Of a DNA stretch of 64,000 nt, positions 1 through 64,000 are shown in pieces. The notes below the pieces were generated by a model. It did not search any database. It had not been told where the DNA came from and saw nothing but the letters and a program-made list of their open reading frames with translations. Source of the DNA: Anas platyrhynchos (Eukaryota > Chordata > Aves > Anseriformes > Anatidae); contig NC_092613.1 of the NCBI RefSeq assembly GCF_047663525.1, forward strand, positions 3,621,501 to 3,685,500. Direction: 5' to 3'. Every line of letters starts with the position of its first letter. The first letter of the stretch is position 1. The position numbers and the translations under genes are program-made.

Positions 1-2430
1 GTGGAATTAATGAGAGATAATGGTCATGAAGCAAGAGAGAGAGAGGAAGGAACGTAAGAGGATGTGTCAACCTGTTCCTAAAGAAGAACTTCAAACTCAA
101 TAACAAGACTCTTTCAAATATAGATTTTAAATCTTCATTGATTGTATGAGGTCGAGTACCATATACCATATTTGGCAACATTGGTAATTACCAACTTTTT
201 GGTTGATGAAGTGAACAAAGCATTGTGAAGATGGGATTTGGGTTGATGCCAAGCAGGTTGTACTTCATGCCACTGAGAGATTTAGTCTGTACTCAAGAGG
301 TGTCTTAAAATCTGACTAAATGCAGATTCCTGGCTCTGAGGTCCTAAATTAGAGGTCAGCCTCTGTCTCACCCAAGGCTTCTGCTGACCATAAAGGGAAC
401 TAAAGTCTTGGGAGTGACTGAGTTCATCTCAAAATGGGTGTCTAAAATAGATCAGAAGAACCATCCTTGAAAACAGTCAGTTTTTATATTCTGGCTGCAA
501 AGGATAATTAGCACAGACAGGGCCATCTACCCTGCAGGTATCTGGAGAGAGGTGGAATGTTGCTCACAGTTTTCTATGTACTAGTCATACAAGTTAAGGC
601 CCCATCAAAGAGAGAGAACAGAATTCTACCAAGCTGTTCTCCCACACAGAACAAGGAATCCAACATGTGCTCCAGGTTTCACATTGCTTTGACAACCTAT
701 GGTTGGTAAAAGCAAAATTGTATTTTGAAAGTTTTCCCTTTTTTGAAAGTTTTCATGAAATACATGAAATACAACGACTGTCTCTGCAAATCTTGGAAGT
801 TGTATGAATTTATTTATTAGGACATGTCATAGAAAGGCATTTGTGTGGCAGGATACCTCTAAGGAATTGAAGGGGAGGTGATTGAACAAAAAAGATGAGA
901 GAAGTGAGTGCTGTGGGTAAGGTGGAGTGAAAAGGAGTGAAGGGATTGGTGGGTGGATGAAGGACTGAGAAGTAACCCAGTGTGTACGTTTATTTGGGTG
1001 AGCTAATTGGATAAAGCAGTGCCTCCCGTTGGAGAAAATGTAGCACAAATGAAAAGGTAGACAGTACCTAGGGAAGTTGTGAGCATAGGGGAGGGATGCT
1101 GGTGAACCTGTGAAGACTCATTAGCAGGAGGAGGCTGGAAAATCAGAGTAAGTATTGCTCAGTGATGTTGTGAGCTGAAGAAGTCTGTTGATGGGATGAA
1201 GGGAAAGTCCAGGTCGATAATGGTGACCCATGGCTGTAGACTTTGAGTGGGGATGAGTGTGGGGAAGAAGGGAAAAGACTGTGTATGATGGGATGACTAC
1301 ATGGGGAAGAAGAAAGGACTACTGAGATCCAAAGAAAACCAGGAAGTCACATTTGCCATGAGTGTTACTCATCTGCTGTACTGCTCTCCCAGATTTTAAT
1401 GATCTGTGGATCAGGAATTTCCTGAGAATGCTGTAGGTTCTTTGTTCAGGGGTGCCAAGTGCTTACCTGGTCTCGCCTCAAACCCCTTCTGAAGGGGGGG
1501 AACTGGCAAAGTCTAGTCAGTGGCAGAGGCAGAGCAGACGTAAGTGGGCAGTGGCTGAAGGATGCCTGGCAATGAGATGACTGAGAAGCAGTTTCAGTAT
1601 GAGCTAGAAGATGTAGTTTTGAGGCAGTTAAAGAAAATCAGAGCAAGGTACATGGGGTTGTAAGCACCGAGGCACAAGCAGAGCTTCAGGAGCAGTAAGA
1701 TTCATACACAGCAGAGAATTCCTGGTGATGAAAAGGCACGGGCAGATAGATGGAGCTCGTGAGAGAGCCGAGGAAAGCGGAGCCAGGCTGTCCTCTGCAC
1801 GCTGCCACCCCTGGCAGGACGCAGAAGCGCCATGGAGCTGTGAGTGCTTCACAAGCTTTGTTCCGCCATTGTGCCTCCCGCAGCAAGGTGGGCTGTGCGA
1901 GCAAGCCAAGTGGACGCTTGCTGGGGGCAGCTGTTTAGATGGTGTCCCCATGCCAGCAGAATCGGGGGGAAAATACATCGGAGCATGGGCAGCTCAGTTC
2001 TGCCTTCATAAAATACGTCAAGAATCCAGCTCAGCACAGATGGTGTTTGTGCCTACAGCACAAGGACTCCACCGAAGGACACGGCAACATCTGAATCACT
2101 CTCTTGGGCCAGAACAGCCATGCCGGGGGGTCAGTGGCCTGGACGTGGCATACACAGTGCTCAGAGCGGGGCAAAACCAGCATGATAACCCCAGAATTAA
2201 GGAGAGCAGATGTTCACCTTATCAGGGAGATGTCCTGTGAGAGAGCTGGGGTCGTTCAGCCTGAAGGCTCTGGGGAGAGCTCAATGGGGTCCTGCAACAC
2301 TTAACGGGGGCTTATGAAAGGGTGGAGAGGGGCTCTTTACTTGGGTAGATAATGACAGGAGAAGCTGAAATGGTCTTAAACACAAAGAGGGGAGACTCGA
2401 ATTAGACATTAGATGGAAATTCTTTAATCA
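1..2430. other. Upstream intergenic DNA, no gene recognised
   Basis: I see no exon-like open frame with splice sites and no recognisable protein here. The longest frames (for example a 171-codon one on + at 1725-2240) have no family resemblance and no supporting splice signals. Composition is ordinary AT-rich bird DNA until the CpG island begins near 2440. Confidence 0.5.
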
Positions 2431-2439
2431 GAACGTGGT

Positions 2440-3440
2440 GAGGCACAACACAGGCTGCCCAGCGAGGCTGCGGCTGCCCCATCCCTGGCGGTGCTCGAGG
2501 CCGGGCTGGCCGGGGCTGTGGGCAGCCTGGCCTAGGGCGAGGCCTCCCTGCCCCGCCGGGGCTCGGTGCCGGGCGCTCCGTGAGGCGCCCCCAGCCCCCC
2601 CCCCCCGCGGCCCCGTCTCAAGGCTGCCGGGAGCCGCTTCCCGCCTAAATAACGGCCACCGGAAGCGCGCCTTCCTCCATTCCATCTACTTCCGGCGACC
2701 GCCGGAAGCGCCGCCACCTCCCGCCGTACCCATAGCGGCCGCCGGGCGGCGCCAGGCCCCACTTCCGCTCCCTACCGGAAGCGGCGGCGGACGGAAATGG
2801 GCGCCGGGCGGCGGCGGTGGCGGTGGTGGTTGCGGTAGGCGGGGCGGCCGGAAGTGACGCACGCGGCGCCTCGGCCCGCCCCTGCCTCCCTCCGCTCCGC
2901 CGCCGCCGCCGAGCGTTGTCCGCCGCCGCCGCCATGTCCCGCCGCCCGCTGGGGGCCCCGCGGAGCCGAGAGGAGCGGCCGGGCAGCGCCGCGCAGTTGT
3001 GAGTACCGGGCCCGGGCGGAGCGGCGCGGGCCGGCCCGGCGCTCGCCCCCTCCCGGCGGAGGGCGGAGGGGGGCGGGCAGCGCAGCGCTGCCGCAGCCGC
3101 CGCCGCCGCAGCCGTGTTCCCGGGCGGCTCGGCAGGGCCCGGCCGAGCAGGGAGCGACCCGGCAGGTACGGTCCCGCCGCCCTCCAGCCGCCCCCTGAGG
3201 GGCCCGGCCCGGTGTGGGGCGAGGCGGCGGTGCGGGGAGGGGGGAGGGAGGGGAGGCCGCCGGAAGGAGCGGCGGGGCCGGGAGCGGGCAGCGGGGCGTC
3301 GAGGCCGCGAGCACGATGCTGGGGCGGCGAGGCTGGAAGCGGGGAACCGGGGCGTTGGGGACGGGAGTGGCGCCGGTTGTGACTCCGGGAGCGGGGCAGC
3401 GGGGTGCTGAGGATGGGAGCGGGGCCGCCGCCGCCCTGAC
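2440..3440 (+). promoter_or_regulatory. LRIF1: LRIF1 CpG-island promoter with ETS-site cluster
   Basis: Base composition switches abruptly to very GC- and CpG-rich DNA around the first LRIF1 coding exon. Six ETS-core elements of the CCGGAAGY/ACTTCCG type lie in both orientations at about 2659, 2688, 2702, 2761, 2774 and 2848. The last runs straight into TGACG, a composite ETS/CRE-like site. There is no TATA box at a sensible distance, as expected of a housekeeping CpG promoter. The transcription start is inferred to lie within about 2700-2930. A second possible donor (CAG then GTACGG) near 3164 could serve an alternative non-coding first exon. Confidence 0.75.
2934..2998 (+). CDS. LRIF1: LRIF1 coding exon 1
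   Basis: The start ATG follows a run of GCC triplets (GCCGCC just before ATG), a favourable Kozak context. The exon encodes 21 residues plus two bases and ends at a strong donor (TT then GTGAGT). The sequence is Arg/Pro-rich and not conserved with mammals, as usual for this short N-terminal exon. Confidence 0.8.
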
Positions 3441-6400
3441 CAAGCCTTCACACCTCCGCCTGCCCCGCTCGACGCCCTCCCGTGAGGCAGTGCTGCGGCG
3501 GACAGCGGGCAGACACCGAGCGTTGGAGGCTGAGGGTCGTCGTCCTCCTGCCACGCTCCCAGCCCGTAACAGCACGCGGCTGTCCGGCCGTGCTGGGGGA
3601 ACCGCGAGGTGCAGCCACGCTTGTACGCCGCGGGCTCCAGCTGCGCTTGAGCTCCCCACACATCGCGTGGCTTCTCTGGAGGTGTCGGTGCAGCGAGGTG
3701 TTCCCGCTGGGCTCCTCGGAGGCTGCGGCCATGGGGTTTGTGGCTGGAGGGCAGCGGGCACTGATGGGCAGAGTGGCGCTTCACAGCCTGTGGTCTGCTC
3801 CCCGGCCATTAGCGTGCCCTGCAGTAATTATTCCTACTATAGGGAATATTCTGCAGAGGGTGGAAGCGTTTTTGTGCCAAGCATAAAATGTTCCTTCAGC
3901 CATTACTGAGAGCTGCTGGATTACAGGAAAACCCCATGCCTTTAGCAACCTAAATTCTGGGTGGGATTCCTGGTGTTGTGTGCAAACTCAGCATCAGTTT
4001 CTAGATTTTGCTCAGATAATAACAAAATTACTTTATTGTAGCACATAGACAAAAGATATGGCTACATAAAACGCAGTCTATTTTAACTTGTCTCTAGGTG
4101 CATGCTTCCAATTCAATGTTATTTTGCCGCTTCCAGGATTTGGCTGTACCCATTAAAATAAATGAAGTTGGTTCTCTGACATTTGTAGTGCTTGTGGTCC
4201 CTGGTTGATTTATTGATGTTCAGAGGAGGTGAAAGCTGTCTCTAAAGCATTATCTGGGAGTAAATGCGATCTGGAAAGTAGCTGACTGGAGTTGAAAGAG
4301 AATGTTTCTTCCAACAACTCTGAAGTGGAACTGAAGCTTGAGCAAATCTTTCTTTTTATCTCCACCAATATATTTTTTAGGTGGCAAGATCATGATTTTT
4401 GTTGCCCTAGTGGTTACAGTGGATTCAGCAAATGGCTTTATTCACTGAAAATGTGCTAAGGCTGTATTGGTATGGCAAAAATCAGGGACAGAAAACGAAT
4501 CATTGTCATTTTGTTCTTTGAGTCTGGTGCTTAGTAAGAGTAACAAACAATATGGGATGAGAACTTGAGGCAGTCTTGGACATCAGATTGATGTGGCTGA
4601 TTGTATGAGTGAATACAACAGGAATTCTGTTTCAACAGAGGAAGGATGTGGGGAATTCTTTTTGTTTTTCTAGCTTAACGGAAAAACAGTAATTTAAAAA
4701 CCAACAACTTCCTACTTCCTTCTGCTGTCTCTGCTTCGTAGGTTGTTTAACGCCACGCTACTAGTTGAGTAGGAAGTTGGTATCGCCATGTAGACTGTCT
4801 ATGTAAGGAAATAATGACTGGTTTTGTTCAAGAAAAATGGCATGTAGACATCAGTTTTCTCTGAATATCACAGATTTTTTTATTTTTTTAAAGGAAAGCT
4901 GGCTACCTACATTTCTGTTTTGATTTTTCTGTTTTGATTTTTCTGTTTTGATTTTTCTGTTTTGATTTTTCTGAAACAAAGTTTCTGTGGAGAGAAGATT
5001 ACCATCCACCACTATTATTTCTTCTAGTTTATTGTCCTGAAATACTGTTCAGGGGTCTGCTTTAACGTTCAGGCCTTGGGCTGAACTAAAATCTGATGTG
5101 CAAGAACAGAAGTATTTCTAAGTGTTAATGTGGGAGATTTGGGAAGTTCTATATTTGTGAAGAGTAGGGAAGCGGAGGAGGACAAAATGGAGGAAGAAAG
5201 TTCTACTTCAGCTATTATGGAAAAAACTCCCCAACTACAATTCAGTACACTTCCTGTATTTATATAATTTAAGGAAAATTTACCCATTTCCTTAACAAAA
5301 TTAATCTGACATCCTTAAAGGGGGAAACTAGTGGATTTCTCATTCTGCTTAAGGAAATCTCAAAACATATTCTTCGGAAAAAAAAGGGCTACAGAAAGCA
5401 GACAAGTAGGTTCTAGATCTCGTCTTCGTTACCCAACCATGTATACAAACAAGCTGGAAATGCTTTGTACTGGTAATATACAAAGTGTCAGTCCTGGCTG
5501 TTTCTTTGTTTCTCCTGGAAGAGTCTTTAGTGAAGTGAGATAAATACCATGAAGAATTTTCAACTTGCATCTGAAATGGGGAAAGTGTTGTAGTCCCCTC
5601 CAGACAACAGTGTCTGAAGTCATTGAAGTCATCTTCCCTTCCTGTTCATAGGTGCTGGAGTAAATACGTGTGAATAAGGCTTCTTAGTATCTCATCTGAA
5701 TGGTTCCCTTCCTTCTTTCTTATCTGTGTTTTACCTTTTTCTATTTCTGCAGTCCTGTGAATACCTGCTACTTGTTTCAGGCAAACAAATGCTGTTTTCT
5801 AGAAAGCAGTTTTTTGGGGGTTTCCTGCTCTTTTTGCATAGCATGTGAAGATAAAAAAGCTTCGTTTCTCTTCAGTGCTAGTTTTTCTCAGCTGTCCTTT
5901 CAGATTCCAAAGCATCCAACTCCATTTTACCACTAAAACCTCAGACAGCAGCATCCATCCAGAACTACGTAGTGTGTTGCCCATGTTGTCCTTTCCAGTA
6001 CACGATTATTTTTAAAACATATTGCAGAATTTCCTGCCCACTGCACTGACAAATCACATAAGCCTCTTATTTTTCACATCGTATGCTTGGGAATGAGGCA
6101 CTGTACCCAAGTATTGGACGTGAGAGTTAATTTTAAGGTTACAGCAAGGAAAGTCATGCGTGTCTACAGCCTTTAGACAAGCAGTACCATAGTTTTTATA
6201 TCAGCTGTCAAGGAGAACGCAACCTCAGACTGTGCCAGGAACTGTCCTACTCGGGGCGTGAAGAGCATCTTTGTGGCTTCTTACTTGCTGGAAAAAGACA
6301 ATGTCTTGGCTGACTTCTTGAGCAGATGCTACGGTTGGATGCGTGAACGGTATCCGAATCGCTCTGTTCCGAGCTGAACTGGAGGCCCAAACTATCGCTT

Positions 6401-9400
6401 TGCTGCCAGAAAAGCTGCCGGTGTTCCCCATGCTACTTGGCAATAAACAGATCCCAGCAATGGGAAGCACCCTCACGGCCATGTTAGCAATGGATTTATC
6501 CATGTAGAAAGTCAATAGGACAGAGCCAGAATGCTTTTGGTGACCAAAAGTGATGCTGGCAGCTCTGCCTTTTAATCATTCTGGATCTGATGTCAAGACC
6601 GTGAATCCTGCTTCATCTAGGGAGGGATCCTGGTTTGTTCGTGTGTCTCAGCCTGCCATGTCACCTCTGCGGGGCCTCAGGTTCTGCTGAGTCCAGGAGG
6701 TCTTTGGGAAGATGCCTGCCTTCAGGCAAACTCGCTCCAAGTGGGGAAGAGCCTCTCCGTCCTGGAACGGACCTAAGTCTTTTGTCATTCCTATCTTGGC
6801 ATTTGAAGCAGTCAGAGCTGACTTTTGGATGGACAAGGTTCTCTCTGTCTGTCTGCTGTTTAGAATTTTTGTCTTTGCAACTGCATCTGCTCTTCAGATT
6901 TCCCTGGTTTGGACTCTGTGTATTCCTTATAGTTCTTGAGGCCCTTTTCTTCCTAGATTGATGAGTTCTGTTTTCATCAATCGCACAGAGCTTCTGTACG
7001 TTCCTTGACCACATTTAGTTGTGTTCTCTCCTTGGAGATGACCACCTTTGTAGTCTGTATCTGTCTAAAGAATGATCAAGCAGGTGAGATGTAGGCAAAT
7101 GGCTTGGTCACTGTTCGTCCTGTTCCACCAAGGGAATGTATTCTGCATCTTATTTTTTTTCTTGTGTATGTGTCAGAGGTAATTTCTGTTTCCACCTTGC
7201 CATGCAATTAATCTGCCTATATTTTCCCAAAGCTTTCCTGAAAAGCTTTCCTGAAATTCATACTTCTTAGTGCTAAGTAGGGGTATTAAAAGCAGCAGGT
7301 GGCAAAAAATATGGCTCCTCTGTGAAATTTGTCGATTATGTTTCTTCCATTTAGAAGGAAAAGAAAGGGCTCTCTAAGCAGAAGAGAATATTTCAGGTGT
7401 TTTCTTGGTTCTTTTAAGTATATATTTTTTCAGTCTGAAAAGGATGCTGTTTCTTGCCTTTCTGATGTGTAATAGTTGGATGTTATTTTTAGACAGTCTG
7501 TGGTACTCTGAAATGCTAACCCAAAATGTACAGTAAATAGATCAGAGTTATTTTTGCCCTGAAGTTCCTGAAGATTAGGTCTGGAATATTTCAGTAGTTA
7601 ATCTGTTTCTAAGGCATAGCAGCATTGGGTGTACAATTCACTGATGCACATTAATTAAAATATCTGTGCTGTGTTCACTTACACTTTCTTTCTTTTTTCT
7701 TTTTCTTGTCTCTTTTCTTTGTTTTGTTAAGCATTGCAGGCTGTATGTACCGAGTAGTTCAGACGACGGGACCAGATGGAAAAAACCTTCTGAAATTACT
7801 TCCAATTTCTAAATCTTCTGGAAACTTTGTGCCAATAGTTCAGTCTTCAGCCATGTCAAATAATCCTAAAGGGAATATTTCTAGTCCGGTTCATCTTACT
7901 TTTAAGACACAGCTTGCCAATACTACTGCACCTTCATCTGTTAAGATACCTGTTTTTCAGTCTCCTAATCCTGGAAAGATAATTCTTACAAGGACATCAG
8001 ACAAACAGGAAAGCGTTAGAGCAGGTTCTGAAACAGAAAGCTTAACTGCAAAATCAGCTGCTAACATCCAGAGCAGTTGTGTTTCAGTTGATAGACTGTC
8101 TTTGCAGAACATTGCTGTAACAAGTTCATCTAACCAGAGTAACTCTGCGTACATGTTTGTAAACACAAAGAATCTTCCCGCTACTATGAAGTCTCCAGTA
8201 CTGCCCTCTGACCACCACCTACAGATACCAGCTGATGCAGAAGTGAAATCTGTCCCAGCTTCTTTTTTACCGCCTGCAATACAGCAAAAAATACTTGCAG
8301 CTGCAGCAACAAATGTGTCTGGAGGAGCTGACAGTACAAAAATACCAACTGTTATTTATGTGTCACCTGTGAACGCGGTAAAAACAGTACTTCCCAAGCG
8401 GTTGCAAACCATTTGCCCCAAAGCCGCCACAGATGTTTCAAAAACATTAATAATGACAGCTACACAAATGGCAAACTGTTCTTCTGAGACAGTAAAATCT
8501 GATGATCAGAAGTGCCAGCAAACACCAATGAAATGGATTGTGCAAGAAAGTCCGCAGTTATCATCGCCTTGCCTTATTCCTGTGAAGTCATCAAATAACG
8601 TGGCTACTAAGATCTTGAAAACTTTGTCAGATATGAAGAATGTCGAAGTTAACTCTGCAAATATTTTACCGCTCTGTTCTAGTGGTCCCGGTGGAAGCCA
8701 AACAAAAATCACACCTTTTAAAGATAACGCTCTGGTCATGTACAGTGGGAAAGTCTATTTGTTGACCAAAAGAGGTTCTGATGTTCTGTCAGCCCATGTT
8801 GACAAACAAGCATCTTCCTCTTCTGATGCTTCACTTAAAAAGGAGACATCCAAGCTAATTGCTTCTACTGAAGTCACTAAAATAACCAATAAAGTGGTGA
8901 ATCTGGTATTGTCAAAGAGCAAAGGAATGGTGCTGTCTCAGAAAGATTCAAAAATGGGTGCAAATGCAAAAGTTTCTCCATCAGCTGGTTTAAGAAGTGA
9001 CTTAAAATCCGCACCTGCAGCTCTGGTGACACCAAGTGTTAAGCAGCGCAGTTCTACTGTAATCCAAGGAAAGAGTTTGCCCCTGACCATGAGCATTTCA
9101 AGTGGAGCGACCCCTATTACAGCAGTAGGGACACAGGAAAATGTATGCCAAGGTGGCAAAGAAATGATTCATTCCCCCAGAGCAGCAAGTGCTGTTTTAC
9201 CTCAATCTAAACAAGAATGTGCTTTCAGTGAAGACTGGCAAAAGGTAATTCTCTCCAATAAACATGCCAATCTCAGTGTCTGCTAAATTATTATATGCTC
9301 CTGGTTCTGTTGGAATAAAATAGCTGATAGTAAGTTCACAGATTGTTGTGACCGTTCCGGTCACCAGAAATGCTGGTCTGAAGTGTAGTTCGTTGGTTCA

Positions 9401-12400
9401 AAAATGGAAAATACTTTTTTGTTTTGTTTTCCCTGCAAAATTGCACTGGAGTGAGTGCAAGTGAGAAAAGGCATAAAGAAAAGGGCAAGGAGAAGACAAT
9501 TTATCTTGTGAAGAAATAAAAGTTATGTACAGCAAGTGGAAAGTACAGGAAAGCTGTTCATCTGGTAGCTCTCTGCTCTCAAACACTGATGCTGCGTTTT
9601 CCCAGCAGTTGACGGTGCTGTAGGCGTGATGTCAAGTAGAGAAGCTTAGAGCTACGTGAGAGGAGGACAAGGCGGACAAGCAGGGGTTGTCATGCTAGGA
9701 CGAAGGCATTACAGCTCCAGTTTCTGCTGTCTGAGAGAGCTTAAGGCAGGAGCTGCGTTCCCTTCCGTTCATGTAGAGGGGTTTTCTTCCTTTGTGTCAT
9801 GGCTGATGTCAGGCAGATGGAACTCTCGGGAGCTTTAATGGCAGTGGTGCTTTCCCCCTTCAGGCTGTCTACGTGTTCTTCTAAAATTGTAATGTAGGAA
9901 ATATCGAAGAGAGAACTTAGCTGAAAATTGCACGAACTCTGTGCCCGTGAAGGATTGCAAGTCAAGCTTTCAGTTGCCCAGGAGGACAGAATGAATTTGT
10001 CTGCAGATGAAAAATTGGTCTGAAGCAAGTATGTATTTGCTTATGTTGACCAGGCCGAAGAGGAATGTCAGCTAAGCATATTTATGCACGTTTGAGGCAT
10101 TTAATCGTTGCAGTAGGGCCTCTTTTTTGATTGTTCCTCACCTGACAAAACTGTTCAGACAAACATTTTTTCTTGAGTGCTGTGTGATGCCAAGTGGTAG
10201 CATTCTCATTTGCCTTAGTTGTTTATAGTCCATACATTTGCAAGGCTATGGGTGCCAGACATAGTGTCACCTTGGCCTTGCAGTTGAGGAACAGTTCAGG
10301 TTACAGTGAGATTAGGTAGGAAGGCTGGTTAATAGTGCTTTGTTGGTATTATCAAAGTGGAGTGTTTTCAACAGCCTGAAAGTGACTCTGTAAAGGACAC
10401 CGTCTGATCTTTCATCATCTTCCTTTTTTACTTCTAAGCTTTAGAGTAGGTTACTTTATATGGCTTACTAGTTGGACTTTGCATTGTCTGGATGTTTTAC
10501 AAGACACTTGGTGTTTTAGGTAACTCAAATAATGTTAGACCTATGATAATACGTCATAATTCCTCAAAATTGGCTTACGCATGTTAAATGCAACTCTTGT
10601 GAAAATTTGTTATTTTCCCAGTGTTTCTAGTAAACTAAGGCTTCTGTATACATGGAAGGAGAGGGAGAGAGATTCATGGTTCCCACCCTGTTTCTGTATT
10701 TCAGGTCCAGCATGAAAAGATGGATTCACAGGGAAAAGTTAATCAAATCAAACACCAAGAGAAGCCACATTGGAAACAATACTTGGAATTAAGGAGAAAA
10801 TTTGGTCTCACCAAGGAGGAGAGAGTCTACCTTAAGAGAATACCATTGATAACCTCCAGTGAGAAACCAGATGAAAGGGTGTGTTCCAGTAACAACTTGA
10901 AAACGAGAAATGACTCTTGCGTTTCATCATCATTAGATGTGACAATAACAAATCAACATCAGGAATGTGTTACAGAGGAAAAGGTATCTTGAATGTTTTT
11001 GGCACTAAAGTATGTGTACCGCAAACACATTCAGAAAGCAGCATGTGTATGATCAGTACAGGGCTATGATTTTTGTTTGGACCCTCCCACCTTGGGATTC
11101 ATCGGGGGAAGCCAGTAATTGTTACAGTCCCTGTGGGAATTGTTCCTAGAACTTGGTTTTGTGCAGCTATAGAGCTGTATGATTTCAGTATGACTCGAGT
11201 GCTCTTTTTTTTTTTCTTTAATCCTCATTTCTGTGTTCAGCTGGAGGAAATAAAAAGAACAAATGCTTTGAAGCACCCTCTAGTGGTGGATGAACAGTCA
11301 AAAGGATAGCCTTTATTGGAATAGGAACTATACCTCTGTGATTCTGATTTATATTTAGCCTTCTGCAAACCGTTATGTATATCCAGTAGTGCAGTGAATA
11401 CACGCAGAATAATAGAGGAATGATTTCTTGTGAAGCTTTACCCGTGAATTCAAAATCAGGGCAAGTACTGTTATTTCAAGGCACTTCAGACATTCACATG
11501 ACAAAATGTGTGACTTCCAAAGAAAAGCATCCACTTGGTCGCGTGCAGTGTTATTGAAAAAAATTGACTCATGTACCTGTCTGGTCATTAGAGCTGTGAA
11601 TGTCTTTATAAATGTAGCCCTTTGTCGTTGGCTATGGATGTTCTTGAGTGCTTCTGGAAAGGTTGCCCTTAATGTAAGAACTTCTGTCTTAACGCATGAA
11701 ATTGATTTTAGCCATCCAAAGTAGTCCTGTTCAGCTTTAGTGTTCTAAACTTTCTTTTGTATAATCCTACTCTACCCAGTCAAAAGCTTTCTCAGATTTT
11801 AATAATTCTATTTTGAGAGCCTAGCTTTAGGCAGATCTACTGCCTGCTCATAGTAAGGTACATGAAAATTTAAATAGCAAGGTAGTTAAGAGGAATGTGG
11901 TTTTGTAATGGACTCCAACTCTAACATTTAAGCTTTCTGGAAATGTCAGCCTGAAGAATGTTTTGCATTTTTCCACCAAGTTAGATACAAAATATTTGGC
12001 TTACGCTACAGTTAAAGAGGTGATAGCATGAAATGATAGGCAGAAATGGACTATTGGGTGAGGAAGAAAGTTAACGTTCTGGAGTTGTTAACCAGGAATC
12101 TTTGCTAGAAAACATTACTGAACATAGAAGTATGTTTGCTCAAATTGCTAAAAGAAACATCTTCCATACAGTAATTCTAAGAAGCATACAGCAATATGTG
12201 TAATATGTGCCTAATGAGCTGTGAATAAGGTAGAATGATGCTCAATTTAACAGAAGGATGTTTTGTGTGTTTCTTGATTATACAGATAATTGTGGATCTG
12301 GAAGATACATCTAAGAAAAGAAAAATAAAATCCTCATCGGTGTCAGACAGTGGAAAGAGAAGGAAAACATCAGTCAAATCAACCACAAGTTCAAATTCAG

Positions 12401-12750
12401 AAGATGCTGGCCCAAGTTCCATCCTGCTTAACAGAAGTGCTTCCCCTCCACCAGTCTTACTGCAGCAAAGTATTTCCACAGACTTTGTTACATCCTCTGT
12501 TGGGAGGGACTCCGAGCAAGAGACGTGCTCTCAAAATAGTGATGTTATAGACTCACATATTCCAGTTTTAGTGTCCTGTGAAGATCATACTTCAGTTTTC
12601 GAAGGTTCTTTCAGAGATGATGCTTTCCCTTTGACTCCGCCAGACTTGGATGAAACAATCCGGGATGAAAAGATAAAACGACTTAAACAGCTCTTAAGAG
12701 AACGAGAAGCAGCACTTGAAGAGATGCGTAGAAAAATGCAGCAAACCTGA
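2934..12750 (+). CDS. LRIF1: LRIF1, ligand-dependent nuclear receptor-interacting factor 1 (four coding exons)
   Basis: Joining 2934-2998, 7732-9244, 10705-10983 and 12286-12750 gives a continuous 773-aa frame; the human protein is close to 770 aa. LRIF1 is a nuclear protein that binds nuclear receptors, HP1 and SMCHD1 and helps silence heterochromatin, including the inactive X in mammals. Seen here: the conserved N-terminal [18 protein letters not shown] block, an LLKLL nuclear-receptor-box-like motif at residues 41-45, [11 protein letters not shown] in the long second exon, an FGLTK block near residue 559, basic nuclear-localisation clusters KKRKIK (629-634) and KRRK (643-646), and a charged C-terminal helix (about 736-773) that should form the coiled coil. 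The low-complexity Ser/Thr/Lys-rich middle is typical of the family. Assignment rests on several family-specific blocks in order and is secure; exact exon ends come from phase and GT-AG rules. Confidence 0.93.
4912..4973. repeat. 14-bp tandem repeat, about 4.4 copies
   Basis: The unit CTGTTTTGATTTTT starts at 4915, 4929, 4943 and 4957, with a partial fifth copy from 4971. The copies are essentially perfect, so the array is probably young and length-polymorphic. Confidence 0.9.
6258..6460 (+). mobile_element. Decayed retroelement pol fragment (RNase H-like end)
   Basis: Frame 6258-6377 reads through a VASYL...[12 protein letters not shown] stretch. This strongly resembles the end of the RNase H domain of DIRS- or Ty3-type retrotransposons, where an H-I/L-P-G-K-x-N-x-x-A-D-x-L-S-R pattern is typical. 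A stop follows at 6375-6377. Weakly similar codons (W-x-x-P and a Cys-rich stretch) continue to about 6460 in the same frame, as expected of the segment that follows RNase H in DIRS-like elements. The copy is short, broken and non-functional. Boundaries and family are uncertain. Confidence 0.45.
7732..9244 (+). CDS. LRIF1: LRIF1 coding exon 2 (large central exon)
   Basis: A 1513-nt exon encoding residues 22-526. It is preceded by a long pyrimidine tract and TTAAG. A competing AG eight bases downstream (TTGCAG) would break the frame, so the upstream AG at 7730-7731 is chosen. It carries the N-terminal conserved block, the LLKLL motif, the conserved [20 protein letters not shown] stretch and [11 protein letters not shown]. 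It ends at CAAAAG followed by GTAATT. An AATAAA lies 13 nt inside the following intron (9257-9262). Confidence 0.92.
9245..10704 (+). other. LRIF1: LRIF1 intron 2
   Basis: GT-AG intron with no repeats or exons that I recognise. Reading on from exon 2 adds 14 codons to a stop at 9284-9286, and an AATAAA lies within that extension. Premature intronic polyadenylation is therefore conceivable. Confidence 0.6.
10705..10983 (+). CDS. LRIF1: LRIF1 coding exon 3
   Basis: 93 codons, phase 0 at both ends, acceptor TATTTCAG and donor GTATCT. It encodes residues 527-619, including FGLTK and the adjacent RVYLKRIP motif conserved with mammals. An in-frame ATG at 10720 (residue 532) matches the position where a mammalian short isoform would begin (see finding). 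Confidence 0.9.
10984..12285 (+). other. LRIF1: LRIF1 intron 3
   Basis: 1.3-kb AT-rich GT-AG intron. I see no repeat or additional exon. Confidence 0.6.
12286..12750 (+). CDS. LRIF1: LRIF1 coding exon 4 and stop
   Basis: Acceptor GATTATACAG. Encodes the last 154 residues: the basic KKRKIK and KRRK clusters, a Ser-rich linker, then [14 protein letters not shown] and a Lys/Arg/Glu-rich helix ending at TGA 12748-12750. In the family this C-terminal helix is the SMCHD1-binding coiled coil. It is the best conserved part with mammals. Confidence 0.93.
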
Positions 12751-13320
12751 AATACTGTAGGTGTTGATCTAGACCATATTCATCTTCATTTCAGTGATTT
12801 AAAGAAGAAAGTGTTTAAATGAACGTGAATATTTCTGGTAGACAGAGGATCCTTTAAGATTTCTTTAAAAAATTTACTATATATATTTAGTAAAGTACAG
12901 GGTTCCAGTTAAAGACCAGAAATAAAAGACGTGGACATCATATTCTGCTTCTGGGACATGAACACATATTGAAGAATGCAGAAGAAAAGTGTTTTTATTA
13001 TTTTTAGTATATGCTCTATATTTTGAATTGAAGGGGTTTCTGTATTAGCCCTAGAGAATAAACTTTCCCATATTGGAAATCTGTGGCTTCTCTCTTAGAA
13101 TCTGAACACAAATTGTAAACCCCAGTTGTAAATATTTTTTGTTTTCATAATATTTTATAATGCATGACAACTTTTGTGAATCGTTGAGAACTGTCAGTTG
13201 TCATAAAAGGTCAATGGTCAGTGGTTAATAAATGCTATTTAAGTGGTCTGGGGGTTAGACTTCAGGCAGTAATAATACTGATATTTATAAAAAAACAAAT
13301 AAAAATACAGATGTGAAGAT
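12751..13320 (+). terminator. LRIF1: LRIF1 3' UTR with polyadenylation signals
   Basis: AATAAA hexamers occur at 13057-13062, 13227-13232 and 13298-13303. The last is followed by GT-rich DNA and is the most likely distal site; the first would give a 3' UTR of about 330 nt. Which is used cannot be told from sequence alone. Confidence 0.6.
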
Positions 13321-13773
13321 GGAACCGGTACTAACATCTGAAGTATGCCAGTAAAGCTATATAGATATGTGTCTCTCACTGTTATTGTTGTAAGCCTTTA
13401 TAAGGCTTTTGCCAGCAGTGCAATGTAGAAGATTAGTTGTGATTATTTTTTTTGAGGGATGAGATTTTTTTTAAAGAATTCTATTGAATCATTACTTATT
13501 GAAGCAAAAAAGGCACATTTCTTTATCTGTGAGTGGTATCTTTAATGTATCTTTAATAATTCTCGATGAATGTCTCTTCCATTAACTTGATCAGTCTTTA
13601 TTTGCATATCTCCTGCTACCTACATTTGATGCTACTTAAGTTTTGCATTGTAGGAGAGAATGAGCACTCAGGCTGTCTTTGCCACCATGATTTTTATAGA
13701 TCTTTGTAGCATATTTCCCCAGCATGTTTTGTCGGGTGTTGGATGGAGGCCTTTTGCTACTTTCTCTTGGCTG

Positions 13774-13883
13774 TGTCATAGACTCCAATAAGTTGGAAAA
13801 TGCCTTCAGCGTTTTCAAGTCCAACCGTGAACCTGAACTACCAAGCCCATCACTAGAAGATGTCCCTTTGTGCCACATTTAAT
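13774..13883 (-). mobile_element. CR1 LINE fragment
   Basis: Starts with CATAGACTCCAATAAGTTGGAAAATGCC, written here only as a match to the CR1 3'-end hallmark (CATAGAAT...GGTTGGAAAAGACC) in reverse orientation. It continues through the family-typical AAGTCCAACC and ATGTCCCT words. Short and diverged. Confidence 0.6.
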
Positions 13884-14385
13884 TTTTTCATGTCACTTAA
13901 TTTTGTTAGGTTCTCCTGCAGTTCTTCAAAGTTAGGTTTCATTGCTGCAGCTATGATTAACTTGATTAATTATGGTTAATTATGATTAACTGTACTGCCA
14001 ACAAAACCTGCCCTTTTTTTTCTTGTCCATGTATGGCTGTACTGAACATTACTGATCCCTGTATACCTTAGTCTATAAGACAGAGCAAGCAGGTCATATG
14101 TAATTTCTTTGTAAATGTGCAAAGCAAAGAGGCTAAGTTATGGGAGATTTATTTATTTATTGTTTTTGAGCAGTTAATGACAACAGTGGGGAAGAGATCA
14201 GTTTGTTGTCTCATCCATGCTTCTTCCAGAAAGCTTGGAAGAAGTCCAAGTTGAAGTCTTAAGTTTGTCTAAGCCTGCCTGGCAGTTGTAAGCAGTAATG
14301 AGGAGACAGTTGGTTCTGTTCTCATTTTTTTTCATTATTTTTTTTTCTTGGTGAGAAGTGGGAATATTCCCTGCACATACATTGG

Positions 14386-14920
14386 TGTGGTAGGTTGGCC
14401 TTGACCAACAGCCAAGCACAGCTGCTTGCTCACTCACCTTTCCTGCAGCATGGGGAGAAAAGAAGGAAGGTGAGAAGACTTGTGGATTGAGATAAAGACA
14501 ATTTAATAGGGGAAGCAAAAGCTGCATGTGCAGGCAAAGTAAAATAATAATTTAACATCTATCATCAGCAGGCAGATATTTAGCAACTTCCTGGCTAAAC
14601 AGGGCCTCAGCATACATGGGTGCTTGGGAAGGCAAACATGATAATCACAAATGTACTCAAAATCCTCCTTTCATCCTCCGTTTATTTGCTGAGCATGCTA
14701 TCATATGGTATGGAACATCCCTTTGGGCATTTTGGGTCAGCTGTCCTGGCTCTGTCTGCTCCCATCTTGCCCACAAAGTGAAAAAAGAAAAAGCCTTGGT
14801 ACTGTGCAAGCATGTTCTGTGACAGCCAAAACACTGATGTGTTATCAACGCTGTGGGTCACAAATCCAGATTGCAGCACCACACGGGCTGCTATGAAGCA
14901 TCCAGCCCAGCCAGACCACT
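14386..14920 (+). mobile_element. ERVL-type LTR (probably solo)
   Basis: Begins TGTGGTAGGTTGGCC, like the common avian ERVL LTR that starts TGTGGTGGGTTG. It keeps other landmarks of that LTR in order: GAGATAAAGACAATTTAATAGG near 14490, the ATGGTATGGAACATCCCTTT block near 14705, GGGTCAGCTGTCCTGGCT near 14733, and GTGTTATCAACGCTG near 14840. I see no partner LTR, primer-binding site or pol frame next to it, so it looks like a solo LTR. The 3' end is approximate and no clear target duplication was found. Recognition is from memory of the repeat family. Confidence 0.65.
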
Positions 14921-16228
14921 GCGATGGGACAGCAATCAGACAAGAAAGGTAGGCAACCTTGTGTCTTATCTGGTGCTGTGCTCACCAGTTGTGATACTCT
15001 TCCAACAAACATCTCTAATCTTTCCTGTCTTCTGACAAAAGTCTTTGTTTTCCAATGATCTACAAAGAAATGAATGAAGCTGAGTTTGTTTCCCCTGTGC
15101 TTTTGCTGGAAGGACTCTGGGTTTGAAGTCCTACAGCACACCACCTTTCTTCCAGAACCTCTTTATCCCTGGCAAAGTGGTCAGTTATGCCTGGATTTTC
15201 TATATACACCGATAAAATACTGAAAATTTGAAGAATCCTCACTGCAAGGTTTTGAAGAAACATGACCAGTAGGGTTTAGTAGAAAAAGAAGTGAATAGGC
15301 TGTTTCCCTGTGATCAAGTAATGGAAAATGTGACGCAATTCAGAAGAACATTGCCAAGCCATCTGTGGAAGAGAAGATGTCTTTCCTGGAACAGCATCAA
15401 CGCAAAGTTGAGAGGATCACAGAGCTGAGAGAGACCTCGGTGTGCTGGTGTGGGGAAGTTGCGCCACCAGCAGCAGCAAAGGGACTGTCAACTGCCAGGA
15501 ACATTGCACGTTGTTGGAACTGCTCCTCATCCAGCCACAGCGTCTGTAGCACAGATTAGGTTTTTCTGCACTGTTCATCTGTTAACATCTGTGATCTGTT
15601 ACGAGTCGCTTTGTGAAACAGAAGCTGGGAACACTGGCTGCAGCCCAGGAGTGAAAGTTCTTGGCAGCCTCGGTTGGCAGAAGGCATTGCAAGTTACACA
15701 CTGCTTGCTGTGTTAACACATAGGAATACGAAAATCATGGATTTAGGCTATGAATTGAAATTATCACTTTCAAGGAAGAGACAGTGAAAGGTCTTTTAAG
15801 AGTTACTGGGTTGAAATAGTGAAAGTGGCAGAGAGTACTGCACAAAGCAGGTTGGGAAGGAAAGATGGTACCGGACCAGCTGCTGGCATCAACCTAATCT
15901 GGAGATTTGGGATGTTTGAACAGAAGAACTATCCACATGCAAAGGTGTCACTTTGCAACCAGAGGTCAAACCATCAGAGCACTGGCATTTCCAATTGAGG
16001 ACACACATCTTGTGGAGGTTATTTAGCGTGAGAGGCTGCCTGGAAGCTGTGCATCAGATCCAGCTTCTCACCAGCAAGCCAGCAGTCAGCTGCTGGGGAT
16101 GGAAATGTGCAGAAATGGTGGAAAATGAGTTAACCTGTCGAGAGCTATCACCAGGGATGTGCAGACTCACCTTTCAAACCGTGTTGGACAGCGTGGAAGT
16201 GATCCTGAGTTTCCTACATATGGGATTA

Positions 16229-16831
16229 GAGTGGACAAGTTGTGACTGATTTCCAGTGGCACGGTCGGCAGCGGGAGCAGATGCCAAGGCTGAATTTGGC
16301 AGAGCCCGACTCTGGTGGATGTGGCACAGAACAGTTACAGTGCAGTTCGGTGAGCGCTTCTGGCAGGTGGGGAGGGAGATTGACTTTCCAAACCAAGATG
16401 TGAAAGTGTAAATAGTCAGCACTGGAACACTTAAGATTCATCCAGCCCATTATCGCAGAGACCAACATGGAGAAGGAAATCAGAATGGGGAACTGGTAGT
16501 GGATGCCTAGAAAAGCATCCAAAGATGTAACGATCACATGCAAGACTTCATTGGTGTTTTCAATATTTCCAGCAACGATAGTTCTTATACATGATATCTT
16601 CGTGTTTAGTACCCCTTGATTTATACTTTTTGTGCCTGTAATATTTTCTATTAACTTTTTAAGATGAATATAACCAGTCCTTATATCACCAACAAAAAGC
16701 CATTTTGTGGGCTTTTTTTCAAATTCCTCTTCAGTCTTTCTTTTCCTGTACTGGGAAATGCTGCATAAATAGCCTTTGAAGAGAAATGAGCACAAATACA
16801 GGCCAGGCACAGAGTGGACTGAGAGCAGCAC
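16229..16831 (-). other. Unexplained 201-codon open frame
   Basis: ATG at 16831 to the last sense codon at 16229. The N-terminal half is hydrophobic and basic. The C-terminal quarter is Cys/Pro-rich, with a CNCSVPHPP stretch. I cannot assign a family and see no splice sites, promoter or poly(A) signal that would make it a gene. It may be a remnant of a mobile element or a chance frame. Confidence 0.2.
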
Positions 16832-17351
16832 TGATGAGAGGCTTTTTCAGATGGATGGACCAGGACTTCCGTACAGATAGAAATATAATTGCATCATGGA
16901 GTTCCAATGGCATTTTGGATTTTTGTTTTGTTTTGCTTTCTACACCTACCTAGTAACTTATATTCCAGAGCTCTTCAAAATTGACCTGATATTTTTATGA
17001 TCTAATGAATTTGCTGATCTCTTTGAACATAACTCGTTCAGTACACGTTACTCTATATGGAAACACAAGAGTTTTCATTCATCTATATAGAATTTTATCA
17101 TTTGTTTTATTGCTCAGTTATTGGTACTATGAGGACCATTCTCCAGCATTTTGTCATGGCCTGAGACCTGTGCCACTTGCCAGCTTTGTCATCTTGCTCT
17201 TTACCCCTTTTCTAAATAATCTGTGAATGTTGACATGCACAGGCTCCAACGAGAATATCCAGGACTTCTTCCTTTCATTGAGAAACAGATCGAATCAGCC
17301 TTTCTTTTTTTTCTCTTTAAACCAGCTATTTATTAAGCTGAGGACTGTTTG

Positions 17352-17402
17352 TTTTTTTTTTGTTTTTTTTTTTTTTTTTTAATTTTTTTTTTTTTTTTTT
17401 TT
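17352..17402. repeat. Poly-T tract
   Basis: Fifty-one bases that are T except for one G and two A. No SINE body adjoins it on either side, so it is probably a simple repeat. Confidence 0.9.
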
Positions 17403-20400
17403 GCTACAGCAGCCTGGTTTCTGTAAATCTATGGTGGAAGTTGTCCATGTAGATTATCAACCATAGATCTTTGTTTGGAGGGACACATTTACCATTTCCT
17501 TTGGTAAATGCTACTGGAATTGCAAGGCAGCTCTCGTCTTCGCTGAACCCACAGAGACCTTTCTTCAGTTGTAGGGAATCGTGGTTGGAAAGAGAAGACT
17601 TGTCTGGAAAGAGAGCAAACAGCCATCGGAACAGCAAAAGAAACGAGCAGCAGGAGGGCTGTGAGAGTGGCAGGGGTCAATGGCATGGAGATTAACAGGT
17701 TGTCACCATCACAGCATGTCTATCTGCAGCTACTGAGGACCTCCAACCAGGAAATGGACAGTCAGAAAGAGGCAACAGCTTAAAATGAAAATTCAAACCT
17801 TTAAGAAGGGAAGATAGGATAGGAATCACAAGACAGTGCGTATGGAGAGATGTAATTCCTGATGGCTCACACAAGTGGGGCTGGATGGACAGACAAAAAG
17901 GTCGATCTGTCAGCACCTACAGGGTACAAAAAGGTACCTTCAGAGCCAAGTCATACCCACCCAGGAGCTGTGAGGAGGACTTGGAAGCCAGTGTTGTCCT
18001 CCGTGTCACAGCAAGCAAACCCAGACAAGCAGGTGGGTACAGGTGTCCTGGTGCCCAGCCACTGACCAGACCAAGGACATCTCCTTGGTACCTGCCTGTG
18101 GGTGTGGAAAAGAAGAGTTTTAACTCGGAACAAGATCATCTCCACCAAGATCTCATGCTGACATCTGCTATGCTGCTGCTACAATGTCATGTTTTCCTAT
18201 ACAGTTGAGCATTGCCACTCCCTTCTTATTGTAATTCTACCTACTCTACTGGTATGGACAGGAAAGCACTGATCCTATGGCTCCACAGATGTCGCTGGGA
18301 ATCCTCTGAAAATTTGTTGGCATATTGGCCACTTTCCTGTCCTCCAGAACCAAAACAGTTCTCCGTAAGAACTTATTCCAGCTGTTTCATCTTTTACTCC
18401 TTCAGGGTTTTTGCTTGAACATGGGGACATAATCCGATTAATTCACACACTCATTACTGTTTTGAAACTTCTTCTACCTGCATCTCAGCTTCAGTCAAAT
18501 CTGAGTTCCCAGCGGCAAAAGCTCCCAGGGTAGGAAGCTCTTAGGCTCTTTTGTGATGCTTATATATATCAGTATCTAACTTCTGATAGCCTTATCTTGG
18601 AAGACTCATTTTATGCTTTGATCTTAAAAGCCTTCTAGCACACTTCCCCCGCACCCTGATGTTTGCAAACAAGTTTGTTGTCCCTTATATTGCCTGCCCA
18701 TTTGGATGTAAATTCAGTTTATTCAAGGCTTTTTTCTAGCATCTAATGACTGTCTTAACCCAGTTCTCCTCCCTCTCCAAGGCTTTTTGGGCTTGGTGGC
18801 ACACATTTACTCTTTAAACAGTCTCCAGTGACCTGCAAACATTTTGTCCTTTGGAATACTCTTTTTATTTATTTATTTAATTGATTGTAGCCTCAGTTTC
18901 TGGTCTTTTTTTATTTTTCAAATGGAAGACTAAGAACATAGAAAACCTTGTTTCAATGCATAAAGGATGAACCACCTAGAACAGTTTTACTCCATCCCAC
19001 TCCAAACTCCGAGCTAGCTCTTGCCCCATCTCCTTGTCAAGCTTCTCTAAAATTAATGCACAATACCTGCCATTTCCCCAATACATCCACCACCTTTTCA
19101 TCTTTCCAATATTATTCTCTCACCAAAGCCAGTCAGCAGCCACCAATTTGGCTTTGAGCAGAAATACATGCTGATTTTTGTACTCCAGGTATCACGCATG
19201 AGAAGTGGTGTTTAAGCTCAACAGTCTGACAAATCTGGGCTGTCCAAGTTGCAGGGCCAATAACTGAAGCCCAAGAATCCAAGTGGATTTGCCGAGAATT
19301 CGAGCAGTTGCTGGATGTTACCAGCTTAGCAGGCTTTTCTATCTCTGATGGATGCCCTGTGTTGGCATCCCTGTGGATCTTAGCTGGGCTGTGACTCCTT
19401 GGCATGCTCCATCTCCCATGGTTAGCTGCTGGCAGATGCCACCATCCTCTCTGTCCTTGCAGCAGGTTGTGGTTCTTGTATCAGGAGTAAGCTTTAGAGC
19501 CACCTTGCACACCAGCAGACAGATGAGAACTTTTTCAGCTACGGCCTCACAAGAAGACACTGGGGTCACCAAACTAGCAGTTTCTCCAGCCCAAGCTTGT
19601 AGTGTACCACAGCCAGCCAGGAGCTGAGAAAGAACAAGTTCACAAGAACTGGCAAGGACAAGAAGCACCAACGCAGCTGCTCCTTAAGGAAATGCTGAGG
19701 AACTCCCCAGGCATGGTCAGAAACATCTCGCCGTGTAGGGAGCAGTGGGAGTGGGGCTGCTGCAGCCCAGGCAGTGCCCTCGCTGTCCAGGGAGCTGGGC
19801 CAGGGCAGGGTGCTGATGGCAGGACCCATAGGTAATCCTAAGCAAGATGAGATGATGAATCCAGTTCTGGGTCCATCCCAGAGTACTTGGGAGCAGCAGG
19901 AGATGTGAACAGAGACAGGATGAAACTTACACCAGATGTGCATGGAGGATGTAAGACTGGGGGAAAGTCACCTACAATCTGAGACACAGCCGAGAAATAA
20001 AGCTGGAGGCAGAACTGAAGACAAACCCAGCTGCTCACACCATGACTGGGTGCTCAGGCCTGACATGAAGCAGAGCTCAGGGGCCATGTTCAGAGGAGGT
20101 GGGAGGAGGTCCCAGGTGAGGTCGCTCAGGGCAATTAAAGCACACTAATGCCCTCAGGGCCCTATTAGTGCTGTAGAAAGGGAAGCAGGTTCTAAGGGGC
20201 CTTGGGTTGGCTGCTTAAGCATTCAGACTTTCCTCATCTTCTATCCTCAGCCAGCACAGGCTGACTTCCCTGCAGGGACACCAGCTGCCACAATCCTCGC
20301 TAAAGGGGACAGGACCCAGCCCAGCCTCCGGGGACTGAGCAGCCACCTTGGCAGCAACTTGTGGGAGATGCAGAAAGAGGTGGGGGTACAATGGAGAGGT

Positions 20401-21416
20401 GTAAGTAGAGCACTCGGTCAGGTGTGTCTGGGTGTTACCGATCCCCACGCCTTTAGTAAGCAGAGAGACAGGAAGAGGAGAAGTTTCTGCAAACAAGAAA
20501 TCTAGGAAGTACTTAGGGAACCTGAGGGTGGTTTGGGAGAGGAGATGTTTTTGTTTTTTGTTTTTTTGTTTTTCTTCCCCATTTTTTTTTTCCCCACACT
20601 GAAGATTGTGATGTTTTAGGTAGAACTCAAACATTTTTGAGCACTCAGACTCTGAAGCTGTGGGGATCTCGTCCTGTTTGATGGGTTAGAAAATGATGTG
20701 ATGCACGCTCAGGAGGGGACTTAGTAAGGTGTTAGTGGCTGAGACCAGAGGTGTGAGATTTGCTGAGCTTTTAATTTGCCACTGCTAATTGCTCAAGTGC
20801 TGGTCTGTCCTTGGCAGGTCATCCGAGTGGTGCCACCACAGAGAAATGTGGGGCTTTCTGGAGGTATTGCTCCTGGCAGGCAGCTTGTCTGGGTCTTCAT
20901 GTCAAATAACCTCTGTGCCTAATGGTGATCCATGGGAGAGCGGAGAAAGGAGAGTGATGCCAGACCTCAAGGGAAAGAGGAGAAAAGCCCCATGAGCAGG
21001 CAGGGCCCTACTGAAGCTGCCTTTAGAAGCTGCATGAATGACCTGTGGTTTTGCCTCTCTGCCTTCAGCACTAGGAAAGGGGCTCTCTTCTTCCTTCCCA
21101 GCAGGGCTCTGCACACCCAGGGCAGGGCAGGGCAGGACATCATGTTATGATGATCTGGTTAAACTGTTCACCTAATAAGACTTAAATAAGGTATAGAAAA
21201 GTGCTTTCTGCTAGCTCGAACTTAATGTTTTCTGGGTTGTAGCAGTTGACCAGACACTAGGGTTTATGTATTGCCTCATTAGGGAGCATGTAGCCAAGTG
21301 TGCCACTCTCCAGGGAGGCCTCGATCCCTAGGAATTTATCAGCAACTAAATTATAATACTTGGGGAAATCTCCCCTAAGCTGTAGAGCCCTTTGGGCCTC
21401 AGTGACTCACTGTTAA

Positions 21417-21905
21417 TCATAGAATAGCTTGGGTTGGAAGGGACCTTAAAGCTCATCCGGTTCCCCACCTCTGCCACAGGCAGAGATGCCACCCACCAGA
21501 TCAGGTTGGACAAGGGCCCGTCCAGCCTGGCCTTGAGCATCTCCTGGGAGGGGGCATCCACAGCTTCTCTGGGCAGCCTGTTCAGTGCCTCGCTACCTTT
21601 ACAGTGAAGAATTTTCTCCTACTGTCTAATCTAAATCCATCTCCTTTTAGTTTAAAACCATACCCCCTTGCCCTATCATTATCTACCTGAGTAAAGAGTC
21701 CTTCTCCATCCTTTTTATAAGACCTCTTTAAGTATTGAAAGGCTACAATGAGGTCTCCCTGGAGCTTTCTCTTCTCAAACCTGGATGCAGGTCTCCAGGT
21801 AGGGCCACATGAGGGTAGAGCAGAGGGAGACAGTCACCTCCCTCGACCTCCTGGTCACACCTCTGTTGATGCCGCCCAGGATGCAGATGACCTTCTGGGC
21901 TGAAT
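21417..21905 (-). mobile_element. CR1 LINE 3' fragment
   Basis: Reads ATCATAGAATAGCTTGGGTTGG at its left edge, the reverse complement of the CR1 3' terminus. It continues through the family's characteristic words (GGAAGGGACCTTAAAG, AGGTTGGACAAGGGC, CTCTGGGCAGCCTGTTC, GAGTCCTTCTCC). The element is on the - strand, truncated at its 5' end, and one of the best preserved CR1 copies in the window. Confidence 0.92.
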
Positions 21906-23219
21906 CATGTCTGCTTGACCTCTTACCCCACTGTCTTCAGTAGTTTGGCCGGTTTTTGGCTGCAAAACTTGTTTTCACACAACGAACTATCTGAACTCCA
22001 GGCTGAGCTGGGCTGCAAGTGCTAATGAAGCCCAACTGCAGTTTTAATCTGGGAGAAGGAGGCTGCCCTGGGCAGCTGCTGTGGTTTCCAGGTCTCCAGG
22101 TTAAATTCTGCTCCTGGTCCTTCACCTGCCCCACCAGGGAACAGAGGATGTCAGCACAAGCTATTTTGGTGTGGGAGAAAACACGTTAGAGCTTATTGCC
22201 TAAGTCTACAGCTACATGTTTTGGAAGGAAGCTGAGCCATTGCTGCTAAATAGGTCTCAAAGACAGCTGTTGATAATATGGTACGTCTGTGCATAAACAA
22301 ATACATGTAACCCTTTACTTTGCTATGCTTTGGAAGAACTTGATCAAGTGTGTGTTTCTGGGTGTGACATCAATGTGTGATTGTGAGAAAACACTCAGTA
22401 TATGCGCCCTGGCACTTCTCAGGTGTCTTGTCACTGAAAGCTTGGTGGAGCTCAGCCTCTGGAGCACACTGACACGCTACAAGGTCAGGCTGAGGACTAG
22501 CAGTGTGCTGTATGGCAGCATTTGGAAGCAGCAAGGGAAATGAGCAGATGGCTCTAGGGTTGGGGACTGTCTCAGGGGAGCATTAGGAACGTCAGTGCTA
22601 CCAGGATGTACACCGTGTTGTACTCTGTGCATGTTTAAGAGTTGGTGCATCTGCTGTGAGCGAGCAGGACACCGCCTGCATAGCCCAAATCTTCCTAGAC
22701 TTGTGCAATGGGGATGGCTCTGCATGTGAACCCTTGAACAAACCTGTCCATCAGCCCAAACGGCTGCTAGGTAGCTTGTAGCAAGAGGGGAAGCTCTTGC
22801 TACTGGCTGTCTCTTGTCCAGCTGTGGTGCCAAGAGGACTTTCCTTAAGAGTGGCTTTGGTGCAGTGTGCTGGTCATGGGTCAGTTCCAGCTGCCCCAGT
22901 GGGGGAGCTGTAGGTACAGAAAGTTGGGGCTGGAGCCCAGCTCTAGGCAGGGCTGGGGGCTCTGTGCTTCCCGAAGGATTTGGCCCGAGGAACACTGGAG
23001 AGAAGAGGGCAAGGGGCTGCGGGAGGCGAATTCTGTGCTGCCTCTCTGTTGGGTGTAAGGGAAGTGATGAGGACACGTGAGTCTTTTAATAACCTTCATT
23101 TAATTCTTTCATGACATTGGCATGTGTAGAAATGTTACAGGCTCGTTTACAATACTGATAACATTTGCATTGCTGTGTGGGTTAATAGCAAAGCCCTTCA
23201 TGTCAAGTAGAATACAATC

Positions 23220-23315
23220 ACTTCATTTTTATTTTTTTTAAATATAAAATAAGTGCGAACTGTTATTGCTATTAAATTCCTGAGTTATGCTGAGAACATG
23301 TTCTCTTCACCTTCA
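23220..23315 (-). terminator. DRAM2: DRAM2 3' UTR start and poly(A) signal
   Basis: On the - strand an AATAAA lies at 23233-23228, about 83 nt after the DRAM2 stop codon. It would give a very short 3' UTR. Longer 3' ends further into the spacer are possible. Confidence 0.45.
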
Positions 23316-23423
23316 TTAGATGCTCCCTGCTGTCAGCAGTGTCTGTTCATCAGCCACAAAGCTCTGTGGTGTGTTATAGAGGGTTCGTCCATGCAAGCTA
23401 ACAACTGCACGCAGGGAAATTTT
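23316..23423 (-). CDS. DRAM2: DRAM2 coding exon 7 and stop
   Basis: Acceptor with a long pyrimidine tract and GCACAG. Encodes [20 protein letters not shown] and the tail with DEQTLL, ending at TAA 23318-23316. The tail is less conserved with mammals than the rest, but the acidic dileucine is kept. Confidence 0.92.
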   Translation of the reverse strand, partial: KISLRAVVSLHGRTLYNTPQSFVADEQTLLTAGSI

Positions 23424-26400
23424 CTGTGCAGGAAAAAAGAAAGAAACCACAACTTACCAGGCTTGTCATTTGCTCAGCATGGACAGTTTCAATAGTCAGA
23501 TGAAACAACAAAATGCAGATCAGCTCAAGAACTACTAAACTGGCTCCCATACTGTCCTGGATTGCCTCCACAGTTTGCCTTGCAAGCCTATAGCAAACCT
23601 CCCCCATGACTGGGACAGATCCTGCAAGTGAAGCTGGGTACAGCCAGCCTGGGCTGGGATCTGTGTGTTAACACAGTAGGAATAGATGCTACGGAGGATG
23701 AAAGGACCATTTAATGCTGTTCATGCGGCTCTTCCAGCCTCAACAACTGACCCATACTGGTTAGCTCAGAAGCAGGTGAACACAGCCCACCTTGCACCAT
23801 GTCAGGATATTTAGAGCTCAGAGAAGCAGAGCGCTTAATGTTAACATTCATTTTACCTGAAAGTCACGAATATAGGTGAGGAAAAAGCTGAGGAAGGAGA
23901 ATGCTAGTGACCACTCTGAGACGGTACTGATGATGTGAGCTGTGTAGCCCTGTATAACAGCGAGAGAGAGGGGGAAAAAGTCAGTATTAGAAAGTCCTCT
24001 TGACTCTGTAATGGCACAAAGATAGCTCGCACATATGACATCCTGAATCCACAACTATTCTATTCAGAAAACAAAATTCCTTAGAGTATCTGGAGTCCCT
24101 CGGAATGAACTGCTCACTCAGTAGAAGAGTGAGGATAACCAGGAAAACACCAGCTCCACACACCTGAGATCACTCCCACTGGGAAATGCATATCCACCTC
24201 GCAAAAAATGAAGGCTCATTAAAAGCTTGATGTGGCCAGCAACAAAATCCCTTTACAGAAGTAATCCCATCTTCCAAAAAAGTTTGAGGGTCTCCCTGGA
24301 TGTGAACAAACCTCACGAACACTCTGTGCTTTACAGAGAGGGAGGGAGGAAAAGCCCTCCAAAAGCAGCCTGCATGATATTTTCTCCAGCAACCTCCCGT
24401 GCCTCCTGCAGTGACTGGAGAAGGAAGGGCAGGGCCAGGGATGGAGGCAGAGCCACTGAGACCTATGTGCCCTAGCCCCTGTTCTCCATGCCACTTGGTG
24501 TCACATTGCTCACAGTTACCTGTAACAGTAACTGGGAACTTCTGATCAGTGTGGACCAGGTAGGTGGCTATCCTGACAACCAGTTGAAGCAGTTCAGTTA
24601 CTGCCCATCAATGAGATTAATTTAAAGTGATGCTTGAAGCTGCAACTGCTTTGCTCAGGACAGCACTTCAGCAAGCAGCTGCATGCTGGCTCAACTGCTA
24701 AGGCTCCCTTGTCCTCCCCCATTCCAAGTACATGTCCTGAAAGCACCTAGCTATCTACAACTGCAATAAATTCCCAGATATGTTATTTACCCTGTGACAA
24801 ACACACATTTTTTTTTTGCTCTGTTGTGTTTTGTTTTCTTTTTCTACTCACTTTTTCCTCTGGGTCCCAGTGCAACTTTTGCACTAGATTTGTGCCATAC
24901 AGGCCACTATACAAGACAAGTGAGGAAACAAACACTAAAGAAATATGTTAAGGAAGATTCAAGACAAAGATTGAGCAACTTGGAAATGTCACACTTGGCT
25001 CTGGGTTGTTTCAAGCTGGGTTCGTAAGGAGATTTCTGTGTGTTTTCCACAAGGTCTCCTCAGCATAACAAATAGTAATGGTGATGTTTACAGCTTCACG
25101 TCATTCTCTCCAACTTGTAGGTTGTTCCAACAGTTGATTTGGATTAATGTCACAGGAAAAGATTAATTCTAAGCTACGTCAATCATCCCTGTTCTCTGTA
25201 TACTGCACCTTGTAATACCTTGATCTAACATAAAATTTCTGTGTTATGTGAACCATGCTTAGTGCTTTCAGGTTTGCAGTGGTAGTTTCCAGGCTAATAG
25301 TGTGTGCCTCCCTTTCTTTGATTGCTTTTCAGCTTCTCAACCACCTTGAACCCCTGGTGTGTGGGTTACAGGCCAGAACAGTGAACTGTTAGCAGCAGTG
25401 CCAAGGAGGCTACGAGCATTCCTGCTTCTCTTTCAGTCCACCCAGGGTTCGATAACTGGTCTGGTGCAGCAGCCAAGGAGAAATGCTACATGATAATGAT
25501 TCCTCATTTCATTGGAGACCTGGGGTATTTCTAGGGTAATAAGATAATGCTTTTTCAATACCTTACAGAAGGAAAGTATGCTACACCAGTGCTACTGCCT
25601 TTGCAAGTGAAAATTAGAACATTAAGTTACAAAAGATCTGGTTTTCACATAACTATTAATTTCTTCAATCCTTAATGCGATTAAACACCAAAAGCCTCCT
25701 GATGTGCAAGATTATTTTTGGCAGTGAACGAGGCTGACCGTACTGGCACAAACATCTTTGAATGCTCAGACTTTCAAAGCCTATTTAAAACATTGATGTG
25801 AATAGTCAAGGGAGCTCTGTTACTGATCTGAATGCAGGATACCCAGCTAATTAAAATGTGCAGCTTTAGTAGCTGTTAGTTTTCTGCCTGAGTTACTACT
25901 ACAATGAAAAGAATTTAATGGTTGTGATACAAAATATCTGGCTCCTGTTCTCCACTGGTTACAGAGCTGGTAATTAACTGTTTTGCTTGTTCTGTGTTAA
26001 CAGTTCTGTCTCACTCCAGCAGTGGATAAGTAGCATTTTTAGATACATTCTGTCATTCAGTACCAGAAACAACCAAACAACTATTTTACCTATGGCCCTA
26101 GACTTCTTACTATCCTTCCCTTATTACATCATTACATTACTTAGGAACTACTCTAACCATTTCACTTTTATTCCCCTTCCATATACAAATGTATGTACAT
26201 ATCATTATTTTTACAGCTGTCTTTACTTCCCTCTAATTTTGGTTAGACCATATTGATTTAAAAACCTCTAAAGATTTTGGGCTTGTGGATTTTTTGGCAT
26301 CTGTAAAAGGCTCTTAACTTGAATCAGTTCATATTGTTCCATTTTAGTCTTCTCCAATTGTATTCGTCCCTCAACTGTTCAAAGTCAAAAATACTGTTCT

Positions 26401-29400
26401 CTGGCACCAACATTTTCTGTTATGGACTGCAATTCTCTGAAGTTTCACAGATGACTTCCTTACTCTGTATCCAGCCTCCTCTTTCTCACTTCTTTATGGA
26501 AAACCAGCCTGTGCCCAGATTATATCATCTTGCTGTAGGAATGGGAACTCAATGATCAGTGATGGTCTGTCAGTGGGAAATGGGCATATGGTTCAGTGTT
26601 AGTTTTGGCTGTCAGCCTAGAAATAAGTAAAATTGTGGGGATTAAATAGGTGGCCTTGATTCAACTGCAGAAGGGACAGCATTTAGGCAATGATTTTGGA
26701 CTCATGTCTTTGGAATGTAAAGCCTAATGCTTTAAGTGTTGTAGTCCTGTTTGACACAACTGAGTCACGATCTTCAAAACACAACGTTTAGGTCCATCAG
26801 GGTGAGCAGAAGAACTGCTGGGGTTGTTTACTGAGTGGTAAATGACTCTGGACAGGAAAAGGCCTCTCTTTCTGAATGGGTTTGCCTTGGTTTCTGCAAA
26901 ATCGATTCCTGCTTCCAGCACCCAGAATTCAAAGGTAAGGGGAAGGATGGGTTCCAGAGCCAAGGGAAGCTTGTAAGGAATGTGTGTCAGAAACTTGGAT
27001 CTAGAACTCCAGGATGGGCAGGGGAGGAGCTCAGAGGTCAAATGGCTCTTCTGACTCCACCTTGGCAGTGTGCTCCAGAGTTGTCACTCTGATAAATGCC
27101 AGCACTTTAAACATGCTCCGTGTGCCAGCTGGCATGGTGCACTACTGCTGCACACAGCTGGGTTACTGGTGTTCTATGCTGCATTCGGTACTTCTCCGTT
27201 CTAGGTATATCCAACTACAAAACTTGCTGCAGCACTCCTGTCATCAGGGAGCTGACACTTTCATTTCTTACCTGGCTTTTTTTCCCCCCATTAAAACCAT
27301 CAGTCTCTGAAGTACACTTCCCTTTCTCCCTAACAATCACAGTCTACAGTCAGGCCTCTTTGTGAATTCTTATTTTGCGATTTTCAATCTTAGGTGCAGG
27401 AGGAAGGGAGAGGAGAGGGGATGATGACTGCTCTTGCCGTTTTTATTGGCTTGTGACTCACTACCTGGCTTAACCTGATGGCTCCCCTCTTCCTAGTTCC
27501 CAGGTTGCAAAACTGAACATGAATACTATGATACAAGCTGTGTGTCTAACGATGACAGACCTTCTGTGGCACACTCTGTCGTATTGGCAGGCTAAATAAA
27601 TGTTGCTGCATTTTGCAGCAAAAGGATACTGCTTGCAATGCTTGAGCTGCACCAGAGTAACACGGTCAGACGGATCCAAAAGACGTCTTTGCTGTGAATT
27701 TCTGGCTGCATCAGGTAGGATAGGACGGTCTGAACCAGCATGTAAATGGCTCCAACTCCGAACGTCAGGCAGGCTCCAACCACGTGTACGTAGTACAGAA
27801 CAGATTTCTAGGGAAAGAAAGCACTGCTTGTATAGAACCTGGTTTTGTCTTAAACTTGGGGAATATTTTCTTTTGTAAATGTTTGACACTCCACCCGCTC
27901 AATCATCTTCTCATATGCCAAGCTAAAGTGTTCAGGACTGCATCAGCATGTGGATTTTCTTGGAAATCTCAGAGTCAGCTGGAAGCCAGCACTTGCCAGC
28001 TCTCTGTATTGCTGTTTTTTGGCAAGTTCTTGGGGCTAAGTTAGAGACCACAACTATATCTTAACTACAGGAATTCATAAAAGCTGCCCTCACTACCAAA
28101 CTGGGTGATAATATAGAAACTGGATGGCGGAATCCCTGCAGCTGCGAAGGCAGCAAGAGTGACAACAGGCTACCTGCTGAACATTTCTATCCCAGGAATT
28201 TCTGCATCTATGAAGGATAATGCAATAGAGGACAAACATGATGCACAATTCTAGTCCCCCGCAAAGAAGTTAAAGATAATGAGGTTTAGCGCTGCTCTGA
28301 ATGACTCCAGTTTGAACAAGCCTTGCTTGTCAAATTAGAATCTTCGAATACTCAGAGGGAACAAGGTGGAATCAAACAGTAATAAACACGTTAGGAGAAT
28401 CAACTGTCAAATAATAATCATTAAACCTAGAAGCTATTCCAAGAAAAACAATCAAACTCGAAATTTATGTTGTTACAAACTACGTCACACTCAGTCCTTT
28501 CCTCTTATCCCTGACTGAGCAAAGTAGCCAAACACAGCAAATAAAAAGCATCTTGTCAATTGTACAACACATTGGCAGCCCCTCTGCAATCCAATTCTGC
28601 AAGTAATCTTTTATGCTCTAATGAATGAGACTATGTATGTTACTGAATAGCTATTAAGATCAGGAATTGGAATCACCCTTTCCTCACAATCTCTGTGCGC
28701 AGATTAATTAAATGATATTTAACTGCTGCATCCACAGCAGTGTAACAATTTGCATGTGAATAGCCAAGCTGTAAAAGTGTGTGTCCAGTGCTGCTCAGTA
28801 AGGTGTCAGCAGAGAGAAATCTTTCTCCGATGTGAGAAATCAATAGCCACAGCTACAACTGAGCCATAGCACTGGCTGAACACCATAAATCAAATCCCCT
28901 CTGAGCCTTGTGCCATCACTTTTACTCCCAACCAGTGAAAGCTGTCTGGGGTTCTGCTGTTCCCTTTAAGCATCTTTGTACATTTTCAAATTCATTTGTC
29001 TTCAGTAACTAGTGGACTTCATAGGCCTTAGCTCCTTTTGCTTCTGGGGTGGCCTCTAGACAATCCTCAGCATCACTTGGATATGCAGGTATGCAGGTAC
29101 ATAATTTCCACTTTTTTCTTGCTCAAGATTAAATGTCACAGAAACTATATAATAAAGGAACACTCACTTTCTACATTTTGATTATCTACAAGACATAGAT
29201 ATAACCTCTCCTGACCAGTGGTGGAAGACAATCATGCAGCTAGACACAACCTGGAAGCTCTTGCTTGGTGGTTATGTTGGTAGGGGCTGTGGCCAGCGAG
29301 TCTGGCTAGAGTGCTAAAAAATATAGATTGAGGCCTCAAAAAAAAAAAAGTCAGCATACTGAAGTTTCTGCGACATGGGATGCTGAAAAAATTGGGAGAG

Positions 29401-31848
29401 CTGTGCTGTGGGGAAAGGAGATGAGAGAAAAAAAAGGTGGAGATTTCCTGGAGCTTTTCTGTTTTTCTGTTTCGCTTTTCCTTGGCCCTAATCCATCAGG
29501 AGCCACTGCAGCCTCTAGTGGCTAAAGGCACTACTACAGACCCCTGAAAAATCCAGCTCGTAATTAATATGATGAGGCTGGCAAGTACACAACCGTCTCG
29601 CATGTAACAGCCAGCAATCCTGAATCTAGTCCTGCTGATGGTGTGATATGTGAGAATATCTGGTTTTGAAAAAGCAAGGGAAAAAAGATATTGAGGAAAA
29701 AACATAGAGACACTGGGAGAAATTCAAAAGCTGGTTGACATTGCAGTGTTTTCAACAATTGCACAGGTTTTGCAGGAAAAGATACGTAGGAGGGAAGATT
29801 TTTCAGAGTAAGAGTTCTTGTGGGGTTAGGTGTTTTTGCTGGCTTTACTTCTAGTTCTAACAGTTTTTGACTATTTGACACTTGATTCTCCCGTATTAAA
29901 ATATGATATAATTGTGGTCTTCTCATCTGGAGTTAAGGCTTTCAAATCTCCTACAAGGAGATGCAAGATGAGTTTGCTTCTTGCAAAACTTCTGATTTTT
30001 GTTTTTAAATGGCTTGGAATTTTGTGAATGTCTGCTCACAAATTCCAGTGGATAAAGCAAATAAGAAATATGTAAAGAAATTCCAAACTATTAACAGTTC
30101 TCTATAGGGAATTTGATTAAAAAAAAAAAGTTTTTCCTCAAAAGTTTTGCCTTTAATAACGCCCCAGTTTTACCAGGTATCTCAGTAAACAAACAAACAC
30201 AGAACTCTGGACAGGTTCAAAACATTGCAAGCAAAGCACAAACCTGGAAATTTGCAATAATACAAAGTCCAAAACAGCTTATCAGTCCTAGAGTCAGGCC
30301 GATCTTATTAAGCTTGATGATCTTGGATTTTTCTGGATTCAAAGCATAAACTTGCTTATAACGGACATACATGGTAGCCGCACCTGCAAATGAAAATCAC
30401 AAATGTGTTTAAGATTTTAAGCTGTCAAGTAAACTGTTTTGTTTGAACTGCGAAGATGCTGAGTGACAGTAGCATCTATTTAAAATACCAAAACTGTCTT
30501 AGGAATAGGACAGTTGAGAATTTGGAAGCCAAAACTGAAATAACTTATTGGATTTTTCTTAGAATCATAGAATCATTAAGGTTGGAAAATACCTTATCTC
30601 TTTCACTTGAAAAACGTATTGTTTTTTCCCCTCTCCATAACTGCAGCACAAGTAAGATGACTGCCTTAACTCTGCATTTCTATTTCTCATAACAGTTTCT
30701 TTGTTTGTCTTTTTTAAATGTATTTTTGGCCTTCTGGAATCTGCAATTGTCATGCTGGCTTTGTGCGTAAATCCCTGCAATATAATTTTCTCTGAATTAC
30801 TTAAGAGAACTAGGATTAATTGCTTAAAATTTAGCTTTTGATGAGAATTATGGGATGTTTTAATGATTTGAATAAGGAAACCATTTCAAATGCTGTGCAT
30901 CCCAGAACCACATGCAGTTTGCCATGGACAGCTTTCTATACTCACCCAAGAAAGCTGAAATATTTAACATGATCCCAAACAAGCATCTTTCTGGAGGTAT
31001 TGTCCCTGTATCACTGGAAGAGATAAATGGAGTGATACATATCTATATTAAAAATACTTGCAATACAACTTTAGTTATTTCAGTCTACAAAGAAAGCATA
31101 AGAAAGCTTGTAAAAACCCTCCCGGCTATTTTTCACTGTTTTCATTACTCTAACAATACTGTACTCGTTTCTAGAGCTCTAGAAATACATGTAAGCACAG
31201 TGAAAACTGCTATCCTTAGAACAAGAAATTAACGTGCTTGGTATAGCTATTCCTTTTATTCTGATCTTGATTCCACAATAAAAGGTGAATAAAGAGTATT
31301 AAAACTGGGAAATGAAGAACCTGGAAATCTGAAAGACCAAAATTAAGGCCATACGTACAGCTTTGATGGTATGCAGTTGGCACTGTAGATTACAGAACAG
31401 CTTTACTGACAAAACCAAGCCTGGAGAGAGCAAGATGCTGTTCTCCAAACAGGGCTGGAGACTCACCCCCAGATTTCTTGTTCATTATCATTTTAAGGAT
31501 ACGTTCATAGAACCACAACATAAAGGACAGATTAGATAGACAGAGAGCTTTGAATAGACTTACAAATTCGTTTAGCGATTTGTAGGCAACTTTAGAACTG
31601 GAGCTGTTGGGTAAAAGCTGGTATTTAAAGTTTGGAGTTGGGGAAGAATTCAGAAGCGTGAGAGGCCAATTCAATACTGTGATACGGTTATCAGGGCATT
31701 GTCTGCACATTACTAACCTGATATAGGGCACCAAAGGGTCAACGTGGTGTAGGACGATAGCGGTGATGTATGAAAACACAAAAGATGCAGCTGACCAAAC
31801 AACCAAAGACGCAGGCAAGAAAGAGAGTCCTTGCTGGAACCACCACAT
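23316..31848 (-). CDS. DRAM2: DRAM2, DNA-damage-regulated autophagy modulator 2 (seven coding exons)
   Basis: Exons 31718-31848, 30946-31013, 30244-30383, 27630-27807, 24852-24934, 23857-23949 and 23316-23423 (- strand) join in phase to exactly 266 aa, the length I recall for human DRAM2. It is a six-pass lysosomal membrane protein that promotes autophagy; human loss-of-function causes a retinal dystrophy. Seen: [12 protein letters not shown] start, [14 protein letters not shown] after the first membrane segment, [14 protein letters not shown], hydrophobic segments near 9-31, 56-72, 97-112, 117-140, 160-182 and 206-225, the family motif FLTYIRDFQ (223-231), and a cytosolic tail with an acidic dileucine signal DEQTLL (256-261). 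Every junction obeys GT-AG. The coding part is complete within the window. Confidence 0.95.
23857..23949 (-). CDS. DRAM2: DRAM2 coding exon 6
   Basis: 31 codons, phase 0 at both ends, acceptor TTATACAG, donor GTAAAA. Encodes the last transmembrane helix and the signature FLTYIRDFQ. Confidence 0.94.
24852..24934 (-). CDS. DRAM2: DRAM2 coding exon 5
   Basis: An 83-nt exon, acceptor TTTCTTTAG, donor GTGAGT. Encodes the luminal-loop segment ending [10 protein letters not shown], matching the K-L-H-W-N-P-E-D-K element of mammalian DRAM2. Too short and too interrupted by neighbouring stops to show as an open frame; found by phase and motif search. Confidence 0.93.
24935..27629 (-). other. DRAM2: DRAM2 intron 4
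   Basis: 2.7-kb intron between coding exons 4 and 5. AT-rich, with no repeat family or extra exon that I recognise. Confidence 0.6.
27630..27807 (-). CDS. DRAM2: DRAM2 coding exon 4
   Basis: A 178-nt exon with acceptor TTCCCTAG. Encodes [33 protein letters not shown] and the following helix. The donor is GTATCC, weak by consensus. It was chosen because only it leaves the phase needed by exon 5 and matches the end of the homologous human segment. Confidence 0.88.
27808..30243 (-). other. DRAM2: DRAM2 intron 3
   Basis: 2.4-kb AT-rich intron. I see nothing in it beyond short A/T runs. Confidence 0.6.
30244..30383 (-). CDS. DRAM2: DRAM2 coding exon 3
   Basis: A 140-nt exon with acceptor TTTGCAG and donor GTTTGT. 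Encodes [19 protein letters not shown], then a helix ending in IIANFQ, which marks the end of this exon in the family. Confidence 0.93.
30561..30600 (-). mobile_element. CR1 3'-end scrap in DRAM2 intron 2
   Basis: AATCATAGAATCATTAAGG followed by TTGGAAAATACC is the reverse of the CR1 3' terminus. Only about 40 bases remain. Confidence 0.65.
30946..31013 (-). CDS. DRAM2: DRAM2 coding exon 2
   Basis: A 68-nt exon bounded by TTCCAG and GTGAGT. Encodes [20 protein letters not shown] and the start of the second helix. The DTGT-x-PPE motif is shared by DRAM1 and DRAM2. Confidence 0.93.
31718..31848 (-). CDS. DRAM2: DRAM2 coding exon 1
   Basis: Residues 1-43 plus two bases: start MWWFQQG, then the first transmembrane helix and [10 protein letters not shown]. 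The donor is AG then GTTAGT. A plausible acceptor (CCTCACAG) just upstream places the exon start at about 31876, so 28 nt of 5' UTR precede the ATG. Confidence 0.93.
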
Positions 31849-32263
31849 TGCAGAGCTGACTTCTAACCTCTGAACACTGTGAGGAATTGAATAAAAAGGT
31901 TTACTGAGATTTTTTTTGAGGCAAGCTGCCTATTCATACAGTCTACCGTTGTTGTCAAGGATGACTCTTCTCTACAAAGGCTATGCCAAGGTGAAGTGGA
32001 TTTGATGTTGCTCTCAGACCTGTCTTGCAAACTGTCTTGCAAAAAAGTGAGATTTGACTTCACAGTACAGAAGCAATCACAAAGAAGCAGAAATAATATC
32101 TGGAAGTGTTCACTCTGAAATTCTTAGGAGACCATGAGAAAAGAAACCAGTAGAGCCACTTTACTGTGCATCTCAGCATTTGTAGCATTTGTAGTGACTC
32201 TCTTGACCTTTTCCTGGTATAAAATACCTGGAAATAACTGATTATTTTCTTCTTACCCTTGTG

Positions 32264-32345
32264 TCATAAAATCACAGAATCATCTAGGTTGGAAAAGACC
32301 TTCAGGATCACCAAGTCATAACACCATGTCAGAATTAGTGATGCT
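32264..32345 (-). mobile_element. CR1 LINE fragment
   Basis: TCATAAAATCACAGAATCAT then CTAGGTTGGAAAAGACC is a clear reversed CR1 3' end. About 80 bases are preserved. Confidence 0.8.
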
Positions 32346-32860
32346 GACAGAGAATGTGTCCCAATAGTGACAATTTAATGATACCGGCTGTTGTAAAGCC
32401 TAAAATTTCCACTAGCAAACAACTGGGTAGAAAATGACCCAAAATTATTTTAATATCTGTATTCATTTAGTACCTGTCATGATGTGTGACTCAACATCTG
32501 TTACAAGCATCACTTAAATAAGCTCACAGATATCAATGAGCAAAAGCTGACTGCTACCATCTGTAGCCTTCAGCCTCGAGGACTGCCTGTTCCAGGTGGA
32601 AGTGTAGCAGCTGCTTTGTCTTTAAAGGTGTGAGAAAAGGGCCCATCTACAGTGGTGTTGCACTGCTACCTCTGTCCAGTTCTGTAAGCCCCAGCCTGAG
32701 AGCAGCTCCGTGCCTCTGCCACCAGCAGTCAGAGCAGTGACGTGCAGCGGTGTCACCCCGGTGAGCTCACAGAACCAGGCTCCTCTCTGCACTGCTGCTA
32801 GAGGGAAGGAGCTTCCTACTGGCTTCAGATATGAAGTTGAGCTGAATTGCTTTCTGATTT

Positions 32861-33192
32861 TGGAATCACAAAATGCCTGAGGTTGGTGGGGATGTCTGGG
32901 TTCATCTCCAAGCCCCTGCTCCAGCAAGGCCACCCAGAGCAGGGTGCCCAGGACCATGTGCAGATGGCTTCAGGAGATCTCCAAGGAGGAGACTCCACAA
33001 CCTCTCTGGGCAAGCTGTGCCAGTGCTCAGTCACCTTCACAGGACAGAAACGCTTCTTGATGCCCAGACAGAGCCTCCCATGGTTCAGTTTGTGCTCACT
33101 GCCTCTTGTCCTGGCACTGGGCACCAGAGAGGAGCCGGGATCTGGCTTCTCTGTGCCCTCCCTTCAGGTATTTGTACGGATTGATGAGAACC
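32861..33192 (-). mobile_element. CR1 LINE fragment
   Basis: Starts GGAATCACAAAATGCCTGAGG and continues with CR1 words in reverse orientation (GGGATGTCTGGGTTCATCTCC, CAAGGCCACCCAGAGCAGG, CTCTGGGCAAGCTGTGCCAG), each slightly diverged. 5' truncated. Confidence 0.85.
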
Positions 33193-34334
33193 CTCTAGAG
33201 GGTTTATTTTATGGGCTATGCTGGGGTCTGCATTTTATGCACAGAATGATACTCTGCTGACAGCATTCCCTTAAACTTACACCACTGAGAAGAGAGTACA
33301 GGAAGTGTTTAAGCATAGGTGAAACTGAAGCCTGTGAATGCAATATGAGACAGGGAAAATGAGAAGAACAAATAATAGAGTACAGATCCAAGGGCATCCA
33401 AAGATCAGACACTGTGAGAAAATGAAAATAACATTACAAGACAAAACAGGAATAAGTGCAGGACTGAGAGGTCTTAGGAGATGTGAATTGCTTGGAGTGT
33501 GAGAGACTGGGAAAAAAAAAGGAGAAAAGGGTAAGAAGCATGAAGATTAGAAAGTCTCATGGGAGGAAAAAGGAAGTTGGAACAAAAATGGGTGAATCTT
33601 GCACCAGAGCAGAGCCGATCACCTTCTTTACATCTCACTTTGTAGCCCTCAGCTCTCTGCTGATGCAGCCGTACTGCACACAGCTGCTATTTGATCACAA
33701 GTATGTCTTTCCAGGGCGTATCGTTTTGCTGACCTGCTCTAGTAAGCACGTCTAGGTGAGTTTGTAGGAGGCCAGTTCAATAGATTCATCAGACAATGCC
33801 TAACAATGAATAACGAACATTGCTCATTCACCAGAAACTGGTTGCTGTCCTGTGTTTGTGCTTCTTTTAAGCCTACAAAATTAGTGGTTCAAGCCCTTGA
33901 AAAGAATATGTAATTACATAAAATTAAAGGTTCAGCTGCTTGTCAGGAAGATGTTAGGTAACAGATAAACAAAGGATGTGGTTAATAAGAATGGAGTGAT
34001 ATAGTTGCTTACTTTCTGACCCTTAAGCTTTCGTTTTTTTACTAAATACAACATAACATTTGCCTTCTCATGTTGATTTTTATTTTATGACTGTAATGCA
34101 ATAAAAATAGTAATCAATATAGGTTCACAATCACATCTCTCATATGAATAAATCAGGAATTTGCATGAAAGAGAAATGTGTGTTTTGCACAGCATTCTCT
34201 GTTACAGATGTTACATGCCTGGGTATGTAACTCAAAACTTCAAGTGGTCAATCTGATGCTTGGATTTTAATTTTCCTTTAACGTTTAAATGTTTATAGCC
34301 TTAGATTTATTTCTGAGCTAATAGATTTGCATGA

Positions 34335-34354
34335 AACCAACCAACCAACCAACC
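34335..34354. repeat. (AACC)n microsatellite
   Basis: Five uninterrupted AACC units, then AGCC. Confidence 0.9.
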
Positions 34355-34552
34355 AGCCACACACCTGTGAATAAGGACGTCAAAAGAAATGTCACCTCAA
34401 GAGTAATCCAAAGTCATCTTCCTGAAGTTCTCTGTTTGCTTCATTTTTTTCCTTAATCTTTGAGATAGAAAGGAAAAGAATCAAGATGTGTTACTTCTAA
34501 ACATTTTACTCTATATTGTTTATTCTCTTTCTTAGCACCTTCTATTAGTCAT

Positions 34553-34620
34553 TGCCATGGACAGGATACTGGATTAGATGGACTTTTGGCCTGACTCAAG
34601 AAGTTTTTTCTATGTTCCCA
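34553..34620 (+). mobile_element. Ancient CR1/L3-like 3' tail
   Basis: GGACAGGATACTGGATTAGA followed by TGGACTTTTGGCCTGACTCA matches the widely conserved 3' tail of old amniote CR1/L3 elements (GGATACTGG-GCTAGATGGACC-TTTGGTCTGACCCAGTA). Family call is from memory. Confidence 0.6.
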
Positions 34621-37069
34621 GTGGTTTAAAAAATGAAGCATGTGCATGGTGGGATGGTAGCAATGAGCGAAAATGGGTGTTGAGGACTTTTGGATTCACA
34701 GGACCTTCCTATAGAACGATTTAACTTGAAATGAGAAGCTTCCAGGAAAAAAATAGACCGCAACTGTTCCAATGCAACTAAAACCAATGCCTACATCACT
34801 TTTTTTCACATGAGGAAGGGGACAGAGCGTGGCGTCTTCCTGTTTCATTGTGAATGGGTGTCCTGACGTGATGCTGGTGCTGTGCTAAGCATGTGGCAGG
34901 ATGGGTGCTGAAGCACGGCAGCACACAACCTGCATTTAAACAGAGATCCCACAGCTCCCGTCTTCTCTTCACATGCTGCCGTTTTCACACACCAGGGATG
35001 CTGTTGGAGATGAGACACTGCGCTGTGCTCCTGATAGCTGGTGATACCTGTGAGCTTGCACAGCTCTTTGCAATTGGTGGGTGCTGGGCAGCTTTGGGGT
35101 ACCAGCACCATGCGGACTGGTTGGGGTAAGTGACACAAGGCAAATTCTCTGCCCGTTGGAGTATTTGCACACGTAGACAGGTAAATTAATCTGGGTAAGG
35201 CGAGGTTAGTAAAGCAGAGCCGCTGCTCCTGATGTGCCCCCTGGGCGTTGCTCTCCCCACTCAGAAGGGTGTCCATGCTCACCAGCAGTGTCTGCTCCCT
35301 GCTGCCGACCAGCCTCCGTCGGTCAGGACCGGGAATCACAACCCGTCCCGTCACAGCCTGCAGCCACAGCCTGGGCACAAATTACCACCGTTTTCATGTG
35401 GTCAGGTGTGCAGAGCAGTGCGGTTGCTGCAGGAGCACTCAGAGCTGCGGCCAGGAAGACTTCTTACCGTGCGTACAGCCGTGGGCTGGCACACCTGAAC
35501 GGCCTGGGGATCAGAGCTGGGTTGTGCCCTGCTCCTGCCCTTCCGTGGGTACAGCCCCTGCCAAACCCGCCTGATGATAAAACCGCTTTGTAAATTTTGT
35601 CCGCTAAATTCTCCTTCTCATCTCTGTCAAGGTCTGTCCCGAATTCTTCTCATCTCCTTTCATCTTCTTTGACGTTTGAAGCTTTTTCAGGGTAATCAAG
35701 TCATTTTTCTCGCCGTTATGTGGGCAGACTGTATGCACCGGGCATGGGTTTTGCTCTACGCAGAGCACTGCATGCGCTTACGGCGCTGCCTGCTCAACAA
35801 AGCTGAAGCCTCGTCGTGTCCCTGCCAGCTCACGGGGCTCTGAAGCAGGAGTGGCTGGGCGGGCACAGCTGCACAAAAAGGCATCTCAGAGCACTGGCAG
35901 CAGGATGGGATTGCCTTGCAATTTGTCAGCTGGACAGCCCTAGGATAAATTATTATTAGCGCCTCATCCTGCCCTATTGTTTTCAACAGTAGGAAATAAA
36001 GCACGTGCAACCTCCTTGTTTTTTCAGCTAGGTCCTTTGCCAGCTGATGATATAATGGCAATGGCTGGCCTCTCTTTTCAAGTATGCTTTCTTAAATGTT
36101 TATCCCAATTTGCAGGCATTTCTGTGTCCTAAAGCAGGGGGTCAAGCCCCAGATCAACTGTCACAGGTCCTTCCTGTGGTGGATATTATTAAATTATTAC
36201 CAAGAGCAAGTCAAGCGTTTTAAAAATAAGTATCTCTGAGGTTTTTCTTTAAATGCAGGAAGTGTGCACCAGCGTCTGCACACGCTTGACTTCAGCATGT
36301 GGAATAGAAACTACAGATGTAATGAAAACGAAAGGCGACTGAGACTATTCATGGCAGAAAGTTAACGTAATGCTGAAAAGACGGCTGAAAGTATGTGTGG
36401 AAATTGGGGAATTTCTACATTAACGCTGACAACCCGGCTGTCAGCCCGCCTCTGCCCTGCTCTCCCAGCACACAGGCAGAGGTGAGGCCACGCTAAGGGA
36501 CAGCAAAACCCTCCAGGGCTGCGTTGAAGGAAGAAAGAGAAAGCAAATTGCTGCGTGCGCTCCCAGGTGAGCACAAAGGTTGGACGGGGACGAGCCACGG
36601 AGGGACCTGGACACGTTCATTTGTGCAACTTACTGCCGGGGTCAGCCCGGCACCAGCGGGTAAAGGTCGCTAATCCCCAGGGACTAGGAGCAAGGAGGTA
36701 GGAACCGTGTTGGCTTTGCAGGGTAACGACGGGTGACTCGTTTTGAGCAGTTTTCTTAGTAGAGATGCCAAAAAAAAAAGTCGCTATTAATTCTGTACAT
36801 GCGGCTGAGCTTCCAGAGGGCCGAGGCCAGGACCCACACATGGTGCTGAGCCCATGGCACAGCCGGGGGAGAAGCAGGGGGGCACGGGCACCGTGCTGCC
36901 GGGACGTACCCATGCCGATGCCGGTGTCGATGCCGGTTTTGGAGCCGTGACGTCCCGGTGGCAGCTCGTCCCTCCGGCTGACCTCGGGCACTCGGGCCCA
37001 GGATGAAGCGGGCTGGGGCTGCCGGGGGGGCAGCCGCTGATGTCCGGGAGTGCTGCGGGCAGAGCGGGG

Positions 37070-37440
37070 ACACGGTGGGGTTGGGGGCGCTGGGGGGACT
37101 GGGGGTGACTGGGAGGAATGGGGGGACTTGGGGGGGGTTTGGGGAGGGCTGGGGGTGAAGTGAGAGGGCTGGGGTGGGAGGGGGGCAGCTGGGGGGGCAA
37201 CAGGGGAGGGCTGAGGAGGGAGGGGGCAACTTGGGGGGGGCGGGGGGAGAAGGAGAGGGATGGGGGCAGCAGGAGGGGGCTGAGGTGGGGGTCGCGGGGG
37301 TCCCGATGGGGGCACTGGGGGGGTCTCGGGGGCAGCCCGGGGTGGGTGTGGGGGACCCGGGGGGGGCCGGGCTGGGGGTCACCGGCGGGAGAGACCCCGG
37401 GGTAAGGGGGGCTGGGCGGGACGGGGGGGGCCTGGGGGGT
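37070..37440. repeat. G-run array beside the DRAM2/CEPT1 promoter
   Basis: About 370 bases of degenerate G-rich minisatellite on the + strand (runs of 4-8 G separated by CT, TT, A or GA). It lies within DRAM2 intron 1, where the DRAM2 transcript would be C-rich. The density of G-tracts predicts many possible quadruplexes. Confidence 0.8.
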
Positions 37441-37485
37441 CCCCTGGGGGCTCTCCCTCCCCCCCCCCCCCCCCAGCGCTTTTAC

Positions 37486-37600
37486 CTCGGCCGCTCCCGC
37501 GCCGGCCCCGCGGCGGTGCCGCCCCGAGCCCCGCCCCCCCCGCAGGGCCCCGCCCCCAGCCCCGCCCCCAGCCCCGCCCCCTCCCCTCAGCATCGCCCCG
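37486..37600 (-). other. DRAM2: Probable DRAM2 non-coding first exon
   Basis: On the - strand GGCCGAG is followed by GTAAAAGC, a good donor in the CpG island. The exon would end at 37486 and start somewhere in 37550-37700. In mammals DRAM2 and CEPT1 are arranged head to head, which supports a DRAM2 first exon here. The right boundary given is nominal. Confidence 0.5.
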
Positions 37601-37708
37601 CCCCCAGCCCCGCCCCCTCCCAGCCCTCGCCCCGCCCCCCGCCCCCCCTCTCGCTTTCCGGCTGTCGCAAAAGGTGTCGCAAAGGCGCCGCCCGGGCGAG
37701 GAGCTGAG
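37487..37708. promoter_or_regulatory. Bidirectional CpG promoter of DRAM2 (-) and CEPT1 (+)
   Basis: Only 222 bases separate the proposed first-exon donors of the two genes. About seven Sp1-type GC boxes (CCCCGCCC), mostly in CAGCCCCGCCCC-like repeats, lie between 37527 and 37650. A CTTTCCGG ETS-like core follows near 37660, with a short direct repeat, TGTCGCAAA, near 37663 and 37675. There is no TATA box. Head-to-head genes sharing a CpG island in mammals support the reading. Confidence 0.7.
37660..37708 (+). other. CEPT1: Probable CEPT1 non-coding first exon
   Basis: GAGCTGAG followed by GTAAGG is a strong donor at the edge of the CpG island, making 37708 the last exon base. The start is unknown. 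The next exon (acceptor TTATGTTGCAG) begins at 39152 and carries the start codon. Confidence 0.55.
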
Positions 37709-39151
37709 GTAAGGCCCGGCCGCCTCCTCCCCGCTTCCCCTTCCCGGTTCCCCGCGGCTCCTCCGGGGCTCGGGGCTCGGCCCGGTGTAGGGCGGGTGGG
37801 ACCGGCCTCGGGGCCGTGCTGCAGGTGGGCACGGGGCTGGGCGACCCCCCCCCGGCCGGGCCGCACCGCACCGGGGCCGCCTCCCCCGGGCCGGGGCTGA
37901 GCCCGAGGCTGGGCCCTGCCCCCCGCCCCCCGCCCCTGCCCCCTCCGACCCCCCCCTGCCCCCGGTGGGAGCCCCGCGGGGCGGCTCGGCCCGGTTCGGC
38001 CTGGGGCCGGTCCCCCCGGGGGGCCGGGTGAGGCGGGTCCCCGGTTTATTGGGCTCCAGCCGAAGCAGGGCTCTGTGTGCTGGCTTTCTCCTCTTCCCCT
38101 CGCGGTTTTCTCCGTGGGAAATTGCCCTAATTAAGCAGCGGAGGGTGGAAGCGAGAGCGCTTGGTGTTGTGCCACAGCTGACCTTTGGTTTACTTAGCTT
38201 GTTTTCCCTGCCCGGTGTGTGACTTGCTCACAGTCCCAGGGATAACTTATCTTCCTCTCTTGGACTTCATTCTGCTTAGCAGTTAGGGTTATTTACTTAT
38301 TTAGGTTGACTGTACTAGATAAATACCAGACCTTCCTTTGTAGCCTCCCTTCCTTCTATTTCTCTGCTCGTCTCTGTGGGGAGTTACGTGGTTCTGGTCA
38401 CCTGCTGCCAGGAGAGAGGCAGCACCGCAAGGCTCCTTGTTGGCGCTGGGAATGCTGTTTGTGGCCCCACATCTTTTCGCAGCTGGTGTCTGTAGGCTGC
38501 CTCTGACCAGCTAAAGCTTCACAGCTGCGGCATGTTCTTGCCTGTCTTAAGTGTTGAATAGACAATGAGCTTTCACCTGATTTAGGTTGGACTTGGACAA
38601 GAAAAGAGCCACCATGGCAAAACTGATACAAGCATTTCTCAGATCGCTGTTCCCTATAACTGCCTTTAAGTGGTTGCTGCTCCTCAGCAAAGAGGCAAAG
38701 CTGCTTCAGAGCTGTTTAACTTAAGATTTCTCTGTATTTGTTCAGTTCTTAGCGCTATCAATTGATAAGCTAAGCAGGGCGCATCGGTTACACATCGCTC
38801 ACGCTCCCAGGAGAGCGATGTGCGGGGCTGAGTGTGCTGTAGTCTGTAACGCAAGTCAGTGGTGTGGTGTAAGCTGCTGCTGAAATTTAGGCTGGTGATT
38901 GCAGGATATTTGCTTCAGTAGGCAGCAGGAAAGGAGAACAAGTGCAACTTACTATTTTATAACTTTGTTGAGAACAGTTGCTTCCTGTCTTTCCTCAGCA
39001 ATCACCAACTAAGAGAGTGCTCTTATAAAATCTTCTTTGGTTTGCTGCTGGCACATAAAACGCTCTGTGGAGCATTGCTTAGAAACTTCTGGTACCTTTA
39101 AATACCCCCATGTTCTTCACCTTCAGTATGTCTCACCCCTTTATGTTGCAG
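37709..39151 (+). other. CEPT1: CEPT1 intron 1
   Basis: Begins in the CpG island (rich to about 38.05 kb) and becomes AT-rich. No other feature recognised. Confidence 0.55.
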
Positions 39152-39214
39152 GGTCTTATGATTCTCCGTAACAGCTGTTATCTGCCAAATAAAAATTCTG
39201 ACGCCACCCGATCC

Positions 39215-39553
39215 ATGAGCGGGCATCGAAACCTCAAGAGGCGATGTGGGGAGTCACATCTGGAATCCCCCGCGGGCTGTGGACATGGTCCTGCCGCTGG
39301 CTGCGTGTTAAGCAAACTAGTTCAGCTGCCTACACCTCCCCTGTCAAAGCACCAGCTAAAACGGTTAGAAGAACACAAATACCAGAGCGCTGGACGATCG
39401 CTGCTTGAACCTCTAATGCAAGGTTACTGGGAATGGTTAGTTGGAAGAGTTCCAGCCTGGATTGCCCCGAATCTGATCACCATCATTGGACTGTTAATAA
39501 ATATCTTTACAACTCTGCTATTAGTATATTACTGCCCAACAGCTACAGAGCAG
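39215..39553 (+). CDS. CEPT1: CEPT1 first coding exon
   Basis: 113 codons ending TEQ, donor GTAAGT. The exon starts near 39152 after TTGCAG. The chosen start is the MSGHR methionine conserved with mammals. An upstream in-frame ATG at 39158 would add 19 residues. Contains [20 protein letters not shown] and the first helix (APNLITIIG...). Confidence 0.93.
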
Positions 39554-42500
39554 GTAAGTGGTGGGCTTCTGTCGGCCTTTGGGGCAGCTGCTGCGATCGG
39601 GCAGCAGTTGGCTCTGCTCCCTGGTGGGCTCCTGTGTCTGTGGGAGCTGTTCCTCCTGTTCCTTCCCTACCTAGCCCACGGCCCTGGTACGTTCAGGCTG
39701 TTCTCTGTGAATGGTTGTAATGCCTGGGCATCTAAATGAGTGCCTGCATGCAAAAGGAGCACGTGGGGATTTGGGGTTAGCATGCTGCTTGCTGAGTGAT
39801 GTTCACTGGGTTCCCCGGAGGGCTGATGGAAGGGATGCCATGGGGCAATAGTCCCAACTTGAAACGGGGCCTGGTACCAAAGCAGCTCTTCTGATAGCAG
39901 CTCTGCTATGAGGATGTGCTTGAGTCCCTGTGCAGACAATGAAGAAATGGGTTTACATCTCTTGCGTGCATGGCGTGCGGAGTTCTTGGCAGTTTGCTTT
40001 CTCTGCTTGTGACTGGGTTAGTCACCTTTAGCTCTCGGAGTTGCCACACGATGAGCAATGCAAGGTGACTCGGCTGGCAGTTAGCTCTGTTTGCCGACCC
40101 AGATGGAGTTGCAACACAGCGAGCAGCCCTAGATCAGACTGAGCACCAGAGAGGTGTAGCTCAGGAGTTAGAGAGCTTCCTTCTGTGGCTGGCATGCCCA
40201 AACCCCGTGTCCTGAATGAAGCGAGTGCCCTTCTGCATCCTTCTCAGGCCCCGTGTTGCCGAGTAGCTCAGGTCAGGGCTGCAGACACGACGCTGTGTGG
40301 GAACGCGCAGTAGTCTCCTGGAGCAGTGAGCCACTTGTGGTCTGCGATGTGAGAAGGCTGGCTGAAAGCCAGGGCTGTGTTTGTTCTGGATGCACTAAAA
40401 GCTCATGACCTGTCCTCGTCAGAACTGTCTCAACTTCATGTAATTCCTGGTTTCAAGGGTACAAAGTCTTCCTAAGGGATTTCAAGTTACTAGCTTCAAA
40501 GACTTTTTTTTTCTCCCTCACTAGGGAGAAAACTCAGAGTTGCCTGATAAGGCATGGGAGAAGACTTTCATTTTTGAGCACTATAAAAGTTCTGTTACTT
40601 GAATGTTTATTGTCTTGAAGGATACTCATATGTGAATGCAATGAAAAGGATTTATCTGATACAGGAAATATATTACACACCAAATAGCTGGAGGAGATCT
40701 CATGGGTTCTAGCTTTTGAAATGTCTAGGCTTCTTTGTAACCAGAGCTGATAACTCAGGTTGGGAGAATGCTTCTTAGTCAAGTGGCATGTGGCTTCTTC
40801 CTATGTGAGCTCTCAAAAAAAAAAAAAAAAAAAAAAGAACAAAAAGCAAGCTGGTGCATTCAGCCCTGCACATCCTGTTCATGTATGACATAGCAAAAGG
40901 ATGTTTGCCTTCTAGCGATCCATTGGAATGGGTAGTTTTAGGGAAAAAAAAAATTGTGGAATTTAGGAGGTGTACGGTGTTAAGTGAGTACTAAGTTTGA
41001 GTGGTGAATGCTTGGAGCAGCTCCTTCCTTGTTCAGGCAGTGCCATTGCCACACACCTTTGTTTTAACTTGCCTCTTACTCCGATAAAGGCATCAGCCAC
41101 AGAACCAGAGCATAAAGCTGAGTATGGTTGTGTTCTGGTTGGTGATAAAACTTTGGAAGTACATGCGCAGCTACGCGGTTCGGAAGGTGATAGAGCTCTA
41201 GCTGGCTGAATTACAGTTATTGCACGTTTAACAGCTTGAGAGTTGCTTTGTGCTTATTGAATGGGTTTGTCTTCTCACTTTAGCTGCAAAATAACTTTCT
41301 GCTGAGGTAGCTTCCAGCCTGATCTAGTTTGCCATATGGCACTGCAGCCCTGCGTGCTGGCATGACAGGAAGGATGCCAGCTCAGTGGCAGAGCTGTGAG
41401 CTGCTGCTTTTAAGTGTCAAGTAGCTGTCTGGGAAGAAAATGGGACTTCGGGCTTCCAGAAACAGTTTTCTTCTGAAAGCGCTATTGCTTTCAGATGTAA
41501 ATTGGGTCTGCCTTGTAGCTCAGTCTTAGCTCTGCTTTTTTCAAAAGCAACTTGGCTACACCTTTCATCAACAGGAAGAGTCATGGGAACGTAGCTCTTG
41601 CAGCTCCACTGGTAGCCAGAGGAAATGAGACGAGTTGCTCTGCTGCATGCTGAGCTGGGGGACCTCACCTAGCAAAGCTCTGAGCAATGGGAAGACGCCT
41701 GCGCTTTTGTTTCTTAAGAAAACAAAACAGGAACCAACAAAACAGGACAAACAAAAACTCATGTAAAGGGGAACCATGAAATCTTAAAACAGATACAAAT
41801 ATCATTTAGGTAGAAATACCTACGCTGGTGATGAAAGCGCCAGCAGTCTGACTTCTGAAATCTGTAGATAAAATTGCATGACACCAAAGAAAACTTGAAT
41901 GTTGTGTAAAAAGTCTACATCTGAGAAACAGAAATGTACCCACGCGTGCTCCTTTTCTTTTTGGGTCACGCATTATCCCCTTATCTCTCGTTCTTGTGCT
42001 AGTTTGTATAGGTGCCTCGCTAAAAGCAGAGCGTGGTGCCAGCTTCTGAGGCAGGAGGAGCTGTTTTGCTGCTTACTGTAGCAGGAACAATGCAAGAGAA
42101 TAATGTGATGGGCTACAAATGAGTCAAGGTTGTGTAGACCAAAAGAATGCAAGCCTCAGAGCTTTATGAGAGGCCAGGCAGCTTGATTAAGCCTCATAGC
42201 TCTGTTTGGGCTTTGTTGAGGTGTAAAATACAGCTGCTCAGAAATGATCACTTTTATAAATGTCAATGTGAAGATTGCAAAATAACCAATAATACCTGTT
42301 TATACACCCATAAAACTGAGAGTGAGTAACTAATGGCAGCCCTCTGGCTTTTGTGGTGGTGGTGAATGCTTGGAACAGCAAAAAGCTTGATTTGTAGGCT
42401 TTGGTCTAGCAGGGATTTGATACCTTGCTTTCTTCAGCAGATGTAACAATTGCTAGACATGATATGGGTATTAAGAGTTATTAACATGGATTTGGTAAAG

Positions 42501-45500
42501 CTGCTGATGTGTGGTAGTCAAAAATAAAATACTTGGTAGTAGAGGTGCTGCGCTAGGGAGCCCTGAAGCTTTACAGGTCTCAGGAAACACGGTGGCTCAA
42601 CTTGAAGTCTAACAATTTGAGCACTACACGGTCACGTAGCTCTCAAATACCTCTGCAGCCTGGTAATGCCCTGTATTTGGCAGTGTTTTGGGACGTGACA
42701 CCTTGTTGAGGTCTTGTGAAGATGAGCTCAGCGTTTGTGAGGCAGCTGCATGTTTTGGGGGCTAAGAAAGCATGCAAATCTCTACCTCACTCAAAACAAC
42801 TTACAAATTCCTCTACAGGAAATAGAAACTAGACAAGAGCTTAATTGTGCCCCGCTTTGCATATGCAGTTCTGTCTTTTTCAGATGTACAGAGCGGTTTC
42901 CTGCTTTAGAATATGCACTATACCTGTTAATCTGAGCTGTAACTTCTGTTTTATTAACATTTCACATGCCATAACCCCCTCTGCCTGCCCCTGCACGGGC
43001 CAGCTACTGGAAGGCCCATGCATGCGACTTGGTAGATTTCTAGGTAAGAAATTGTGTGCAAATGCAAAGCTGTAAAATGAGTTTAAGGTGTTTTAAACCA
43101 GAAGGATTAAGTTTAACTTTAAACTGTCTTTTACCCTCACTGATAATTTCTTTCTTAGGCACCTCCCTGGGCATACATTGCCTGTGCATGTGGCCTTTTC
43201 ATTTACCAGTCTCTGGATGCTATAGATGGGAAACAAGCAAGAAGGACAAATAGCAGTACTCCGTTAGGAGAGCTTTTTGATCATGGCTGTGATTCGCTTT
43301 CCACAGGTATTGTCATTTTTACTTAAGTATTGAGGATTAAGTGACTCTATTTCAGGGGGTCAAATCTGGAATAGAAGAAAATGTTCCTTTACTGAAGAAG
43401 TGGACCACTGATGTTTCTGGTGGTTTAGCTTCTCAATCAACTTTCTTTCGATAGATCAACTGAATGCCTTCTCTTGTGTTATGCTGAAAATTAAGCATGT
43501 GACTTATTCAGTCTGAGCCAGCAATTTTTTGTGTATGCTTTATCAGTCTTGGTTCTGAAAATTTACTGAAAAAAAAAAAGCTAAAGTGCTCTTCTATATT
43601 AATTTAGATCTAATTTATACAGAACAATTGCACGTATGGAGCCTGAGCAATGGGACAGTAGAAGTCTGAGTTTGATTAGTGTCGGTCAGATCAGTTCCTT
43701 TCTAGGTAGGTAGAGTTCATTGGGCCAGCCTGAAGTTTAATCCCGTTGCAAAAGAATGATCGGATGCTTTAGAATTTAAATAACTGAGAGCTCTTATGAA
43801 TTATATTTCTATTAGTATTTTATCAAAGTTGCGTGTTAAAATAAGTACAAATGCATAGATACCTTACAAATCTTAAGTGGTAAACCTTGGATTTTCTTAG
43901 TGGCATAAAACTTCAGAAAATGGGGAAAAACACGTTCAGCAAACCTTGGATACAAGAGAAAACCCCCAAACTGTCCACAGGCTCCAACTGCATAAATTGC
44001 TCAAGTCTGTTGATGTCTAATCTCATTAACTTCAGTGAAAATATAAGAGACTTAGAAACCCTGAAATTGAGGACTTCTGAAAACCGATAAGACTTCTAAT
44101 ATGCTCTTTACAGTCTGTATTTTCAATGGAAGTGATCAACTCTTATAAATGTCTATGAAGTAAAACTCATCAGGATACCTGCGCGCTGTTGCTCCTGTCT
44201 GGGTCCTTTGTTAGATTTGCTTTTGGTAAGGATCTTTACACACATACACACTTTATGTTTTTACCATGTGACTGATTTTCTTCTGCAGTCTTTGTGGTTT
44301 TGGGAACTTGTATTGCTGTGCAGCTGGGAACGAACCCTGACTGGATGTTCTTTTGTTGTTTTGCTGGAACGTTCATGTTTTACTGCGCGCACTGGCAGAC
44401 GTACGTCTCTGGAACGCTGCGTTTTGGCATGTAAGTACCTTGGCTGAAAATAAAACTGAAAGTTAAATGGCTTTTCTGTCTAATTCCTCTTTGTGACTGT
44501 AGTTCAGATTGTTTAGAGTGGTAGTAAACTGTTTATGTGCTTAAAGCTTGTAATAGTTATTACCTATTATTGCATTATTCAATAGCTGTTGAATGCACAG
44601 TTAATACTGAATGTTCCTTAGCTTGTTCTAGGAGTGGTAAAGTTTCTTTTTTCCACGTTAAGAGCTCATGATGTGATTTAAACCTAAATAGGGGAAAATA
44701 CATGGGGCTTCAGCCCCGATATTTGGCTGCCTTTGTCAGATGGTGGCAAACTGACTTAACTATCTCTCTCTTGATCTTCCTTGACTTTTGATGATGTATA
44801 GTTAATCTTTGCTGTTAAGCATAACTCTTAAATACAGTGTATTAATTGACATTGTGGCTGAAAGTTGAAAATCTGAGTCTGTTTTAGTAAAGATTGGTTC
44901 TGTTAATAATGGTGCAGAAATGCGATGCCTAGAAAGTCAACAGCCAAAGTCTCATTTGCTTGTGCATGAAGGTAGGTGGGCAAACAGCTCCCAAGGACTC
45001 GGTGAGCTGTGGGATTCACCAAGCTTCATGCAGAAGCATACGTTTGTTCTACCTCTGCACTTGTGTCATGTAATCTAATAAATATATTTCCAGTTAACAA
45101 GCTGCAGAATGAATTTGCATCTGAAAACTTCTGAAATTTGCTCCTAGTGTGGGATTTTGAAACAATGCTACAATGTGCACTGTTTACTTAGTCTGTTACT
45201 GAGTTATTCATATCTCAGATACTGCTAAAACAGCTCAGTTACGGACATCTAGTCTGTAGCAGCTCTTATTGGCAGAATACTAATACAGATTCTCTTGAGA
45301 AGCTTATTTCTAAACTGCTGTTCTAATTCTGACTGTACCAAAGCAGAGTAGTTTCAGTCAATAGTTTCTGATACTTAGATCTTGATGACATCTGACTCAT
45401 AACCTGTATGTTTTTAGGCTTTTTTTCTTTTATGCTGTAATGGAGCTCTCAATACTGAATGCGTTTTAGCTCCTTTTCAACATTATGGGGCCCTGATAAT

Positions 45501-48500
45501 GAAAGTTCTTGTTTTTTGACTGAAAACAGGAAAAAAAAACTTGGCATGTGCTTGACTGTACAGATGCAAGCAGCAAGTCTACCTGATTTGTCTTTGTGCT
45601 CTAGACAAATGGGTGCATTGCTCCTTGTGTTCACTGTAATGTTTGTTCTTAGATTTTGTGAGGAATCTTTATATTTGGAGACACCGAATCCTGTGTTCTG
45701 CATGGCTGTATATTATGAAAACCTGATGATCCATTGATATGTAGAGAAGGCAATAAACACACAAATATGTATCATTATTTCAGATAACAGATAATGTTGT
45801 AAACACATCTGTTTCTTCATTTGCACAGTGTCATAAGGTTAAGACTGCCACAAGCTGACGTTCATTTCTGTGGCAAGAAAATCTGAGATTAGATCTGAGA
45901 TCCTGTTAACCACTTCTCACTTTGGTATGATTTTTTTCTGAAACTTCCACCTCCCCAGATGTAAAACTGGAAATGCATCAGTATTGTACCTACCCTGCCA
46001 GGGCTTGATGTGTGCATCCTATCCCTCCCTGGTGGTCTAGTGGTTAGGATTCGGCGCTTTCACCGCCGTGGCCCGGGTTCGATTCCCGGTCAGGGAAAAG
46101 AGTTTTTTTTGATGGGCAGAGGCCAACAGGATGAGATTCAACATGGCTCAGTGCCGGGTCCTGTGCTTTGGTCACAACAACCCCACGCAGCACTGCAGGG
46201 TGGCTGGAAAGCTGTGCAGAGGAAAAGGACCTGGGGGTGTTGGTCAGTGCTCACCTGAACATGAGCCAGCAGTGTGCCCAGGTGGCCAAGAAGGCCAACA
46301 GCATCCTGGCTTGTGTCAGGAACAGTGCAGCCAGCAGGGCCAGGGAGGTGATGGTCCCCTTGTACTCTGCTCACAGATAACCAGGGACAGGAGCAGAGGG
46401 AACGGCCTGGAGTTGTGCCAGGGGAGGTTGAGGTGGGCAATGAGGAGCCATTTCTGCTCAGACAGAGCAGGCAGGCGTTGGGACGGGTTGCCCAGGGAGG
46501 TGGGGGAGTCCCCGTCCCTGGGGGGGCTCCAGGAGAGGTTGGGGCTGGTGCTTGGGGACATGGTTTAGTGGGTGACATTGGTGGTAGGGGGACAGTTGGA
46601 CCCAGGTGATCTTGGAGGTCTCTTCCAACCTTAACGATTCTGTGTTTCTATCCACAGGTAAACGCAGGCTTAGGCATTCTTGCTCCTGAGTAAGTGGAAT
46701 CAGAGACAGCTGTTGAAAGGGGCTGCAAAGGTCTTAGTGCACAGTGACTTGCTCCCATCTGTGTATCCTAAGTAGTAACTGAGAAACTGTCTTTAATTAG
46801 AGATCAACTCAGTAGGCAAGCCATAAATGGCTCAACACAGCAGCAGGCTGATGAAGACAGGTTAGTATTTCATTCCTTAAATGCTATTCAACAGTTAAGT
46901 ATATAATTGGCTTGGTTTACTGAAAAAGTCCATCTGTAAAGCAGGAGTGTTCACCCTGAAGGAGGAGAAAATGGGATTGCTTCAGCTAAATTCCTAGAGA
47001 GTATTGCAGGTGGAGCAGGAAAACCATGAGTTTAATTGTGCCCAATTACTGAATACACCAACTACTCTGGTTCTTTTTCTTCCTACTAACAGCATCAGGG
47101 CTGCCCTGGACTGCTCTAGGCTTGTTCCCAGCGGTCTGTCTCCATCTTTAAATGATGATTATACTTTTATTAGATCTTGGCAGCTGATGCGTTTTTCGAA
47201 GAGCAATTTGAATTGGTTAAATAACTCAAAAAATAGCTAGAGGTCAGCATTGTGTAAAAATCCACTGTAAGGAAGTTGTTTTTTTTCTTAAAACAAACTG
47301 GGTAGGTAACAGTAAAAGTCACCGCAGTAACATCAGCAGTGCAAAGGGATTAGGACGCAGCCCGGATAGAGTTAAGTGGAAGCCTTGCTGAAAAGCAGGC
47401 ATCTCATCTCACCTGGGAATGGGCTCATGAAGGAGCAGGAGTGTGCTGTACTCTTGAAGAAATAAAACAGTGGTTTGGGAATGCAGGAGAATATTGAGTT
47501 CTGAAGCAGTCCAAGCATTTGCTTTTCCTGTCCTGTTTTTCAGCACAGTAGCTGGTTTATCTGGATTGTGGACTAGCTGTGCACAATACAGAATGAGTTT
47601 TGTTTCAGGCTTAGTCTTGAATGGTGCAGCATAACTGGGGCATCTCTGGTTTGGAAAAAGTGCATTTTTGCACAAAAATCAAACTGGTAAGTCCAATTGC
47701 ACTGCCATGTGTCAAGGTAGAACTAGTTCTCATATTTTAGGAACATCATGCCAAAATCAAGAGCATTCAGGGATATTGTTCACAAACCTTGAAAGGAATT
47801 TGCATGCCATTATCTGGAGCCCTGTTTTGCTTACTGGCTCCGGTTCTTCTCGACCCAGCGTTAATGTTGCTTGGATTCTGTTCTGCAGCTGCTCATTGCT
47901 CTGGCTTTAAGAAATGTATTAGGAGATGTCAGTTACACAGGTTCAGTTCTGCATTTAACCTTGTCAGTGCACAGACAGTCTGACTGCAGCAGCTGCCTCA
48001 AATCCATGGTAGTTGGAAGTGAAGCAGGAGCTATCAGGCTCCGTCAGAGCTGAGCCAGGTTCTGCACTGCACGCACCTCAATTGCTGCCGTAAGGGGCAT
48101 GAACAACAGCTCATGGCACAGAAGGACAGGTGAGGGCCTTGTATGCTTGGCCATGCTGGGCTGGGCAAAGCTAAAAATCATATTGTAAAAACCCAGTGGG
48201 CACCCGTCAGAGGGTGCTGCTGCACCGTCACTTCCAGCATTTCTCCTGTGGGTTATCTGACTTACCCCAACCTTTCTTAACTGAAATATGGAAAGCTGGC
48301 AATAGTAGATGTTATATATACAAACAACGAGATGAAACATCCTTAGAAACTAATGCCCATAAAGACTTACCAGTAAACACTGAGAGGAAGGAACAGTTCT
48401 TACTAGCTTTCATAGAACTGACAAGTTAAAAATGTTACTTCGCTGCTTGAATAACAATCCCTAGAGAAAGCAGAAGAATTCAAGCTGTCTAATGAAACAG

Positions 48501-51500
48501 CCATTAATGAGGAATGTTGGAGAACTTGGGGGAACATTCTTCTTCAGTGACGCTGCAGCACTTGTAAAAGCCCACTTGATAACAGGATGGTTTCAGAAGG
48601 GAGGAAGATTGAATTGGTTAATCTGAGCCCTCCTGTCAGTACTACCACTGAGGTAGATGGGAGAGACTAGTAAATAAGGCCGTATTTTAGGAAATACTAA
48701 AATCAAACCTTCTTTATAGCAGTTAGAGAAGGAGCTAGTGTGTTGTCCCAGATAGACAATTCACACCAAATGTCAAAATACAGAGATGGAAGCCTTCCAA
48801 GCCAAGGAAGCTTACTTAGCACATGGAGTACTTGCTGTAGGGAACGGTTCCAGGATATTGGGATTCCAGGAGATAAGGCAGTAATTGCCATCATCAGTGT
48901 GTGCTCAGTGCGTGCAATTTTGAGTTTTGCCAACAGTTCTTGAAGAACAACAACACTTGTTATTTGCATAGGGGAGTTTGAAGCTCGGTCTTGATGTCAG
49001 GGAGGACTTTGTTTCTCTATGCTTGCGGGAAGTATGTGTTGAAGTACAGTTGTGGTAGGTGGCGTTTGCTGCTTGCAGCCAGCCTTCTGTGTACTTCAGT
49101 TACTCATTGCCATTTGTGGCAGCCTTTCACTAGTGCTCTGTGTGTCATAAATATGCATAAGTGCCTTGCTGCAGCATGATCATACAGTTTAAATTCCTGA
49201 GGGCTGCAGTTAATGGTGAGGGTGGTTTTCCACATCACTATCCTCTTCTTCCTCTTCCTTTCCCTGTCACAAATCCCTTCACAGTGTTATAAATCAGGAA
49301 CCAAGCAGTTAAGAGCTGAGATGCTGATGCTGATTTTCTGCCCTTACCATTGAAGCAGCCTTGTTGCTCTGTGAAACTGATTTCCAGCATTATAACCATT
49401 GTCTTCACTTTGTTATTTGAACAGCACGGCTTTTATTCTACATTAACAAGTGGCAAAAGGAAAAACTGACGTGTCAAAGTGTATTACAGAAGGGGAGGGT
49501 TGAAAAGCTTTGGGCTCACTTTTCATTTTATTTTACCTAAAGATGAACTTCCTGAGCTGGCATTAGTTTTAATACACTTAAGCTTTTATTTCTTCTTTAC
49601 AGTTCGCTTGATTTTATATTTCATTACGTCCAAGTGAAAATGCTAGATTGAAATGGGTTAAGATTAAACTCCATACCACCCTTTAAAAACTAAGCATTTG
49701 GAATTCTAGCATGTGACTTCTAGCCTTTTTCTCTCGTGCTGTGATGATGAACATTCTTTTCTTGGTGTAGTGCTTCCCTTAAGAAAGCAATCTTTAGTCT
49801 GATGCTGAGATTTGTAGTTCGTTGCCCAGCCTGAGTAATCCCACTTGCACACTCAGAAATGGATAGGACAGCTGGGAGAATCATCACTTCTCAGACCAGA
49901 GTGCTGCTGTGCGGAGTATTTAATTATAACTGTAGCCCATCAAGTTTCCTAGCCTCATAAGTTCTATTTTCTGATGAGGCATGAGCGTTTTTCTTGTCTG
50001 CTTTGTTCAGGGCTATCTCAAGGAATCTTGTATGTTGGGGAAGAGGAGGGTACATAAATGCTTCCCCCCATTAGTTTTACCCAGTATTAAAAAGGCTGTA
50101 TTAATACTGATTGACTTGATTTTGGAGCAATCTACAGCATAAGTATCTGTTCCCTGTTGTTCTTGGTTGGTTCACTTTCTTGGGAAATCTCTTAGCTTTG
50201 AATTAAATCCGTTCAGTTCACCGTTCTGTCTCTAGACTTTGAAACTTGATTCAGGGTAGGAATTGTGAAGTCGAATGGCTTGTTTAATCAAACAGGACCT
50301 TTTAAAAATTGCACATTGAATATGCTCAATAAATCAACACTGACAAGTGTATATTCCCTATGTATGACTAATCAGTTGTGTGTTAATTGGCTCTTACAAG
50401 CTCTTACCAGCTTGTCAAGGGAACCTAGCAAAGCAGACAGCATACAAAAGACTTGTCGCTGCCAACATCTAAGTAGAGTTAAGCACATGCCAAGGTCGAT
50501 GGTCCCTTTTTGAGCTTTCCCAGATAATGTTTAGAGAAAAAGCCACATCTAATCTGGAAATCTCTCTTAAGTAACGTAGGGAGAAAAAGAAAAGAAACTG
50601 CAGTTGTCTGAAAGTACCAGTTAGCTGTGTTGTATGTGTAACTCTCTTCCTGTATTTCCTAAAATAAGAAATATTTTTCTAAGCATATCCTATATTATGT
50701 TCTGTTATAATTAAACAGAAAATGATTATCACATGGAGATTCAGGCATGGGACTGCACAAGATACTGCTTTTGTTAAGCTCTGACAGCGCAATTAGTGAA
50801 CTTTGTTTCTCTGATGTACCTTGCTAGTCAATTGGCATGTAACTTGATGGCAGGCTGCATGTTTTTGTTCTAATGAACTTTGATAAGCACTGCCCTGAAA
50901 AAGACCTGTTATGACTGAAGTTGTTATTGCTGAAATGTTTTCTGATTGGATGGTTTGATGTAATTAATTTGATAGTCTCTCAAAATACTTGAGTTCTAAA
51001 ATGCTATAAATCTGTAGTGTACCATAAGGATTATTTATGATGGCTGTAGCTCAGCTGGCTAGAGCTTATTTTTCATCTCTTTGTCAGGGGTGGAAAATAA
51101 ATGTGTACAGAACAGTTCAGTTACCACTGAACGGGGATCTAGAGCTCATTTGGCATCTTCGGCATTATTTGCTGAGAAGCCAAGGAGTTGCACAAGCAGG
51201 GAGGGGAAGGGCTTGGCTCTCCCTCAGGTGGTGAACTGGAGATGCTGCAGTCCCTGCTTCTGCTTTGAAAAATATGAAAATATTTTCATATATGAAAAAT
51301 ACATGTATTCAGTGTCATTTGAGCATGGGATAGGGAGTGAGGTCTTGAATTGTTTTATTTGTTGTGATGTGAAGCAGGGAATTTATTTTCTCATCCATAC
51401 AGTAATGATTGAGTTTGCCCATGTGTTGGAGTAGAACTGTAAAACTGTAAATTGTATCATCTCTGAATGGAGTTTTGAGTCTGTAAAACACTACGTGGGT

Positions 51501-54500
51501 TACAATATTTTAAATTAATACACTCACTCTGAGGTTGCTCATTCCCTTCCTCTCACCCTTCAAACTTTATCAACAGTGACTGTTGTAATGCTGCTTTGTA
51601 TTTTTCTGGATCTTATTTTACAACATGAATGAAAATCTGCTCTGATGGGTTCACTTAGCTGAAGTGCTCAGGAAAATGTTTTGAAATGTTTCTTTCCCTT
51701 GCATGTAGATTTGATGTTACAGAGTCTATGCTCTGTACGATAGCAATCCAGCTTCTCACAGGAACTCTGGGGCCCTGGTTCTGGAACTACACGGTAAAGC
51801 GAACGTTAATGCTACCCAGCACAAATGGCATGGACTAAGCAGCGACAGCACCTTTGTCATGCACATAGTAACTGGGATATGAGAGCATCTTTCTAAGGGT
51901 ATTTCACAAGTGCTTTAATACGAAGGGAAAAAATGTTTACAAAGTATGAATGAGCAGTAAAAATCCAATCTAACTGGAAATGATTTTTTTTGGAAGCATC
52001 ATGTTTTTACTTGAAAACAAAACAAAACTGCCTGCGAAGCAGAAGAGCTTGCTTTAAGCTTTACTGTGTTGTCACAGTTCTGGCTTCACCTAAAAGACAA
52101 TGAGGGCTGTGGAAGCAGCTTTATGTGCGTGGGTGTAAAATTGTGTTGGAACTACTTCTTAAAGCTATACAGACTTCTATTTAAATTCCTTTCCACAGGA
52201 AAAAAAGACTTGTTTGGCTAGTTGAGGGAGTTGTGTGCTGTGCAGTAATTGAAAGTTGCCAGTTACTGGTTAAAAATGCCTGTTTTGAACGATACCACTT
52301 CATCCTCATAGTCCAGTCTCTCAACTGTGCTTGTAGCCTCCTTGCTAAGTAACTTCATTTCCTGGCTGTCTGGATTTTGAGAAATGCTTCTCCTTATGGC
52401 TGTGCTAACTGTGCCCTTCTCTGTTCTTGGTTGCTACTCTTCAAAAGAACTTTCTGTTCCTTATTTCGGCTTTGTTTAATATGGTATACACAGGTGGTCC
52501 CCCTGCCTCCCCGCTGAAATGGTACAGTTACCAGTGAGTTAAGTTCCTTGAAATTTCTCGTGCTTCCTGGATTACTAGCCAGGAGGTTTCTTTGAAATAT
52601 TCAGGGATAAAAGGATGAGTTTTTAATAGCCTTCTCAGAATTGCCGCAGGTTTTAAATAAAACTGTTTATTTTTTATGCTGTCTTCCCCGTGCAGGGTTT
52701 CATCACCATCTCTGCTTCCAAGATGCTATTAAAGAGTCTTTAATTACCAGCTCTACTTTAAATCCACCAAAAGCAAAAACCTGGCAATTCAGTGTGCGTC
52801 ATGTCTGACACCTCAGGTGCAGGGTCAGTTGGGTGTGCTCCGAAGGGTCAGATGGGTGACATCACTTTTGAATACTTTGACAGTCTGTGAAAGGCTGGAA
52901 ATGCTTAGTTTCAGGGAATGGCAATCTAGTGACTAATAACTTGAAGGAAGTTTAATTGGGATTTTTATCCTGTTATGATAACAGCATTATGACCATGCCT
53001 GAGAAGTCATTTAGGAAAATATTTTTTCCTAAGTTTCAAAAGATGTGGAGATTTCCAAGGTCACCAGTTGTATGATAGTTACGCGGGAGGAAGCAATTCA
53101 AATTCTGTAATGAAATTGAATCAATTTAAATGGATGGCAATAAATCCCTGCCTAATGCAGGGAGCGGGGAGAGTTCTAACTTTTCCCACAGGTGACCTGG
53201 AACTGATCGAGATCTCAAATGCTAGACTCCATCTGTGGTCTCTTCAGAAAGAATGACTTTGCCTTGAAAGAAGAAATGTTTCACAAATAAATACAGCGGT
53301 TGGTGGAACTGGTGAGTGTAGCGGATGAGCCAGGCAGGGTGTTGTGTCACTTATACTCCAGCAACAGTGTGCTAAGGGTTTGCTTGTGACAATTTCCCTC
53401 AGGCACACTAATTTTAGACAGTTATTAAGCATACTGAATTACAGAATAGATTTAATCATCTTCTTAAATTCTTGCATATGTAGCTTCAGATGCCTTCTGG
53501 CATCTCTATTTTTAGTCTTAACTAATAAATAAAGATGATGCTGCTTCCAAGTAACTTGCCTGGAACACAGAAAGCATCATAATTATCTTACAGCTTGAGG
53601 TCAGTGGTACAGATTTTGTTTCAGTGTTATCCATCTCAGAAACATAGCAAGCTACAGGAAATACATATTCACACAGTTTTTCATCTGAGCTGTTCCGTGT
53701 GGCAGTTAGTTTTAATGAAAAAGTCTAATAATACAGCCTACATGACCTGGCAAAATACGAAGTGAATAGGTTCTGATTCTAGCACCATAGATTAACCTTG
53801 TATTTTTCAAACCTTGGTACCCAGCATGTTTTAATTAATCAAGGAGCAAAATCCTGAAAACTGTTCATGAGGTTTGCTTATGTTTTTATTAGCCTTTGGA
53901 TAAACTTATTGAGACTATCACCTAGCTTTTTAAGCAGGAAAAACCTCAAAGACTTTGGGAATTATGTTAGAACAGACTTGCTGTATTTGAGTGTGAGCAT
54001 GCTGCAGATCTCTGAAGAGCCTCAGCTCTGCATACCTACCTCTTGCAGCTCTGCAATGTCATCCTTCAGTGCTTGTAATGTTTTACCTCACACTTAGGTG
54101 TTTTTTGTGAACCAGAAGTGGGCAGTTATAACTGTGATACTACAGTTCAGCATGACATATGTTACGTCTAGTGGATTCACAAATGAGGGAGCTGAAGATG
54201 AATGGATGGACCTGGCAAATACTCAGCCTGTTACAGAAAATATTAAAATAATTGCATTCTTGATAATCTTCTGTTATGATAGAAAACAGAAGTAACCCAC
54301 ATTTATGTTTGGCCTGACAGGGAAGGACAGATTAACAAGTAAAATGCATTGCAACTTCTGGTAAACTCATTGCAGTCTCACTGCAGGAGTTGGAGAACGC
54401 CTTCTGCAGCTACAGAGGCATGCTGCTACATCCTGCTATCTTAATGAATGTGGGCAGACAGGCAGCAAGGGATGAAAAGTGCATTTAAAAATGCACAACT

Positions 54501-57500
54501 TCATGCTTTTGACTTTATCTGAATTGAAACACTTGGGTGTTCTCACTTACAATCTTTTAGTTCTCACTGATACCTGCTGCCATTGTTGATATTGCTTGAC
54601 TTAGTCCCTGCTGTCCTCTGCTCTGCAGAGGTGCTGTTTGTTGTTCCTTCTTAACATCAGTTTGCTGTGGAATCAGTGTTTTTCAGGTCACTTTCAATGG
54701 TTTTCCCAGGCTTGCAGTTAAATGTTCTGTCTAGGCATCTTGAGTTTGTGTTAAACTACTGAGTCTGGTTATAGCTTCAGTGTCTGATCTTTGTTCTTTG
54801 CCTGGATGTTCCTGCTGATTTTTAAAAGCCTGGTTTAGGGTCTTCTGTTTATTTTATAGAAGATGAAAAAGGCCCTTGGTTTATTTGAAAAGGTGGTCTT
54901 TGGAATTAGACTGCTTTGTGTGCGTTGAGGAACTGTTGCAGTAACTTTACATCCATCTGTTGTAGTGTGGGCATGTCTCAAGGAAACGTCTTTCATTTTC
55001 CTCACTTCATAGGTATTAGGGCTCTGCTATGATATGTCTCTGCATCATCCTAGCAACATAAACTGTTTGGGCAGTGCTGCCATGAGTCAGTTCATCAAGG
55101 CACATCAGACAAAAAGCTGTCAGGTTAGGGGGAGTGTGGCCCAAGTGACTGATGAGGATATCCCAGTTCAGAGGCTTTAGGAACCCCCTTACTTGAGCTG
55201 CAGAACTTAGGCTGCTTGCTTTTTCCATTTGCTTTTCTTAGGATATCCACTGTAGCATTTAAACAAGTAAAATACAAATGCAAGGAGAAAAATGAGTCAG
55301 ACGTTGAACTGTCTGATTCCCTTCTTGCTTTGAAATATTTCTGCTTTCCTGCAGCCTGTGTATGGCACGGGGCTACTGGGGGCATCCATCTGCCCAGCTG
55401 CAGTGATAGTATTGCAGGTCTGCAGTGTGCAAGGATTTTTCCCCGGTTTTGATTGCCAAAAGCTTCTTTTTCTCCTTGTGGTATGTCACCTATCTTTTTA
55501 CTTTCAAGCTAAAATATTGTTCTGCTGTTGGTCAATAAATAATCCACAACTCAATCTCACACTTTCTGCAGTCTTTATCATAGGAAGAGGCACTTCAACG
55601 TGCAACAGAACTTTGCCTAAAAATAAAAAGGCTCTATTTACGGAATACTTAGGCAGGAATTGTTCACCCCCCTGCTTTGCAGATAATTTCCCTAACCCTC
55701 AAAGCAGACTACATATATGTTTTACTCAAAAGGTCAGCATGGGTAGTTCAGAAGGGCTTTAGTCTATGTTCAAGCAGCTTTTCCTGCTGCACAGCTTTTG
55801 TCTTGTCGCTTTTAGGTACCTTTCCAGTTCTACCAGAGCTTAAAAACAATATGATGACTGAGGCAGTTTATGGACGGTTTTTAGTGGCACATTTTATCTT
55901 GAAGCAATTCATAAATACAGGTTAATCATTAAGGTCTAGGAATGAATGTCCTCCAGATTGCCTGGCATTTGCTCATGTTTTCCAGGCAGTGCTGTGCGTT
56001 GCCTTTTCTCAGTAGCTTTCTTGACAAAAAACATTGTTGCTTTAGTTTAAATTGCAGAGTGTTTTCTTTCAATTTGTTTTACTACTGTGATACATTTAAA
56101 GCTTTTATGAACAGTAGCAGGCCACTTGCATTACATTCAGAAGCCTGAACTCATTCCCACTTATTCTCCCTTGTAGTTGGAGCTGTGCGTGTGCTCTACC
56201 CCAGCGTGCAGTCCTGCTGCCAAGAGAGGCCGTGCAGACCTTCCCCTGCCCTCTGCACTGCTTGCGTCATTCCTGGGGCCACCCACTATGCATAAGGAAA
56301 GCTGATATGCTAGAAACTGGGGTAGGGACTCTGTCCTTTTTCTTTTTTTGGCTGGGTCACTTTAGCTGAGCCAATTTCCTGACCCAGTCAATGGTGTGTG
56401 TGAGACCTTAGGGCTGGCACAAAGGGGAAAGCAGACCTGGGCAGCTGGGTTTTGGGGGAGAAAGTGGCTGGCCTTTGGAGATGTCAGGAGGACTGCACCT
56501 CTTAAAAGCAGCCTGGATTGCTTTCACTTCGTGCATCTACGGCATGAATCCTAGTTACATGAGTAGAGGAACAGCATGGCTCCTTTCCCTTTTTACCCAG
56601 CTCCAGTTTCCTAATGTTGTTCCATTTTGTGGTCGAGTTTCCAGGAGTTGCCCAGCTGGATTCCTCTATTTGGAGGTTTCTAGGTATTGGCCATCTGGCA
56701 GCGGTATTCTGTAAAAATAAATAAATAATTAATAATAATTAACTGGGTAATTCCAGTATCAGGCTTGTACTCCATTGATACAGTGTATCCTCTAAAAAGT
56801 CATCCAGTAGTGATTTTAATTAGTATAGGTGATAAGAGAATCCCCTTTAGGTAAGATGTTCACAGTCACTTGTCACCCTCAACATTAAGAACTTGCACTT
56901 TAAACACTCGTGACTGTTCGTAGAGGTAGCTTGAGTGATTCTTGTATCTTTGCCTTCTGTCTGAAGGAGGCGTCTAGTGCTAAAAATTATCTCTTTATGT
57001 AGAATTGAAGTTAAAACTCATTTGTTCTGCAATATGAGATTCTTACTGCAAGCCAGAGAGGACTTTTTAACCAAACAGGCTTGTAGTTCATTGCTGAACC
57101 CTTTCTAGCTATTTTTATTTGAGCTGGAGAGGGGCAGACCTAAGGGCGGTGGAGTGAAGGTTGTGCCATGGCTGTGTCTAAGCAAGGCAGGGCTGTCTCC
57201 CTAACCTGAATTCAGGAGCTGCTTCTGCAGATTTGGTCTGGCTCCCCGTTTTGGTTAAGAGTTCCTTCGGAAGACCTCATCCTCTGTAATCTGAGATGTT
57301 TTCTAATGCGTGACCGTACTTCATTTACACTGACTGCAGTCAAAAGAAACCTGTTTTAATGTCCAAGGAAAGCTGCAAACTTGAATTATGTACACTAATT
57401 ACTAGCCACTGTTTGTCTGAGCTTTCTCAGTTGCTTTATTTTCATCTAAGGTCATTGCCAGAAGTAGTGAAACAGCTTCATGTTTAACCTGTGCAGGTTG

Positions 57501-60500
57501 ACTGAGCTTCTTCAGCCCTTCCTTGGTTGGACACGCAAACACATTAGTTGCAAATTGCTTCCTCCCAGGTTTTAGAATTAGCATGGAAATCCGATGTTTT
57601 ATTGGTTTTAGAATTAGCATGGAAATCCGATGTTTTATTGGCATATTCTCTACCTTTTGCTTTGACCAAACTCTACCCTGCTATATGCTCAGTCTGGCTT
57701 GGTCCTTCCTGGGCATTTCCTGTGTGCATAGCGCGCTGCTGCTGCAACAAAGATGTGTTTTAGCCAGGCTGGGAGATCTTCATGTGACAGGATCTGCTCC
57801 AAAGCTGGAACAAAGGCTGTAGACCTCTCTATCATCCACACAGGCATGATATTAAACTTGCTTATGTGGTCTTGTTGCTCTTTTAAAACAAACATAAAAA
57901 AAACAAAAAACTTTTCACTCTCAGCCTATGCAGCTGTTACCAATTTCAACAGTACCCTTAAAAGAGCTAAGCATGCATTCACAAGTGATTTTGAGTCTTT
58001 TAGGTAGAACTGTGTGATTAGAGCTAATGTATGTGCAGAAGTATTTCCTGTTGGCCCAAAGGATTATTTTTGATGCAGTATTCCAGCATGAGACAATATT
58101 ACATAGCTTGATAAACACCCACGTGTCCATCCTCATTGTATTTTATGTTTTTCCTTTGACTCCTGTTTCTGGAATTGACTCATGTGGCCTTGCTTTTCCT
58201 TCTTGCTATCTCAGACTTGGTATGATCTTTTAAACAATGCCTTAAAATCTGTCTTTTCTATAAGCCTTTCCTTCCTGCCCTTCTACAAGAGATACTGGCT
58301 ATGCTAAAACCAGAAGTGGTTTCTCTTCTTGCTGCATGCTGGATACTGAAGTGTGTAATCTCTAGCAATGCAGCTGATTGTACAGTTTACATGTGCATCA
58401 GGTCTTCAGGAATTCATGTTTTGTTTTCAAGCTTGATGCTTTTCGGACAGAACATTCATTTAAAAATAAATATAGGGAATTTAATAATGACTAAAAATAT
58501 TAAATGAATTTTACAATCTGGAATCAATTTGTTTTGGTGGGCAAGGTTAAAACTGAACACTTATTCCTGTGACTGACAATGGCCAGGTAAAAAGTTCCAA
58601 CAGTTCCTTTTGATAAAATGGATTTTTATTGCATTGTGAAATTAAAAAAAACAAAATGAAAAAAGTATAGCACAGCATGGCTCTTACTTTTTAACAAGAA
58701 AACTAAAATATATTTTTGCTTTCCAAAGTATTGATGTCTTCTATTTTCCTTGTGTTTTCAAGTTTTTGTACTGTGCATGATAGAGGAGAGCTGCCAAGCT
58801 TGCAAATAATTGACTTGAAATTGCTTTGAATAATTCTGCTTTTCTTGGCTTTTTGTACCTAATCAGAATTGATGTGACTGAAGTGCAAATCTTCATAATA
58901 ATCATGCATTTACTGGCAGTGATTGGAGGACCGCCTTTTTGGCAATCTCTGGTAATTTTGTTCATGTTCTTATTTTATCCTTTTTAAATTAATTTATCCT
59001 TTTTTAATAATCTAGTATGTACCTGGAAGAACTACCTGCCTCCAGTAGCATGGTTTCACTTATGAGGGAAGGGTCTTACTTTTCCTCATAGTAAATACAT
59101 ACTTTTGAGAATGGAGCAAATGGCAATAACCATGCATTCTGGTTTTCCCGGAGCTGTTCAAACAAACTATTATTCTAAATCTTGTGTTATTTTGCAGGTA
59201 GAAAGTTATCAAACATTTACAAACTTAATATACCTTCACTGACGTCCAGCCTCCTTTGAGTGAGCTGGCCAAAACTTGAATGAATTCATGCAGCAAGCTA
59301 AATCGGGAACAGAAGAATACTAAATTGGATTGCTGGTATGGGGGAGATTCTTGGAGAGCAAGCAGTTGGTGTAACCATCAGGAGATAATTCAGCTTGAGC
59401 GTGCTAGTCAGCTCTTACGGAGGAGGGGGGAAAAAAAAAAAAACAAAAAACAAATAGCCATGTGGCTCTTTTAAGGATCATTCAGATCAAGGAAGCTAGA
59501 GATCCTGTGGACTTTGTAGAGGCTCACCTGGCTAAATCAGCTGGCAGCTTATATGCTGTTGCAAGTTGATGTTGTCTTAAACGTTGTCATATTTTATATA
59601 TTGTTATATTAGCACTCATGAAGCCCCACTGGGCATTTGAATACAGCATTACCGAGATAAAGTATGTATGTACATACATTTTGTACATATATCACAAACA
59701 AAACAGAAGTTGAGAAATAGCTTCTAAATGATTCATTTCCTGGAAAGCTTCCTGAGTATTAATCTTGTTTGTGTACTTGATGAACCCAGTTCTTAAGGTG
59801 GATAAAGAAATCTTGATTTGCAGTAAAAGAATAAAACCAAGAGATGGTCAAAAATTACTGAACCTTGTCACCCCCAAATCACTGAATTTCTAATCTGCTT
59901 CATAAAACTAGAGAAACAAACCCTCTAATGCTGTAGAAAATATCTAGAATAAGAAGCTAACCTTGGTTACCTCAATTTTGCTACATGTTGTACTTTCAGG
60001 TTAAACACAACAAAAAACATTGAAAACCACCAACATTCTCCTACCCACACAAACTAAGCTGCAAAGTGCATCCTGCCTTAAGAGTATGTCTGGATAGAAT
60101 TATCTCTTAAAAAACAAGATTGCGAGTTGGCTTATTGGTGCCAAACTCTTCCAAAGAGATCAGTGTGGCCAACATCCACACAGCTATTGTTAGGCACCAC
60201 AAAAAGGGATTTCCCAATTCATGCTGTTACTTTCCTTTTTTCCCTTTTTTAAAAAGAGGAGGGGGAAAAAAATTGCTGCAACAGTAAGCTCTGGCACAAT
60301 TCAGTTCAGGATGAAGTTTGTGCAAGAGCTTAATAATTGTTCCCTTGTGCTATTAAACATTTTTCAGTAAAATCTTAATATATTTGAAGTTCTGTGTTGT
60401 AGCAGCATTTGGCTAAGTAAATTCCCAAATGATTAAAATATTTTGAAGTCTAGTGTTGGTTTTATGGAGGCATTTCTCTAGAGAACAAACTTCATCAAGT

Positions 60501-63500
60501 TTCCTATGACAATTAAGATTTTTCCTTTTTCATTCAACTTGATTTTTGTTTTTATTCACAGAAATAAAACACTTTATTACTTACAGAGCAAAATATATCA
60601 GAAAAAAGTGCCTGTATTCCTTTAATGTTTCCTGTGACAGCAAAATTGGTGGTTTGGTATTATTGATTTGTTTCTATTTGGGGGAAATTAATGGAATAAA
60701 ACTTGTATACTCAAACATTCCACTTTCTAATACTAACATGAAAAAAAAAAATTGAATTTGCTGAATGCAAAATTGTGTATTTTGTCAATTGTTGCTTTCA
60801 TTAGCTTTCTTTTTTCCTCTGTGAAATAGTGGATACCTGTACTGGCTTCCTTCTTTGTCAGTGTAGGTTTTCTTTAAAGTGTGTTAAAATGCTGTTTTGC
60901 AAGGCTCCTGGAGCTTGGTAATTTCAGTGGATGGTGAGTAGTGCTGCAGCTGAGATCCTCACTTGTAAAATGTGAGCAAAGCGAGCAAGCTTTGGTGCAG
61001 CTTCTTTGATGCATTGATTAAATGAAGGGTTTCTTCCTCATTTGAAGTGAGAAAAGTGCTGCAATTGCTTTAGCTTTATTCCACGACTTAATACAAACTT
61101 CACAACTATACAGCAAGCTTGATTTTTCCCCACTGAGTTGTTCCTCTTGCAGATGTGACTGAAGCACACATGCCTACAGCTCAACTGCAGCTGGAGCCCA
61201 GCTTTGTGTGAAGGAGCAGCAGGAGGCAGTGATTGCACAGCTGGCTGTGGTGTCTGACTGAGCTAACCAAGAAAGTGCCACTGTGTGGATGTGTGCTCTC
61301 CTATCTGCTTGTCACTGCTGCTTCCCTAAGCCCAGATGTGCTCTTGCTCTGTTATCCTTTTTTTTTAAATCCATTCATGTGTTACAGAAAACTTTGATGG
61401 CATCTAGAAGAATCAAGAAGGAGTTTAGAGGCCTCAAATTCATTTTTCTGTTGGATGTTTTACTTTAATCCATTCTGTAGCAAGCGTTCTTTAATCTATT
61501 TTTTGCCTGCTGCTGCTTGTTTTTATTAACACGCGTGGTTTTTTCCAGTCAAAATTTGGTGTGCTTGCTAAATCAGGGCATATGCCCTGTTTCAAAGGCT
61601 TTCTGTGCAATGTAGCATTTCTCTTCAACTCCAAAGGATTTAACAGAGAACATAACTTGTCTGTAGAAGACCTGGTTTGTGATGCTTTCCTGCATTGTGG
61701 ATGTCGTCTTGTGAAGTTCTGCCTGCTTCTGACTTCTGATGAAGCTCATATAATTACCAGTGAAATCAGAATGATTGCATGGACAGTAGTGATGGTAACG
61801 ATGGAATGCCAGACAAGGAGGTCCTGTTGTTTGTCCTATGGTGTCCTCTTATTAAAAAAGCCAGGGGCTTGCAATGCCAGCATGTAAGATAATTTCTGAG
61901 CACGACTCCATCCCTCCCTCTGCTCAGTTTTTTCCATGCTGTTTCCTTGCCCTTGCTGCTTCTGTTTTGTACACAAGGCAATTTAGTAGGCACTGCATTT
62001 TTATAATTCTCCCGTGACCTGCTGTTGCCAAATATTTGTATGTAGCTTTGTTTCCTTTTACTTAGACTGCACTTACCTGGCAGAAATAATACCTGTCAAT
62101 GATGCAACTGTCATGGAACAAAAATATGTTAAGGTGTAACTAGCAAAACTGGATGTTATAGCAGTATGGGCTCATCCTTCTGCCTCTCCTGAGCATCAGT
62201 CTCAGCTGTGTTAGTAGTAGTTTGGAGACACCTTTTCCCCCAACGAATCCCTTTTTCTTTGAAAAACCTCAACTTTAATCTCCTGATTGCTGTATGAGGC
62301 TCATGACTGCCTTCCTTTTCCTGTAGATGAGCAAATTCACCCCATTCCTTAAGTGCCTTCCTTTATCAGACGGAGGTGAGACCTTCAGAAGTGCTGTGCC
62401 TTGTAACATTCATGGATTATTTCGGTTAGATTGCCACAGCTTGGACCTCTGTCTTTTGCTTAATAGTTATTCTTTCTTCGATGCTTTTCTTTTGATCCCA
62501 TACTGAATATTTGGCCTAAGCAAGGGTGAAATATGCTGGAGTGTCATGAAACCACGCTGTCCAGCTGGAAGTTGGCGGTGATCTGGAGGAGTGGGCTGGG
62601 TGCTCATCTGGAGGCTGCCCCAAAGCAAGGCACCAAGAGTTAACGCTGGCTCTGCCTCTTGTGCCAGGCATATTCCTGAGAAGATCAAGAGAGAAAGCTT
62701 TTAAGCACAGCAGAAGATGATTAAAAATAGAAAAATAGTAATCTTTATCTACGAAAAGCTACACTGAGTGTAACTGAAGTAAAATAAAAACAACCTAACC
62801 TCATTTGGGCTGTAGTTAGACGTGTTGCTTGGGAGCTGATTGTGCTCATTCAGTTGAGGGCTACAACTGCAGATCCTCAATTTAGAGCCTGAGAAGAAGA
62901 CGACTTTCAGTGGTTGCATAGACAGAAGCTGGAAAACCTTTGTTAGGTAGCTCTGTCTCAGCACCTGCTTCCATAACGTGCTTGCTGTGGCTTATGTTGA
63001 ACTTTTTCTTCATTTCTGGTTTCCCCTGTTCTGCTCACAAGACTGCTGTTACATGAAGAAAACGATTGCCTTTCAGATCTGACTGTGCTCTTTTTTTTTT
63101 TTTTTTTATCTTTAGCAACCCAATAGCTTGCTTGACTCCAAGATGACTTGTCTGATCTGTTTGTTCCCCTTGTCTTGCCTGTAAGGTAGAATCCAGTTTC
63201 TTAATGGTCTTTGTTTAATCATCTCCGATGCCTCTTGCTTTGCCCAAGTGATCTTGGGTGGTAGCTGTGAGTTTTCCAGCCAGTTTCAGAAAAGATTACT
63301 GATGCATTTCTCTTGATAGATGAATTATAAGCTAGGGAGCTTTTAGTTTCTACCAGTTCTTTGCTTTTGATAGTGGGACTCACCTTTAGTTGCCTGAAAA
63401 GAACTATGTGGGAAGCTTTATGGAAGTATTATTGGAAAAATACATATTTTTCTGTGCTTTATAAAAATTTCAATCTCTGTGTAGCAGAGAAAGAAAATCA

Positions 63501-63735
63501 AATGTGGTGTTGGAAAGTGGAGTGCTTGAGTACGCTAGAAGTACTAAACCCTGCTTTAGTTTACTTGTGCATCTTTTAACTTGTTTCATCTCTTCCATTA
63601 AAGATTCCAATACTGAATATTCAGGTGAAAATATTCCCGGCTCTCTGTACTGTCGCAGGAACGTTCTTCTCCTGTACAAACTACTTTGGTGTAATCTTCA
63701 CAGGTGGAGTTGGCAAAAACGGATCCACTATAGCA
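39215..63735 (+). CDS. CEPT1: CEPT1, choline/ethanolamine phosphotransferase 1 (3' partial, with two alternative exons)
   Basis: Exons 39215-39553, 43159-43306, 44289-44430, then either 51709-51793 or 58867-58951, then 63604-63735 join in phase to 282 residues; the family is about 416 aa and the rest lies beyond the window. CEPT1 transfers phosphocholine or phosphoethanolamine from CDP-alcohols to diacylglycerol, the last step of the Kennedy pathway, in ER and nuclear membranes. The catalytic CDP-alcohol phosphotransferase signature D-G-x2-A-R-x8-G-x3-D-x3-D is intact (D136, G137, A140, R141, G150, D154, D158). Membrane helices are visible at about 83-106, 115-131, 163-176, 184-197, in the alternative exon (210-238), and in 245-273. 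MSGHR at the start and the [12 protein letters not shown] helix match mammalian CEPT1 rather than CHPT1. Confidence 0.95.
39554..43158 (+). other. CEPT1: CEPT1 intron 2
   Basis: 3.6-kb intron; includes a 22-base poly-A run at 40815-40836. No repeat family or extra exon recognised. Confidence 0.6.
40815..40836. repeat. Poly-A run
   Basis: Twenty-two consecutive A with no SINE or LINE body beside it. Confidence 0.95.
43159..43306 (+). CDS. CEPT1: CEPT1 coding exon with the catalytic motif
   Basis: A 148-nt exon, acceptor TTTCTTAG, donor GTATTG. Encodes [20 protein letters not shown] and the [20 protein letters not shown] stretch, so all the metal- and substrate-binding Asp/Gly/Arg residues of the CDP-alcohol phosphotransferase motif are on this exon. 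Confidence 0.96.
44289..44430 (+). CDS. CEPT1: CEPT1 coding exon 3
   Basis: A 142-nt exon, acceptor TTCTGCAG, donor GTAAGT. Encodes two membrane helices and [13 protein letters not shown], ending with two bases (AT) of an Ile codon that either alternative exon completes. Confidence 0.95.
46026..46097 (+). tRNA. tRNA-Glu (anticodon UUC)
   Basis: A 72-nt sequence that folds as a complete cloverleaf. The acceptor stem TCCCTGG pairs with TCAGGGA (one G-T pair) and has discriminator A. The D arm contains GGTCTAGTGGTTAGGA. The anticodon stem CGGCG/CGCCG is perfect, with loop CTTTCAC and anticodon TTC at 46059-46061. The T arm is CCCGG-GTTCGATT-CCCGG. The internal A box and B box (GGTTCGATTCC) are intact. 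It closely matches vertebrate tRNA-Glu genes. A run of eight T (46103-46110) follows. It lies within a CEPT1 intron in sense orientation. Perfect stems, intact boxes and a terminator argue for a functional gene rather than a SINE head. Confidence 0.95.
46103..46110 (+). terminator. RNA polymerase III terminator of tRNA-Glu
   Basis: Eight consecutive T, beginning five bases after the tRNA discriminator base. Confidence 0.9.
46112..46652 (+). mobile_element. CR1 LINE 3' fragment with internal deletion
   Basis: Begins abruptly at the tRNA terminator and runs to the CR1 3' end (TCTTCCAACCTTAACGATTC then TGTGTTTCTAT). Family words are clear: GAAAAGGACCTGGGGGTGTTGG, here quoted in part, AACATGAGCCAGCAGTGTGC and GGAGGTGATGG. 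The element jumps near 46377 from the TACTCTGCTCA segment to a downstream segment, so an internal portion is missing. 5' truncated. Confidence 0.92.
51709..51793 (+). CDS. CEPT1: CEPT1 alternative exon A
   Basis: 85 nt with a good acceptor (TTTCTTTCCCTTGCATGTAG) and donor (ACG then GTAAAG). It completes the Ile codon left by the previous exon and encodes [20 protein letters not shown], ending in GPWFWNYT. It ends in phase 0, so it joins directly to the exon at 63604. It is homologous to exon B: 12 of 29 residues are identical, including D-V-T-E, the central LL, and G-P-x-F-W. The ending WNYT-IP recalls CHPT1, as I remember that protein. No stop codon or frame break. The exon shows every sign of selection as coding sequence. 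Confidence 0.85.
51794..58866 (+). other. CEPT1: CEPT1 intron between alternative exons A and B
   Basis: 7.1 kb, AT-rich, with a 36-bp tandem duplication at 57568-57641. No other exon, tRNA or repeat family recognised. It is far too long for steric interference between splice sites to explain exclusive use of A or B. Confidence 0.6.
57568..57641. repeat. 36-bp perfect tandem duplication
   Basis: The unit begins GGTTTTAGAATTAGCATGG at 57568 and again at 57604. The two copies are identical, so the duplication is recent. Confidence 0.95.
58867..58951 (+). CDS. CEPT1: CEPT1 alternative exon B
   Basis: 85 nt, acceptor TTTTTGTACCTAATCAG, donor CTG then GTAATT. Encodes [20 protein letters not shown] and GPPFWQSL, nearly identical to the corresponding segment of mammalian CEPT1 (FGIIDVTEVQ...). 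It has the same length and phases as exon A. This is the version expected in the canonical protein. Confidence 0.95.
58952..63603 (+). other. CEPT1: CEPT1 intron after alternative exon B
   Basis: 4.65 kb, AT-rich, no recognised repeat or exon. Confidence 0.6.
63604..63735 (+). CDS. CEPT1: CEPT1 coding exon following the alternative pair
   Basis: 44 codons, phase 0 at both ends, acceptor CCATTAAAG, donor GTGAGT. Encodes [20 protein letters not shown] and [24 protein letters not shown]. The [11 protein letters not shown] block is a family hallmark, followed in mammals by GTSVLSP on the next exon, which is outside the window. Confidence 0.95.
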
Positions 63736-63829
63736 GTGAGTACTTAGTTCTGCTGCTTTTAGTTCTTCTGTAGCACTCTGTGTGGCTTTCCAGCCATGAC
63801 TTCAGTTGTTATTTGACATAACTCCAATG

Positions 63830-63875
63830 TGTGAAATATTTTCTGTTCAATTTGTGAAATATTTTCTGTTCAGTT
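63830..63875. repeat. 23-bp tandem duplication
   Basis: TGTGAAATATTTTCTGTTCA plus three bases occurs at 63830 and again at 63853, differing at one base. It lies 95 nt after a CEPT1 donor. Confidence 0.9.
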
Positions 63876-64000
63876 CCGTGATGGTATGGGGGAAAAGGTT
63901 AATATTGTCTGCATAAGAATAGTTGTTTTAGAAGTCAAGAGTTTTAAAACTGAGCGATTAAAATGCTTTAGTGTTTTGATATTTACTTTTCAATTACTCA

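Follow-up and report, generated by a model that had tools for sequence, protein, structure and literature searches.

The CEPT1 gene in the 64,000 nt stretch of duck DNA analysed here (the window) contains two homologous exons, A (51709..51793, + strand) and B (58867..58951, + strand), which are best explained as a tandem-duplicated, alternatively used pair encoding the membrane helix TM5. Exchange of this helix, which belongs to the proposed gate for diacylglycerol (DAG), probably shifts the acyl preference of the enzyme for DAG.

The gene is CEPT1, as an earlier sequence-only reading of this DNA had claimed. The joined protein carries the class II signature DxxDGxxAR...GxxxDxxxD as DAIDGKQAR...GELFDHGCD, and of CEPT1 and CHPT1 it is closer to human CEPT1. 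The first coding exon in the window (39215..39553, +; codons 1–113; donor CAG|gtaagt) scores 162 bits against a CEPT1 chain (8gyw_B, E 6.1e-47) versus 106 bits for the best CHPT1 chain, and is 80.5 % identical in tblastn to a human CEPT1 query. The exon carrying the catalytic motif of CDP-alcohol phosphotransferases, with GELFDHGCD (43159..43306, +; donor CAG|gtattg), the exon before the swap point (44289..44430, +) and the 132 nt exon after it, which encodes TM6 (63604..63735, +), were located by tblastn and exon joining. The coding exons of CEPT1 in the window alone cover 24.5 kb.

Exons A and B are each 85 nt long, lie in the same phase and have GT-AG splice sites. The preceding exon stops at 44430 with AT, so that A and B each complete the Ile codon ATA; each finishes in phase 0, and the next exon starts at 63604. 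The borders of exon A are ...ttgcatgtag|A and ACG|gtaaag, those of exon B ...acctaatcag|A and CTG|gtaatt, and the approximate donor score is 5.23 for A (suboptimal) versus 6.34 for B. The encoded peptides, of 29 residues each, are identical at 12/29 positions and the nucleotides at 43/85. Exon A encodes M217, C219 and T220 (human CEPT1 numbering) and ends in an N-Y-T sequon; exon B encodes Q217, F219 and I220. Exon B is the standard CEPT1 exon, matching human CEPT1 8gyw at 27/28 residues after the split Ile, and the chain in that structure carries the B form. The 28-residue segment of exon A is identical in a Calonectris protein. When the sequence was re-read, the lengths, coordinates, phases, splice sites and peptide identity reported earlier were all reproduced. 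An HMM whose only input was 41 distinct TM5 segments taken from invertebrate-type proteins (118 source proteins, 108 with an organism name, all arthropod) recovered exon B at E 5.4e-7 and exon A at E 5.8e-5 from the six-frame translation of the window, with the next match at E 0.55. No third TM5-like exon was found in the window with a broader HMM that included A segments (next E 0.19), and likewise no second TM6-like exon was found there with a TM6 HMM (next E 1.3, true match E 2.5e-21).

Joining 44430 to A only or to B only gives 282 codons without a stop. Inclusion of both exons leads to a stop at codon 240 and omission of both to a stop at codon 214, so that the frame arithmetic of the sequence-only reading, allowing exactly one of the two exons, is upheld. 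Each transcript would thus carry exactly one of A and B, since both or neither would bring an early stop and nonsense-mediated decay. A U2/U12 mismatch as the means of exclusion was rejected, all sites being of the usual GT-AG type by eye, as was a too-short intron, the A-B intron being 7073 nt long. With neither splice-class mismatch nor short intron, exclusion would rest on frame and decay or on regulation. As to competing RNA pairing between introns, the longest perfect complements are 13–15 nt, lengths that also turn up among 20 shuffles for all three comparisons. One RBFOX-type TGCATG motif lies within the acceptor of exon A (51700) and another upstream of B (58774). They were set aside as regulatory evidence: read-through models from Cuculus (P0009) and in P0014 give ARR, not ACR, before exon A, so that conservation of the A motif is improbable.

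Sequence comparison marks exon A as a genuine second form of TM5 and not an oddity of birds. Among the matches listed for two A-type queries, an A-type segment is present in 33/33 proteins (15 from the first and 18 more from the second), from birds, mammals, lizards, amphibians, sturgeon/paddlefish and teleosts; both queries were chosen to find this segment, and the lack of shark, lamprey or non-arthropod invertebrate matches is no evidence of absence there. Isoform names are carried by 20 of the 33, the NCBI isoforms with A being mostly predictions, and two short 'lgn' contigs, P0022 (2442 bases) and P0028 (2053 bases), hold spliced-looking A-form frames that reach the usual C-terminus, although in the window the coding exons span 24.5 kb. 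Stops in related species had been named as the observation that would tell against exon A; the 28-residue segment is free of stops and frameshifts and of constant length in all 33 proteins, in a search in which damaged copies would hardly surface. Five models contain both exons, in the order A then B (P0003 from cow, P0016, P0018, P0019 and P0025), and their frames are kept open only by additional sequence between the two exons, a feature suggestive of prediction error. The presence of an A-type exon from ray-finned fish to mammals argues for the ancient tandem duplication proposed earlier. The sequence-only reading expected that databases may hold one form and knew of no description in birds; both forms are annotated, and A extends to mammals, lizards, amphibians and ray-finned fish.

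In six matched species, B segments are on average identical at 22.0/28 positions versus 15.7/28 for A (15 pairs), so that the constraint on A is weaker or of another kind. Sturgeon A and mammal A share 22/28 residues. Teleost A shares 11–15/28 with tetrapod A, and A-B cross comparisons give 7–15/28; identity alone thus does not establish orthology of teleost A, which rests instead on exon order, frame and the sturgeon sequences. In 28-site trees of the A/B split relative to the CEPT1/CHPT1 split, B joins CHPT1 with weak support (FastTree 0.72, IQ-TREE 64) and A is not one clade. Likeness to the arthropod exon shows no clear preference, with means of 10.5 (A) and 11.7 (B) of 28.

The swapped segment is TM5, which flanks the cleft between TM5 and TM6 that has been proposed as the DAG entrance. 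Passages of the cryo-EM paper on CEPT1 (PMC10156783) describe V213, V216, F219 and I220 of TM5 as holding the acyl tails and propose DAG entry between TM5 and TM6; the same slit is proposed from Xenopus CHPT1 in a passage of PMC10182977. The earlier placement of the exchange in a membrane segment next to the active site accordingly becomes more exact, as the published structure has TM5 lining the acyl-tail chamber. The same passages of PMC10156783 give a 40 % loss of activity for V216L and a 60 % loss for Q217L, and attribute to their ref. 25 a lower activity and an altered DAG profile for V216A. All six distinct B segments have V at residue 216, where the 27 distinct A segments have S (17), T (3), L (4), V (2) or A (1), the six with V or L all being teleost. 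Residue 219 is F in 6/6 distinct B segments and C (15), S (7) or I (5) among the A segments. D212, E215, G231 and W235 are invariant in both. The structure predicted by AlphaFold for an A form from a mammal (mean pLDDT 72.5, pTM 0.75) has TM5 as a helix at 213–230 and TM6 at 248–270, and its overlay on human CEPT1 8gyw (TM-score 0.92 by target, rmsd 2.8) suggests that A fits the CEPT1 fold; the model is weak at 205–211, just before TM5 (pLDDT <50), and uninformative on side-chain contacts.

Replacement of V216 and F219 in B by Ser/Thr and Cys/Ser/Ile in A would line the chamber with smaller, more polar residues. The A enzyme may then favour other DAG species or run at another rate, and splicing could let a cell alter the acyl composition of newly made phosphatidylcholine (PC) and phosphatidylethanolamine (PE). 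The suggestion of the sequence-only reading that the two forms differ in DAG preference is supported as a hypothesis, and the cryo-EM work, in the passages cited above, makes it more specific. Since V216 mutants lost activity, A may also be just a weaker enzyme.

The pair could be real and regulated with its main difference in processing, location or stability, the luminal N-x-T sequon being glycosylated or bound by ER quality-control factors. Unlikely as this is, the sequon N236-x-T238 is present in 22/27 distinct A segments, in 0/6 distinct B segments and in 0/41 distinct invertebrate TM5 segments. Residue 237 is also the most variable of exon A (3.41 bits, its neighbours 0.68 and 0.61), and a variable residue between two conserved ones would be expected if the sequon itself were selected. 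Xenopus CHPT1 has ten TMs with both ends cytosolic, according to a passage of PMC10182977. By analogy with that topology, the TM5-TM6 loop would be luminal. However, in the model the loop is only 17 residues long (231–247), and N236, six residues past TM5, is located where a short helix ends. N-glycosylation is usually poor at sites so close to the membrane. The sequon is moreover absent from 5/27 distinct A segments (four teleost and that of P0028), and the chamber residues differ between A and B as well.

A switch of headgroup preference, between CDP-choline and CDP-ethanolamine, is improbable. The choline-stacking Phe186 of Xenopus CHPT1 (passage of PMC10182977) aligns with CEPT1 F208, which precedes the swapped segment by two residues, and TM5 borders the catalytic cavity too; but F208 is encoded by the common exon 44289–44430, and the invariant D212 and E215 are retained in both forms. 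Passages of PMC10156783, which also describe the TM5 border of the cavity, have CDP-choline held mainly by TM1–3. Of the two preferences raised by the sequence-only reading, the one for DAG acyl chains is therefore favoured over the one for headgroup.

Even less probable is expression control in which joint inclusion of A and B yields an out-of-frame, decayed mRNA and exon A is a poison exon that gives no protein. The stop at codon 240 lies 79 nt upstream of the point where exon B ends, and both exons do occur together in five models; yet those models need their extra inter-exon sequence to stay open, and A-only frames exist on the two short contigs. Across vertebrates, moreover, A has retained a protein-like reading frame without stops, in which D, E, G and W are invariant, and a poison exon does not need such a frame. 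That exon A is a decaying relic preserved by annotation software is very hard to credit: its lower conservation and suboptimal donor would fit, but the segment is undamaged in 33 proteins and well kept between sturgeon and mammals.

CEPT1 makes the two main membrane lipids, and to our knowledge the control of acyl make-up at this step is poorly understood. Vertebrates appear to retain a second version of a helix in which a point mutation alters DAG use, one that predates the split of ray-finned fish and tetrapods. The A and B isoforms, together with the arthropod TM6 versions discussed below, are natural variants for testing acyl selection and the cryo-EM gate model, and studies on the B form only, such as that of the human structure 8gyw, would overlook A. 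A full-text literature search on CEPT1 and splicing gave no description of the TM5 exon pair in the passages returned. A sheep fat-tail study places CEPT1 among differentially spliced genes, in a passage that does not give the event type.

The vertebrate paralogue CHPT1 has the same fold and a TM5 segment with conserved D-V-T-E and W. It differs from CEPT1 in that the two PDB sequences compared show a single TM5 form, with I (human) or L (Xenopus) at 216, A or S at 219 and no N-x-T sequon. The WNYT at the end of exon A had been likened to CHPT1; the likeness is only partial, because human CHPT1 has WDYT and the Asn of A makes a sequon that is absent from CHPT1 and B. Arthropod CEPT1/bbc models likewise have alternative homologous segments annotated as isoforms, with two or three TM6 versions in 24/62 named species (insects, ticks and kin). 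Unlike in vertebrates, however, the multiplied segment (44–45 aa) is TM6 and not TM5; it corresponds to the duck exon at 63604..63735 and forms the other wall of the cleft. These patterns raise the possibility, here put forward tentatively, that splicing tunes the DAG gate as a selectivity filter and that such a filter arose twice, through exchange of TM5 in vertebrates and of TM6 in arthropods. Animals would in this way set the acyl make-up of PC and PE by the gate helix, with vertebrates also tagging one form with a luminal sequon.

The pair resembles the tandem duplicated, mutually exclusive exons of vertebrates described in passages of PMC9741552 and PMC5740500, in being neighbouring homologous exons of equal length and phase, in a membrane protein and ancient in vertebrates. 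A frame shift leading to decay is one class of exclusivity enforcement described there. Unlike CEPT1, the genes emphasized in these passages are ion channels and muscle and brain genes; the word CEPT1 is absent from the main texts available for both papers, and the gene may be in their supplementary lists. Convergent exon duplication in vertebrate and arthropod orthologues, such as the voltage-gated calcium channels (passage of PMC9741552), is similar in that independent duplications affected different exons of the same gene family. CEPT1 differs from the calcium channels in that it is an enzyme and that the helices varied in the two lineages lie on opposite sides of a single proposed lipid gate.

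The 5′ coding part of CEPT1, an enzyme acting in the last step by which phosphatidylcholine and phosphatidylethanolamine are made, is present on the + strand of the window as exons at 39215–39553 (the first coding exon in the window), 43159–43306, 44289–44430, 51709–51793 (exon A), 58867–58951 (exon B) and 63604–63735 (132 nt). The first exon scores 162 bits against human CEPT1 (chain 8gyw_B) and 106 bits against the best chain of the vertebrate paralogue CHPT1. The sequence-only reading is borne out for exons A and B: they are 85 nt each, in equal phase, flanked by GT-AG and identical at 12 of 29 residues. Its frame arithmetic also held, with A alone or B alone giving 282 open codons, and both or neither an early stop. 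An HMM of invertebrate TM5 only, run against the six-frame translation, matched B (E 5.4e-7) and A (E 5.8e-5), and the next match was at E 0.55, which excludes a chance match for the pair. Judged by its residues, 27 of 28 of which equal those of human CEPT1 (8gyw) after the split Ile, exon B is the standard CEPT1 exon. That the pair itself is real we hold to be nearly certain.

Elsewhere in the window, 7655–9283 (+ strand) holds a coding exon of LRIF1 (Pfam LRIF1, E 1.4e-250). On the − strand, a DRAM2-like piece at 27655–27768 matches the Frag1/DRAM family at E 1.1e-4, below the curated cut-off, and a candidate piece at 31390–31929, which we take to be DRAM2-like, has no Pfam match. LRIF1–DRAM2–CEPT1 would match the gene neighbourhood in human. 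Open frames at about 21346–21690, 32825–33184 and 46100–46650 resemble repeat-element remnants, with phrases such as 'HSLPREVVESPPW' that we assume to be typical of bird CR1/LINE remains.

All splice sites of the pair are ordinary, the intron between A and B is 7073 nt long, and intron–intron pairing in the A/B region is not above that of shuffles. Thus no built-in exclusion is visible. What is left as an automatic safeguard would be decay after a frame shift, one of the classes of exclusivity described in passages of PMC5740500. Donor scores from an approximate matrix are 5.23 for A and 6.34 for B, both below consensus, and 12.62 for the first exon; however, the common exons are also low (4.36 at 43306 and 5.91 at 63735), so donor strength says little. 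The RBFOX-type motif TGCATG occurs at 51700 in the acceptor of A and at 58774, 93 nt upstream of B; in Cuculus and in the retrieved A-type protein P0014, the motif at A is probably not kept.

The swapped exon corresponds to human CEPT1 residues 210–238, containing TM5, and the gap between TM5 and TM6 has been proposed as the diacylglycerol (DAG) entrance in cryo-EM work (passages of PMC10156783 and PMC10182977). In PMC10156783, V213, V216, F219 and I220 of TM5 are described as holding the acyl tails, and V216A is said to change DAG use (citing Henneberry 2002). Residue 216 is V and residue 219 is F in all six distinct B segments; among 27 distinct A segments, 216 is S in 17, T in 3, L in 4, V in 2 and A in 1, and 219 is C in 15, S in 7 and I in 5. 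Exon A of the window carries S216, M217, C219 and T220. D212, E215, G231 and W235 are invariant in A and B segments alike; on these comparisons, A retains the helix frame and alters lipid-facing residues. P0006, an A form from a mammal, was modelled with AlphaFold (36-sequence alignment; mean pLDDT 72.5, pTM 0.75); the model places TM5 at 213–230 and TM6 at 248–270 and superposes on the human structure 8gyw with a TM-score of 0.92 (by target length) and an rmsd of 2.8. The model shows A to be compatible with the CEPT1 fold and is not informative on changed selectivity. Our favoured reading, which as a whole we consider somewhat probable, is that the A/B swap shifts DAG acyl selectivity or rate.

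The foremost rival is processing that depends on a sequon. The sequence-only reading had mentioned the WNYT end of A, which is confirmed as an N-Y-T sequon at 51785–51793, and had not drawn the contrast with B: N-x-T at 236–238 ends 22 of 27 distinct A segments, none of 6 distinct B segments and none of 41 distinct invertebrate TM5 segments. No residue of the exon varies more than the middle one of the sequon (3.41 bits; flanks 0.68 and 0.61 bits), and a variable middle between steady flanks looks like the pattern expected from selection for a glycosylation sequon. Xenopus CHPT1 has ten TMs and both ends cytosolic (a passage of PMC10182977), an arrangement that would make the TM5–TM6 loop luminal. 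In the A-form model, however, this loop has 17 residues and N236 lies near the helix end, so it is uncertain whether the site is used. A second rival to a shift in DAG selectivity or rate is a change in CDP headgroup preference.

Two A-type region queries against a collection of 5.8 billion proteins returned 15 of 15 and 24 of 26 candidates, and all 33 different proteins from both searches contain the A-type segment, as the queries were designed to find. They come from birds, mammals, three lizards, a newt, two frogs, sturgeon, paddlefish, catfishes, Menidia and Anabas, with no organism given for P0014, P0022 and P0028; 20 of the 33 names include 'isoform'. The collection is clustered at 90% identity, such that A and B of one species may share a cluster, and gives no frequencies; P0006 represents a cluster of 215 members, of which the representative alone was examined. 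Sturgeon is the oldest secure point for A on residue comparison, with 22 of 28 residues common to mammalian A; the pair is therefore older than the divergence between ray-finned fish and tetrapods. In teleosts the segments have diverged further, and they are assigned as putative A from exon order (A precedes B in P0019 and P0025), not from identity. The earlier suggestion that databases may hold one form proved too modest, as models contain both A and B forms. Five models (P0003, P0016, P0018, P0019 and P0025) have both exons; the frame of each stays open through additional sequence lying between A and B, which we read as prediction error.

Two contigs with the source tag 'lgn', which we take to stand for assembled public read sets, contain A-form frames of 543 codons (P0022, 2442 bases) and 418 codons (P0028, 2053 bases) that reach the usual C-terminus. 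Since the CEPT1 coding exons of the window alone are spread over 24.5 kb, spliced RNA is the simplest account of these contigs, with a processed retrocopy as the alternative. Poison-exon control, a third rival to altered DAG use, would draw on the early stop given by A and B together; the A-form frames of these contigs speak against it. The weakest rival, that exon A is a relic, has to accommodate the residues shared by sturgeon and mammals.

An arthropod search used a chimeric query with a self-written invertebrate-like TM5, and its list therefore leans to such sequences; the best 120 of 1106 matches were listed, 118 of them new (P0034–P0151), and the 108 named are all arthropods. Among the matches listed, residue 216 is A in all 118 proteins (41 of 41 distinct segments), and only one named species has more than one TM5 segment, differing by one residue. 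TM6 could be parsed in 115 of the 118, and of the 62 named species whose TM6 segment is readable, 24 have, among the matches listed, two or three clearly distinct versions: scorpions, ticks, horseshoe crab, prawn, crickets, katydid, beetle, sawfly, mosquitoes and fruit flies are included. At least two proteins are listed for just 19 of the 63 named species, so that TM6 variation is hardly detectable in most others. The alternative segments are 44–45 residues long, from IP to GSTVA, and occur either as separate isoforms or one after the other within a single model; their switch points, as read at the protein level, coincide with the ends of the 132-nt exon at 63604–63735. In seven species compared without gaps, two TM6 versions have 11–21 of 44 residues in common and differ at 3–4 of the 4 positions corresponding to human C253 and T254 (acyl tails) and S261 and Y265 (chamber top). 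In vertebrates, then, the TM5 exon was duplicated and in arthropods, as it seems from these sequences, that of TM6; the two helices form the two sides of the proposed gate.

No account of the A/B pair was found in the parts consulted of the open full-text literature on CEPT1/cholinephosphotransferase splicing, CEPT1 DAG specificity and fly gene exons, and the word CEPT1 is absent from the main texts of two genome-wide surveys (PMC9741552, PMC5740500). In a study of sheep fat-tail RNA-seq, CEPT1 is one of the genes listed as differentially spliced, in a passage that does not give the event type (PMC10825154). The A/B pair joins a known class of exon pairs, with an unusual structural logic. Convergent exon duplication in orthologous genes is already known (a passage of PMC9741552); as far as can be seen, convergent duplication that hits both sides of one lipid gate is new.
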